A stretch of DNA of 64,000 bases from Ulva prolifera. Its lineage: Eukaryota; Chlorophyta; Ulvophyceae; Ulvales; Ulvaceae. Of the stretch, positions 1 to 64,000 are shown piece by piece. Position numbers and translations under genes: made by a program. Position 1 is the stretch's first letter. The number at the start of each line of letters is the position of its first letter. The notes beneath the pieces were generated by a model. That model worked only from the letters and a program-made list of their open reading frames with translations. It did not search any database and had not been told where the DNA came from. Location: the NCBI GenBank assembly GCA_023078555.1, contig CM041198.1, positions 6,982,686-7,046,685 of the forward strand, written 5' to 3'.

Positions 1-675
1 GCGAGCGGACTAGACAACCTTGGTCATACGCACGAGTCCTCCGAACCGTCGTGCTCTCGTCCTTGAGTGCGTCCACCGGCGTCATTATATAATTCTACTG
101 CTCCAGCATCAACAGATCTCAGCAGACTTCAGGCAATGCGCGTACTCTGCAAAATTGACAGTGTCTTCTCCAATGAGCCCAGCTGGGGGGTGGCGCCTTG
201 ATCTCTAAGCTGCCCTCCAACTTCCGTGAGGGAGTACAGGATAACCTGTGACAATCATGCTTCTGGAGAAACGTTAGTCACAGGCACATATCCTGTTTGG
301 CGTAGGCACCTACGCAGGTGCTCAATGAGCACTGCTCATGCTAATGTTCGTATGCAGATCATCCGATGCCACCTCTCTGGACCATTTGGTGACAAACGAG
401 CAACTTCCCAAGTGGCCGTCGTAAGACGATGAAACCTAGCCGAGTTGTGACAGCAATAACCCCCTCGTATTGGGTTAACCAATTGCAATTGCGGCAGCAA
501 TGAATGAAAATGTTGACTCAACCAGCATGGTGGTAATTGAACCATAAAGTTCAATAGTCTTTCTGACGAAGGTGTAAGCACATGTTTCCATCAACCTTGT
601 ACACTCTTGTGTGGTGGTGATTATACGTTGGCATACTGCACGTGTTAATGGTTCCAACCTTGTTCCAGTGACTGA
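1..675. other. no gene recognised
   Basis: I see no convincing coding exon here. The open frames are short and on both strands, and none carries a recognisable motif. The stretch leads directly into the 174-bp tandem repeat, with the last non-repeat bases around 670-677. Confidence 0.4.
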
Positions 676-1833
676 GTGCACACATCAACCGATTCGAAAC
701 TCCTCAACTACACCTACAGCCTGGGTACTGGGCAGAGTTTGAGCTGGATCAGAGCAAGTCCAGGTACCAAACTGCCAGGCGGTGTGTCTGCAGCGTTGAA
801 TTCCGGTGTGCAGCACCGACACACGAGAGCAGCCCCAGCAGATGTGATGCTGCACACATCAACCGATTCTAAACTCCTCAACTACACCTACAGCCTGGGT
901 ACTGGGCAGAGTTTGAGCTGGATCAGAGCAAGTCCAGGTACCAAACTGCCAGGCGGTGTGTCTGCAGCGTTGAATTCCGGTGTGCAGCACCGACACACGA
1001 GAGCAGCCCCAGCAGATGTGATGCTGCACACATCAACCGATTCGAAACTCCTCAACTACACCTACAGCCTGGGTACTGGGCAGAGTTTGAGCTGGATCAG
1101 AGCAAGTCCAGGTACCAAACTGCCAGGCGGTGTGTCTGCAGCGTTGAATTCCGGTGTGCAGCACCGACACACGAGAGCAGCCCCAGCAGATGTGATGCTG
1201 CACACATCAACCGATTCTAAACTCCCCAACTACACCTACAGCCTGGGTACTGGGCAGAGTTTGAGCTGGATCAGAGCAAGTCCAGGTACCAAACTGCCAG
1301 GCGGTGTGTCTGCAGCGTTGAATTCCGGTGTGCAGCACCGACACACGAGAGCAGCCCCAGCAGATGTGATGCTGCACACATCAACCGATTCTAAACTCCT
1401 CAACTACACCTACAGCCTGGGTACTGGGCAGAGTTTGAGCTGGATCAGAGCAAGTCCAGGTACCAAACTGCCAGGTGGTGTGTCTGCAGCGTTGAATTTC
1501 GGTGTGCAGCACCGACACACGAGAGCAGCCCCAGCAGATGTGATGCTGCACACATCAACCGATTCGAAACTCCTCAACTACACCTACAGCCTGGGTACTG
1601 GGCAGAGTTTGAGCTGGATCAGAGCAAGTCCAGGTACCAAACTGCCAGGCGGTGTGTCTGCAGCGTTGAATTCCGGTGTGCAGCACCGACACACGAGAGC
1701 AGCCCCAGCAGATGTGATGCTGCACACATCAACCGATTCTAAACTCCTCAACTACACCTACAGCCTGGGTACTGGGCAGAGTTTGAGCTGGATCAGAGCA
1801 AGTCCAGGTACCAAACTGCCAGGCGGTGTGTCC
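676..1833. repeat. 174-bp tandem repeat, 6.6 copies
   Basis: Near-identical units start at about 678, 852, 1026, 1200, 1374, 1548 and 1722, the last one partial. The period is exactly 174 bp, or 58 codons, so one plus-strand frame stays open across the array. Differences are rare: TTCG/TTCT near each unit start, CTC to CCC in unit 4, and GGC to GGT plus TCC to TTC in unit 5. Units with TTCG or TTCT run G,T,G,T,T,G,T, which hints at growth by dimers. Both silent and amino-acid-changing differences occur, so I see no clear selection for a protein. It is most likely a satellite or minisatellite, possibly inside the element that carries TNP2-A. Confidence 0.95.
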
Positions 1834-2059
1834 ATAATTTGCATTTCGGCATAATGCATGGATGCTGACGCTTGGACAGCTAATGTAAACCGAAGCGACT
1901 GTCGAGGGAGGTGCAGGTGCCAGCTATAACCGGCCGTTGCGCGATAGCCAGGAAACACACCACCACTCACAGCTACGAAGTACAACACTTGTGTCCCAGT
2001 ACTAGAAGGCGACTACATAATTGTCCGTCGCGCCGACTGCCACCTACTGCTCCGATAAA

Positions 2060-5000
2060 ATGGTAGGCCGCAAGATAGGCAGCAAATTCTGCATATACCA
2101 AAACAATGTCTATCAATGCCCGGACTGTTTGGGGCGCTGTAGGACACGGGACCGAATGAGGTACCACTTCCAGAAGCAAACAATTCATAACGGGCGTGTT
2201 GTGGCATGTCAAGTGCCTAAAGATGAGGCTTCTATCGCTGCGGAAGAAGCATGGCAAGCGCGTATTGCTGGGAAGAAACGGCGTCTGGAAGAACAGCCTT
2301 GCAGCTCGCCACAGCAGCAGCACTGCCACAGCGGATGCCCGGAATCATGTTCACTGCAGAAGACACGAGCTGATGCCGATGAAGGTCACTGTCATGGTGA
2401 GATACCCAGGCCTGCCTTTCACGTGGTTTACCGCGGTTCGGCCACGGGCATGCGGTCCGCAGTTTTTGACTTGCGTGCGGTAGGACTGCCAAGGTCAGCT
2501 TTTCACGCTGCAGGTGACCAGTCACCTGAGCAAGCTCATAAACCTACCATGGACTCGACACACGTTCCTGTCAACGAGATTGCTGCTGCGATGCTACAAC
2601 GCATCCTTGACAGTGGAGATGACTCCGGCACCATGCCAATCGAGGTACCAGAGGGGGTGGTCGACTACTTACAGGTGAGGATCCACAGTGTCATCATAAC
2701 TGCATGCTGTACAGATACTCCCGGCATCTTTGAGTGGAGCACCTTGCCGGTCTATGTGTGTTCTCACTGAACACGAACCGTCACCTGTAGCCTTTCCATG
2801 CTACAGCGTGGCATGGCATGGATCAGGAGATGTCTACTTGTGTCGGGGGCGGGTACATCAGGGGATTGCATACTACCATGAATTCGTGGAGAACATCCCA
2901 TCAATAGATATGCCTGGCAGGTCGGCTCCCCGCCAACCATATAGCACGCTGCAGGAGCTTTCTGGCATCGACTCGTGCAAACCGGGAGATGATGACATGC
3001 TACATCTCCGGGGTGGGCTTGAAGAGGAGGAAGATCCGGACCTACAGGAGCACGCCGATGACGCAGAAGCATACTTTCAGGCTCTTGGCTTGCCGAATCT
3101 CTTGGCGGACGAAGAGGAGGAAGCCGACGAGGCGGGGGGGGCAGCCACCAAGGAAGCTTGGCCTCTGGAATTGCTACAGAAGCCACTGTACCCTGGCTGT
3201 CAATACACTGTCCAGCAGTTTTGCTACGCCCTGTTCCGAGTGAAGACCGGATCCATCCGGGATGACAGAGCAGATCTATTGTGCAAACTCATGGCCCAAG
3301 TTATGCCAGAGGGATATCTGGGACCCAAGTACGTCCATCAGGCCTAGCGGCAGCGACACCACAATGCTGCCACCTATGCTGACTAGTTTCCAGCGCCTCA
3401 TACTTGGGCACTACTAGCATCCGGGTATCGAGAGTGCAGGAGCTATCATGAACTCAAGCAGGCGAACCGAGTTCAACCAGCAGCCGCATTTGAGCACCAT
3501 ATCTGCCCGGTGTCAAGTTGTAGCCACGTCTTTGCCAAAATTCAGAAAGGCGAGTGGGAGCAACACCGGAATGACATTTGCCCCCACTGTGGCCATGGAC
3601 GGCGGTTCAAAAAGTCGGCGGGTCACCTGCAGGCCTCGAGAAGGTTCGTTTACCCCCGACACGACTCAATGCACACCCACCTGAGCACCTGCACCGCGAC
3701 CGTTGCATGAAATTTTTTCCAGGGGAGCAGCATGCACTGTAACATAGTGTTGAATGTAGGATGTGGGATCTCGGCATTGAGAGCGCTATGGCCAAATTCC
3801 TGGAGGACCCTGAGATCAGGCAATGCATCAAAGACAAGCTGCATCGCACCACAGCTGACCCCCAGACGTATTACGGATCACAGGCATTCAAAAATCTGAA
3901 TGACGACTGCGCGGGTGCTCTCATGATGCACAATGTCCTCACCATGCTCATCAGCATAGGAGGTGACGGAGTGCAGTTGCTGAACTGGGGCAAACGGACT
4001 GCCACTGTCATTGCAGTCAAGTGCGAAGACTTGCCAATGCACATTGTCCAGACAGCGCGAGCAGTGGCTCCTCTGATCATTATCGAGGGACCTACAGAGC
4101 CTGGCACTCTGGACCACATTCTCAAGCACACCGTTGATTTCCTATGTGACCACGCCCCATCACGGACCACAGGCAGTGCGAGCTCAGCCCACTCAGACTC
4201 CACCACTCTGTGCTGAACGCGGTGTCATGAAGTGCGCCCATGCTTGCAGACGTTGACGGTATTCCGATGGCTTGGAGCGCCCCGCACCCATTCCATGTGG
4301 CAGCCAATCAAGCAGCAGAAGCTCTGAAAGCGGCGGAGGCTGTCCACGCAGCAGCTGTGATTGCCAAAAATGCGGATCCGGACAACGACGTTGCAAGTGC
4401 TCAGCTACTCGGGGCACAAACTGCACTTGACACCGCGTCTCAGGCAATGCATCAAGCTGCAGAGGCAGCGAGTGTCGTGTTGCCGGTCGTGCTGGAGCAC
4501 TGGTTTCCAGTATTGATGGCACTACATGGGGACACACCATTTGCCGCGAAACTCCGGCATTCGGTGGGGATTGCTGCTCCAGCAGCATGCCCTCGCTGCA
4601 TGCTGTTGGCGTCAAAGAGGAAGCCGACGGAAGATGGGTCCCCCGGAGACACAGTACTGAACGCCACATCGTATGGAGGCTGTGCATGCAAGGCTGAAAG
4701 AAATGCTCCAATCGTGCCTGAAGCCGGACCTTGCAGCATGTCTACACATGCAGGCTTCGAATACTCTGCTGAGGATGGCTCATTTGACAAAGAGGCAGCA
4801 AAGCTCCTCTTGATTGATGACGATCTGGACGAGCTCATCGCGGAAGCTGCCTTGGTGGCAACAGAAAAAGAGAGAGAGATCTACGTGACGGAGCTGAACA
4901 ACAAATTGGCTGCCCTTGGGCCAAATGCTACCGTGCAGGACAAAGCCAAGGGTACGTTCCAATTAATCCATACTCATCGATACTCTCATGTGCAAGAAAA

Positions 5001-6962
5001 GTAGCAGGATCGCTAGGTGATTCAATCAAGAGAACTGCATACACAACATGATCATCAACATCGGCGAGATGTGCACCGTGCAGTGTACGAGAGTGAGTTC
5101 GAGAAATTCCAAAAAGAGTGCAACAAGAAACACCTGCCATTGGGTCGTAATGGGAAATGTGTGTTCAGCAGACTACCATACTACAGGTTAGCGTCCGGTC
5201 ATGACTGCGTTGATGTGCTTCGTGAGCCTATTGCATGTCACTCGCAGTACACCACCGGGCTATGCTCTGCAGGCCAGAGGCTATGCATCGCATCCCGCTA
5301 GCACACGCTTTCTGTAATGGCCTGATCAAAGGCTTCTGGGCGCTCATGGCGAGGAGTGGCAAGGTGCCGCTGCGACAAGGCAACGACATTATACTGTCAA
5401 GAGACGCGCGGAAGGCAATAAAAGCGCAAGTTGCTGAGCTTCGAGGAACCACATGCTTCACCGCAGCTCTGCCGGACATCGTCCAGTGCGCACTTGATGC
5501 AACTGCTGAATAGCTTGAGCAGCGAGGTGTACGTGTGCATGTCAGGGTGTATGCATTGAGGCCAGCACGCTGGCACCGTGTGGCATTGCCAAGCATTACC
5601 ACCTCTGACCGTAATCTCCAAACATTCTGGCGCATGCAGTGGCTCCAACATGACGATGGAGGACAAACTCACCTGGGCGGACACTGTATCCGCTTATGCC
5701 CTGCATGAAGCGGGAGTGGACGAGAGGATTCTGGAGATGTGGGGACATCTCCGCACTGCAGTGGTATACTTCATGCGATATCAAGAAGGTCAACATCAAC
5801 CGGAGCACATTGATGCTGCCCAAGATGCACTGTTTCAGTACAGCGTCCTCGTCCAGGAGCACTTTGACACCAACCACCTGATGACATTTCAACTGCATAC
5901 ATGCATGGCACACGTAGCAGAGCAGGCTCGCCTCTGCGGGCCCACTGCATTTGCTGCGGAGTGGTGGCTCGAGAGGTGCATGCAGGTTTTCAAACGAATC
6001 ACAAAGTACCGCTCTACACGCCACCCAGAATGTGTGGGAACCAATCACTTCTTGGCTGTCCAAGCACTGGACAAGATCGCCTCTTGCTGCCCACAGTCAA
6101 CTGCGCTCTTGGACAAGATCGACCCCCCTGCAGGACGCACCAGAAAAGGTGCCCGGGACGACACTGCGGGTGACGAGTGGCTCGCTGGGCCCATTCAAGA
6201 TGTGAGCGATGACCATCTCGCGGTGAGGACCATACACCCTCTTCATTTTGATCCACAAACGCCGTGTACCACAAACACCGTGTACATGCCCATTGTTGCA
6301 TTGCAACGAGCACGTCCGTGGTTGTGCACCTGGTCCTCTTCATGCAGGTCACACGGGTCAAGCAGGCACTGCAGGCCACAAGCCTGAAAGCCGCTGGAGA
6401 CACCGAGGCATTGTGGTCCGAGGCGGGAGGCCTGCTGAATCCGGGTCTGTTGGGTGGCAATGGTGCCAACGGGCAACCACGCGTCCGGTTGTTTCGCAGT
6501 AAGATGGCTTCGTGTAAGGGAGGCCACTTCCTCGTGAGGACCACCGAGGCCAAGACTTCAAAAGTTGACTACTTGGCGTACGTGCCATTCCTGCTAGATG
6601 GAGGCCAAGGGAATGCAGAAGGCGGAGTAGGTGCCATCAACACAGTGATGAAGATCTCTGATATCTTCTTGTGGCAGGAGACATCAGCAGATGGAGTTGT
6701 TCGGAAAACACGCTTTCTGCTGGGGGAAATGCATGAACTGCAGCCTGTGGGAGATCCGCTGCACGGGTATGAAGTGCGGTATACGGACACATCCATTGGA
6801 GAAAGGCTCAGAAAGCCGTCGTTGCTACAGAAGAAGCCACTCGTACAAGGAGGGGCGGGCTATACTTACGGAGTGCGACTAGACCAGGTGGACTGTACTC
6901 TAGTGAGCACTCGGAACGAACAGTTTTTCGTTCCAACACTGAAGATGTCTACGTTTGGTTAG
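2060..6962 (+). CDS. TNP2-like CACTA (Transposase_21-type) transposase, copy A, multi-exon
   Basis: This encodes a transposase of the En/Spm (CACTA) TNP2 type, which would cut and join element ends in the nucleus. The chosen start, ATG at 2060, opens a Cys-rich N terminus (CPDC and a following His). Family landmarks are read in order. At 3444-3610 there is a Cys/His pair block (CPVSSC, then DICPHCG). At 3760-4150 comes the DG-QLL ... APLIIIEGPTEPGTL ... TVDFL block, then GD-PFAAKLRH ... CPRC near 4530-4610. Next are the H-FCNGLIKGFW block at 5290-5340 and the CGPTAFAAEWWLERCMQ block at 5938-5990. The C-terminal exon runs 6349-6962 and ends in TAG. Good splice borders include GTGAGG at 2676, GTACGT at 3328 and GTACGT at 4953. 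The acceptor near 3443 restores the frame after the 3328 donor. The reading frame may be intact if all introns splice. The sequence is clearly diverged from copy B. Confidence 0.82.
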
Positions 6963-8338
6963 CGTATATCATGGAGCAGTGTTGAACATGAGCAATGATG
7001 TGCATTGCAAGTTGTGCAATTGCATGAATTGGTAACACAGCGTACTGTCACATGGCATAGAGTGCCAACATCGCTCCACATAGACCCAATGCACGATTTG
7101 GCGTGCAAATTAGAGACAATCACACAGCAACAAGTACCCAACCGGGACTAGTTGCAGGAGGGATTCCACAGAATTGCTATGGCATAATTGTCTTGTGGGC
7201 GAGTCTGCTGCTAGCATGAGTTACAAATCTTATTAGCAGACTTGATGCGAAATATTACACACCACTGACCCTGCTACAGAACTTGACGCATATTCGGTAC
7301 TGATGGGATGCTGAACTCATCTCCATTTCCACTGCCGCTATAGATTTGCAGTGACCACGGTGCCTGCATGTCCCCACAGCATTTCATTAATGATGTATAC
7401 GGCACACGTGTGCTTTGCAAACAATTGTGGAAGTGGAGAGTGGAATGTGGCATGTCTTTACCGGCGACTTACCCACAATCTAAAGCGAAGATGTCTATAG
7501 CAAATGCGGCAGTTTCCACAGCGAAGAGGGGCTCATCAGATGGAGCAACTGGTATCATAGGTCAAGAGTGGCACTTGGTCACCACCCGCTCAGCGATCGT
7601 AGCATCACTCTCGGTAGTCTCAGCCACCTGCACTCGGGGGCTTACGAGCATCAGTACACGCTGAATCTGGGCAATAGCACGGCATTGAAGGATGGGAATG
7701 TCCGGATGGTGTCAACGACGCACACTATCTTGATAACTACTTCCGATGAGACCGGCAGACTCTCGGGCGTCGAATGGTGACCTGAAGACACTGTCAAACG
7801 AGTAGCGCACTCTCGGATGTCATGCGTGCTTTCGGCCCGCTCGCAATATGCCCTTCATGTACACGACAGATTTGCAAACAGTAATGATTGCTTCGTTCCC
7901 GTACAGGGGACCTGCGTGTTTACAAGCTGGCTTAGCAAGCTGGTCCGCTGTGTACTTCTCCTGGCGTTATCTCTCACCAAACGTCGAGGTTGCGCCATGC
8001 ACTTACCAAATATGCTCCTGGGATCACACAACGTCTTGTGTTGCCAATGCATTGTGCGTCTGCGTCCATTCTGCTGGTTGTCTAAGGTACCCCTGCAACA
8101 ATCCATCAATGTGCCCCTTCTAGTGCAATGTGGTGGCCACTTTGATAACTGCCCCAGCTTGTACTGCACAGAAAGGCCCCTGACTGCAACTGTGGCTCTG
8201 GGGCGAGTTTCGCCCCGGACTGCTGTACGCTGCAACAGCCCCTGATGCAGCATGGGGCATTATTGCCCTCAGCCCACCCGCCCCTGATCCGAAAGGGGCA
8301 CTTCCCCCAACTCTGGGGAGGTCAACTTTCTTGTAGTG
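6963..8338. other. non-coding stretch with a possible CACTA right end
   Basis: No convincing gene follows TNP2-A. At 8165-8330 the motif GCCCCTGA occurs three times, with inverted GGGGC copies between. The stretch then reaches TAGTG at 8334-8338, which is how CACTA elements end. The predicted matching left end (CACTACAAG...) is not in the window, so it would lie to the left. The target duplication cannot be checked. Confidence 0.3.
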
Positions 8339-11300
8339 GCTGCACTGCTGCGTACAGCCAATTCTGTTGGCACCCAGTTGCTGCGTACAGGTTCCCAGTG
8401 TGGAAGTTATGATCCCGTGTTCATCCGCTACGATACCCCGCTCTCTGAGCATTTGCGGTGCGTGAGGAGATGGTTTCCTGCTGGTTGTACGCCAGCGCTG
8501 TTTGCTGCAACGGCTTTGACGATCATGCGACGATGGGCTGCGTGGTTGATGACTAGCTGCTTCCTTGTGAAGCTGGATGCCTGTGGTTTTTCTAATTGTG
8601 AAGACGCTTTTGCAGTTTCTCGTGTGCAGTGCACTTGTCCGTAGCGGGCGTGCACTGACCTGGTGAAGGAGTGGATTTGCATGTGAGTTCCTAGCAATGG
8701 CTCGGTGCCCGGCCTCTGTCCTTTGTAACTACATACTGGGAGCATGAATGCATGCATGCATGCATGCTGCATCCAGATTGGTGAAACAGAAATCCTCCCT
8801 CCATGTACTGCATCCTGTTCGAACAAGTGCAACGACTCAGTATGAGCGTGACAATACTGTTACCTACCCAATGCTACACTAGAACAACGCTCCAAAGCGG
8901 GCATCATGTGACGACTCAGATCCAACGTCCACAGGTGGCGCACCAGTGGCAGGCGATCAGCACCGGCTGACACTCCTCTCAGTGAGACCCATGCCGATGC
9001 AGTTCCGGGTCGTCTCCTCGATGTTCTCTTAACTCAATGTATGATGTACATGAAAAGCACTGATTGACGCAGAAGAGCATCCCCGGCTCGCCGGCAATCC
9101 CATGGCCATGCAGAACTCTGGAGAGCCTGCACGCGCGTGGCGCAGGCGTTTTGCGGTTAACCGTTCCTGATGCGGCATGATTCATCGTATCAGGGGCCAC
9201 ATGGTCACGGTCTCAACTGGGGGGGGGGGGGGGGGGTGATGTACTGTTCTCTGTGTCCCTCTCAGATGCGCATGATGGGGCCAATGCATCATGCTCAGAT
9301 GATGGGGCCAATGCATGAGCCAGAAATATATATCATACCATGTGCTGGCCAGACCGACAGAATGGTGATGGTGCACATGCGGGTTGAAGGCATCCCCCTT
9401 GACATCCCCCTGCTGGCAATTGACACATGCATATAACCGGCCGGAGAATATGGGGGGCCTTCAAGGGGGCCGAGTGACCCCTGCGCGATCGCAGCTTCTT
9501 TCACAACTTCACACCTCTTGCACAGAAACACTACACTGGGCTCACAGACGAGGTGAGAGACACAACTCTACGAAAACTCATGCATCCTTCGGCAGACTTG
9601 TGAAATGGCGTGCATTGGCGGACCCACGGGGTGGGGTGGGCGGGTCAGGTGCGGATCACAGGGGGAGGCCGCATCTCAGCTGGGGTGCCGCTGCACTCTG
9701 CAGCGGTCGTTGCCATGCTGGCCATGCATTGGCAATCCCTCAGTGCCTCAGTGCCCCCGCATGCCCCCGCCCCCGCATCTCGTGCAGGTGCTGCTGAAAC
9801 ACAGGCCTCTGGCGGCGTCGGCTGCACGTTCCTCCAATATGGCATCATCTGGAGACACAAACACCAACAGAATCATATGTTGATGCTGCGGCTGATAGTT
9901 CTTTGCTTTGATGCTGAGCAGGCATGCATGTGATGGCTTGATGGCCAGATGATGCTCGGTGATGACGCATGCACAGCACTGTACCTCACTGCAGTGCACT
10001 GGTTGCGAAAAAGAGGGACAGCAGCTGCGATGTGCTGTCAGGGTTCATGCAGATGGGGTAACCAGAGCCTGGGTAGGACTTGGGCTAGTTGCCTGTGGGG
10101 AGGTGGCGTGAAGTCAGGTCAGATCAGCACTGGACAGCCCCGGCATGTTTCAGTGCAGAGCCTGTGCACGGGCGGCCATGGCAACACGGTACCGTTGTGT
10201 GAATCGACAGCTGGCGGCAGGGATGCATCGCGGGACGCAAAAGTGACTCAGAGCAAGGTGTCAAGGTGTCCTGTACTAGTGGTGGGGGTGGGGGGGGTCG
10301 GATGCAGGCTCGCTCTCAACTCTGATGTACAGTTTTGTCCAATAGAGAGTCGTTGGGGTGCGCGTCCACGTGGGAGAGGGCCCACCTGCATTTCACCAGT
10401 GTCACTGCCCTGCTCAAACGTGTGTGCTCTCACGATGCTCACATGACGGCCTGTATGATCTCTGTCTCTTGCCCTGCTGAAACGTGTGTGCAGGTTCACA
10501 TGAGGGCCTGTATCATCCCTGGCCCTCTCCAGAAGGCTGACTAAAAGGCTCAAGATCCTGCACCCACGACGGTGTGCTGGTGATGGTGAGCTAGCGATAC
10601 ATCAATTGCAGGCATATGGTGCTGTGAAGTACAGTGCCGTAAGTGTACTCACGTCAGTGTACTGGCTTTGCTGTGCTCAGGTTTCCTGACCCAGATTCCG
10701 ACTTGCCAATGGTCATACCTCCCCGGTTGCTGCTGACGCCAAGGCCCTGAGCGCCATTCTATCGACGGATTCTCCTGCGTGGATTTTGTGCCATCTTTGG
10801 CACTCACTGTGTGAGCTTAACCCGTGCGCTACCGTCGGCCTACGACGACGCTGGCAGGGCGGTTGTCAGCCAAGACTCCCTCTACCAGCGGCAGGGACTC
10901 ATCAAAGTCTACAGAGCTTCAATGCGTCATTAGCATGGATGTATCTCCGTCTCAAAAGGTGTCCCTTTACGCCGCCTGAAGCCATCGCGGCCATCGCCGA
11001 GCGATAGCCCCGACTGCCAACCTGGCCAGCACAGATGTCTACAGCTACAGCAGTCTACAGGAATTTCAACTGGTGCACAATCCAGCCTTCGATAGTACCT
11101 GAAGTTTTATACTGCACTCGGCATCTTTTACGCGGGATTTAAGGGCCTTCCAGCTGCAGAAGCCCATGCTCCCGATCGTTGGCCACCACCCATGAAGCCA
11201 CGATCCTTGCGCCAGACCAGAAAACGTACGTTGGCTGGATGCGAAGGGCATCGAATAACCATCCAGCAACCTGATGTAAGCCACCATGATTGTTTCCGCG

Positions 11301-12781
11301 GAGACGGAGCCGCGTTCGCACCCCTCACGCAACCGGTGCGCGTGTCACTCCACAGCAGCTTCAGATCAAAGCCCTGGTCAGCGCACGACACGTGCGGGCT
11401 TGCTTAACAAACCATCGTTGTCAGTCTTTGGCATTCACGCTCCCGTGATCCACTATCGGCTGACCCAGGCTCTCCGAGCTCTTCAGCTGTGCAGCAAGCT
11501 ACCAACGAAGCGAGGTCGCGAGGAATGCCCGGAAGGTACTGAACCCGCCAGCCTCACTGATTCTGCGATGTAGAATCAATATTGTGAATGCAATCTGATA
11601 TCTGCGCGCGGGTGCTACCAAGTTAACGCTGCATGCTGCAACGACCAACGCGAAATAGGCTTGGGCCTATCTCTTGGACGTCAGCCAGGTATTGCTGCCA
11701 TACCATGATCTCATCACACGGCACACAAAGCTCCATGACCGTGAGTGTCGATCATAATCGAGCATGTACTCCCAGTGCCTGCCAACGTGCGAGCACAACA
11801 TGACACCAGCCCCAGCTATCAGGCATTCCCAGACAACATGTGTATGCATCTGCACATACATGGACACGCTACTGGTGTGTATGTATTTACAAAGGACAGA
11901 GGCCGCGCCGCACCTGGTTCTCGGAACCCACTCGTTCTCGGAACCCACTCACTCACTCATGGCACCAGGCCGGGCATGAGCTCGCACCACAGCCGTACCA
12001 AAGATTGGGCAAAACCTTCCAAAGATTGAAGCACGGAGCACATAAATCAGCATTTTATTTGCACAACGCCACGTTCATCCGGCGCAAAGCATTCGTCACA
12101 AACATGTGATGGTCCACCAAATCACACCGCGACGCAACCTCAGCCAGCCGATTCAGATGTGCCATAGCCAACCACCCCAACCAACCATGCGTCTGATACG
12201 GCGAAAGATTATATGCATTAGAGTTGTATACGCACGATGTGCATTGCTTTCCTGCACATCCCGTACTGCCGCAGCAGCCCCCGCCTCCCGAAGCAGCCCC
12301 TGCAATCGGTACCAGCCCAGGGATTCACAATCGAGACAACCCCTGTGCACAAAGGGTCACCAGGTGGCAAACACATGACAGGATGTCTCCCAACTTGTAT
12401 GCTTGTGTGTATGTGTATCTCTCGCAGTGGCCGTGGTGCTGAATTCTCCTTGCACGGCGCATTGCAACATGGGTATGTGATTCGTGCCATATTGGCGTTG
12501 ATAGTTTTAATGGGAATGCTCGCTGTAGCATGGGTGTATTTAGCTTAGGGCGTGACCCCCTAGGTCTTTGAACTAGTTCCGTAATATTGGACTTCAGTAA
12601 TACTCAAATTTGAGTTTACCACGCGCCCCCACCCACAATTACCACAAAGCACAGAAGCCCCCTGGGGAAAGGTCTCACCATTGCAAATGGCACCACCACG
12701 CAGAAATATCAGGACTCCGTCAACGCTGCGGCATGTCTACCTATAGGCTGCTGGCAGGCCAGCCAACTCGATGTACATATC
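8339..12781. other. anonymous repeat-rich stretch
   Basis: No gene is supportable here. Simple sequence includes a GCAT run at 8745-8766, a poly-G tract at about 9221-9236 and a G-rich tract near 10281-10300. A block near 10408-10460 is repeated imperfectly at 10471-10525. About 50 bp at 8690-8740 recurs inverted at 11876-11925, sharing CAAAGGACAGAGGCCG. Open frames at 10786-11007 and 11286-11573 carry no recognisable domain. Confidence 0.4.
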
Positions 12782-12986
12782 GTCCGACGGGTTGAGGGCG
12801 GTATAAAATCTACCGCCTCCTTTTCAGGAGGTCGTGAAATTTGATGCTGTGTGCGATTTACGGAATCGTAACGCTCGTGGGTGACCACCTCGCTTTGCAC
12901 AGCGGGAGGCCCGGTGAGTTGCGTACGGTCGTCTGAGGGGAATGTCCAGGTGATTCATCCCCTCGACATGTGGTCCCATTATCTAG
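12782..12986 (+). repeat. tRNA-derived SINE, copy 1
   Basis: This block matches the reverse complement of 36513-36722 over about 200 bp, and of 62905-63065 more weakly. The head reads GTCCGACGGGTTGAGGGC, like a tRNA D arm, followed by a CCTCC/GGAGG stem-loop. A degenerate B box follows (AATTTGATGC here, GGTTTGATTC in copy 2). The conserved body contains GACCACCTCGCTT and GAGTTGCGTACGGTCGTCTG. A tRNA-like head plus dispersed copies in both orientations is the signature of a SINE. I could not define target duplications. Confidence 0.65.
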
Positions 12987-13178
12987 GGTTTTTAAATGTC
13001 TTCTCCAAGATACGGCTGAGTAAATCTAAATGAACTTTACTTTACATGTCCATCTCAGATCAATGCTGGAATAGGCCGCTAATTGAAACTTTCGCCTTAT
13101 GGGGCCGTTGCACATAACATCGCGCTCGGAACGCCGCGTCCAGGCGGCCACCTGGGCAAATGGTAGCGCCGCTGTAGT

Positions 13179-13440
13179 CACTACCAGCACTGAGTTGTCC
13201 TTATGCATGCCCTATCCGAGCATCACGGTGAGGCAGCCATATACTGTCCTTACAATCACCTTAAGGCCAACATAGTCCTTACAGTGGGGACCAGGCCGGC
13301 ACAAGGATCTTAAGGACTCTCGGTTGTGTCCCTATGGTAAGGACTAAATCGGGCTTGGCTTTGGTCGTATGGAGCTGGTGTGTAAGGACACGGTAATGAT
13401 CAACCCGGGACAGGCTGCGCATCTGACTGCTAGGCCAACA
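13179..13440. repeat. CACTA left terminus and subterminal motif cluster
   Basis: After the 25-bp terminal repeat, ACTGTCCTTAC / TAAGGAC motifs recur in both orientations: near 13233, 13272, 13309, 13340 and 13381. In plant CACTA elements such subterminal clusters bind the accessory protein. Here the binding role is inferred from position only. Confidence 0.85.
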
Positions 13441-14616
13441 CAAGGATACAAATTGCCGTAGGATTCCAGCCGTGTTAACCGCATGAAACTACAAGTTGAC
13501 CGTAAACGTTAATGATTGGTGTTATCGTATTGGTGAGTACAGCATGTGGTGGTGTTTGCTCAGCGTCCTGTGAAGCATTGACTCGATGATAATATCCATG
13601 CCTTCTGTTTTCAAGTTCTCCCGTGTGATAGAATTTGGCTGTGGTCAGACACAATGCTATGCCGATTTCCAGCTGCAATGCCAATAAGCTATGCACACAT
13701 GTGCGGAGCTGCAATAGGCACTTTTGCGCTTCCACTGCCTTGATTTGCTCACAAGAGACACTGTGTAATTGCTTTATTCTATGAGGACTGCAAAAAGCTG
13801 ATTCATTTTGTTGGTAGAATGCTAACAGTCCAACAGGGGCATGACAGCATTTCCTCGATGTACCTGGTCTACTGGACTTCGTACAGAAAGTAACGTCGGC
13901 ATGAGCAATAATGAAATACGTATATTACAGTGCGATCTGCGCTTTGTTGTACAGAGGGATGATGCATTTATTACGTCCTGGCAAACCGAGTCCGCAGGGA
14001 CCACTCGAACTCAGCTTCGCGAAACGGAATTCAGGCTCGGCAATGTACACACTGCGCGGATCTCAATCCAATGGCTACATCACTGCAGATCGAGTCGTCA
14101 AACCCGCGTACCTAGTGGTGTGTTTCCGCGTGAGGTGTGCTTGCCATACCCGAACGCCTCCTACAGTACGAGTACTGCTCATCGATCACATAATGATTCA
14201 GCTGTGGTCTTATAAAATTCACCAAGCAAGGTCGAGTTCATGGACCTGCCTACTTTCACTTACAAAAGTAGGTGTGACAATTCGCTGCTGTTTTCTGATC
14301 GCTGCGTGAACATGGCCGCAACGTGGCTTCAGTTGCAGCATGCGTGAGCGCAGACATTTTTTTTTCTCCTGACGAACGTCTTTCAATGAAGCTATCCATA
14401 ACATGTACGATACAGGTGCCCTTCTTTATTGTAATAGGACACAACAGCGTGCTCGTTTACACTTGTTCACGAGTCCTTGCACACTGACAGCCTGGGTACG
14501 AGACTATAACGGGGCTACCTGCTGTGACGTAGTTGTACCCCTTATTCATGCCCCAAGGGAGTCTTTTTTGGCGTGAACCTAAAGGTGACGTGTGTCTCGA
14601 TGTGTGTACATGTGGG
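13441..14616. other. CACTA 5' non-coding region
   Basis: No exon with recognisable content lies between the left subterminal repeats and the promoter-proximal hairpin. Open frames at 13841-14215 and 13911-14309 overlap each other in different frames and look like chance. Confidence 0.4.
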
Positions 14617-14649
14617 GTGCGCGTCTACAGCTATGCTGTAGACGCGCAC
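14617..14649. promoter_or_regulatory. perfect 14-bp hairpin upstream of the transposase
   Basis: GTGCGCGTCTACAG is followed by CTATG and then by its exact complement CTGTAGACGCGCAC. It sits 27 bp upstream of a TATA motif and about 280 bp before the TNP2-B start codon. A protein-binding site or an RNA hairpin are both possible; the sequence alone does not decide. Confidence 0.6.
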
Positions 14650-14675
14650 ACGCCGGCCTTTGTCTGCGGGAGGTA

Positions 14676-14686
14676 GTATATATATA
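14676..14686 (+). promoter_or_regulatory. TATA-box candidate for TNP2-B
   Basis: TATATATATAC lies about 245 bp upstream of the TNP2-B ATG, in otherwise mixed sequence and just after the hairpin. It is the only good TATA match near the gene. Confidence 0.45.
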
Positions 14687-14929
14687 CAACTGGTTGGACA
14701 TACTCAGTCAACTTCAACAACGCACACCCTCTTTACACTTGCAGTGAGCGACGACGTTGTAAATGTGGCAGACAAGCCTCGCGAGTATGGCATCGGGACG
14801 ACGTTTGAGACCTCCACATCGGAAGCAAGCTAAGATGACAGTTGTTAGGACATGAGCGTTCGCAGCAAGTAGGTTGAGCCATGACTGACGATTGTGAGGA
14901 GGAGTACTCCGGGCACTGCATAGTCTTCC

Positions 14930-17900
14930 ATGGAGCGAGAGGCTGCAGTGACAGCTGCGCTGGGGTTGCCTGCTTTCGATGCAAGGGAACTTCAGGGTAC
15001 TTGGAAACTTGTGTGCAAGTTTTGTGAAGAGACAAGAGCGAATTGCGCCCCTGGTACATCGAACCGGGTCAACAGAGGAATTGTCGCAAGCACCAAGGCA
15101 GCGAAGCGTCATCTAGCTTCTTGCCATCGCACCAGTGGCAATCCGGAACGGAATTGTTCCCACGACGATCAAGCACTTTCAGGACAGCAGCATAGAAGAG
15201 GACCAGCCCCTCCAAATTCTGTAGGTTGTGCGGTTGTGGTTGATAGCCAAGCCCACGTTGCGATTGGGTCCGAACCCGGGGGCGTGCTACTTCAAGTTGA
15301 CCAAAATGCATATGCCAGAGAGCCATCAGGCGGTAATGGCTCAAGCGCCCCGACAACAGGTTCGTCTGCGCATGCCCAATCTAACAGTGTCGCAGCTTCA
15401 GACAGTGCCGGGCCTGCTCCAAAATCTCCAGTCTCGCAATCGATTGACAGTATCGCAGCTACCGTCGATTCCCAACCAAGCTATGCTTATTCTACTAGCG
15501 AGGATGAACGAGTTAGAGATGATGCTGGCAAGGCAGACGAAGGTTCAATTGATGGACCCATTGCTAGTGATGGTGAGGGGGCGTTCTGTTCCGGAGTTCC
15601 ACAGTACGGGCTGGAGTCCGACACTGAATCCCAAGGCGATTACAGCGATGACAGTGACAGCCGCCTCGGGCCTCTGCCAAGAATGCCGCGCAAGCAGTCA
15701 GGCGCGTGGCTCAGGTCAAGACGGCTAGAACCTCTTGCCACCAACCACGAGAGGTCCGTGCTACAAGCCGCCTACAATCAGGTCGAGATTAAGAAGCATG
15801 GAGCCAGCAACACTGTTCTAGAGATGATCGCGGAAGACAATTACCGTCTGCTATCTGGTTTCAAGGGAGAACATAAACCACATGAGATTCTCTTGCCCCA
15901 CTCCATGCACATGGTGAAACAAGTGCTAGGCACAGAGGACGCGGCCAAGTATGAATTCGGGTGGTGCAGCGAGTGCGCCATGCGCTTTGAAGTTGATCCC
16001 GACAAGGCCACCAAGACCAGGGAGCAGTAGCTGCAAGAGACTTGTCCACGATGCGGCTATCACAAGTATGAGGTATGTCCTCTGATCTTATTAATAAGAA
16101 CATCTTGTTTACATTGTTGACATGATTATGAGTGTATCCACCAGAGTCACATCTTTATGTGCCTTGTGTTGATGTGCCTTGTACATTATCCTATTATGGT
16201 GTCCCGCGGCGAATTCGAATTTCATCCTATGTGCATATGCAACAGCTGCGCATTTTTGCTCCCATACATAATTTGTTTTCTATTGGTCCAGGCTGCGTCA
16301 GCAAGAACCGTAAAGTTCAACCGAAGAGGATGGGATTTCACAATGGAGGCCGTAATTAAGTGGTTTCACGAGGACGAAGCTTTTCGTGAGGCAGTGCTTG
16401 CGGCCCATCCTTTGGACTTCACTGATGCCGATGGCGTGGCCGGGTCCCTGTACCTCAATATGCTCAACGAGGATTGCAAAAATGTTCTCTCGAAGCGTAC
16501 CGATGCTTTTGGTGCAGGAATTTATGGCATGGGTGTGATCATGTTCGAACCTATGCCACACTGTGGGTGTCAAACCGCGTGGGGCACAATGATGCAGTAC
16601 TTCAATGCGTTGGCACCGATTGCTAGTTGCATGCCCTCAATCCATATCTCTACTATGTACTCGACATGTGGTCGAACCACGTATCGTCTTAACACCATTG
16701 AGTACCGGTAATGCTAGCGTTGCCTCACCTATTCTACGCATGTGCAGGAGCTGATGGTGGCAACATCTTCAAGCTAAGAATTGGCAGTACTACCATTGTC
16801 GGCGTGAGACGCTACGATCTACATGTCGCAAAAAATGCCAGCTGCCTATCATGGCAGCCTCTCATCATTCTGGAAGGTCCTACGGAGCCGTCTCAATTGG
16901 AAGACATTTTGAAGCCAACTGTGGACTTCTTTGTCAACCACGACCCAGGTACATCCTCTTATCGAGGATGCCCCAATATCCAATATCTTATACACACAGT
17001 TTTCAGTCGGTAGTAGCTGAGTGACCAATGTGTTGAAAAGGGGGTCAATTGACTTCGTGGATCCTGCCATGCGCAGGTCGGGAGGGCACAGAACCGTTTG
17101 AATTCACAATTTTCCCAGGAGGAAGGGAGATGCGCATACAACACTGGCCTGTGCTTGCTTTCGTGGAAGGAGACCTAATGATGATGTATAAACTCATGTT
17201 GACGCTGCCACACAGTGCAGTTGAGGCTTGCCCACGTTGCGCTCTTCAGGGGAAGTCCATCAAGAATGCCATGAGGTGAGGTTCAGCGGTGACGTGGCCG
17301 TGCAAACTTGTATGCCACCTGTGCAGATCCTGGCTATACACTAGTTGCCACACCAACCAGTGCACCTCAAGAGTGCATTTTTGGAGGATCCTAGGCACAC
17401 AGTGATGTGACATGTGCTTGTAGGTTTCCGTACGAGACGAATGTACCTCGAAAAATGCCCGCCACTAAAGATGCAAAGCGGATCCCGGACATTCGCAAGA
17501 GGGACCACGTACCTCGTCAGCTGGGTGTCCCCGCTGGGTACGCAGGGGAGGATCCGCCGGTCTCACGCTCACAACTACCACCATGCCATGCAGAGTCTTT
17601 GCGGAACGGTGCCCGTCTCACCGATGATGAAGCTGATTGGGACGACACCGAAGAGTTAAAGTACACTGCGTACGAGATGCATGAACGCGCGCAAAGTGTG
17701 CAAGATCAGTGGGACAAGTCCCTGAGGAATTTGTCGCCGCCTCTGCACCAACAAGATCCTGAAGCTCGCAAAAAGTCTTGGAAGAAGCTCAAGAGTGATG
17801 CAGAAAAGGTTCAAACGGAGACTGGCCTACGTGGGATGCCAGGGTATAGCAGGCTCAGTTACTTCAGGTGCGTGCGTGAATCACTGGAAGCCATGAGTGT

Positions 17901-19725
17901 CGGAAGACACCCATCATGATCAAGGACACGCGTACGTCTTGTAGGTATGAACATTTTTTCCACTTTGCGTTGGCGCATCTACTGTTGTACGGCATCGTCC
18001 GGGATTTCTGGAATGTGTGGCTTCGCCCAGAAGACCCAAAACCAAAGGCTGATGGATCCAAACCAAAACGAAGAAAGAAACATCGACTCCACGGAAACAA
18101 GTACGTTCTTCCTAAGTACATCCGGGAGGTCATCAAGAGACGGGCAGCCAAGATGCACTGGACAGCACAAATGAAGAAGCGCAGCGCTGATGTACTCGGG
18201 TATGATGACACCACCGTTTCTCTAGGGCGTGCATAGTGACGAATCACCACCGGTGTCACCCTAGTGCGTCTATTTGACTTGGATTTTGCGCTGCAGGAGT
18301 AGGTCTACTTGGACAATGGAGGAGTACATGACCTTCGTAGAAACGTGCTCGCCATTCCTCCTATTCGAGCTTCCCTGGAAGGATGAAGATTCTGTGGTGA
18401 AAGAAATGTTTGAACTTCAGTGGGGCAGCCTTCGCCGGGCGGTAATGTTTTGCCTACGCCAGCAGCATACAGAGCACCATACTCTCAAGCGTCTGGCCCA
18501 AGCCCGAGAGGACTTTGAGACATACGCCTTTGCTGCCCAGCAGGTGTGGTGTTGCCGTTGTCCGTGAAGAGAGAGAGATTTGTTCCTCATGTATACATAT
18601 ACATGAGATGTACTGGCCGATGCACTGCAGGCTTTTCATGGCTTGGTGTTGACGACCGCCAAACTACATCATTCAGTGGTGCATGTCATCGACCAGCTCT
18701 GTTGTCAAGGTCCCGGATCTCTGTACACCGAGTATTGGATTGAACGCATGATCTGGTATCTGAAGTTGCACTTGAAAGATCGAGTCAATGATAATGGTGA
18801 AGTTACGTTTGTGAACGACCATTTGCTCATGGTCTCTGCTCAGTCATGCCGGTGCATGTACCCAGAACACTGTTTGACAATTGAGGAGAGGCGTGAGAAG
18901 CCATCTGCCGTGGCCTTCCCCGAGTATGATGTCTCTTCTGAAGACGTCTTGTTATTAGGCCCCTCGAACAAAAGAGGCCTGACCGAAGAGCAGGAGCTAT
19001 GTGTCATTCAACAGCTTCCAGGGTTACTTAGAGTGGAAGGCGAATCTCGCAAATGGTACAGAGACCGCGGGTGGCCTGCGATTCATGACTTCGTTATGCA
19101 TCGGATGCACAAGAAGAACAGATTCATGCTTGATAAGTATATGCAGGCCTCGCTTCCGTCGATGGATGTGCTCACTTGCAATGATGATTGCAGGCATGTA
19201 GTCACGGACAACAGATGGGTGTTTGTGGGGTACACGTATGATGATAATACCGAATGCCCTTGTGTAGCTCAGGTGCAAGCGTTTGTCCGTGTGCGGACCA
19301 GTAACGGGGCTTCCAAAGCGTTTGATCCCCGAGGGTGTGTCCACAGAGAAGAGGTGGACCAATACATTGTCCCGTCCGACATTCCGGGGAAGTCTATCCC
19401 CGCCCAGCCTCTTCGTATGGCAATTTGCAAGCTATGGGCAGCTGATATCCTAGATTGCGATGCCATTGGCAGCCCCGATCGTCAGCCTGGTAGCGTCCCA
19501 GACTTACTGAAGGTGCATCACATGGGTGACACCGAAGCCAACCAACTAGCGCCATCTGCGCGGCGCCGGAGTGGTACAAGATGCTACTTTGGATTGAATC
19601 TAGTTAATTTATCTGAAGTGTGGAGCCAGCTGGTTCCGTCTCAAACTTTTCAAAATGATCTAGCCAGAGGTGGAACTCGAGAAAGTCAAGTCTTCATGAC
19701 TTGTTCAAAGTTATCAGGAAAGTAA
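14930..19725 (+). CDS. TNP2-like CACTA transposase, copy B, multi-exon with one in-frame TAG
   Basis: This is the transposase of the 13179-25480 element. It starts at ATG 14930 with a Cys/His finger (CKFCEETRANC ... HLASCH). An acidic, Ser-rich linker follows, then a GWCSEC ... CPRCG block. In order come RRGWDFTMEAVIKWF (16318 on), PLIILEGPTEPSQLEDILKPTVDF (16858-16930), GDLMMMYK ... CPRC (17170-17245), EHFFHFALAHLLLYGIVRDFW (17950-18012) and GPGSLYTEYWIERM (18712-18750). A long C-terminal exon follows. Good borders include GTATGT at 16073, the acceptor before 17077 and the acceptor before 18627. The CPRCG exon is interrupted by TAG at 16028-16030, with clear family sequence continuing in the same frame. 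TGTAA at 19737-19741 lies 12 bp after the stop. Confidence 0.88.
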
Positions 19726-19839
19726 TAACCACAGTTTGTAATTTAGAGTTTCTATTCGTACTGATCTCGGCTGTATGGGCCATTGCTTCCGTCGCCACAT
19801 GGTGTACTATGCTTTTGCACATGCGCATTCAAACATCGG

Positions 19840-21228
19840 CAGTGGATGGATGGATCCTCGATCTGTCTTTTGCAGAAACGAGTCACGTTGAAATGTGCAT
19901 GGGAATTGGGGTTGCCTGTGTGCGGTGCACCATGGTGGCCCCGCAGTTTGAAGCGGCCTACCGGTCATCCAAGCTGAGAGCCACAGGCCAGCTACACCTG
20001 TGACATGAACTTTCAGGTGCACCCCAGCTGACCTCAATTCCCACACTATTCGTGAGTTGGTATCAAGCTGTGATGGGCCTAAGGACCAGCTGGCACCCAT
20101 GCACGCCACTGCATACTGTGATAGTCTCGACTTGGGCTGGAATTGCCACAAAATGCACGTAGCTGTCGGAGTTTATATCTGAGCAGTGGATGGATGGATC
20201 CTCGATCTGTCTTTTGCAGAAACGAGTCACGTTGAAATGTGCATGGGAATTGGGGTTGCCTGTGTGCGGTGCACCATGGTGGCCCCGCAGTTTGAAGCGG
20301 CCTACCGGTAATCCAAGCTGAGAGCCACAGGCCAGCTGTTGTGGGATATCCATATCTGGGGATCCAAGAATATAGATGACATAATCAAGGGAGGAGTCAT
20401 CTAACAAAGGACTCGTTGCTTCAGGTGAGCCCCAATGGTAGAGCATGTCGTGTGTACTCACAAGGTCACCGGTTCAATTCTTACTTTCATTTCTGCCACG
20501 CGACTTTACGCGATGGCAAGGTACGCTCCCCTCCACGTCGTCATGCACAGTCAGCATGCTTACCAGCTCAGGCACGCGCATTAACCCCTGTGCACACTCG
20601 ATGAGACTAACACGCGTCTTGACACCAGCTACACCTGTGACATGAACTTTCAGGTGCACCCCAGCTGACATCAATTCCCACACTATTCGTGAGTTGGTAT
20701 CAAGCTGTGATGGGCCTAAGGACCAGCTGGCACCCATGCACGCCACTGCATACTGTGATAGTCTCGACTTGGGCTGGAATTGCCACAAAATGCACGTAGC
20801 TGTCGGAGTTTATATCTGAGCAGTGGATGGATGGATCCTCGATCTGTCTTTTGCAGAAACGAGTCACGTTGAAATGTGCATGGGAATTTGGGTTGCCTGT
20901 GTGCGGTGCACCATGGTGGCCCCGCAGTTTGAAGCGGCCTACCGGTCATCCAAGCTGAGAGCCACAGGCCAGCTACACCTGTGACATGAACTTTCAGGTG
21001 CACCCCAGCTGACCTCAATTCCCACACTATTCGTGAGTTGGTATCAAGCTGTGATGGGCCTAAGGACCAGCTGGCACCCATGCACGCCACTGCATACTGT
21101 GATAGTCTCGACTTGGGCTGGAATTGCCACAAAATGCACGTAGCTGTCGGAGTTTATATCTGAGCAGTGGATGGATGGATCCTCGATCTGTCTTTTGCAG
21201 AAACGAGTCACGTTGAAATGTGCATGGG
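19840..21228. repeat. 344-bp tandem array inside the CACTA element
   Basis: Units begin (CAGTGGATGGATGG) at 19840, 20184, 20821 and 21165. The normal spacing is 344 bp. The second unit is longer by exactly 293 bp because of an insertion. The fourth is cut off after about 64 bp. Copies are almost identical, so the array is young or kept uniform. It separates the two genes of the element. No coding role is apparent. Confidence 0.93.
20338..20630 (+). mobile_element. 293-bp insertion with tRNA-like core, 6-bp target duplication
   Basis: Comparing array units shows this block was inserted after CCAGCT at 20332-20337, and that CCAGCT is repeated at its right end, 20625-20630. About 95 bp in is a tRNA-like stretch, including CCAATGGTAGAGCATG (A-box-like) and CCGGTTCAATTC, which fits the pol III B-box consensus GWTCRANNC. 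It resembles a SINE, but the tRNA-like part is not at the very end. It is not the same family as the 12.8-kb SINE by eye. Confidence 0.6.
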
Positions 21229-21449
21229 TCCCGCCTGATACGTTGGGCCTGCCTTTATGCAAGGATCGGGGGGATGTTAGATGCATATGGACAGCTTCGC
21301 ATGCATGCTGCCACATGAATGCACCTCAACAACGAGCTCCAGGTCTACTCAATTCAAATGCACAGACCTCAATATAGCCAAACTCATACACGCTCGCCTC
21401 TCTGTGTCCGAGTATTGTCATACTGTAACCTTACCTATCACAACATACC

Positions 21450-24400
21450 ATGAGCGGCCTACCTAAAGAAATTAGCCAAAGCACAGATGCCATCGAGGAA
21501 GGGGGTCTGATAACCGTACTATGGGGTGACCGAGGTGAAATGAGCTTTCAGATAGGCCACGATTACTCGCATGAGGAGCAAACGCTGATGTTTGAAGCTG
21601 CATGCTCTCTGGGGCACGCCTCGCCCGACGACGACGACGACACGGAGCTCTTGGGTAAGAAAGCAGCGTACGTCCGGGTCGGCAAGGAGTATCGACTAAA
21701 GAAACTCTGGCGGATATTCGAGGACATCAAAGCGCTTCTGAAAGGGGAGGCAAGGGACATCTTGCGTGACGGGAAGATCCTTGTCGTGAGAGAGAAGGAA
21801 GGGGCACAACCCATCGCGACGAGGAAGACTCGCAAGCCGGGGACAGCCATGCAGAAAGTACGCCAGATATGCAGATGATGTCAGATACTGCGGCAGCGAG
21901 ATCGACGGTGGCCGTTGTAGTGTCGATTCGATACTGTTATGCTCGATGTTACCTTGAACCAGCCAGTCCGCAAGCATGCCGGCAGATGGTCATCGACAGG
22001 GAGACGCCCGTGAGATCCTTATGATCTGTGACCTCTGCAGGAACTGATGAGGTACTTTATGTGGGGAGCTCCCATGGCGTCTGACATCGAGGCCATCGCG
22101 AAGTCCGTCAACAAGGCCGCCCTCTCCGCCGAAGGCAAAGCTGCCTTGGACACGGTTCTCGATATGTTCTCAGAAGAGCAATATTGCGTGGCAACTCGCG
22201 AACTCGGTGGCAACATTCTCACCCGACTGGTACGCCCGACCTGCGCTGATGCTGAACGATGCATCATGATAACCTTCGCGTCGTGTACGTCAAGAGAACG
22301 AACACACGGCGTCAATGCAAAAAACGATATTTACTCTGCTTATATAAGATAGTTTCGTGTCGAACCCATGGAGCAGTGTTGGGGCCGAATGTTTGTGTGC
22401 GCTTGAAGGCCTGAGGAGTATTCGTAGCACGATTATGCATGGTAGTAGAGGCTCACCTGAGCGAAACATGATTGATGACTGCAGCGACACGTGCCTACAT
22501 CCGACAAACCTGAGCTCAGAGGCGTGCGGCGGGCTGCGAGGGCCGTAGAGGCATTCTACGCCAAGCCCTATGAGGCGGGCGGCCTCCCCGCGGATGTCTT
22601 CAAAATGACGGTGAAGCAAGTGAATAACACAAACTCACTCGTGCGCACGCTCGCACGCAATAACAAGATTTCTACGATCCAAGATGCAAAGACAAACTGT
22701 GACTCCGCCAGAGGCATCATCAAGGCGCGAATTGTAGAATTATCCCAGGTACGGATTGGCATAGTTTGATTATCCGGAGGTAACTTTAACCGACCGATCT
22801 CTGTATGGGGTGCATGAATCAACTGCGCGTGTGTAGAAGGTCATGACAACGTCTGATGGGATGCGTGCGCCTAGCATCATGGACTCTCCCGTGGAGGAGC
22901 GCGAGGCTACACTCGCGTCACTCCGCAAGGAGGGATACTTGACCATGAAAGAGTGGCTGCGACAGGGGCTGGTGCCGGTGCTACCTTTTCAGCTTCCCCC
23001 GGATGAATCCATGGCAGCCCAGCGATTACCCGTACGACACCCCCTTGCTACGATGCGTCACGCCAGCCGCAGCGATACGATCGCATGGTTTCGTGATAGT
23101 GGCGATCGCTACCGTCATGATCATCTTAGTCTGCCAACCGATGTCGGATCCGCTTGTCACACTGAATGATTAATCCCTTGCATAGCAACGCTGATCGCGA
23201 CCAGCGGATGGGAAGCCCAGTTAGCTCGTTGCAGTGACGGAGCCATGAACATTTAGACAAGAAATGGCATCACGAAAGACTAATTTGCTCCTTGCAGTCA
23301 AGCAACTGCAGCAGTCAAGGCACCACAGCCGCTCAGCGCAAAGCAGGGAAGCGGAAGTCCAGACAGATGGGCAGCCTACCCAGTCTTAGTGAGGACGAGG
23401 CTGATGACCATCAAGCAGTGAGCCAAGATGACGACGGCATTGGGACAGATCGTGACGGCGAGGTACGATGCCATGCTGGGCCTACGTGCACTGATTCACA
23501 TTCGATGGCTCGCACCCTCGCAGCGCACACACAGTCACTTGCCTGCATTTGACGCCCGAGTGTATGTCCAACAGCCGGGGTTTTAAGCCCCTCACGCAGG
23601 CTTGGCGAGGCAGGAAGCTGCTGCTCAAACATAATCATGTGCTTGGATTGCCACAGAAACTTGATGTGTAGGATGATGATGTTCTGGTCGGATTGAGGAT
23701 GAAGGATGTCGTAGCGCTGAAGAGACATCACGACCATAACACAACTCGTAGAGCTGAAGGCTCAGGATCACAGCAAGATGACGAAACGGCCGGGGACGAG
23801 AATGTACCTATCAACATGCAGAATCTGGACCCCCCAGGTGAGCGTGGTGTCAGTGACCAGCATTCGCATCCTGATCAAGCGCTAGACGCCCGGCAGCAAG
23901 CATTGGCCAGGTTAGGGGTTGATGTGGTGCCTTCAAAGCCTGCTCCTCTAACAGGCGAGGATGATCTGCCAGACGTTCACAAACCCGTCCGGCAAAGCCG
24001 TCGCAACAAGTCCCAACAGCCCCGCACAACAAAGCCACACAAGAAGGCCAAGACAACATCAAATCAGGATGTGGGGTCAGCTGCCGGCGAATCCTCTCAG
24101 CCGAAGTCGGGAACTGTTGCAGATATCCTAGAAGGTTCTCTCCACAAAGACGCAATCAAGATGGCTGGTGCGTATCCCTAGCACGTGTACTTGATAACTC
24201 TTGGCTGACCCTCAGAATAGTTGGTGTGCATTACCATTTATTGTGGGCGATATCGCCCTCTCCAAATTGAATAGAAGGGAGGCTGTGTTCCCCGCTCCAT
24301 CTGCTGGCAGTTGACATGATGTGATTTGCCAATGTAGGTGTGACTCTTGATGATCGGGTTGTCTCGGGCATAGACGATGCAGCTTTTGTCAAGGAAATGA

Positions 24401-24837
24401 CCATCAAGGCTGGAACAATGAGCGGCAAAAAGCATCAACCTTTGCGAGTAGGAAAGGCTAAAGAGTCACTGACCGAGATGAAGGTAACCCACCCCCGTGC
24501 GTTAGGCCCAACATGGCTATTTCAGTCCAATAGCAACGGGCTATTGAGTGCATACGTTGCATACAGCTTGCCTGACAGCATTGCCAGATGACCTAGGTCT
24601 CTGCTTGTGTCTACCTGTAGGCGTATCACTAGTACCGCTCCATACGTATGCCATGATTCCACTTGACAACGCGGTAGACGTGTGCAGAATCTACTCATTG
24701 AGTACATTGATGATCAAGCACTCCTGGCAAGACTCAAGGCCGCAGATCCGCGTGATGATGATGCGGTTGCACGGAAGGAAGGCGCTCTGGAGCGGCTGCT
24801 CTCCGCCATTGCCAACTTCTGTGACATTCCGGTGTGA
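21450..24837 (+). CDS. second CACTA gene, unrecognised; TNPA-like position
   Basis: I do not recognise this protein. The start is ATG 21450. Clear exons are 21450-21858, 22041-22229, about 22491-22748, 22840 onward, 23298-23463, about 23750-24165, 24337-24482 and 24690-24837, ending in TGA. Donors include GTACGC at 22230 and GTACGG at 22749. Acceptors include TCTGCAG before 22041, TGCAG before 23298 and GTGCAG before 24690. Features seen are a stretch of five aspartates in exon 1, helical charged segments, a Ser/Gln/Asp-rich middle and a strongly basic block (QSRRNKSQQPRTTKPHKKAK). The C terminus is helical, around NLLIEYIDDQALLARL. The basic block suggests DNA binding or nuclear import. By position it corresponds to TNPA of En/Spm, but I see no sequence similarity. 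Confidence 0.7.
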
Positions 24838-25480
24838 GAGCTAGCTTTCACGTTGACTGGCGTGATTGTCAAGTTTGTAGATCTACATAATGTTGTTAAT
24901 CGAAGGCTCATTCGGTTTGTCTTCCTCTCATCTAGGGGGGTTTGGTTTTATAGTTAGCCTCCGATTAGTTGCAATGTAATGGTGTGTAGACCACGGCAGC
25001 TAGCTCAACTGTGAGTAGTGCATGTAGACCAATGGACCATGGGTAACGATGAATGATTGCAGTTCCATTTGTAGTACCACTATATCCACACATTCAGGGC
25101 ACTAGATCGGCCTAATGACTGCTCTCAATATGGGCTCAACCGTGGCACAGCCGTCGGGCCGGGAATATGTTGTATCCACCTTGTCCCAAAGTGGGCCTTA
25201 CGGTATCTCCTTCTCAGCAGTATACTGTCCCTATGGTGTCCCGCCGTTCGTCCTAACGGTGTCCTATCGTTCGGGAACGTATTAGGTTAGGATGTCCTTA
25301 CTGTAAGGAAGAATCCTTCGTGTCTTATAGTGTCCTTATGATGTCATTAAGTAAGGACAGGCGGCTGCCCCCAATCCTCATTCGGGCCTTATTCTCGCCT
25401 TATACTGTCCCTACGCCCTATATAAGGACAGTATAATGACGCAATAAGGCCGGGGTAAGGACAACTCAGTGCTGGTAGTG
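24838..25480. repeat. CACTA right subterminal repeats and terminus
   Basis: From about 25180 the sequence is packed with GTCCTTA / TAAGGAC / ACTGTCCCTA motifs in both orientations, densest at 25290-25470. It then ends in the 25-bp inverted repeat. The same motifs occupy the left end. No exon is seen between 24838 and 25180. Confidence 0.85.
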
Positions 25481-26240
25481 AGTGTGGCCGTGTTGGATCG
25501 GCAGCGCCCTCGTTTGTCTGTGCACGTCTTTTTCAAGCAGCTGCGATGACCCATCGACATCATGCGAATGTCCATGTGTTCGAGGTGTGAGCCGTTCGCT
25601 GTTCCAATGCTGTGGTCTTCCTCGCACCTGGGTCACCGGTTGCAAAGCTCTGGTGGACGTTTTCTTGCCTGCTGACTGTTTGCGTCGGCAATATCGAATC
25701 TGCGTTGGCCTAAAGCAAGTGTTGCGCTGACGACACGATCCAGCAGCCCCGTTCCGATTGTGAAAAGATTCGCGCACGTGTCTGTGCCGCAAGCGCGCCA
25801 ATGCATTGCGATGGTGCACTCACATGTGGCATAGTCGCATGTGAGGACTCACTGAGGAGTCCACCAGAATCGGATCATGGTGGATACCTACACAGCCATG
25901 AAGCATGCCAATTAGATTTGCACCCCATGTTCAGATCATCACAGACTGCATGCAAACCCACTGCAAAAGACATTGCACTCTAGAGTAGCTAATTAGATAA
26001 TATCTGAGTTCATTAATACCACTGCCGTGGGAAGCTCCATCACAGAGCTCCTTCTTCAACATCCATTATTAGAATTATTAATGTTAGAATTAGAATTACT
26101 CCATTACTAATAGTATGGAGCTCCAGCGTGGAGCTCTATCTTCAAACATCTGAGCTGTGCAGGTACATTCCTGTCACGCCTTCGTAGTTGCCCAAGGTGC
26201 TCACAGCCACTGCATGGCAACGCGTGAGGGGGCACCCCAG
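25481..26240. other. flank between CACTA element and SRCR gene
   Basis: No supportable gene. Overlapping frames on both strands at 25466-25819 have no recognisable domain. 25985-26110 is AT-rich with several GAGCTC palindromes (GGAGCTCCAGCGTGGAGCTC). The right-hand AGT target duplication of the CACTA element is at 25481-25483. Confidence 0.4.
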
Positions 26241-26588
26241 GCCAGAGTGTGGTGTACTGAATTTCCAGGTCATAAGCACGGCTGCCATCCTACTGGCTGC
26301 GGCCATTGCAGCGGCAACAGCCTGGTCTGAGCGCAGCCAACGGTGCGCGTGTCAAACACCAGCGGCGGCTGCGTGAGCCTGATCTCCTCTGGTGATGCAT
26401 GGTCGACGGCCGCACCAAGACCATCGGCGCGACCAGTGCGCCGAATGGCATTGTGACCGACGTGACCAACATCGACGCTGTGCGGGGAACTCCGGTGATG
26501 TCCGAGGAGGTGACTGACCCCACTGCCCGCGTGCCTGCTCCCCCCGTGACGAGCCCGCCAGAACCTCCCGGTCCCGGCTCAGCTGGTG
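26241..26588 (+). CDS. candidate 5' exons of the SRCR gene: membrane segment and Pro-rich linker
   Basis: A frame at about 26265-26370 encodes a hydrophobic stretch (ISTAAILLAAAIAAATAW) that could be a signal anchor or transmembrane helix. It is followed by a basic, Cys-containing segment and a GTGAGC donor at 26371. A second frame, 26399-26584, encodes an acidic then Pro-rich linker (PAPPVTSPPEPPGPGSAG) ending exactly at a strong GTGAGT donor at 26585. They lie 350 bp upstream of the first SRCR exon on the same strand. That they belong to the same gene is inferred from order and strand, not proven. Confidence 0.5.
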
Positions 26589-26940
26589 AGTTTGCCACAC
26601 TCCAAGTACTTATTTGACGTCAGATGACATGCATGCACATATGTACTACTTGAGAAACATCGTCAACTTCGTGCAGGGCATCAAACCTTCGCAGTAGCTT
26701 GAGTGTGTAAAATGGCTGTGATCGGCGTTCTGCATTCTCTAGTCCCGCCCATGGCGTGTGGGTGCAATACTATATGGGCTGTTTCAGTCTCCGAGACCGG
26801 GTCCCCGCGATGCAGGCTGTTTTGTAGTGCTACCCGCATTACAGCGTTGGCCCTTGTACCACGGCATTTCCCGGTTCCTCTACTGCTGTATCTCACGTGG
26901 ATGGCGCCTGAAAATATGCGTATGCGCCATCCCGCTCTGC

Positions 26941-29900
26941 AGGTGGGGAGGGTACCCCCAGGAGAGGCTGGTGGACAGGGTGGACGTAAATGGTTGTGCG
27001 ACCGGCACGCTGCAGGTGTTCTGCGAGTGTGCCTGCGGCGCAGTCTGCACCACCAGCTTTGACGATCGTGATGCTCAGGTGGCGTGCCGCCAGCTTGGCT
27101 TTGCTGCCGGCGTCAGCACGCCACAGGAGTCTGGGTTTAGACGCCCTCCACCGAACCCGGTATGCGGCGCACTGGCTGGATCTGCGGTCGCTCTCAAAGC
27201 CAGTCCATCTGTGCAACTTCTGTCTGGGAATTCCATGTGTGCACATGAATGTATCCATATTGAAGCAGCACAGAATTGCTTTTGTTTGCGTCGGCCTCAA
27301 AGAGTGAGCAGTCGTCTCAGAGTCGTTTGGCTGGCAGACACATCCTGCAGAGCTACACACACAATGCAGATCGCGTGGTCAGTACCTGCGCCTACTTCAG
27401 ACCTCTTCTGTTCAGTCCTGTACGCTCTTCGATGAGTGATTCGCCTGCAGGAGGAGATCGCCCCGTTCGCTCTGGAGAACCTCCGCTGCCAGGGCAACGA
27501 GATCCACCTCGCGGACTGCCCCGTCCAGGATCCCGCTGAGCCCGAGAATGGCCGAGAGTCTGACTATAGCTTCAGGGACTACAACGAAGATGCCTGCGAT
27601 CCATTCCTAGGCCCCTTTGCCACTGTTGCTTGCGGCACAAGCACATCTGCAGGTACCCCCCCGCGCCTGCTCCGCCCGCATGGTACTCACACATTGTACT
27701 GCAATATGCATGGCATACATGCATGCGCATACATGAATGACTACCGTGCGGGTAGGCATTTCGAGGCGTGTGCTGCAGGCGAGGGTGACATGCGGCTGGC
27801 GCAGAGTGTGGCCGCAGCAGACGGCAGTGCAGAGTACGGCCGCCTCGAGATCTTCCACGAAGGCGGCTGGGGAACTGTATGTGATAACGCCTTCATCAAC
27901 AGGTTCCAGCGCTCTCTCGACCTCAGCGACGGCGCCGCAAATGGCGCATGTAGGCAGCTCGGCTACGGAGAGGGCTTTCAGATCCAGCTAGGCATTGGTA
28001 TGTGTCGTTGCCGAGCTAACGTGCCTGTGCTCGCGGTGCTGACTTCACCCCGTTGCTGCCGACATGTCTATGCCATAACGGCATTGTCGTCGCTGGCGGC
28101 GGACTGGACCCGCCAGTCGCCGGGTTCTTAAGCTCCCGTCCTGCGGAGTTTCCATCGTCATAATTCACACTGTGTCAGCGTTCTGCACTGTATTTTTATG
28201 CGTGTGACCTGGGCGCATGCCGGGAATCAGTCGGCGCGTCAGAGAGTACATCTCGTGTTCCAACGGAGCTGTCCGAGGATCTGGCTGGGCTGGAGTGTTC
28301 ATTGCGTTCCTTACAGGAAGATGCGGCTGCAGACAGCACGGACCCCATACCGATTGTCCTGCCAGGGTCAAATTGTGTCGGCGAAGAACAAACACTGGAA
28401 ATGTGCCCGAACTTCAGGCTGGGCCGGCTCGGTGTTGCTTGCCGCCACGTGCTTGCCGCCACGTGCACGACGCTGATGTCTACCTCGTCTGCTTCAAAGG
28501 ACCCACTGGCAACCATGGTGCGTTTATGGGTCTGCCTGGCACGAGATGGGATCATAGTGCATATGATATGCACTGCTGCCGAGCACCGGAAGTAGCCTGT
28601 CGTGCATATTCCTTGCATTTCCATGTTCGCGTGTGCGACCATTACTAATGTAGTAGGTGCTTCTTCTCTCTGCTTGGGCAGTTCTGGACAGCCACAGAGA
28701 ATGAACAGCGAGCACAGTCGTCCATACCGCTGACTTGGAAAAACATCATCTTCGAGTGCAGAGGTGGACGGTGCCACCAGACTTGTGGACGGGTCTACCG
28801 ATCCTCAAGGCCAGTTTGAGTACGGCTGGCTGGAGATCTTTGCTCAAGGGTTCTGGAGCAAAATCTGCAACAATGATCGCTTCACTCCTGACTCTGCACA
28901 GGTGGCCTGCAGGGCCCTTGCGCAACGTAACGTTACGACGGGGGGGGCAGCGCTTCGCTTTACACAGTCATACGCTCAGTCACTGAGTCCGGTGTGAGAC
29001 TGCTCCATTTCTGTCTCATGCATGGTTTTCATGCATGGCTATCAGGAAAGCCTGCGATGTTACGCAGTCCGCACCTCCCGCGGGTGCCCTCTGGAGGCCC
29101 ACGTATAACCTTACCATGAGCACCTTGTGCAAGCAAAAGCTGTAGCTATATATAGGCATGTGCACGTGCCTGCAAGCTACAGCTGTGGTTACATGCGTGC
29201 CTATATATATGTAGTGCACGTGCACGCGTAAGAACTCAAGTGATCGGTAAATATGTGGTCACTCAAAACCCAGTAAGCCTGCGTTCACTTGTGCGCATGT
29301 GTACAGTCCATGCCGGCGGGCAGGCGCGGTCCATGCCGGCATCACCTCAGCATCAGAAAATCCCTAGAACTGTGTGCAGGTCCTCTTTGAGTCTCTGCCA
29401 GTAGCCCTGGCGGGGGGTGGACTGTGACGGGAACGAGTTCTCCATCAGCGAGTGCCAGAGAAACAACGTCATTGGGGACTGCAGTGACGACACTGATGCC
29501 ACCGTCCTCGCTTGCGCCCTCGCTTCCCCTGGTGTGAGACATGCCATCAGACGTCTTGCAGGCTGCATTACATCTAGAAGATCTTGGATTGCAATTGATG
29601 CCAATATACGTGCATGTTCCGTGATGTTTTGGGTGTTGCAATCGCTCGCGAGCGATTGCACAGTGCATGCCTCCCCCATGTGCAAACATTGCTACAGATC
29701 TAGATAGATGCTCCCTTGGAAATCCACAATGCATATGCTTGCCGTGCTTCTGTTGCTTGGCCCCATGGCCGGGCTCTGCCGGAATTGAAAAGTCGGCAAG
29801 TCTGTGCAGCGTGGTGCATCTATCCCTGCCGAGTGTAATGATCCGATATTTGCTGCACAGTGCCTTGCAATTGCTGCCGTCACATGCAACATCTGGAACT

Positions 29901-31020
29901 GTCGATCCTAGAGAATACAGCGCCGACCTACAAACAAAACAACCTCTATAATGTGACATCACGGCCTGGCTTGTAGAATGCAACAGGACAGACGGGATCA
30001 CCGAGGGCTCCGTGAGGCTTCGGGGCGGCTTCAGCACCCCCTGCGACCCTGTCCACTCCGGCTTCATTGAGATCCTGCACTTTGATGAGTGGGGCAGCAT
30101 CTGTACTGTCAACCGTGCAGAGGACCGAGCTGAAGACCTCGTGGCGGACGTGGTGTGCCGGCAGCTCGGCTTCCCCCACGGCAACCGCGTCGACCCCCTC
30201 ACCGCCCACGCTCCTCCCCCCGAAGATGAGGCCATGTCACCATACAGCACATACTACTATTCGTATTTTGACTACAATATCACAGAGGAGGCTGAGGAGC
30301 TGGTGGAGCGGTACTGGCTGAACTCCGTGGCCTGTGCGGGGCTCGAGTCCGCGCTGATCCAGTGTAATCTTCGGGAAGGCTTCAGGCTGAACAACGCTGG
30401 GTGCGGAAGGCAGCCGAAGCGGCTACACATCGCGTGCAGGCAGTTCCCAGTTGTGGAGGCGCTTGAAGAGATCACCACCCCCGGGGCTGGTGCGGCCAAT
30501 GCATCTATAGTACATTCACAACTTCAGTTCAGGAATTCCTGTGTACTCGGTGGCTGAACTCGCCGACTCTTTGTTACGCCATTCCCCTGGACAGAGCAGC
30601 ATGTCAAAGGCACTTGCGTTGTGCAGCGGAGGGCGACCTGCGGCCGATGGACCAAGGCGAGATTAACAACTGGACATCAGGTCGCCTGCAAGTATTCTTT
30701 GAGGGCTCTTGGAGCCAGGCCTGCTTGACGGGCTTCGATGCTCCGGACGCCAGCGTCGCCTGCCGCCAGCTCGGGTTCGGTGCTGGAACTTTGGTACCGC
30801 AAGCCCTCTCTACGGAGGAGCTGCCAGTGGACGAGCTGCGCCGCACGAACATCTTCCCTGAAATCGCCATCACCGGAGCGAGCTGCACAGGCACGGAGAG
30901 AGGCTGGTCGACTGTAGTGCAGATGAGGGTCCGGGGGCAGGTGATTACTTTTACAGTGGGGGCTTTGGCCGTGACTACCTCAGTTCAGAGTGCGAGGGCC
31001 TTGTGCTCGGATGTGTCACT
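26941..31020 (+). CDS. multi-domain SRCR (scavenger receptor cysteine-rich) protein gene
   Basis: At least five SRCR domains lie in a row on the plus strand. SRCR domains are extracellular, disulphide-bonded modules that bind ligands. Domain 1 has its first half at 26941-27110 (ERLV ... GTLQVFCECACGAVC ... AQVACRQLGF) and its second half at 27451-27650 (LENLRCQGNEIHLADC). Domain 2 is at 27777-27996 (GRLEIFHEGGWGTVCDNAF ... ACRQLGYGEG) and 28319-28460 (NCVGEEQTLEMC). Domain 3 is at 28757-28985 and 29412-29520. Domain 4 is complete at about 29976-30460. Domain 5 is at 30612-31020. Each of domains 1-3 is split by an intron in mid-domain. Donor GTATGT at 27997 and pyrimidine-rich acceptors support the splicing. 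Domain 5 has a frame change in the run GAGAGAG at 30896-30902, after which the family pattern continues as RLVDCSADEG. With the upstream hydrophobic segment it may be a membrane receptor. The frameshift suggests the 3' end is decaying. Confidence 0.85.
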
Positions 31021-31461
31021 GCCCCCCTCCAGGGCCTGGCCGCAGGTGTTTCCTTCCGTCCGTGCCCCCTGCTTCATATCGACATCGGCTTTTATGCAGT
31101 GTGTATTGGCTACTGTCATTGCAGTGGACGTATCATGAGCAGCTGTGTGCTTGCTGCCGGCATGGCCATTTTATAGTCTACCGACAACGCGGAAACAGGT
31201 ATCTCAGTTAATCAAGGCAGAGAACGCTGCTGCTCAGTGGTTAAAGTTGTGTCGCAGCGTCACAGCTCTGCAACTTCGCCGAATGTGAATTGCTTGTCAT
31301 CTCACGCACTGTATTTCTCATACATGGTGTCGTGTTGTTTCCCCGCTGAATGTTAACAACTGTGTCAGACTGTTGATCGGCGATGTCTTTAGCTGCATTT
31401 CAAGTGAGCAGTAACGTGCAGGGACGGAGGGGAACGTTCGTCTGACATACATCACTGTGTG

Positions 31462-31530
31462 CGATACTCCTGGCTCTGAGTCTGGATCCTTGAGATCTTC
31501 CATGCGGGGGCCTGGGGCACCCTCTGTGAT
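31462..31530 (+). pseudogene. relic of a sixth SRCR domain
   Basis: One frame reads LEIFHAGAWGTLCDGD and then a stop (TAA). This is the conserved first-strand and WGTVC motif of an SRCR domain. No following ACRQLG motif or second half is found. It looks like the broken remains of one more repeat of the upstream gene. Confidence 0.7.
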
Positions 31531-31539
31531 GGAGACTAA

Positions 31540-32041
31540 TGCATTCTTGAGGTGTGCACATCACAGCGACCTGCATACTATAGCTAGTAGCTATAGGAGA
31601 GCATGTCCTTGCAGTCCGGCACAGGCATGTGTTGCACCAGATGAGGAAACAGTATGCTACGACAAAACAAAACATACTTGACTGAAGTGCATTGTGATTC
31701 GATGATGCTTCTGCTCCCTACTCCGAGTCATGAGTCATCAGGCATGCAACTTGTACCGCCGTTTCAGACTCTAGAGTGCTGTGACTTGGTTTTGTGACAA
31801 GCGCGTCCTCAGCATTTTAGTCTCGATCATATGCATCAAGAATCAAAAGGGGAACCCAAGCTGCCGGCAGACCAACTGCGCGTCCCTCTAGATCTAGTCA
31901 CGCACGTCGGTTTCTGCAGAGTCTGACAATTCGGCGGTGAAGAATCGCCCGCTAACAAGCTGCTGTGGAACAGTTCCTGCGACGGTCCGTATTGGGCACA
32001 GCTCGAAGTTACATTTCATGCCAGCTAATGTTTGATACGCT
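31540..32041. other. intergenic stretch between SRCR and RING exons
   Basis: No convincing exon. A minus-strand open frame at 31894-32547 overlaps the RING exon and reads as its shadow. Confidence 0.4.
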
Positions 32042-32467
32042 ATGATTCCAATTGCAAAGCCGTGCGGGCCGGCGCTGTCGTACACGTTCCACGCCGGGGA
32101 CCCGACGGCACGGCTGATACCACCGCACGTGTCCGTCGCCGCCACGCTGCCGCCGCTGCACTCGATCCCGCTGTGCCAGATCTGCGGCGGCCGGCCGCGG
32201 GACTGCCTCGAGCTGCAGCCGTGCGGCCACGCCTTCTGCGCGGCATGCCTGTCGCACAAGTTCGCGTTCCAGCTCAGCACCGCGTCCCACCTCGCATGCC
32301 CGCACGGGTGCCCGCAGCCAGAGTCGATCAACCAGCGCCCGGACACCGACGCGCTGGTGGCCGCGTTACCAGAGTACCTCCAGCGGCTGTCTCGAGTGGT
32401 GGACTGGCGGACTGGGCGGCAGGAGAGTTCGACCGGGGACGCGGCGTCGGCGCCGTTTGCAAAGCTG
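32042..32467 (+). CDS. RING-finger (C3HC4-like) protein exon
   Basis: This open frame contains a RING finger, a zinc-binding fold usually found in E3 ubiquitin ligases. Counting from ATG 32042, the ligands are Cys45, Cys48, Cys61, His63, Cys66, Cys69, Cys86 and Cys90. The core reads CQICGG ... PCGHAFCAACL ... CPHGC. The last pair has spacing C-x3-C instead of the usual C-x2-C. A strong donor (GTACGT) near 32468 suggests the coding part ends there and continues in another exon. The ATG may instead be internal to an exon starting after an AAAG near 32060. The exon is much richer in G+C than its surroundings, as expected for a host gene. No substrate or partner can be deduced. Confidence 0.75.
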
Positions 32468-32551
32468 TACGTACAGCTTTGGTATACCATGTACAATATG
32501 CGCACTTGCTGCACTGCACTTCTGTCTCCGAGACGTAGATCAGCCAATTGA

Positions 32552-35022
32552 ACCTGTCACACAGTTGGCGTTTTTCGAGGGATTTATTCTGGATGGACCT
32601 GTACCCAACAAGGTGGGCCAGAGAACCAGTGCAGTGCACTTATCCCAACAACTCGACACCAATTCTGCAACCCTCTGCGCGTGAGACTCGTCAAGATATA
32701 TCCATTGGGCTTTCTGTTTCATTCTACTACTGTACTCAAGTCAGCTTGAATTATAATGTCAAACCACAGCTGCATGGCGGGAGCAATACAGATATGGTCA
32801 TGATTGGGCCACCCGTATATTCGCCGCCATTGCATGCGCAGCTTAGTGCAGCACTGCCTGCAAGCAGTGGTGCACCGTATACTGCTGGTGCGTAGGTCTG
32901 AGTAGTACTCAGGCGGACAATGGACACATACATCAACGTCAAGATCATAACGATGCAATCTCACGCCAGCTATTCAGGTTCAATCAGTAAAAGTGTAGTT
33001 CGTCTTGCTTTCAAGCTGCTTCCAGGATCACTCTGCTCCTCTTACAAACACCGCGTACAGAAGGCATCGCTGGTCAACACACGCAAGTGGCTACATAAAC
33101 ATCTGCTGCATCTGCCGGCATGCACTTGCTATCCCGTATGATATGGGGGCACTCCAGATTTGATGCAGACAGCATCCTGAGTGTCACAGCTTTCCATGCT
33201 GACTGCCATATCCCCTACTACCTTACAAGCTAAGCTTGTAAGTTATGAGCTAAGTGTTCACAAGGCCCACAACATTAAACTGCACAGCTAAGGCTGCTGT
33301 GGGCATTGCAATCCATAGAAACGGGATCCCGTGATGTCGACATCACTGGAATTCCCTTGACTTTCAAACCAAGCCCGAAACAGGGCCACAGCTGCAGGCA
33401 AGAACACTCACCTCCCACATTTGAACAGCATGCGTGCCTGAACACATCCATACGCATGTCTCAGAAGCCCAAGCCTGCAGCTGAGGGCTGGGACCCGACC
33501 AGAACTGGCATTTTCAGCAGCAACAGGAGCTGATGGGGAAAGCCAGGGGGGAGCAAGCACCCCAAGCATCCGTGCACATGCCGGCTGATGCGCACGCATG
33601 CCTGGGGAGCAAGCGGCAACAAAGCTGCAGGCCTTGCTGCCCAGTGCCCGGCTTGAGTCGCCAGTGGCATGAAGCATACCATGGATCCCATGGCCTGGAA
33701 CAGACCACGCCATGGGATTCATCTGTATGGAGTGCTCTGCTGCAACTGCTCAAGTGATATCGCAGCCTGAGGTCTCACTGTGGGAGACCACTTGAAATGG
33801 CTGGAGCATCCAAAGAGAGTGCACGCAGGGACCGCGCGCACGGGCCCCGTGGCCCATGCATGTCCATCACGAGCCACGGACTGGCATGGGCGAAGAGGCT
33901 ACCAACCTTTCACACTTTCACAAACACGTGTCCTAGATCTAGAGCTGTACATCCACGGGCGATGAGTGTACAGTACACGTGAACGCAGTTGAAAAACTTT
34001 CAGAATGCGCATCATGGACTCGTACTCTATGATCTTGGACAGGATTCTTGAGCAGCTGTACAACTGCAACGTCTTCAAGAAACGAGAGCAACCACAACTC
34101 ACATTGCAATGGAGGGTCTTTGCTGAAGACTCACTCCACTGGCCCACCCAGGTTCACGGAGCCGTCACGACACGGAAGAAGTGACATCCCCCAGAGCACT
34201 CCGGTTGTCAATCTGTAGCAGCACAGACCTGCCTCATCATCACGAAAGTCACGATAGCTGCTGATGCTCAACATGGCACAGCCACGCATCTTTGCGGCCA
34301 CAAGGGACCCCAGGGAGAGCTTCTGCGCCACCGGTGGCCACACATGAATGTGAGACTCGTGCACAGCGCAATCACAAACAGCTTCACACCTGCGCCTGGG
34401 CCAGCATGCGCATCTGTAGCTAATGCTCCGTTGACAGCAGCTCATAAAGCGCCGCCTCGCATTCCACCAAAGTGGGCAGCTGCAGCCCGATATCGATTGG
34501 CTGCTGCTCTGCAGCGGCATGTTTCGGCGGCCAACGCGCCGGCAGCGTCACACGCATACGGGGGTGCACATGTCCCATCGCGTGAGAGCATTGGAAGCCA
34601 GCCGTGGGCAGCCCCACAGGCGCGGGCCCATGTTGTGGATCTGGCTCGCGCTCACTGTTTTGAACCTCAGGGACGGTCAAAGACCGCATGCGCATGTGGC
34701 TGCATGCACCACCGGAGCTGCCTTGAAACTGGCCTCCATCTGTCAGCGCCAGCACCTGAGGCTGTGTGGGCGTGCGTTGTTTGAGTGAGCGCCAGCCTGT
34801 CACGGTCCAGCCGGTGCGTGCGCCTCGTAGCAACTCATGATCACTGCAGGCGGCTACATCGGCGTGCTCCTGTGCGCGGATCGAAACAGACGTCTCTTCA
34901 TGCTGTAGCTGTGAAGACCTCTCTTGTGATCCCTCCTGTGCACACTCCGCCGTCCGGTGCATGGACGAGTCCGCGGCAGGATGCCTTATGGCACCCCCAG
35001 CAGCCTGAGAGGGAGCAGGCAC
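32552..35022. other. stretch without a recognised gene
   Basis: I see no exon I can defend between the RING exon and 35022. The long minus-strand frame over 34420-35760 is supported as coding only in its 35023-35238 part; the rest has biased, low-information composition and no motif. Confidence 0.35.
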
Positions 35023-35238
35023 AGGCTCGCGATCGTAGAACACCCCCATCTTGCGATGGAAGCGGATGCAGTCGGGCATGTCGTCCGGCAGCCGCAGCAC
35101 GCGCAGCGCGGTCGTCACCTCGTCCGACGTCCTCATGCTGACGGTGCGGGGTAGCAGGGTCGTCGTGGCCACGGTCCCGGCGCCGGTGCCGCCGTCGGCG
35201 GGCTTGGCTGCGGCGGCGAACATCAGCGACAGCGGGAG
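35023..35238 (-). CDS. candidate host exon, 72 codons, unknown protein
   Basis: On the minus strand a TTTCTGCAG acceptor precedes 35238, and a GTGCCT donor follows 35023. The 216-bp exon is open in phase 0 and is G+C-rich. It encodes a segment with SMRTSDEVTTALRVLRLP and DDMPDCIRFHRKMGVFYD, which reads like a folded, conserved protein. I do not recognise the family. It may belong to the same minus-strand gene as the candidate at 35965-36120. Confidence 0.5.
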
Positions 35239-35964
35239 CTGCAGAAACACATCGCTGGTGAGTGCTGGTGGCCGGTACGTGCAGATTGAAGTTGACTTGG
35301 GCACCGGTCCCTCGCATGCGCACATGTACAGCCACACATGCGCAGTGCATACGTGACCTGCGCAGGCATGCTTCAACAACACACAGGTCCCTACACTAGC
35401 AGAGACGTCCGGCATGCTCATCGAGACCTCGCGAAGCATACATGCATGTAGTATTTCAGTGCCACAGCCGCCTGCTGACACAGTGCAATTCTGATAATTT
35501 CCTCTGTGTAGTGTCACAAAACGGTTTGGGTGACATATGCGCATCGCGATTCGGCAGAGTGCACATGACCATGGTACAACACAGCCATTACATTTTCTTG
35601 CAGCGGTGTGCGGGTGTGCGCCTGATACCGACATGAGTTGTCTTGTGAGCACATGCATTACAGCCATTGCAGAACCCAGAGATCCCCAGGCGCACCACCC
35701 ACACCAACCACGTGTGCGGGCTCTACACCGGGCACCAACACTCACACCAACTTGAACCATGTGTGTGCAGGCTCTCTGACATGGACCATGTACGCACGTA
35801 TAGCGTTCCCAAAGACAGAATGTCTGAGGTAGTACCCGGCCGCCTCGTCGCTTTTATCCGTGTGACCCACAGGCACGCATACCCGCCTTTTTACATGCAT
35901 ATACGTATAACACATGACTGTAGGTCCCACTTGCGGTCCCATGTGATGATCTATCGCCGCTCAC

Positions 35965-36330
35965 AGGCCATCCGGCTTGAGCGGCGAGCCGACCGCGGCA
36001 TTCTCGCCCTCCCGTCGCAGGCCGGGTGTCGGCCGCGGCTCGGGCGCACTGTTGGACAGCGCGTGCCGCCTCCGCCGCGTGACCCGGCCCCCGAACACAA
36101 TACGCCTTGGGAGTGCTATGTTCTGGGTGGGTCGGCGGATGGCGGCGCTCCCGTGCGTGTTGCTCCGCCACTCGGGGCTGCCCTGTTCGGGTACGGGGAT
36201 GCAACGGGGGATGGCGGCGACGGGGGATTAGGTTGGGGAGGGGGGTCTGGGGACCCCGGTGGCTTCCGCACTGTGCCGGCGCCGGCCAGGCTGCTACCTT
36301 GGGCTGCCGCGGCCGCGCGGGCGGCGGGAT
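35965..36330 (-). CDS. candidate G+C-rich host exon, strand uncertain
   Basis: A sharply G+C-rich block. On the minus strand it would end at a GTGAGC donor just after 35965, and one frame reads NSAPEPRPTPGLRREGENAAVG upstream of it in part. On the plus strand the same border works as a CTCACAG acceptor before 35967, giving a Pro/Gly/Ala-rich frame. Minus is slightly favoured because the 35023-35238 exon lies downstream on that strand. No domain is recognised on either strand. Confidence 0.3.
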
Positions 36331-36339
36331 CGTATACGT

Positions 36340-36470
36340 ATTGCATGCTGGTGCGGGGGTACGTGTATTGGGGGGTGGATCGGTTGCGGGTGCGTGGGTG
36401 TGGTGTGGGGGTGTGTGGGTGCGTGTGGGGGTGTGTCGGTGCGTGTGGGGGTGTATGGGTGCTAAATCTG
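36340..36470. repeat. GTGTGGGGGTGTGTGGGTGC simple-sequence tract
   Basis: A degenerate G/T-rich tract based on GTGTGGGGGT and GGTGCGTGT. It directly abuts the tail of SINE copy 2. Confidence 0.8.
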
Positions 36471-36512
36471 AATTTTCTGAGCCGTATCCAATTGGACATT
36501 GACAACTTCGAA

Positions 36513-36722
36513 TTAACGGGACCACACATGCCGAAGGGGTAAGCCACCTGGAACCCCCCTCAGACGACCGTACGCAACTCACAGGGCCTCCTCCTATGCT
36601 AAGCGAGGTGGTCACGTATGCCGTTTCGATTCCCCAAACCGCACGCAGAATCAAACCCACGACCTCCCGAAACGGAGGGGGTAGCTTTTAATCCGTCCTC
36701 AACCCATTGGACCCATGTGACC
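36513..36722 (-). repeat. tRNA-derived SINE, copy 2
   Basis: On the minus strand it reads, in order, a D-arm-like GTCCAATGGGTTGAGGAC with a perfect 4-bp stem, a CCTCC/GGAGG stem-loop and GGTTTGATTC (one base off the B box). The shared body then includes GTGACCACCTCGCTTAG and GAGTTGCGTACGGTCGTCTG. It is the best preserved of the three copies. The tail ends near 36513 beside the G/T tract. Confidence 0.7.
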
Positions 36723-36803
36723 TGGGTTCGATGGTGTGACTTGTTGTGACTTGGGTTCGGGCGGATTCGCGGTGGCTGTTCCTAACCTGGCGCGTTGGCT
36801 TTG

Positions 36804-37215
36804 TGTGGCAATCCAGTGGTATAGCGGCCATATCACTGGATTGCCACAAAAGCTGGGTCCTCTGAGATCTGAGGCTGGCCAGTCCTCCAGCTCCCCCGGT
36901 CCGTTTCAGCATCGATCCGGCCACTGCCTCTCTGGACTTACGCTGGCCCCGTGATCCTATGCCTCACTTAACGCGACACGAGTGGCCACAAAAAGTTGGG
37001 TTCGTGAGGTCGGTAGTTCGACACCCGCCTTGCACAGTCAGGTCGCGGCCACTCGTGTCGCTTGTGTCGGGACCAGCGTAAGTCCAGAGAGGCAGTGGCC
37101 GGATCGATGCTGAAACGGACCGGGGGAGCTGGAGGACTGGCCAGCCTCAGATCTCAGAGGACCCAGCTTTTGTGGCAATCCAGAGGTATAGCGGCCATAT
37201 CACTGGATTGCCACA
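36804..37215. mobile_element. 412-bp fold-back (long-inverted-repeat) element
   Basis: Arms 36804-36946 and 37073-37215 are 143-bp near-perfect inverted copies. Both begin with TGTGGCAATCCAG, and the outermost 45 bp of each arm is itself nearly palindromic. The element is flanked by CTTTG on both sides (36799-36803 and 37216-37220), a 5-bp target duplication. The loop holds a second inverted repeat, GCGACACGAGTGGCC at about 36971 with its complement ending near 37062. Between them is GTTCGACAC, a perfect B-box match. There is no coding capacity, so movement would need a transposase from elsewhere. Confidence 0.8.
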
Positions 37216-37464
37216 CTTTGCGTTGTTCGTGTGCTTCCTCGTTGTACTGGCGGTGCTACCGACCCCTCCGGCTTTGTCCTTGTAACACATGACAACAGTA
37301 TGCTCGCCTGCAGATGCCAACAACCCACCTGCATTGCCCCCATGCTCCGGCTCCCGCTGGCAGTAGCCACCTTGCAGCACCACCAGTCCCAGGAGAAGCT
37401 TCGGACACCTGCGGGTACCCGACGTCACCGCTAGAACCTACTCTGACGGTAATACACATTCAAA

Positions 37465-37472
37465 CCTACTAT
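37465..37472. repeat. 8-bp target duplication CCTACTAT, left
   Basis: CCTACTAT here and at 45506-45513 flanks the 8-kb element exactly. Confidence 0.9.
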
Positions 37473-40400
37473 AGGGGGTCATCCACTCCCGCTAAAAGGT
37501 GGTCCCCCCCCGGGCGCGCAAAATCCGCTGCGAAACAGCCAAATTGGGGAAGGTTTCCACTATGGTCTATGTTGAATGAACAATTCTAGTGTTTTAGTTC
37601 GGAGTCTTGGGGAGAGTTGGCCATATTCGCCGAAATGGCCGGTCTGGTTGGGGAGAACTGTCTGTGGCTTCCCAACGCTGCCCAAAGCTGCCCAATCACT
37701 CAATTCCTTCCCCAATCTTTCCCAAATTGCATCTTTCAAGTTAATAGGTGTCTTCGGTTGCCTATGGACGGCCGCGCCGGATTGTTCCGTAGCCCGGTGA
37801 CGTCCTTTTGTGGCAATTGACTTGCTACTGCTCCGAATCACCTCCTGAGGACGTGCTACAGCTGGGGGACGGTTGTGTCACGACCTATAATCCATTGCTA
37901 ACTAGTACTTGATCTCCGCATTCTGTTGTTGTCGCCTTAGTGGCCTGATGCTACAGTGTAACGACTGCAGCTTGCCCTTGCTGGTTCAAACCTGCTATAT
38001 ATCTGCCTGCTGCTTCTCTGTGCAACAGAGTCCATGCTTGGTATTCAGTCACCTGCAAGTTGTGTACTGCTAGGCAGCAAAGTATTTCTGCTATGTTTTG
38101 TGCATTGCGCTATGTGAATGTGAAATGCGGGTATTTCGTCAGGTGTCCTAGCCTTTCGAAAACCTCTATGATGGCGGCCATTGCCTCTTGCTCCGGTCAT
38201 TTATTTGATGCATTTCGTGCAGACCACGTAATTGACGGTATTGTCGCACAAGCTTTGTCGCCGGGGATTAGTCCAGACTATATACACTGTACAATTTTAT
38301 ATCTGTGCCCGATCATATCTCAGGACTCAACATACAAACAAGCGACACTGTTCAGCCACTCAATCATGACATGGTAGATGGCTACATATGTGTACACACA
38401 TCAAGCATGTGCTTCACATAAATGCCAATCTCCATGAATTGTCCAGCTTACAAAACATATGCAGTCTCAATGGCAGTTAGCACCACATCCGGCTCTGTCA
38501 ATACACATTGCCTCCAATCGACATTGACTGATCTCATGATAATTGACGATCCGCTAATATTCACCTGCTCCTGTGGCCCACATTCATCTTCATCCCCCCC
38601 TACTTCTACCTCACGGCCTGTGAGTGCGGATTCATATTGTGCTGAGGCACACGAAGCCTCAACTGTCCTAGAGGTCACTACACGGTAGTATTCCACTGGC
38701 TCTTCGCATGTCATGAGGTCACCAGTATCACGGTCAACTTGTGCCCATGGGTAGCAGACCATCAAGGCGGTATGGTCGGTACATGGCACCGACAGGAATA
38801 CTTGTCGTTTCTTTGCTGTTGTGGATATTGCAGCGACAAGTTGCCGCACCTGCCCGACATAAAAGAGGGGTTCGGTAAAGTCTCCTGTTTTGAAGACTGC
38901 TAGTATGCTGCTCCCAGTTCTCAAATCCTGTTGCTGGTTGTATGACTCCATGTCTTTAATGGTGCCTTTTCGGTGGTCCCGCTGTTTGGCAAAACGCTCG
39001 AGCATGTTTCGGAAATCTGCTTTGTTGTGGATGTTGGCTGCCATACGCAGTAGATGCGCTACTGAAATGTATTCTCCCGGCTGTCCTGTGCTAACACATT
39101 CACCACGCTTTGAGCGTGAAGTAGCGCATCTGGCAATAAGACTTTTGGCGTTCTGTGCATCGATGGGGGAGATAGAACCCTTGCCACTGCTGTTCACTAC
39201 GTCCCGCATCTTGTTTATGGCAAGGTTGAATTCGGCAAGCTCCTTTGTGACACGAGCCAAATGCTGCCATTGATTCATCTCTTGGGCGGTTGGCAAAGGC
39301 GATTTGTTGGACTTTGACGCCGCAACAACAAATCTATGCCTTGCAATTGCATCCTGCATATACTTGTAAATTGGTTCTGGACACATTGGGCCCGTCGGGG
39401 TGAATGCTGTCACCCTGATTTATACTGAGGGTGCCATGCCGAACCTGTCACACAAAACCTGGACAAAGAGTTGTGAACACATTGTCGGTAGTGGATAGCC
39501 TCCGCACCGCCGGTGACACTGGTGCAATGATCTCCAGGTAAGTCGGCATGACCTTGCTCAATGTAGGGAATTTAAGCAGCAAAGGGCCATATCCCAAAAC
39601 ATCTAGCAGCTCATATGCCATTTGCACACCAGTGTGAATTGAACATGTAATGTCCCAATCGCTGGTGGTGCACTTGTAGTGCGAAAGATCATGCAAGGTG
39701 TGGCGCCCTGCGTGTTTAGACTTGAGTGTGGTAATGAGTCCGTCTGCCTCTGCTTTGTTCGTCATCATCACCTTTGGTATGTGCCTCACAGCAGACCCGC
39801 AAGACACGGCGCCTGTATTTTGAAGGCTTCCGGATGACCTGATCTCCCCAAAGAATGATTCACACTCTTGCGAGCCACAGCATCCCGGCACAAATGGGTA
39901 CGCATCTTTGTCACCACTCTCACACGCTCTATGTTGGACATGTAGGCAAGCCGCAAGCCCTGGAAGAGCGTTGCATATGGCATGTCGAGTGGGGGCGGTG
40001 TAGCTGTGCCCTTGCAAAGAGTATTTGAAGTCTGTCATGGGAGGGTTGGTCTTGGGCCCATGTGACATAGCCACTGTCTGAAAGACAAGAAAAGTGTGGG
40101 CGAATGCACACAGCGCCAATCGTGTCATTGGAGAAAACGGTGCTTTGTCCGGGTCGTCACAAAACGCAGCTAGGTGGGCCGCTGAGATAAGCACATGGAC
40201 AGCTGTCCCCAAGGCGCCCGGAAGATGTTGTAGCAGTGCTAGGCAGACCTGTATATGCCATGTCTCATAAACATCTACAGTCCTTGATCCAGCTGAGTGC
40301 ACAACAACATCTCGCAAGTGGTATAGAAAAAGTAAATGCCTGCTCACCTTGATTGATGCAATCTCTTGACATCGCTTGTTATTTTGGGAGCTATTTGACA

Positions 40401-43400
40401 CATCCAACACGGCGCCTGATATACCTGATTCGATGCCCAATATCTCAAATAAAAGCATCAAGTCTGTAAGTAAAGCGGGTCCTATCCCTGGCACAAAGCC
40501 CATGACAAGAAGCTTCACCAATTTGTCTCGTAGGTGTTTTCCCTGCGGTAGCAATTTCTCATTCAAATGACACACAACGAGCTGGAACGTCTCGGGCACA
40601 GGCCGTTGTCAATGATCGTTCGCACCATCAGACGATTGTCATGGCGCCACTCGGGTGATATACCCAGAAGCCCTCCCGTAATTGCACACTTCTGGAAGGC
40701 GTAAGGAAGTCCTTGATATGGGACCGTCCATTGATCAGCCAAGAGCTGGTCAATACGTTGACGCTTTGTGCCATTGATTTGCGTTAGATTGCGCAACAAG
40801 TGTTGAATGACACTGATGGGGCGCTGCAATTTGGGCACGAGGGATATGGCAAGGCTCTCCCAGTCAGAGTACTCACCGGTCCCCTCACCACTGCTTGTGG
40901 ACTCCAGTTTTGAAAGCAATGTATCTGCCTCGGGAATGGACATGCGGCGAATTATACCCCGGGCAAGAGCAGCGTGCGGGGCAGCATTGTCTGCCCCGAA
41001 AAAACTGACCATGCGCCCTTGGTCATGTGCACGCTGAATGATACTGTGCAGCATGACAGCATCATCAATGGTCGTTAAATCTCCACACGAAGGAACCGTC
41101 GCAGCTATGAAACTACGTTTACCTCTGACGGGATCAAGAATTATCCACACACATAGAAGAGTCGCCGGGGGTATGCCCGAGAGGGAGTCAATAAATTCTT
41201 TGTCTTCAGTCTTCTCAGAAACTACAACTGAGCCGTTTTCCACTCGGGTCGTCCTCACCAGGACCCCACCTTCATCCTTCATAATGTATTGCACACCTTC
41301 GGGGTTGTTTTCTCGAATGCAACGGTTACTCAGACCAGCAACCTCGTAACCAGGCGGGTTTGTCGATGGAATGCTGTCCACAACTTGGTTCACAGCAACC
41401 TCGTCGCAGCATACATGGGATGGTTGGGATGTCCAGTTAGTCAGGCAGGAGAAAGCCTCTGGAGGCTGCAAGGAGAAGGTGGGTGTGGATAGGGTCGAAT
41501 TACGCCTCTTGATTGTCAATTTGCCAGGCATTGTATACATGGCATTGGCAGCAAGCAAGCCTTGAACCCAGGTGGCTTGTCTCCGCTCTGTAAAGGCACT
41601 GGCCGCTAGCAGCCGCTGCCCGGCAAGACCAGGGTAGCGGCGTCCATGAACAGATTTACCTTTCCGCCATACATTATTGAGCTGCAGGAGTTGTAATGAC
41701 AGGTCATCCTCCGTCAGTTTACCTTCAACTACTAACTTCTGCGCCTTCCTCACAAATTGTTTCACGACAGGGTTGAGGTTTGACACGCTCTTCTTCACTG
41801 CTGACTCAACATCACGTTTCAATCTGCGAGTCCTCTGCTTACGAACGACCTTTTGAGAGAACTTGAAACGTGCCTGCCCACTCTTGTCGTTGGATCTTCT
41901 GGAGAGCCAATGCATGAAAGAATTGTACACCCGTCCCTTCTGAGACTTGTGTAACCAAAGACTGACGCAGTTGGGGCACATGCCGGATGGATGAGTTGTA
42001 GAATCAGTGCAGTGGATGGACCGTAACACACGGGCCCCCTTTCGAAAGGTCACCTTTACAGACATCGCAGCTGCAGACTTAGATGCTGATGCATCTGAGT
42101 ACCATTCAAGTAATTCCGGGCGGGCTGTCGGCAAACCGGCACATGGGCACAAAGGCAGTATAGGATCAAGGACGAGATTGGGGGAATCTGTCACGGGGTC
42201 ATGCAACTCGTCTCCACCAGCATGCCCCCCTAGACGTTTCCCGCGGCACGCGAGGTCCCTGCAGCATTAATCGAATCCGCCCTCCTGCCTGAATGAAACT
42301 TTTCAATTGCATGCATAAGCCGAGCCCCATGCGACTTCAACTTCAATGCAGCCATCGCCTCTTCCATTCCAGGGATCCCATGGTCAATTGCATCGGCAAT
42401 CTCGTATTCATCAGGGGCAATTGGGATGAGTTTAGCTACGCAGTCATTCCACGCCTCCTTGTACGTTGCGAACAAGTTCTGGGCCTGAATCCCCTACAAA
42501 CAGCATGCTACTAATGACAGGCACCGGATCACGCCAACATCATGAGTTCAACAGGCTTCCGACCAACATCATCACACCATGACGATGAAGGAACAACTCA
42601 CGTCAATAATGCTGGCTGCAACCTCTGGTGAACAGTTGATATCTTTGAAAGTGGAATACTGTTTACTGATAATTAGCGGGTGGTCCTTGTATGCTCGTTG
42701 CAATGCATTCCAAAGTAGGCTGTCTGAATTACTGTCATCGACTTCAATTGTTGGATGTGAGGCGATACTGACGTGTGGAATGGGGAGGGGACGCAGTGGG
42801 GAGGTGGTAATATCGCCCTGCATAGCCGATCTGCCTCGTTTCTCCACCACAGCCTCTGCGGATTGCTCAGTGACCTGAGCAACGATGTCATCGTCCTCGG
42901 TATCAGCTGAAATTTCTGGTTCCTGCTCCGTCTTCTGGGGAGATTCCATGACTAAAACGCCATCATGTTTTTGACGAAGAACCGTCACGGAAGCCATTTC
43001 CTGAATTTCTGATTTCTTGATGGCTGCTGCAAAGGATGATGCATCTTCAATCTTTTTACCACTCCCACGCAGAAGACCGTGAGTCAGCATCCCTTTTGGT
43101 TGAATTGTGCCTTGGTAAACATACTCCAAAGCCTCCCGAGGTCGAAATTGCGGCTTGGGCAGAGCTCGTAGCCGGCTACGAGAAGTCAGAAAACGTAATC
43201 TAGCAGTGACCTTACTGTATAAGGAATTCTTGCTCGCCCTACACATCGATTGAGTGAAGTCCCACGGGCATTTTGTATAGACACCATCAGATTAGAAATG
43301 CACACTGAGTGATGTTCGTAATGCAGTTATCCATTGACAAGCTTAAGGACCAGTATTGGCGTACCACCAGCGCTGTCTCAACTGACCACGAACGCTGTTA

Positions 43401-45505
43401 TTGCAATCTTCCGAAAGATAGAATATCACAGGGAGAGCATCGCCAGGGGCCTGCACTGTTGCTTCAAGAGCAGACATTGCTTCAACCTACAAATCCAACA
43501 AATCACGGTTGCACCCCAATTTACATCACAAGCTACCAGCTCAATGGGTTGATTACGCAGCATACTCGGAATGGCTTGATATCGCCTGCTCGAATAGCCG
43601 CTAGCAAGGCAGCATGTTCTTCCGAAATATTGCAATCAGTCTCGGACGGTTTCTTTATCTTGCTTGCAGCGAATTCCAGCTCCGCAGCTCGATATAAGGC
43701 TGTATAGCTAGCGGCCGATAGGAGCAGAAAATTTAACAAACACAGCGCATTGTCTTCAATGAAGGCACGGGCACAAACAAATGGATCGCCCCCCGTCATC
43801 AGTGGCAGAAAGGCATTGCAACAATGAAAGTAAACGCCGCCCCTGCTGTGCTTAAAGTCCTGCACGCACATACCATTAAGGCTTAAGGCTGGGCTACAAT
43901 GCAAACATGCACATGCTGGTACACATTCACTCACACGCACTCATACTTAGCGTATGCAGACACACACGGACAATAATGCGATAAGATATCACACGACTGC
44001 GTGCAAATGTAGACACAGACACAGACAGGCACAGACACACGAGCATTCACCAGCAACAGTACGCAAGATTGCGAACCTGCCACATCATCAAAAACCGGAG
44101 TCTTGTTAGATCGCAGACTTGCGTCCTCGTCGATCCGAGTGTCCATACGGTCTAAGACCTCACAGTACATGCCAGCGATGTCTTCAGTGCTAGCCCCGTC
44201 CGGAAACATGAACCGCAAGTACTTGTCACAATCAAGGGCATGTTGCTTATACTTGACTTCACCAGCCTGCCATTCAATCGCCTACATGACACAAATAAGT
44301 GCTCAGTCCATTACTGATGAATTTTGCAAGTACATGATGCCTAAACTACATTAGGATGACTGCGCACCGCTGTGTGAAGCTCTGTCACCCGTGCCAAGAA
44401 ATCAGCGATCAATGCGTCTGACACCCACTCAGCGGGCATAGGCATGACATTGGCCAAAAGGTCGTCTAGGGCTTCCCTGCACAATACTCGACTGTCTACT
44501 GGTTGTACTGTGGCACCTTCTATTCCGTGATCCGTACTGGCCTTCGTGGAATTGCGCGCAGACTTCGACACAGATGCCCGAGAGAGCATCTCTATCACAG
44601 TACATTGAGTGTTTACAACCGACGACCGCTCGTCTGAACCAAGCCCTGTTGGGGCTTCGTCTGGCATGGATGACGGTGTAATCGAGGGGAGGGGATCTTG
44701 CAAATGGCACGGTGAGGGGTCTCTCTGGCGGGCCCCAGCTGGTGAATCCTACAAGTGCATATGCTGAAGTACAATGCCACGCCATGCCTTCACATGTAAG
44801 ATCACAAAGTTGGGAAGAAAGCGTACCCGCCAGCTACGTGACTGTGCATAATGCGCCAGCCACTCCCTAGCGCCACTGTCGAGCATGAGTTCCACATAGC
44901 TGTTACCACCACTGCCTTTCGTAGACTCGAGGTCAGCTAACTTGAAACAAAACTGGAATATTTCGGCGTCCCTGATCTCATTTGGCACGAGCCTAGCTCG
45001 TGCAATGGCGGGCAACACAGCGTCTTGTAGCTGCCTCGCCGTCACAGGCTTGCGATTGATGTAATAACAAGCAGAAACGTTTTCGACAGCATCATCTAAC
45101 TCTTGTTGCGCCGGTCTCGCGCGAGATACCATTGTCTGATGGACACAACACAGCCGACAAATGTAGTACTCTCGAACTTCTACCGATCAGGCGTCGAGAG
45201 TCACAAACATGTCATGTAACAACAGTGCAACAAATTATAGCTCATTTTCGTTGTGTTCCTCGGTCTGGAAGCAATGGCGGTTGATTGGGGATGATCTCGC
45301 ATCGTTCCCGCGATATTGGGGAAAACGGCGACATTTCGCCGAAAAGGGCACTCTGCTTGGGGACTTTCCCCAAGACTGAGATCGTACACTACGAGTTCCC
45401 AATTAACATAGACCATAGTGGAAACCTTCCCCAATTTGGCTGTTTCGCAGCGGATTTTGCGCGCCCGGGGGGGGACCACCTTTTAGCGGGAGTGGATGAC
45501 CCCCT
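37473..45505 (-). mobile_element. complete 8,033-bp DNA transposon with 101-bp inverted repeats (P/hAT-like class, family unassigned)
   Basis: The ends begin AGGGGGTCATCCACTCCCGC and are perfect inverted copies for 101 bp (37473-37573 and 45405-45505), with patchier similarity for about 100 bp further in. The 8-bp CCTACTAT is duplicated on both sides. One multi-exon gene fills the interior on the minus strand. An 8-bp duplication occurs in hAT, P and Zisupton-type elements, and the transposase motifs lean towards P/THAP9. Identical ends mean the insertion is recent. Confidence 0.93.
38448..45132 (-). CDS. multi-exon transposase of the 8-kb element (P/THAP9-like motifs, tentative)
   Basis: Probable exons on the minus strand are 45132-44749, 44703-44341, 44218 to about 44055, 43859-43533, 43246-42572, about 42475-42230, 42206 to about 40595, about 40599-39468 and about 39425-38448. 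The start, ATG 45132, is the first in an open frame 273 bp inside the right end. The central exon carries a CPNC pair and a basic region. It then has CCDEVAVN (about 41400), a strand rich in hydrophobic residues and FFGADNAAPH (about 40990). The next exon has SQECESFFGEIRSSGS (about 39860). D ... D ... and a Q/E-xx-FF-xx-IR motif recall P-element/THAP9 transposases, an RNase-H-like fold; this is a loose resemblance. The frame must shift by one base near 40595, where PETFQLVVCHL continues the protein. Stops, small introns and this shift leave activity uncertain. Confidence 0.65.
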
Positions 45506-45513
45506 CCTACTAT

Positions 45514-45696
45514 GAACATGTATTGCAAATCGTGTAAAGATTTATGGCGTGTGGCCTCTGGCGTAGCTCGTCACGCCCGATCGCGAAGCGGGCTACAGGA
45601 GCGTCTGGTCTATGGACCCACTGCGAACCCCTGCTATACCCCTACTATAGTGACGATGTGCATGTGCAGCCCAAGTAGGCCAGGTTTCCATCGTAC
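45514..45696 (+). other. 5' part of the MULE region
   Basis: The frame from 45512 encodes MYCKSCKDLWRVASGVAR with a C-x2-C pair followed by His, possibly a zinc finger at the start of the MULE protein. It directly abuts the right target duplication of the 8-kb element, which may therefore have inserted into the 5' part of this older MULE. Confidence 0.35.
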
Positions 45697-48577
45697 GTGA
45701 GGTCCTTGATTGTACAGAAGCCCAGGTCTGGGGCTATTTCTGTTCGTGGTTTGACCTGGAGGTGCATTAAAGATTACAAGCGTTGGGTATTTGTAGCTGC
45801 CATTCCTGTGGATCGAGTGCAGGACTTTCGGGAAGGCGCTGCGAGGACACACAAATTTGCATGCCTATTCGCAAGGGCAGCAGACGAACGGTGGCGGAAT
45901 ACAAGATCGAGGTGTTTGCCACTGCCAGGGCCCACGCCATCGAGAACAGCAAGAGAGGCAACACATGCATACAAATTTGTTGTATGAGTGTCTGCATGCC
46001 TCCTGCTGATGCCTCAAAAGTGGCAATGACGTGCTGTGCACATGTACTACCAAGACCGACAGCTTTGCCAGAAGCTCACAGGCAGTGGCTTCTGCATGAC
46101 GTGGATGCCAGTGGGAAGAATGTCACGATAATACTGTGCACTCCAATACAGAAGAGATGGGCATGGGACCTAGGTCAGGGCAACCCAATCTTCATGGACG
46201 CATCACATGGCATGCAACGCTATGGGCTGCAAATAGTGACCATCCATGTCGGGACTCCCTGTGGCAACTTTGACAGGTGTGACCATCTGCAGACCCTTGC
46301 TCACAGCGATAGATATATATCTATGTGTAGACTCTAGATATATATCTATGTGTAGACTCTATAGATCGGATCTATATATATATATGTGTAGCTCCTGCGT
46401 ATATATGTACTTCATGCACGTTGCCAGCCACGTTGCCATCCTCGTTGCCAGCCACACAGGCTCACTGCTTCATGCTGCAGGGCTGCCAATTGCTTGGGCA
46501 ATCATACGCTTTGAGATCACCGAGGTATATCAAACGGTGCTGCAGACCGTCAAAGACGCTGTGGAGGACTTCACAGCAAAGAAGAGAGTTCGGAAGGCGG
46601 CATGGTGTTCGAGCTGTGTGCTCACAGACATCTCCAATGCAGAGATCGGGGCAATCAGGTACGTCGTTCTGTTCACGTGCTGTTGCGGCCACTGTACATG
46701 CCGTATGCAGGGCTGTGTCCACAGTGCACATCCCTGTGATTGAATGATTCCCTGCAGGCTGGTATTCCCGGGCATGCCTGTGTTCCTGTGCATGCAGCAT
46801 GTGCTGAAGGCGTGGGCGGAACAGCTGCGAAGAAAGCTGATACTCAAAGACAGATTTCATGAGGCATACGGAATGCTGCAGCGGATTGCAGGCATGCAGA
46901 TCCCCGCTCAGTGAAAGAAGTTGAAGATGTAATCCATGATGCAATCCACTGCTTAAGCTTTGAGTCTCGCTTTCACGAAGAGACAGAGGTCACTGCCTGG
47001 TTTGATCGAGCCTGGAAAGACAAATGAAGTCAGTGGTGCCTCCAAAGATGTGATGTAGTGAACATTGAACATTTTTTGGCCCGGGAGGTCAACAGGAGCA
47101 TGCGTATGTGACAGTGCTGCCTTCTCGTGCAGAGCTGTGTGTGAAGGGCTTCCGAAATTTTACTAACACCCTCAATTGCCACACCACGGGGCACTGCGAG
47201 GGCTACCACTGGAAGGTTAAGTCAACAGTGCGTGCTATGGGCAGTGAAGCCCTGCGCGTGGACAAGCTCATCTGGTGCTTCTTGAACATCATGCACAAGG
47301 ATTACGAGAGAAGAGAACTGCGTAGCCAAGATGGTGCGATCGACGAATCAAATGCTTTGAAATTGTGTGTGATGAAGTTGTGTGCGTATGCATGGCGATA
47401 AGTACCTCTGTGTGCTGCTCATACATAGCAATCTGCCTACAGGCAGCGCAATCAATATCAAGGCACAGAAAGAAGTACGTGAAACTCTAGGGGATGCTCA
47501 CAAAACCAATTAGTGCAGCTCGGTTCCGAACACTGTCAGCGGGCAAGGCCTCAGCTATCGTCGAACTATCCTGGGCTTCAAACGAAGATGATGCCTCGGA
47601 GGAGCCGGAGTTGTGGCAGGCGCAAGCAGATCAAGCACCCGAGCCACTGCCCGAGGAGTTGTAGCAGGAGCAAGCACCCAATTCGGGAAAGCGGAAGCTA
47701 CTGCCCGAGGCACTGCCCAAGCCACTGCGCATGCTCGACACAGACGATCGATGTGGCCCACAACACAGTGGCAGCCAACATGTGGCGGGCACAACCATAC
47801 AATACTGACACAGCAGATGAGCGTGATGCCAAGGTCCAGGCCGCAATCGCTGAAGGCCTACATGTGGCTGCGGTTCTAGCACCAGACCTGACCGAACAAG
47901 AACATGTCACGGTCGAGCCCCAGCTGCGCTTTGCAGCTTGCTCATGCAACAAGGCCAAACAGCGGCAGGCTTGCGAGCACCAGCTGGCATACCTGATGAC
48001 CCTCAGTAACGACAAAATCGAAGCAGACAGGCTGTTTGTGAGGTTGATGGGAGCAAAATTCGATAGTCTGGGGGGATGCGATCGTGATGACATCAGCATC
48101 CTCACCGAGAGCATCAACGCTCTCCATTCACCCAATGGTGCCTCAGCCAGGCATGACCCCGCATGCTCCGCAATGGGACAGCTACCAGCTACGCAAACCA
48201 CAGAGCCAGAGCACTGAGCGCCACTGCTGAAGCCCGTGGGTGAGAGAGCACAAGCCAATGCACACGCGGCAGCTCTCCTGGATTTGACAGACTGCTTCGA
48301 AATGATCTCCCTTGCACCACCGCATGTACAGCAGATGCAACTGAACATCGTGATGTGCAGCCATGCAGCAATGCGTGCAGGCGTGCAAGCAGCGCAAGGC
48401 CAACAGGCTCCAGATCCCCGGCAGCAGCAGTTTCAGGGATCCACACTCTCCCTGAAACGCCACAAGAGCTTTCTGGAGGCATTGGGGCCTCCATCAAAGC
48501 AAAAAAAACAGCATCATCCTGCAGGGCAGCAGGCTGCCCTGCACTCCACTGCACCAGCACAAGGTTCTGATCCGTAG
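45697..48577 (+). CDS. Mutator-like (MULE) transposase with SWIM zinc finger, broken
   Basis: This encodes a MULE transposase, a DDE enzyme that moves Mutator-type elements. Blocks in order: RVQDFREGAARTHKFACLF at about 45817-45875, then NPIFMDASHGMQRYGLQIVTIHV at about 46175-46245 (start of the MULE domain). Next is GLPIAWAIIRFEI ... VLTDISNAEIGAIR to a GTACGT donor at 46659. The exon at 46759 on reads LVFPGMPVFLCMQHVLKAW. GFRNFTNTLNCHTTGHCEGYH follows near 47148-47210. The SWIM finger CSCNKAKQRQACEH is at about 47938-47980, and a Gln-rich tail ends in TAG at 48575. One intron carries an ATATAT-rich run at 46308-46390. The piece ending at 46914 runs into a stop where the family should continue, so the copy is probably dead. 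The copia element interrupts the sequence downstream. Confidence 0.82.
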
Positions 48578-48627
48578 ATGCACAATTTGCCACCAGACCA
48601 GCAAGAATTCAAAAACAGCAAGCAGCT

Positions 48628-48632
48628 TCAGA
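48628..48632. repeat. 5-bp target duplication TCAGA, left
   Basis: TCAGA here and at 55209-55213 flanks the copia element exactly. Confidence 0.95.
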
Positions 48633-48979
48633 TGTCAGAAAAGCTATCTTTGTGCAGGTCAGGACGCGCAGTCCTTGTTCAGGTCAGGTCAGTACAGCCA
48701 GCATCTCATACCTGCTGCGCACAGAGGTAGAACCGAGAGATGCTTAAGGGAAGTGCCAGTACCGGGAAACAGTAAGGAGAATGGTTACAGATCTCAGTGT
48801 GCACATGCTTATATGCACACTGAACACACCAGGTTACGGCGGGAAACCCTCACGGGATCTCTCTCACTACATCGAGACAATCTCGGCTGGCGGCTTACCC
48901 CTGCACTGGATCCGCGGATCGTCCGTGCATGGGTGCACCTGTCACCACACTGCTGCCCGCAGGCTCATGCATTGTGACA
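48633..48979 (-). repeat. copia 3' LTR (347 bp)
   Basis: It starts TGTCAGAAAAGC and ends ATTGTGACA, giving the usual TG...CA ends. It appears identical over all 347 bp to the copy at 54862-55208. The element reads on the minus strand, so this is its 3' LTR. Confidence 0.96.
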
Positions 48980-48988
48980 CTCCCCCAT
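48980..48988 (-). promoter_or_regulatory. copia polypurine tract
   Basis: On the minus strand ATGGGGGAG lies immediately before the 3' LTR. A purine run here primes second-strand DNA synthesis in LTR retrotransposons. Confidence 0.75.
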
Positions 48989-48996
48989 AAACCCTG

Positions 48997-51900
48997 CTAA
49001 GTCTCCACTAGCTGGAGTTTATTACGAACTTCTTGCAAGGCAGGTCCGGGCAGCACTTTAGTAAACACATCCGCTAACTGATCAACAGTGCCTACCCATG
49101 CTACCTTAAGTTCATCCATCTGGACATATTCCCGCACTCGCAAGTGCCGCACACGAATGTGCTTGGATCTGTCAGTGGACACAGCATTCACAGCCAAGAT
49201 ATTGGCACTCTTATTGTCACCCCACAGAGTCGGCTTATGTGGGACGAGTTTCAAATCGAGAAGCAACTGCTTCACCCACATTAACTCGTTGGCTGTTGCA
49301 CTCATCGCGATGAGTTCAGCCTCTGTTGTATCCCCAGCCACTATACTCTGCTTCTTCGAACGCCAGAGAACAGAGTTCCCATACGCTCGAATAATCATAC
49401 CAGACACGCTTTTCAGATCAGCAGAGTTCGCAAAATCTGCATCTGAAAAAGCTTCTAGCAAACACCCATGTCCCTCAGAGCCTACAAATTTTATTCCTAG
49501 ATTTTTCGTGGACTGTAGGTATCTCAGAACGTGTTGCACGGCAGACCAGTGTTCCTTCAGACTACTAGACATGTGCCGGGCCAGGGCATGTGCCACGTAG
49601 CTCAGGTCAGGTCGTGTCACTCCTGCAATGTACTGGATGCTTCCTACAACACTCATGAACCTGGAATGCTCAGCAGCACTGGCTTTCTCCAGGTCAGGAT
49701 GCTCTTTCACACTCCTTAGTTGTTGCCGCGGCACTAATGGAGTGGGAGATTTACGACAGTCAGACATGCTGTACTTTTCCAGCAAGTTCTGGATCTTGTT
49801 ACGTTGTGTCATTGTGATTGTTTTGGCCTTTCGATCACGCGTGATCTCAGTGCCAAGTGCCCAAGACAGGTCACCTAAATCTCTGCCTTCAAATTTTGTG
49901 AGAATAACAGTGATTATTTCCTGCAGCCCCGCAGAGCAACTGAAAATAAATAAGTCATCCACCCACAGAAAAATAAAGCACCGATTGGTTTTACTGACGT
50001 ACAGTCCGGGATCACTCTGTGCGCACACAAATCCCAGTTCAGCCAAGACCTTTACTAAAGCTTTATGCCACTCGCGAGCGGCTTGCTTCAGGCCATACAG
50101 AGTCTTATGCAATTTCCATACACGTGCTGTCCCGTCTGAAAAATACGGGGGCTGTTCAACGAAAACCTCTTCCTCCAGGTCACCGTTCAGAAAAGCACAT
50201 TGTATATCTATGTGCCTAATCTCCAGATCCTCCTGAGCAGCTATTGACAGCAACACACGCAGTGTCGCATAACTACCAACAGGGGACCATGTCTCGAAGA
50301 AATCTACTCCTTCTACCTGAGAAAAACCACGAGCTACATATCGTGCCTTGTACCGCTGAATCTCACCAGCAGGCCCACGCTTGATCTTGAGCACCCATTT
50401 GCCCGAGATAGCCCGTTTGCCCGCAGGCAGATAGCACAACCCGAAGGTTCCGTGCTCACCCAGTGCATCCACCTCCTCTTGCATGGCACGCAGCCACGCA
50501 TCCCTGTCTGGACCCGCGAGTCCTTCCTTCATAGAAGGCAGATCAGGGTCGGAAGGCTTCTGCTTCCTGGCGGCAGCTGCTCTGCGCGACCCACGACGCT
50601 GAGCATTCTGCTGCTCACCAGACTCCACATGCTGAGGCTTCAGGCCTGCACAGGACACTCCACAGTCAGCCGCGGCTGATGTGTCCTGATCGCAAGCCGA
50701 AGCATCAATAGCAACTACAACTGTTTCACTACTAGCAATGTCAGAGCCCGCAGGCTCATGCATTTGTACAGCTGCTACATCCGCAGCCAATGGAACAAGG
50801 CGTCTGCGTACAAGAGGATTGATTTTAATACGAGGTAAGGCAGCTGGAATGGCCCTCACCTCGTCAGGCAAATCAACCCCAACCGCGGCTGAGGGGTCCG
50901 GATCCTCTCCCCCTAATTCGGACCCGGTCTCCACCTCATCTGGCTCATCCTCCCAGAAGGGCCTCGGCGCCTCAGCTCCTCGCAAGGGCTGAGCAACTGC
51001 CCCCGCGCCAGATGCTGAGGCCGCTGCCGAATTACTCCCAGAGCGGACCCGCTGAGCCTCCAGATTCTGATGAGCCGCAGCTCTTTCATCATCTGAGACG
51101 GTGTAGTCCATGCGCTGTTCGTCATCGTCGTCATAGATGCCATGGCTGTCATCATCGGACGGATCCTCCATGTCGTCATCAGACGCACTGACAGACATGT
51201 TGATGGGGAGCGCAACTTCCACACCAGGGTCGTGCAACACAGCATTGCGCGTGACAACATACCGCGCGGTGCGAGAGGGCGTGGCGACAGGATGATGCAC
51301 TTCGCCGTGAACACGAGGGGGGGCAGGGACGGCAGGGTGAGCAGCAGCTCTGGATATTGCACGCGTGCGATGCAAAGCTGTTCTGGCTATTTCCGGCGTT
51401 GCCCTAGCAGGGTCACGCCGGATAATCTCCGCAGAGGAGCCAGCTCCAAATCGTGGAGAGTACGCAGTGGGATCAGGGTCAGGGGTGTCCTGCCGGAATG
51501 TCATTTCCATGACAGGAACCCTACCATGACCAGGGGGTGTGTGCAGCTGGTCACGCAGACGGCGCAGCACTCCCCCATCATACGTGTGCTCTGCCGCGAA
51601 AGGAGGGACATCGGCGTCAGTCACACGCTCACCCTCATCGTCCCCCTCGAAAGCAACCGTATAGGAGTTCGCAAAATCCTTAGGTTCCCTCTTATCCACA
51701 ACGGCGGACGCATCGTACTTGCGTACGTGCCGGATCATCTGATCCGCAGTGCACATCACCTGACGCACAACAAAAACCCTACCCCCAGGAACGTCCTGGG
51801 CGTACACACGCTGCATGCTGGGGCCTAAACCAGCCCCGACCCAGTATGCAGGCACACCCCGCGGGGACAACTTCCGCAGCTTGTCATCCCTAGGGTATGC

Positions 51901-54594
51901 ATACACCTCAACCCCCCATGGACGCTGCTGCCGCAGCAGATCTTGGAGCACCTCAACGGAGGTGTCTCTGAAAAAGGCCATATAAGGAATGATATCCTTA
52001 TCACAGGACCGCACTAAAAACTCATCTAATTCTGTCGTCGCAAGCAACTTGTACTTGCGTTTCTCCTCATCCCTCAACTTATCGCGCTCGGCCTTCTTCA
52101 TGCGCTTACCTTTCCCCAGGCTCTTTTCAGCTTCGTCAACGTCCGCAGACGCATTGACAGCATGCTGAGCTTTCAGGCCCTTGAGGATGCTCGCCAGTTT
52201 GTCATGGTACAATGCCGACGACGGCGTGAGATTGTGACCATGGACAACACTGGCGAGGCATTCTATCCACAGGAACAGAGGCAGGCCGCTCGCGAGCAGC
52301 GCAGCACGGAGTGACTCAAAGGCCACTCCGATCCTCCTCTCGATCATGCCATTACAGCGATGAGCGGCTGTGGGGGTCAAGCGGTGAGTGATGCCACGAC
52401 GCTGGAGGTAGAGCTTTAAGGCCGCGACCATAAACTCTCCCCCTTTGTCGGTGTGTAGGATGCGCACACCCGGTTCACCCGGCTTCACCACATTCACCCG
52501 AATGCGTTCGATAATATAAGAGATCATGGCCGCAGCCTCACTCTTTTTGCGCAGACCTACCACGAAAGTATAACGGGTAAAGGCACACATCACAAACAAA
52601 ACATATTTCACACCACCAATTCCTACCGGAGAGACAGGATCAGCTAAATCGGCGTGCAGTTGCTCACCAGGCCACTTGGCCTGGCCCATGAGCGCACGAT
52701 CATTGGCGGAAAACTTGCCCGCAGGCACCTTGCCAATTCTGCAGCCGTGACACCGATTCCCCAGTGGCTCGGAATCGACATCCAGATTCAAATGACCATA
52801 AAATTCACTGTTGGACTGCATTCGTTTTAGGACCCAATTTGATTGGTGAAAAGACAAATGCGCTAGAAAAGCAGGTTCCAGCAAGTATGCATCATATGGA
52901 ACCTCAGCTCCCCCAGCATTGGGGCGCTTCAGGTCAATGGCCGCAACCGCCATATGATGCCACTGCTGTTGATCCTCAATAACTGAGGTCGGACTGCTCT
53001 GGTTAGACCAGACTACCCCCCTATTGACAGGCGCACCGACGAGAATAGGTTTGGTCTCTACTGCCATTTTAAAAGCAAAGACAGGGTGACCATCCACATC
53101 TAGTTCCTGATATTTGGCATCGTCCTCTACGTCGGTGGCCATATCACCCAGACCAGGGACATACAAGACATTCCTACGCGTGTCTAAGAACATCTGCTCG
53201 TGTCTAAGACCCATCGTGCTGAGCAGGTTGTACGGACATTCAGGAGCATAGTATACGCCAGGAATTTCCACATCCAGTGGATGCTTGTTCCCATGCTTGT
53301 CCACATAAGCACCCAGGTTCACCTGAATGGTTCCCCTGCCCATGATAGAAAGCTGCCCTGGTCCCGCGAGATTGGCAACTTTCTGACATGGGCCGTACTC
53401 AGTGAACATTTCCCGATTTCCTACTATATGCATGTCCGACCCACTATCAACAATGATGTTCCACGGCATGGACGCGTCCGGCTGTGGATACTTGGCAGGC
53501 ATTTCAATAGTGCAAACATCTCTGGCCGCAGCCTGTTTGCGTTGGGGGCAGTTCGCACGCAAGTGTCCCTTCTTCTTGCAGAAGAAACAGGTCCTTGTCT
53601 CCTCGCGAGGAGCCTGGCCAGCTGCGAGAGCAGCGACCACAGGACCGTCACCACGGGGCTGCTTGCGCCAGCCATGGCCTGGTTTGCCCGCGGGCGCCCC
53701 AGACCTAGCCTGCAGCGACCGCTGTTGTTTGAGCAAATCAGCATGCTCAGTTAAACGCGATATTATCACATGAGGGGAGGAGTGTTGAACTTCGCCGCGC
53801 ACAGCGTTGAACTCCTCCCCCACCTCTAACAGTTTCAATCGTAGCCATCGCTGGCCCACATCGGCACCTAGTGCCTCCAGTTGAGTGTAAACACTCATCA
53901 CTTCACCACAGTATGTCGCAACATCTTTATTGTGTTGTGATAAAGAATTAAACCGACTCCACAGTCTGTGGATTTCGGCTTCAGTGCTAGGTCTGTACTT
54001 GGCAGTCAAGTAAGACCATGCTTCACACAAGTGTGACATGCGATAGACAGTCGTCCTATCCGCGTCAGGCAAAGACATTAGGACCCGTGTCCTCGCCCTA
54101 GCATGAACACGCTGTTCGTCCGCAGACGGTGCGTGCTGCAACAAATGATCTAACTCGAACTGACCTAACCACAAAAAGACTTTCTGTTCGTACGCAACGA
54201 AACTTTCAGTCTTGTAATTCCAATCAGGCAATTTCCCTTTAGTCAAATCAGGTTCGCTACGTCCCCGAGACGCGCGCAGCGCCTCGGTTAACGTCTCGAG
54301 TGATATGAGTGACTCAGTGTGACCAGGATCGTTCACAACATGAGAGGAAAAAGGCACCTGCTGACTGCTCTGCCCAGTGTGGGAAGAGGGTGGTGGCCGG
54401 ACAATTCGGCCGCCCCGGAGCAACATACCCGCAGGCTGTTCTCCGTCAGGGAGCTGCTGGTCAGCGTCCCTGTCGACGAGAGGCTGCTGGTCAGCATCGT
54501 CACGCCTCTCTTCGCGAAGAGAATTGGCGTTGGAGTTTGCGTTCGAGAGAGACATCCTGCATCGGGACAGATGGTTGTTTGTCGCGCGCAGCAA
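48997..54594 (-). CDS. Ty1/copia gag-pol polyprotein, intact, 1,865 aa
   Basis: One frame encodes all copia functions in the Pseudoviridae order gag, protease, integrase, reverse transcriptase, RNase H. Gag-like helical region is at about residues 100-300, and the zinc knuckle CFFCKKKGHLRANC at about 335-348. The aspartic protease has its catalytic DSGSD at about 382. The integrase zinc motif (H ... H ... CHGC) comes next, followed by integrase DDE residues in HADLADP (about 646), HTDKGGEF (about 713) and NGMIERR (about 751). RT starts near KWVLKIKRG (about 1398) and has its active site in WVDDL (about 1543, where YVDDL or FVDDM is usual). RNase H has DTTEAEL near 1750. The stop is TAG at 48997. 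The first ATG is used; a second at codon 14 would also work. There is no frameshift between gag and pol. Confidence 0.96.
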   Translation of the reverse strand: MLRATNNHLSRCRMSLSNANSNANSLREERRDDADQQPLVDRDADQQLPDGEQPAGMLLRGGRIVRPPPSSHTGQSSQQVPFSSHVVNDPGHTESLISLETLTEALRASRGRSEPDLTKGKLPDWNYKTESFVAYEQKVFLWLGQFELDHLLQHAPSADEQRVHARARTRVLMSLPDADRTTVYRMSHLCEAWSYLTAKYRPSTEAEIHRLWSRFNSLSQHNKDVATYCGEVMSVYTQLEALGADVGQRWLRLKLLEVGEEFNAVRGEVQHSSPHVIISRLTEHADLLKQQRSLQARSGAPAGKPGHGWRKQPRGDGPVVAALAAGQAPREETRTCFFCKKKGHLRANCPQRKQAAARDVCTIEMPAKYPQPDASMPWNIIVDSGSDMHIVGNREMFTEYGPCQKVANLAGPGQLSIMGRGTIQVNLGAYVDKHGNKHPLDVEIPGVYYAPECPYNLLSTMGLRHEQMFLDTRRNVLYVPGLGDMATDVEDDAKYQELDVDGHPVFAFKMAVETKPILVGAPVNRGVVWSNQSSPTSVIEDQQQWHHMAVAAIDLKRPNAGGAEVPYDAYLLEPAFLAHLSFHQSNWVLKRMQSNSEFYGHLNLDVDSEPLGNRCHGCRIGKVPAGKFSANDRALMGQAKWPGEQLHADLADPVSPVGIGGVKYVLFVMCAFTRYTFVVGLRKKSEAAAMISYIIERIRVNVVKPGEPGVRILHTDKGGEFMVAALKLYLQRRGITHRLTPTAAHRCNGMIERRIGVAFESLRAALLASGLPLFLWIECLASVVHGHNLTPSSALYHDKLASILKGLKAQHAVNASADVDEAEKSLGKGKRMKKAERDKLRDEEKRKYKLLATTELDEFLVRSCDKDIIPYMAFFRDTSVEVLQDLLRQQRPWGVEVYAYPRDDKLRKLSPRGVPAYWVGAGLGPSMQRVYAQDVPGGRVFVVRQVMCTADQMIRHVRKYDASAVVDKREPKDFANSYTVAFEGDDEGERVTDADVPPFAAEHTYDGGVLRRLRDQLHTPPGHGRVPVMEMTFRQDTPDPDPTAYSPRFGAGSSAEIIRRDPARATPEIARTALHRTRAISRAAAHPAVPAPPRVHGEVHHPVATPSRTARYVVTRNAVLHDPGVEVALPINMSVSASDDDMEDPSDDDSHGIYDDDDEQRMDYTVSDDERAAAHQNLEAQRVRSGSNSAAASASGAGAVAQPLRGAEAPRPFWEDEPDEVETGSELGGEDPDPSAAVGVDLPDEVRAIPAALPRIKINPLVRRRLVPLAADVAAVQMHEPAGSDIASSETVVVAIDASACDQDTSAAADCGVSCAGLKPQHVESGEQQNAQRRGSRRAAAARKQKPSDPDLPSMKEGLAGPDRDAWLRAMQEEVDALGEHGTFGLCYLPAGKRAISGKWVLKIKRGPAGEIQRYKARYVARGFSQVEGVDFFETWSPVGSYATLRVLLSIAAQEDLEIRHIDIQCAFLNGDLEEEVFVEQPPYFSDGTARVWKLHKTLYGLKQAAREWHKALVKVLAELGFVCAQSDPGLYVSKTNRCFIFLWVDDLFIFSCSAGLQEIITVILTKFEGRDLGDLSWALGTEITRDRKAKTITMTQRNKIQNLLEKYSMSDCRKSPTPLVPRQQLRSVKEHPDLEKASAAEHSRFMSVVGSIQYIAGVTRPDLSYVAHALARHMSSSLKEHWSAVQHVLRYLQSTKNLGIKFVGSEGHGCLLEAFSDADFANSADLKSVSGMIIRAYGNSVLWRSKKQSIVAGDTTEAELIAMSATANELMWVKQLLLDLKLVPHKPTLWGDNKSANILAVNAVSTDRSKHIRVRHLRVREYVQMDELKVAWVGTVDQLADVFTKVLPGPALQEVRNKLQLVET

Positions 54595-54847
54595 CTAACC
54601 AGTGGGATTGCTCGCAAGCAAACAGGTTGAGAAAACAAGCGAACGCGTTCGCTATTCTCAGCGCTGATCATTAAAACAAGCTTCTCGAATTGTGTCTAAC
54701 ATCAATATACTACGAGAGAGCTAAATGATGCCTGCGCTTTTGACCGCAGTCTGAGCGCCGGCAGAACAGTGGAATGCCCGCCGTGTCTGCGCGCAGACAT
54801 TGGCCGACGGCGTTCCTGAACAAGACCATAAACAGACATAACGCTAA

Positions 54848-54861
54848 CATCATCGATACCA
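54848..54861 (-). promoter_or_regulatory. copia primer-binding-site candidate
   Basis: Right after the 5' LTR on the minus strand the sequence reads TGGTATCGATGATG. The first seven bases match the usual initiator-tRNA-Met primer site of copia elements (TGGTATCAGAG); the rest does not, so the primer is uncertain. Confidence 0.5.
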
Positions 54862-55208
54862 TGTCAGAAAAGCTATCTTTGTGCAGGTCAGGACGCGCAG
54901 TCCTTGTTCAGGTCAGGTCAGTACAGCCAGCATCTCATACCTGCTGCGCACAGAGGTAGAACCGAGAGATGCTTAAGGGAAGTGCCAGTACCGGGAAACA
55001 GTAAGGAGAATGGTTACAGATCTCAGTGTGCACATGCTTATATGCACACTGAACACACCAGGTTACGGCGGGAAACCCTCACGGGATCTCTCTCACTACA
55101 TCGAGACAATCTCGGCTGGCGGCTTACCCCTGCACTGGATCCGCGGATCGTCCGTGCATGGGTGCACCTGTCACCACACTGCTGCCCGCAGGCTCATGCA
55201 TTGTGACA
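54862..55208 (-). repeat. copia 5' LTR (347 bp)
   Basis: Identical by eye to 48633-48979, with the same TG...CA ends. It should hold the promoter that drives gag-pol on the minus strand. It is followed on the plus side by the TCAGA duplication at 55209-55213. Confidence 0.96.
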
Positions 55209-55213
55209 TCAGA

Positions 55214-55626
55214 AGCAGTGCAGGCCTGCCAAGGATGGGCATAGAATGGCAGCCGCATCTAAGGGTCAGAAGGCAGTGACACCAGCACCAAAGGGAAGTG
55301 TTCAAAGCAGCAACCCAGCACATGAGCTACAGCAACCGCTCACATCACAGTCCCAAGGACTGTGTCACCAGCAGCAGCCTCAGTTGATGCAGCGGGCAAT
55401 TCCCTTCACGGAGTGTACCTTCATACAGCCACTGCAGGGAGATTCATGCATCCGAACGCAGCAGTTGCAGCTAGAGGGCCATTACCATCACTCAGTGCTA
55501 CAGTACCGACCGCAGCAGTCACAGCTGCAACATGCTGGACTCGGTCAGCAGTCACCAGCACAAGCTACACTTTGGAGCCAGCAACCAGATGAGTTTCTTT
55601 GGCAAGGCCTAAGGACTCAGCAATGA
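55214..55626 (+). pseudogene. Gln-rich 3' part of the MULE region, cut off by copia
   Basis: This plus-strand frame encodes a Gln/His-rich tail (repeated QQ, QLQ and QPQ) and ends in TGA. It continues in frame from 48578-48632 if the copia element and one TCAGA are left out. The codon just before 48578 is TAG, so this tail was translated only if that TAG arose later or is read through. Confidence 0.6.
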
Positions 55627-55848
55627 ATTCCCGGGCTCACAGCAGCATCTACATGCTGTGCTGCTGCAGCAGCAACACAACGCAGCCCTACAGCTGCGAC
55701 AACCCGCGTGCTCTGGGCAACAGCCCACACACACAAGTCCACTCAGCACAGGTCCACTACACTACACTTCCTCCATAGCAGCTGCGCAATGAGGCAGGTG
55801 TGTCGGACGTGCATTTCCTTGTGTGTCAATGCAACAGGTGCCACAGTT
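55627..55848. other. spacer before the short AGGGGGGTC element
   Basis: No exon recognised. It ends in CCACAGTT (55841-55848), the left target duplication of the next element. Confidence 0.5.
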
Positions 55849-57228
55849 AGGGGGGTCTGCAGCTACACTCAAAACTTGTACACGTCCACCGGGAACGCGA
55901 GCCACTCAGACATCGCCCAGGGCCCTGGGCGGTGTCTATGGACTCACAATAACATACTGAATGCACACAGGCGGTCGTCCCACGTCGCTGGGCGAAAGCA
56001 GCTTTTTCGTCAAAAAGCGTATGCATGCCTGGGCAGAATGACCCATTTCGCCCAGGGAGCGCCTACAGCGCCCAGCGCGTGCCCAGAGCACGCCCAGTGA
56101 GCCTAGGACACCCTTATTATGTATATATTCAGTTTTGGGACGTTCACTTTGATGTCATCGATTCACTTTTGTTCATCGATTCATTTTCGTGACTCAAGAC
56201 AACCGCCTGTGTGCATTCAGTATGTTATTGTGAGTCTGAAGACACCGCCCAGGGCCCTGGGCGATGTCTGAGTTGCTCGCGTTCCCGGTGGACGTGTGCA
56301 TGGCCCGAGTGCACACCCCCCTATTACGCCCACTGATGACATCATCATTGACCACGCATCACTCACGCGGATCGGTTCTGGTTGAATAGCGATAAGCTAT
56401 TGCGTAGTGCTGAATACATTTGTGTGAATATTATAATGAACATGTTGTCGCGACCGTTACAGCCAAATTCGCAGCGCCTCCGTGCCCTCCAAAACGAAGA
56501 AGGAACTGATATACACAGGCGAAAATTACGACTGCAATTTGTAGATCGCGCCGGGATCATTCTTGCCGTGGCTTTGATGAGCCGGAGTACGGCAGCGTAC
56601 TTGCAATCTCTGTGACGGAAGAACAATGCTGCCTTCCCCACCGAGATTAGAGATCCTGTGCCATCTGGGGCTGGTGATTTTTGGTGTGTGTACGTATATG
56701 CTGTGGTCGATTGGAATGATGTATTGCGTCTTTGCTGACACAGCTGTTTTGCGTCTTTGCAAACTCACGAGGTGCAGAAACTGCACGCAAGTTCCGGCAG
56801 AAACCAACAGCAATGACAGTCACTTGACTTCACTCAATCGCTGAGTCTGTGGTAGCTAAGCCGGTCTAGGCCGGCGTGGTATCCGCTCTCCATGACTACA
56901 TCACAGACACGTCGGACATACCCGCACGCCACCGGATGATAGGTCACTGAACATCCATGAGACATATCATAGTGTTTTTGGGGTGTTCTCAACCCACTGT
57001 GCTCACTGGGCGTGCGCTGGGCGCCAAATTCGCGTCCATGGGCGAAATCAGCATTTGAGGCGAAAACACGCCTTTCCCTGGGCACCTTTCTACGTTTCGC
57101 CCAGGGACCGCCTGTGTGGATTCAGTATGTTATTGTGAGTCTATAGACACCACCCACGGCCCTGGGCGATGTCTGAGTGGCTCGCGTTCCCAGTGGACGT
57201 GTGCATGGCCCGAGTGCAGACCCCCCCT
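55849..57228. mobile_element. 1,380-bp non-autonomous DNA element with AGGGGGGTC ends
   Basis: The left end (AGGGGGGTCTGCA) and right end (TGCAGACCCCCCCT) are imperfect inverted copies for about 125 bp, sharing GGGAACGCGAGCCACTCAGA. CCACAGTT is duplicated on both sides (55841-55848 and 57229-57236), 8 bp. A further copy of the right end lies inside, at about 56205-56322. The middle holds several CGCCCAGG/CCTGGGCG palindromes and short frames without a domain, such as 56382-56615. The end sequence and 8-bp duplication match the 8-kb element, so that element's transposase may move it. Confidence 0.82.
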
Positions 57229-57236
57229 CCACAGTT

Positions 57237-58230
57237 GTTGTATAGCAACTTTTATCGCATGAGATAGGACAGTCTTTGTCAGGCGATCCGCTCGGCAGGA
57301 TCGACCTGGTCATGATTGGCAAAGTTGTTTCTACTGGCCTTTGCCAGCGGCGTCGCTGAAAGGCACAGGATACGTAAAGCTATTATGATTGGTTGCAATG
57401 GTGCAGTGACAATGCTAAGGCATCGTTATTGTGTAAAGCACAGAGGCTGCGCAGCTGACCAGCAGCCAATGGGTCGTGTTTACGTTGATCTCTGTCCTGT
57501 GACGCAGGCATGTGCATGTCAAAGCAGTGGTAGTGTCACGTGCCGGCTGATGACCTGCGCCAGCTGGGCATGACGTCGACCGCACGGGCGCGCAGTCACC
57601 TCCACAACGTGCAACTGCGCAGCCTAGGAGCTCAAACAAACACACGATTGCGCCCTGTTGCACCACAAGACGCAATTAATTGTCTCAGTGGCTGCGCTGT
57701 GCTTTGCGCGAAATGCTTGCGATGCTGCCGGCGCCCAGCGAGGGCTGGCCATGGCAAGCTCAAGACAACGCTGCACCAGAGACTTGCCTTCAGGGCTCTA
57801 CATCCCGATCGGTTTCCCGACGAAAAATTGGGAAAAGGCAAAAAAACCGACGGCGAGCGAAGTGAGTCTCGGTTTCCCCCGAGAAGCCAGGGGGGGGGCC
57901 GGCGGGGGTGCCCGACGGCCGCCAACGGTGCTTTTCGGGATACCCCGACCAATGCCGACAGCTTGTCGGGATCCCGAAACCCTGTCGGGTCTGAAGGCAC
58001 CGGATGTACATTGCAATGACAGAGCATTCATCAGGTGAGTCGCAACCAGGTTGCTTGCTGCTTGCGCATTGCGACAATGACCTTGCTTTCGTTCGGGTTC
58101 ACTGGTCAAGGGCCGAAGCGTAGGCGCACGGCCGAAACTCCTGCATCAGCCGACCAGGGCAGCAACGACGCCAGTTGTTCGAAGAAGATGGCTGCGGAAC
58201 GCTCAGGCGATGTGCCACGATTGTCTGAAC
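57237..58230. other. anonymous stretch with GGGAAAA/TCGGGAT-type repeats
   Basis: No gene supported. 57800-57990 is rich in TTCCCGA, TCGGGAT and CCCCGA motifs, including CCCGACGAAAAATTGGG. A related motif, CCCGACAAAAAATGGG, recurs at 58620-58636, beyond the hAT-like exons, so the two may be parts of one small element. Confidence 0.35.
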
Positions 58231-58235
58231 AGAAA

Positions 58236-58560
58236 ATATGGAACACCAGCTTGAGTATCCATGGAGTGTGTATCAAGGCCCGGTCAATAAAGCTCACTGT
58301 TGGACCTGTTCTGTTTGTGAGTCTTGTAAAGGAAGCTCTTAAGGGAAACTACACAGGTTCAAGGACGGGAACGACTTCAGGAAGCATCAGAACTCACACA
58401 ACCACAAGCGCGCAGCCGAAGCACAGGTCCTTGCCGCTGGGCTCGAAAAGGCTCGTGATAATGCAATGTACGAGCGCTACAAAATTAATCTTGATTCAAG
58501 CGCGCGTTTGCTCATCGTCGTGGCGTTCATGGCAGCCAAGAATTGTTTTTGACACCCCCG
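58236..58560 (+). pseudogene. hAT/TTF-zinc-finger-like transposase fragment
   Basis: Two short frames carry the N-terminal signature seen in hAT-type and TTF-zinc-finger proteins. The first, at about 58242-58320, reads EYPWSVYQ and then CWTCSVC. The second, at about 58352-58560, reads FKDGNDFRKHQNSHNHKRAA followed by a helical segment. A GTGAGT donor near 58316 and an ACACAG acceptor near 58348 lie between them, but the reading frames do not join cleanly with those borders. No DDE catalytic part follows, so this is a fragment. Confidence 0.5.
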
Positions 58561-58569
58561 ATAGAACCT

Positions 58570-61555
58570 GAGGAGGTCGGCGGGCAACCCGATATCCAGC
58601 AGGGTGCTGTTCGGGGCTAGCCCGACAAAAAATGGGTATGGCTTCGGTTTACCCCGAAAAAGAAAAACCGGCTTGTAGAGCTCTGCTTGCCTCCGCGAGC
58701 TGTGATGGCTGGGTCACTCCTGGGCGGCAGTCAAACGCCAAAGCAAAGTGTTCGTGTGCTTTCAGCGTGCTTTCTTGTGCGCACTGTAGTCTCGTCGTTC
58801 TTTTTAGTGAATAGTTGCAATGCTATGTTGTTGATTTGTCTCAATTGCAAGTGCCTCAGCGCATGGCAATCAGCGAGCACCACACGCCAAAGTCACGGAA
58901 GCAATAATTCTTTATACTGTCCTACGAGAATGCTTGTGTCAAGGACGAGTAATGTTGTCACGTATGGCTGCACGGAGCATAACTCACGGTTGCCTTGCGA
59001 TGCAAACTGCTGCAGTTACTGTACGGCGAAGTGACAAGTAAAGCACGCAAAGTGACAAGTAAAGAACAAGTAGCCGACCTCCACTTTATGTGTCGGGTGA
59101 TGCTGCTGCAAGCTTTTGGAAAGCCCAGCATAGGTAGTCGCAGCTGCGGAGTTATTGCCATGTGCACCCAGCAGTTCATTGACCGGCGAGCCAACGCCAA
59201 AGAACCATCAACAAACATTCATAAATAGGCGCCTGCAGTGGATATGTGTTGCGACAGACACACACCCTCGCGGACGAGGCAGTACATGCAACTGCAACAT
59301 CACAGGTACGGAGTAGTGCCTTGGCTAAGACAGCAACTATATAGGCTCAACAACAATCCGATCAGTTTGTAGGATGACATCTCATTTGCAAGCGGATTGT
59401 TTCCGGCTGAGAGGCCTGCCGTGTGGTTTCAGTAACATCGGCGTGCCGCTGCGCAGGAGGGTTCATGTCACACATCACTGATTAATATCTGAGATAAACA
59501 TCGATATCATATGCCGTGCGTAAACGCTCTAGGCTTTGTACAGCGTACCGCCACAAGTACCAGCGCCACCGCGGTGCACCGGCGAAGGGACCACGGACAT
59601 GCGGTCAGCACATGCACAAACCGGCACTTCATGCACAATGCCATATAAACATATCAAAACATGAGAGAGAGGCCTGACCGAGCCATGCACAGCGCATAGG
59701 GAGCAGTTTTGTGGCAATGCATGGGCTACGATGCCCTAGCAGGCGAGCAAATCAAGTAAATGAAAGACGTGACGAACGGCATAGTGAAATAGAGGGTGTC
59801 TCCGGTGGCCGACAGAATGCCCGCACTCTGTAAATGGTGGAGTACAGGCTCTTGCACAGCCGAGTGACCGGCCTAGTGATACAGGCACTCGAGCAACCTG
59901 TGGCACACCGCACTCAATTCCGACTGCAACAGCTATCTGCAAACTATATTTATAGACTTTACGCCGTGCTGGCGGGGGCGGCGAGGCGTGCACGCCAGCG
60001 ACGCTACGTTGCAGGTACGGAGACGTGTACCGGCGAGCTCGAGTCAGGTGATGTCTTGATGTGTCAGGTACATGTCCCCAAAGAATCAAGGCCATAACTG
60101 TTGCAGTGAACCTAGAGGTGCAGCCACAGTGTGCTCCTGTCATGGGGGGTGGGGGCTGCAGAGTCAGCCACACGACCACCACAGCAAAAAAGCTGAATAG
60201 TGCGATCACCAGCACCACTCCGGAATTGCTCAGACAGCATGCACATTTGGTTATCAAGGACGTGAACTGGGTTATCCGTATTGAATTCTGCTTAGCGGTT
60301 TCAGTGACGTGCAGTGTTTTCGAAATTTGAAAGTGCCCATTTCTGTGAAACCTGACCGCATGTCATGCCAGGTTCACACCGCACGAGGTGTGATGGCAGC
60401 CGCCACGGGACAGTGGTCACCGTAAATAGGACCAGCCAATGCTCGGCCCCGCAGGGACCGTCGTTGCGTCACATCACAATGAACTTGACACAAAAACCGC
60501 TAGCTTGAACTACGCTGCCTGCTTGCAGCGACTCTTCCAGACGTGCTGCAACGCCTTGGATGGGTCATTGCGCGGTGGCACGGTGCATGATGATGCACCT
60601 GCCGGCATGCCGCGGCATGATGCATCTTCCGGCATGATACATATCGCATGACCTGGTGCCTTTTCGATCAGTCATACATGCGACGGATCTACTCCTTAGG
60701 ACCGGATCAAAATGACCGTAGTAGACACTAATTGTCACAATTGAGCATCACCCCGTGTCATCACCATGTGGCTGCACAATATCGCATACTCGACACACCG
60801 CCGGTCAACGCCGTTGACGTACGTATCGTGCAGTCACATGGCATTGGCCAACGGTGTGATCACACCACCGGTTTTCGGCCAAACTCGGGGTGTTGGAATC
60901 TCGCATGGGGCGTGCGTCACGCGACACCACTGACCACACCGCCACGCCATGCACTCCACGAGATCAGTGTTGACAACTGGATTGCAGATTCGCGAAGCAC
61001 GCAAAAAAGCTGCTGGTGAATGCATTCGATTTGTGAGACTGAGTGCACAGCAACTTTCAGCACCGAAAATGGTGAAGCACACGCATGTTCGGGCTCGATA
61101 GCACACGCAGAATAGCCGTTGGAGCTGGTTTGCAAGGATTGAGGCTCAGATTCGAACAGGTGATCACTTGAGGTATATGTGAAGTGCTGATCGGGCGGAT
61201 TTTGGTCGAGCTGCATGTTGGTTGTTTGTCCTTGAGGCTGCGAATTTTCACAACACAACATCAGTGGTAATGCACTCTGGGGTGTCACAGTGGCCTGCCG
61301 CAAACATCCTTGCACTGAGAATTGAAAAAGTCAGTTTTTGGGCATATTTGGAGGTGGAAAGCACCACACATGGATCCCACCTGCCACATAATTTACATGT
61401 GCTACTCATACAAGTGCCAGGCAAGCCAGCAAGCTGCTGGAATTGGGGGCTGGCATGGCGGGCTCGCTCGGCCTCACTCTGCTGAGTCATGCCAAACCTG
61501 GATGTGAACACAACGAGTTTGGCAGAAAACCAGAGACACAAATGTTTTTCGGCGG
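58570..61555. other. long stretch without a recognised gene
   Basis: No supportable gene. A minus-strand frame at 59736-60257 (173 codons) starts with a hydrophobic segment (VVLVIALFSFFAVVVVWLTL) that could be a membrane helix. The rest has no motif and the frame may be chance. TATA-like and simple repeats are scattered through. Confidence 0.35.
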
Positions 61556-61800
61556 ACGCCCCCCGCCCTTGCGGGTATAGAGCGGATCCGCCATCAAAAA
61601 CACACCCGTTAGCGAAGAGCTACAAAGGCAAGTCGCCCTTAATACAATGGCAAAGAAGGGCCTCCCTTCGTGCCGCCCTTGTGTGGAGTCAGGCCGCCCT
61701 TAATTATACGGTTAAAAGTGCCACCCCAAATAAGGGCGAAACGTCAGGGCGTCTCCAAGGGCAACCTGTTACTTTCTGAGGGCGAAATATGGGCGGGGTA
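61556..61800. repeat. cluster of CGCCCTTA / AAGGGCG motifs
   Basis: Within 245 bp the motif GCCCTT or its complement AAGGGC occurs about eight times in both orientations, for example GTCGCCCTTAATAC and CCGCCCTTAATTA. Such a dense mixed-orientation cluster looks like the subterminal region of a DNA transposon or a short inverted-repeat element. I did not find its ends. Confidence 0.5.
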
Positions 61801-62904
61801 TGTACAGACGAGATCATAAGATACGCCTGCATGGACGCCCAATGAGGAGCGAACATGGTATGAACATGGTATCGTGGCCGTTGATTAGTGGCAGAAAGTG
61901 GATGAATCCTTGCAAATGAGTGGGGCGGACACAGCGTTGGTGCTGATGTCACAGGCTTTGATGGAGTCAGGCGAGCTGCATGCACGCAGGATACGTCAAG
62001 AAGGACAGTGAGCGGGAAATCAGCATGCAGAACAGAGCATTTGTTAAGTTCAGACGTTGTGTATTGCCATGCACATGGTGCGCACTATCACATTGTGTAT
62101 GTTGATGTGCATTGTGCATTGTCCCATTGTGTACAGCCTTGGGCCATGTCCTTGCAGATGTGTGTTATAATTGTCCTTGCAAGGACAAAGCAAGCAAGGC
62201 AGGTAGCAAACGTGCACATGTGTGTGCCCCTACAAGTAGCATGCGCGTGTGCGTTTGTGTGCGTTTGTGTGCGTTTGTGCGTGTGCACGTGCGTGTGCAA
62301 GAACGTGGAGACATATCTGACCTTGCAACGCCTTAAGCTTGTCTATTGATGATGGTGGTATTGGTGCTCCCATGGAGTGAATTTTCACACTGTCCACGTT
62401 GACGTCTCTGATACGGATACAACGGAATGACATACGCCGAGAGAGTTACATACGTTGTATTGCTGCGGTTGGGTGTGTACATTTTGACAGAGCCGAGCAG
62501 CAAGCACCACGGAAGACAGATTGTATCATGAACATGAAAGCGGGCCATGTCACTTCTTGCTTTGGAGTGAATTTAGCCCGCAGAGACAGGCCGACAAGCT
62601 TAGGGTACACAACATGGGCAAACGATATGGCCGCGGTGTTAGAGCGCACCAAGTTGGAGTGCTTCTGGAAGGTCAGTGCCGGAAAAATGAACATCTCGTG
62701 AACCCACACGCCTGCCTGCATGTGACCACAGGCTGTATTGAATGAGTTGAGAATCAAGTCTTGAGAATCAAGTCTAGAATCAAGGCTAGAATGAAAGTAG
62801 AAGCTTTTTAAGTATAGAATCACTGATCCATGTCTGTCCATGTAATCAAGAGGACATTCTCAAGCGGATGTTGGCAACTCCGAAGGAAGGAGCTCCTTCC
62901 TTGA
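61801..62904. other. non-coding stretch with a GTGTGC simple repeat
   Basis: No gene seen. 62235-62300 is a TGCGTTTGTGTGCG / GTGCGTGTGC tract. At 62755-62790 AGAATCAAG(T/G)CT is repeated three times. Confidence 0.4.
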
Positions 62905-63065
62905 GAGCACATGCCGAAGGGGTAAACCACCTGAACATTCCACTCCAAAGATCATACGCAAATCACGGGGCCTCCCCCTATGCCAAGGAAGGTAGTCACG
63001 ATCACGCACGGCTGTTATGTTCCTCAATGCGAATGAAGATTCGAAGCCACCACCGGGCCTCTTGA
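62905..63065 (-). repeat. tRNA-derived SINE, copy 3, diverged
   Basis: On the minus strand it keeps GGCTTCGAATC in the B-box position, GTGACTACCTTCCTTGGCATAG and CAGGTGGTTTACCCCTTCGG, in the same order as copies 1 and 2. The head (D-arm part) is lost or too diverged to see. It is the oldest of the three. Confidence 0.6.
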
Positions 63066-63618
63066 AAAGGGAGACGTAGGTATCAAAAGCACAAACATCA
63101 AGCACAAGAAAACTTCGAGCTCCAACGTTACAACTTGAACCAACATATCGGACAAGTGTGTTTCAAAGACTTGATCACAACGCCAGGTGCCACCGCAAGG
63201 GCACCGCACAATGACAGGCACACAAACACCAACTTCAACGCTGACACTGTGTGCACCTGATGATCTGGGTCTAGACCCCAGTATCAGCGCTAGCTGATAC
63301 AAACTGCTGCTGTTGAAGGCAGCCGAGGAGACGGTAGTGTCGACCACCCGACAATCCAGGACGACCATGGACATGAATTGATCACAATTGCACAAGAACA
63401 AGGTGCGGAAGCCTAGTTCCCCGCTGGCCAACATGGGTCTTCCTACCCATGCATGCAGTCCGTTGCCTTCATGTCAACAGCACAAGTCCAAAAGCTATGT
63501 GCACATGCGACGCAATTGCATCTTGAAAATTTGGCAGTGACACACCGCATGCACGCTGTAAGCGGCAAGGCACTCTTGCACGCGGCCCACATGCACACCA
63601 CACATGCGTGTGGCGCAC
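63066..63618. other. stretch without a supported gene
   Basis: A 136-codon minus-strand frame at 63024-63434 overlaps SINE copy 3 and shows no domain. Part of this stretch could be intron of the gene whose exon lies at 63619-63840. Confidence 0.35.
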
Positions 63619-63840
63619 CTTTGGAACCTCAATGTGAGCCATGCGGCGGCCTTGCGGCAAGTGAAAGGCAGTAGCGCAGCCCTTCACGACGCGCTTCGTG
63701 CTGGGCACCATGGCACGCAGCAGCCGAACTTGCAGGGGGCTGCCGTATGCGAGCGCGATGCTCTGTGCGGCCGACACCGCATCGGCAACGACTGTGATGT
63801 CTGCGCCGCCGAGGAGGGCCTCGGCCGACAACACTGAAAC
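63619..63840 (-). CDS. candidate host exon, 74 codons, unknown protein
   Basis: A GTGCCGCAG acceptor precedes 63840 and an AAAG/GTGCGC donor follows 63619 on the minus strand. The 222-bp exon is in phase 0 at both ends, is G+C-rich and has no stop. It encodes a soluble-looking segment with LLGGADITVVADAVSAAQ and an MVPSTKRVVKG patch. I do not recognise the family. The gene would continue left of 63619, and possibly beyond the window on its 5' side. Confidence 0.5.
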
Positions 63841-64000
63841 CTGCGGCACCCTCCAGTTCGTATGGTGTGCTTGAGAACTGCCTTCGCGACTGCGAAGACA
63901 CGCGTTATGGCCAAAATCAAGGATTGGGTCGGCAGTCTTCAGACTTCCAGGGGGCGATCACGGGCACGTCACGCGGGTGCATGCATATGTATGTGAACGG

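Follow-up and report, generated by a model that had tools for sequence, protein, structure and literature searches.

A second gene, conserved together with the transposase, in a CACTA-type transposon of Ulva prolifera

Introduction

CACTA elements are widespread, but knowledge of what their second protein does is confined to a few elements of plants. A second ORF is reported to be the normal layout of published CACTA elements and to evolve fast (PMC4158355). Maize Spm is reported to need both TNPA and TNPD, with TNPA recognizing subterminal repeats (PMC2613891, PMC1636069) and having a role in transposition as well as at its promoter (PMC1636069); the motif-binding proteins of CACTA elements are described as having little similarity to one another (PMC2613891). 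In another transposon superfamily, the VANC21 protein reportedly binds a 9-base motif that has spread by tandem-repeat formation in non-coding regions (PMC5735166).

Here we describe gene 2 of a CACTA-type element, designated W, that lies in a 64,000-nucleotide stretch of Ulva prolifera DNA (the window). Like TNPA of maize En/Spm, TNP1 of Tam1 and the CACTA 'ORF2' genes, gene 2 is a fast-evolving, second multi-exon gene beside the transposase, and, as in En/Spm and Tam1, short direct and inverted repeats are densely packed at the element ends and are kept by short elements. Unlike TNPA and TNP1, gene 2 has no detectable similarity to Pfam families, those of the TNPA type included, and has a β-grasp domain predicted at its N-terminus; as known from gene models alone, it has its own ATG rather than being part of a shared, alternatively spliced unit. 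With VANC of the Arabidopsis VANDAL (MULE) elements it shares being element-encoded and the association with a short motif that has multiplied in non-coding DNA as tandem repeats formed. In contrast to VANC, it belongs to a CACTA element, the motif is mainly subterminal, and Pfam and protein searches revealed no homology. No such protein is described in the open-access titles and abstract openings listed for the second genes of CACTA elements and for CACTA elements of algae.

Results

Structure of the element and its copies

W occupies positions 13179-25480 (12,302 bp end to end) and is delimited as follows.

13176..13178, no strand: left target-site duplication, AGT
13179..13194, + strand: left terminal inverted repeat (TIR), CACTACCAGCACTGAG
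25465..25480, − strand: right TIR
25481..25483, no strand: right target-site duplication, AGT

Both TIRs match CACTACCAGCACTGAG exactly, and they are the only two matches in the window at up to two mismatches, against 0.08 expected. In the 88.9-Mb assembly this 16-mer has 37 exact copies (19 forward and 18 reverse), and the reversed-pattern control has none. Pairing accounts for 26 of these ends, which delimit seven full-length elements (W and A-F, 11.7-13.0 kb, all seven with CACTACCAGCACTGAG ends) and six short ones, each about 2.9 kb long (s43-s48); the remaining 11 ends are unpaired. The long aligned blocks show 98.7-99.8% identity between W and A-F, and over the right 4,856 bp all six align to W without a gap. 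The 3-bp duplication is perfect at five of the seven full-length copies (W, A, C, D and E; not B or F) and present at s44, s47 and s48, but not at s43, s45 and s46.

The short elements share with W, in megablast, only the right 277 bp (97-98% identity in all six). A left stretch of 221 bp is about 80% identical to W, as seen through L012, which is an exact match to s44 over the first 1,272 bp of the latter. The elements s43, s45 and s46 (L043, L045 and L046; C2:3.80 Mb, C3:3.33 Mb and C3:8.27 Mb) have identical 12-bp flanks at these different places, and were therefore probably copied with their surroundings. At two loci, L011/L012 on C2 (12172067 to 12174101) and L024/L025 on C4 (6525456 to 6527490), another TIR lies exactly 2,034 bp beyond a right TIR. 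A short element is represented at L012 by its left part (100% over 1,272 bp) and at L025 by its right part, inverted (94% over 1,516 bp).

The transposase

The transposase model comprises eight exons.

14930..16072, + strand: exon 1 (model), with a stop codon at 16028-16030 in W only among the seven copies
16292..16707, + strand: exon 2, 3' boundary uncertain
16748..16948, + strand: exon 3, 5' boundary uncertain
17077..17275, + strand: exon 4
17424..17867, + strand: exon 5
17945..18199, + strand: exon 6
18297..18543, + strand: exon 7
18631..19725, + strand: exon 8, with a DUF4218-like stretch below the cut-off

The preliminary description had called the transposon complete, and this holds for its structure but not for the transposase frame of W, which is interrupted by the in-frame stop, so that by this model W would need a partner to move. 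The six other full-length copies are open at this position. All Pfam matches of the transposase (DUF4218, with E-values of 0.038 and 0.13, DUF7560 and PilJ) are below the cut-offs. By eye, we recognized the order GD...CxxC...WIER, which may correspond to the DDE pattern of the Transposase_21/tnp2 type, and at the N-terminus a presumed CxxC...H...CH arrangement. Genome searches with PF03004, PF02992 (the Transposase_21/tnp2 test) and PF12499 were uninformative, the controls being equally silent. Among 5.8 billion proteins, with 7,990 candidates scored, no transposase homologue was found at an E-value of 1 or better.

A second, different CACTA-like transposase has exons at positions 2021-6962 of the window, with a DUF4218-like stretch (E 0.0044, below the cut-off); it was recognized by the order HGDTPFAAKL...CPRC, which we assume to be diagnostic. 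No clear CACTA TIR pair for it was found among the 25 inverted repeats listed.

Gene 2 and its predicted protein

Gene 2 lies downstream of the transposase, at positions 21450-24837, and comprises 2,013 nt including the stop codon, encoding 670 amino acids.

21450..21857, + strand: exon 1, predicted β-grasp domain at about residues 19-115
22041..22229, + strand: exon 2
22485..22748, + strand: exon 3, three helices predicted with low confidence
22837..23031, + strand: exon 4
23298..23462, + strand: exon 5, invariant KRK, NLS-like
23672..24167, + strand: exon 6
24338..24483, + strand: exon 7
24688..24837, + strand: exon 8 and stop codon

The eight or more exons of the preliminary description thus resolve into eight, with GT/AG at all seven introns. 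The acidic run and basic patch that it mentioned correspond to DDDDD at residues 60-64 and to KRK at residues 370-372, which is invariant in all four family members, with a further basic stretch, KPHKKAK, in exon 6. Structure models were made for exons 1 and 3. Exon 1 is predicted to adopt a ubiquitin-like β-grasp fold, with weak structural matches to PB1 domains (NBR1 and p62) as the nearest, whereas the exon 3 model is of low confidence.

Gene 2 accompanies the transposase in related elements

The gene 2 frame is open in all seven young copies; in copy C the acceptor AG of intron 6 is gone. Across the seven, the gene 2 exons have nine variable codons (five amino-acid-changing, four silent, no stop), too few for a selection test. 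A tblastn search of the genome revealed five older places besides the young copies, and one place with exon 1 only.

C2:7477382-7480798: G, 67-93% identity by exon
C2:7112443-7109010: H, gene 2 relative
C3:5465098-5461508: I, gene 2 relative
C3:6187276-6183713: sister of I, tblastn match
C9:965980-962459: J, gene 2 relative
C3:7113812-7114213: match to exon 1 only, with no match to transposase exon 8

The three older places measured, H, I and J, are about 38-40% identical. In the gene 2 genome searches (66 of 69 and 66 of 81 best candidates scored), no relative at an E-value of 0.01 or better was found outside the element places, except at the exon-1-only place.

Transposase exon 8 has at least 113 matches in the genome. 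Fourteen of them, at 58-100% identity, fall in 12 places, namely the seven young copies, G, H, I, the sister of I and J, and in all 12 gene 2 follows downstream on the same strand, the distance from exon 8 ranging between about 0.6 kb in H and 3.5 kb in I. The other 99 matches, among the best candidates, are at most 44% identical, and none lies at a gene 2 match of E 0.01 or better.

Allowing up to three mismatches to the TIR of W gave 102 matches, as compared to 17 for the reversed pattern. I has CACTAGTAGCACCGAGTTG, three mismatches from the TIR of W, at both ends in inverted orientation, 15.4 kb apart, and lacks a 3-bp target-site duplication. H has, among the matches listed, one such end, CACTAGCAGCACCGAGTTG, beyond gene 2. 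In G, two acceptor AGs and 5 nt of exon 3 are missing, and about 5.2 kb of additional DNA separate gene 2 from the right end.

Gene 2 models built from splice sites gave 675 amino acids without a stop in H, one stop in I, and two stops and a frameshift in J. Introns 1, 2, 3, 6 and 7 lie at the same residue (±1) and in the same phase in W, H, I and J, as placed by a spliced aligner with the W protein, which also gave a matching position and phase for intron 4 in H. The remaining placements, intron 4 in I and J and intron 5 in all three older copies, were made by hand from GT donors and AG acceptors; these agree with W in phase, except for J intron 4, where the frameshift precedes the donor.

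Gene 2 is under purifying selection

The gene 2 proteins of W, H, I and J are 38-53% identical to one another, with a poorly alignable middle part (exons 5-6). Over all codons, the NG86 dN/dS values are 0.25 (W-H), 0.22 (W-I), 0.29 (W-J), 0.30 (H-I), 0.27 (H-J) and 0.28 (I-J), and over the better-aligned blocks 0.19-0.30. With dS over all codons at 1.3-2.7, those of W against H, I and J being near saturation, these values are rough. When the W-H divergence was simulated without selection, 50 runs yielded a mean dN/dS of 0.96, the lowest value being 0.77. The W-G value of 0.53 is as expected for a copy that has decayed since. Between W and H, the 298 codons of transposase exon 8 that were compared show 63% identity (68% over the whole exon), with dS beyond measure, as compared to 41% for gene 2. 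The conserved introns and the codon-position pattern rule out chance ORFs. Gene 2 is thus kept, together with the transposase, under purifying selection, and a conserved gene with low dN/dS across copies is what the preliminary description had named as support for its reading. Neither of the two outcomes that it had named as refuting, other copies without the gene or a match to a captured host gene in neutral decay, was observed.

Homologue searches

Gene 2 could not be assigned to any family from its sequence, and searches of Pfam, PDB sequences and protein collections agree. Neither the single sequence nor a four-member profile had a homologue at an E-value of 1 or better among 5.8 billion proteins, where the 7,999 candidates sharing most words were scored each time. 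In the PDB sequences, the single sequence had no match at E 1, and the two matches of the profile (E 2 and 4.9) were judged to be due to chance, as were the sub-threshold Pfam matches to SYMPK_PTA1_N (0.04) and phiKZ_IP (0.015), each in one of the four members. None of the four matches a TNPA-type Pfam family at E 1 or better, and no DNA-binding family or fold was seen in Pfam or in the models of exons 1 and 3. Elsewhere in the window, including beside the 2021-6962 transposase, there is no gene 2 relative; an E 0.33 match of exon 3 inside that transposase was judged to be due to chance.

The TAAGGAC motif and the 344-bp array

TAAGGAC is concentrated in three regions of W.

13179..13478, no strand: left subterminal region, six TAAGGAC sites, both strands counted
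19839..21228, no strand: 344-bp tandem array, three motif-bearing units in W, TAAGGAC at 20080, 20717 and 21061
25181..25480, no strand: right subterminal region, five TAAGGAC sites, both strands counted

The dense short motifs noticed at the ends are borne out by these counts: the shuffle means for the terminal 300 bp are 0.04 (left) and 0.07 (right), none of 500 shuffles reached the count of W at either end, and the density in the rest of the window is 0.039 per kb. The short element s44 has three sites on the left and five on the right. The right ends of H and I contain five each, and the left end of I only one. In blastn, the ends of W align with those of I only over the terminal 25-26 bp. 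With those of H, the alignment is limited to 27 bp and, at the right end, the last 94 bp. As at least three of the five H sites and at least four of the five I sites lie outside these stretches, the motif has outlived alignable sequence.

In all seven young copies, interior TAAGGAC sites are confined to the array that lies between the stop of the transposase and the gene 2 ATG, where each 344-bp unit contributes one. The copies have 2, 2, 3, 3, 3, 5 and 6 motif-bearing units, and the full-length copies differ in length mainly through this array, whose TAAGGAC is one amplified site rather than a set of independent ones. Tandem Repeats Finder returned no entry for the element, although blastn shows the array. 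In the DNA compared, G and H have no TAAGGAC upstream of gene 2. The array of W also contains a 287-bp insertion (20338-20624) without counterpart in the six other full-length copies. It includes a stretch, GGTTCAATTC, that we take to be tRNA-promoter-like, possibly marking a SINE; ARAGORN found no tRNA in it.

Other features of the window

On the − strand, positions 48997-54594 hold an uninterrupted 1,865-aa Copia-type gag-pol frame with gag, integrase and reverse transcriptase matches, of which only RVT_2 and Pol_BBD exceed the cut-offs. An exon at 27436-28131 encodes an SRCR (scavenger receptor cysteine-rich) domain (Pfam E 4.6e-11), and by eye an exon at 30467-31138 resembles it. A long open frame at 676-1854 consists of tandem 58-codon repeats (174 bp per unit). 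Searches for tRNA and Rfam features, and for telomere-type TTTAGGG and TTTTAGGG triplets, found none.

Discussion

Gene 2 fits the niche of TNPA by its position, its linkage to the transposase, its rate of change and the companion motif arrays, and not by its sequence. Gene 2 belongs to the element itself and is a CACTA 'ORF2' specific to this family; we consider it probable that its protein recognizes the subterminal repeats as TNPA does. Since selection maintains it in related elements, it probably helps its element to move or to stay switched on. Position, linkage and the motif arrays point to a transposition helper that would bind the end motifs. Such a protein would recognize the TAAGGAC-type repeats in the terminal 300 bp at either end, multimerize on them, possibly via its N-terminal β-grasp domain, draw both element ends together and recruit the transposase to the CACTA termini, while TAAGGAC in the array upstream of gene 2 could allow the protein to regulate its own expression. 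In a more specific form, which we regard as unlikely, a PB1-like β-grasp head would polymerize over TAAGGAC at both termini and also in front of gene 2, and would thereby link the synapsis of the ends with anti-silencing, as an equivalent of TNPA with an independent origin.

The chief rival is that gene 2 encodes an anti-silencing or transcription factor like VANC, which would bind the short motif in non-coding repeats and sustain expression of the element, without a direct part in strand transfer. The manner in which the VANC21 motif spreads (PMC5735166) has a parallel in the array upstream of gene 2, the sole interior location of TAAGGAC, with its variable copy number in all seven young copies. 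However, the main motif arrays lie at both termini, and G and H lack the array motif upstream of gene 2; we hold this reading to be improbable. A TNPA-like and a VANC-like protein are hard to separate by sequence, because TNPA is itself reported to act both in transposition and on a promoter (PMC1636069).

It is quite unlikely, in our judgement, that the transposase itself binds the subterminal motif and that gene 2 has a role unrelated to it, such as choosing targets, import into the nucleus or a defence against host proteins, with the β-grasp domain as a protein-protein module. The putative CxxC...H...CH arrangement of the transposase and the lack of a visible DNA-binding family or fold in gene 2 are consistent with this, but the models cover only exons 1 and 3, the latter at low confidence, leaving room for a DNA-binding part. 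A captured host gene or passenger in neutral decay, as the damage in G, I, J and C might suggest, is very improbable given the linkage, the conserved intron positions, dN/dS well below 1 and the absence, among the candidates scored, of outside relatives other than the exon-1-only place.

The TNPA-like helper that we favor was foreseen in the preliminary description as an undescribed accessory protein. The sequence family does appear to be new, while the kind of gene is familiar, a second ORF being reported as normal in CACTA elements (PMC4158355). Should the PB1-like head prove correct, gene 2 would represent a new transposon protein family and a testable case of co-evolution between a motif and its protein. 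With seven near-identical copies open in gene 2, older relatives, short elements and a candidate motif, the family offers a ready system for asking whether the second proteins of CACTA elements have originated more than once, from unrelated sequences, to fill a single role.
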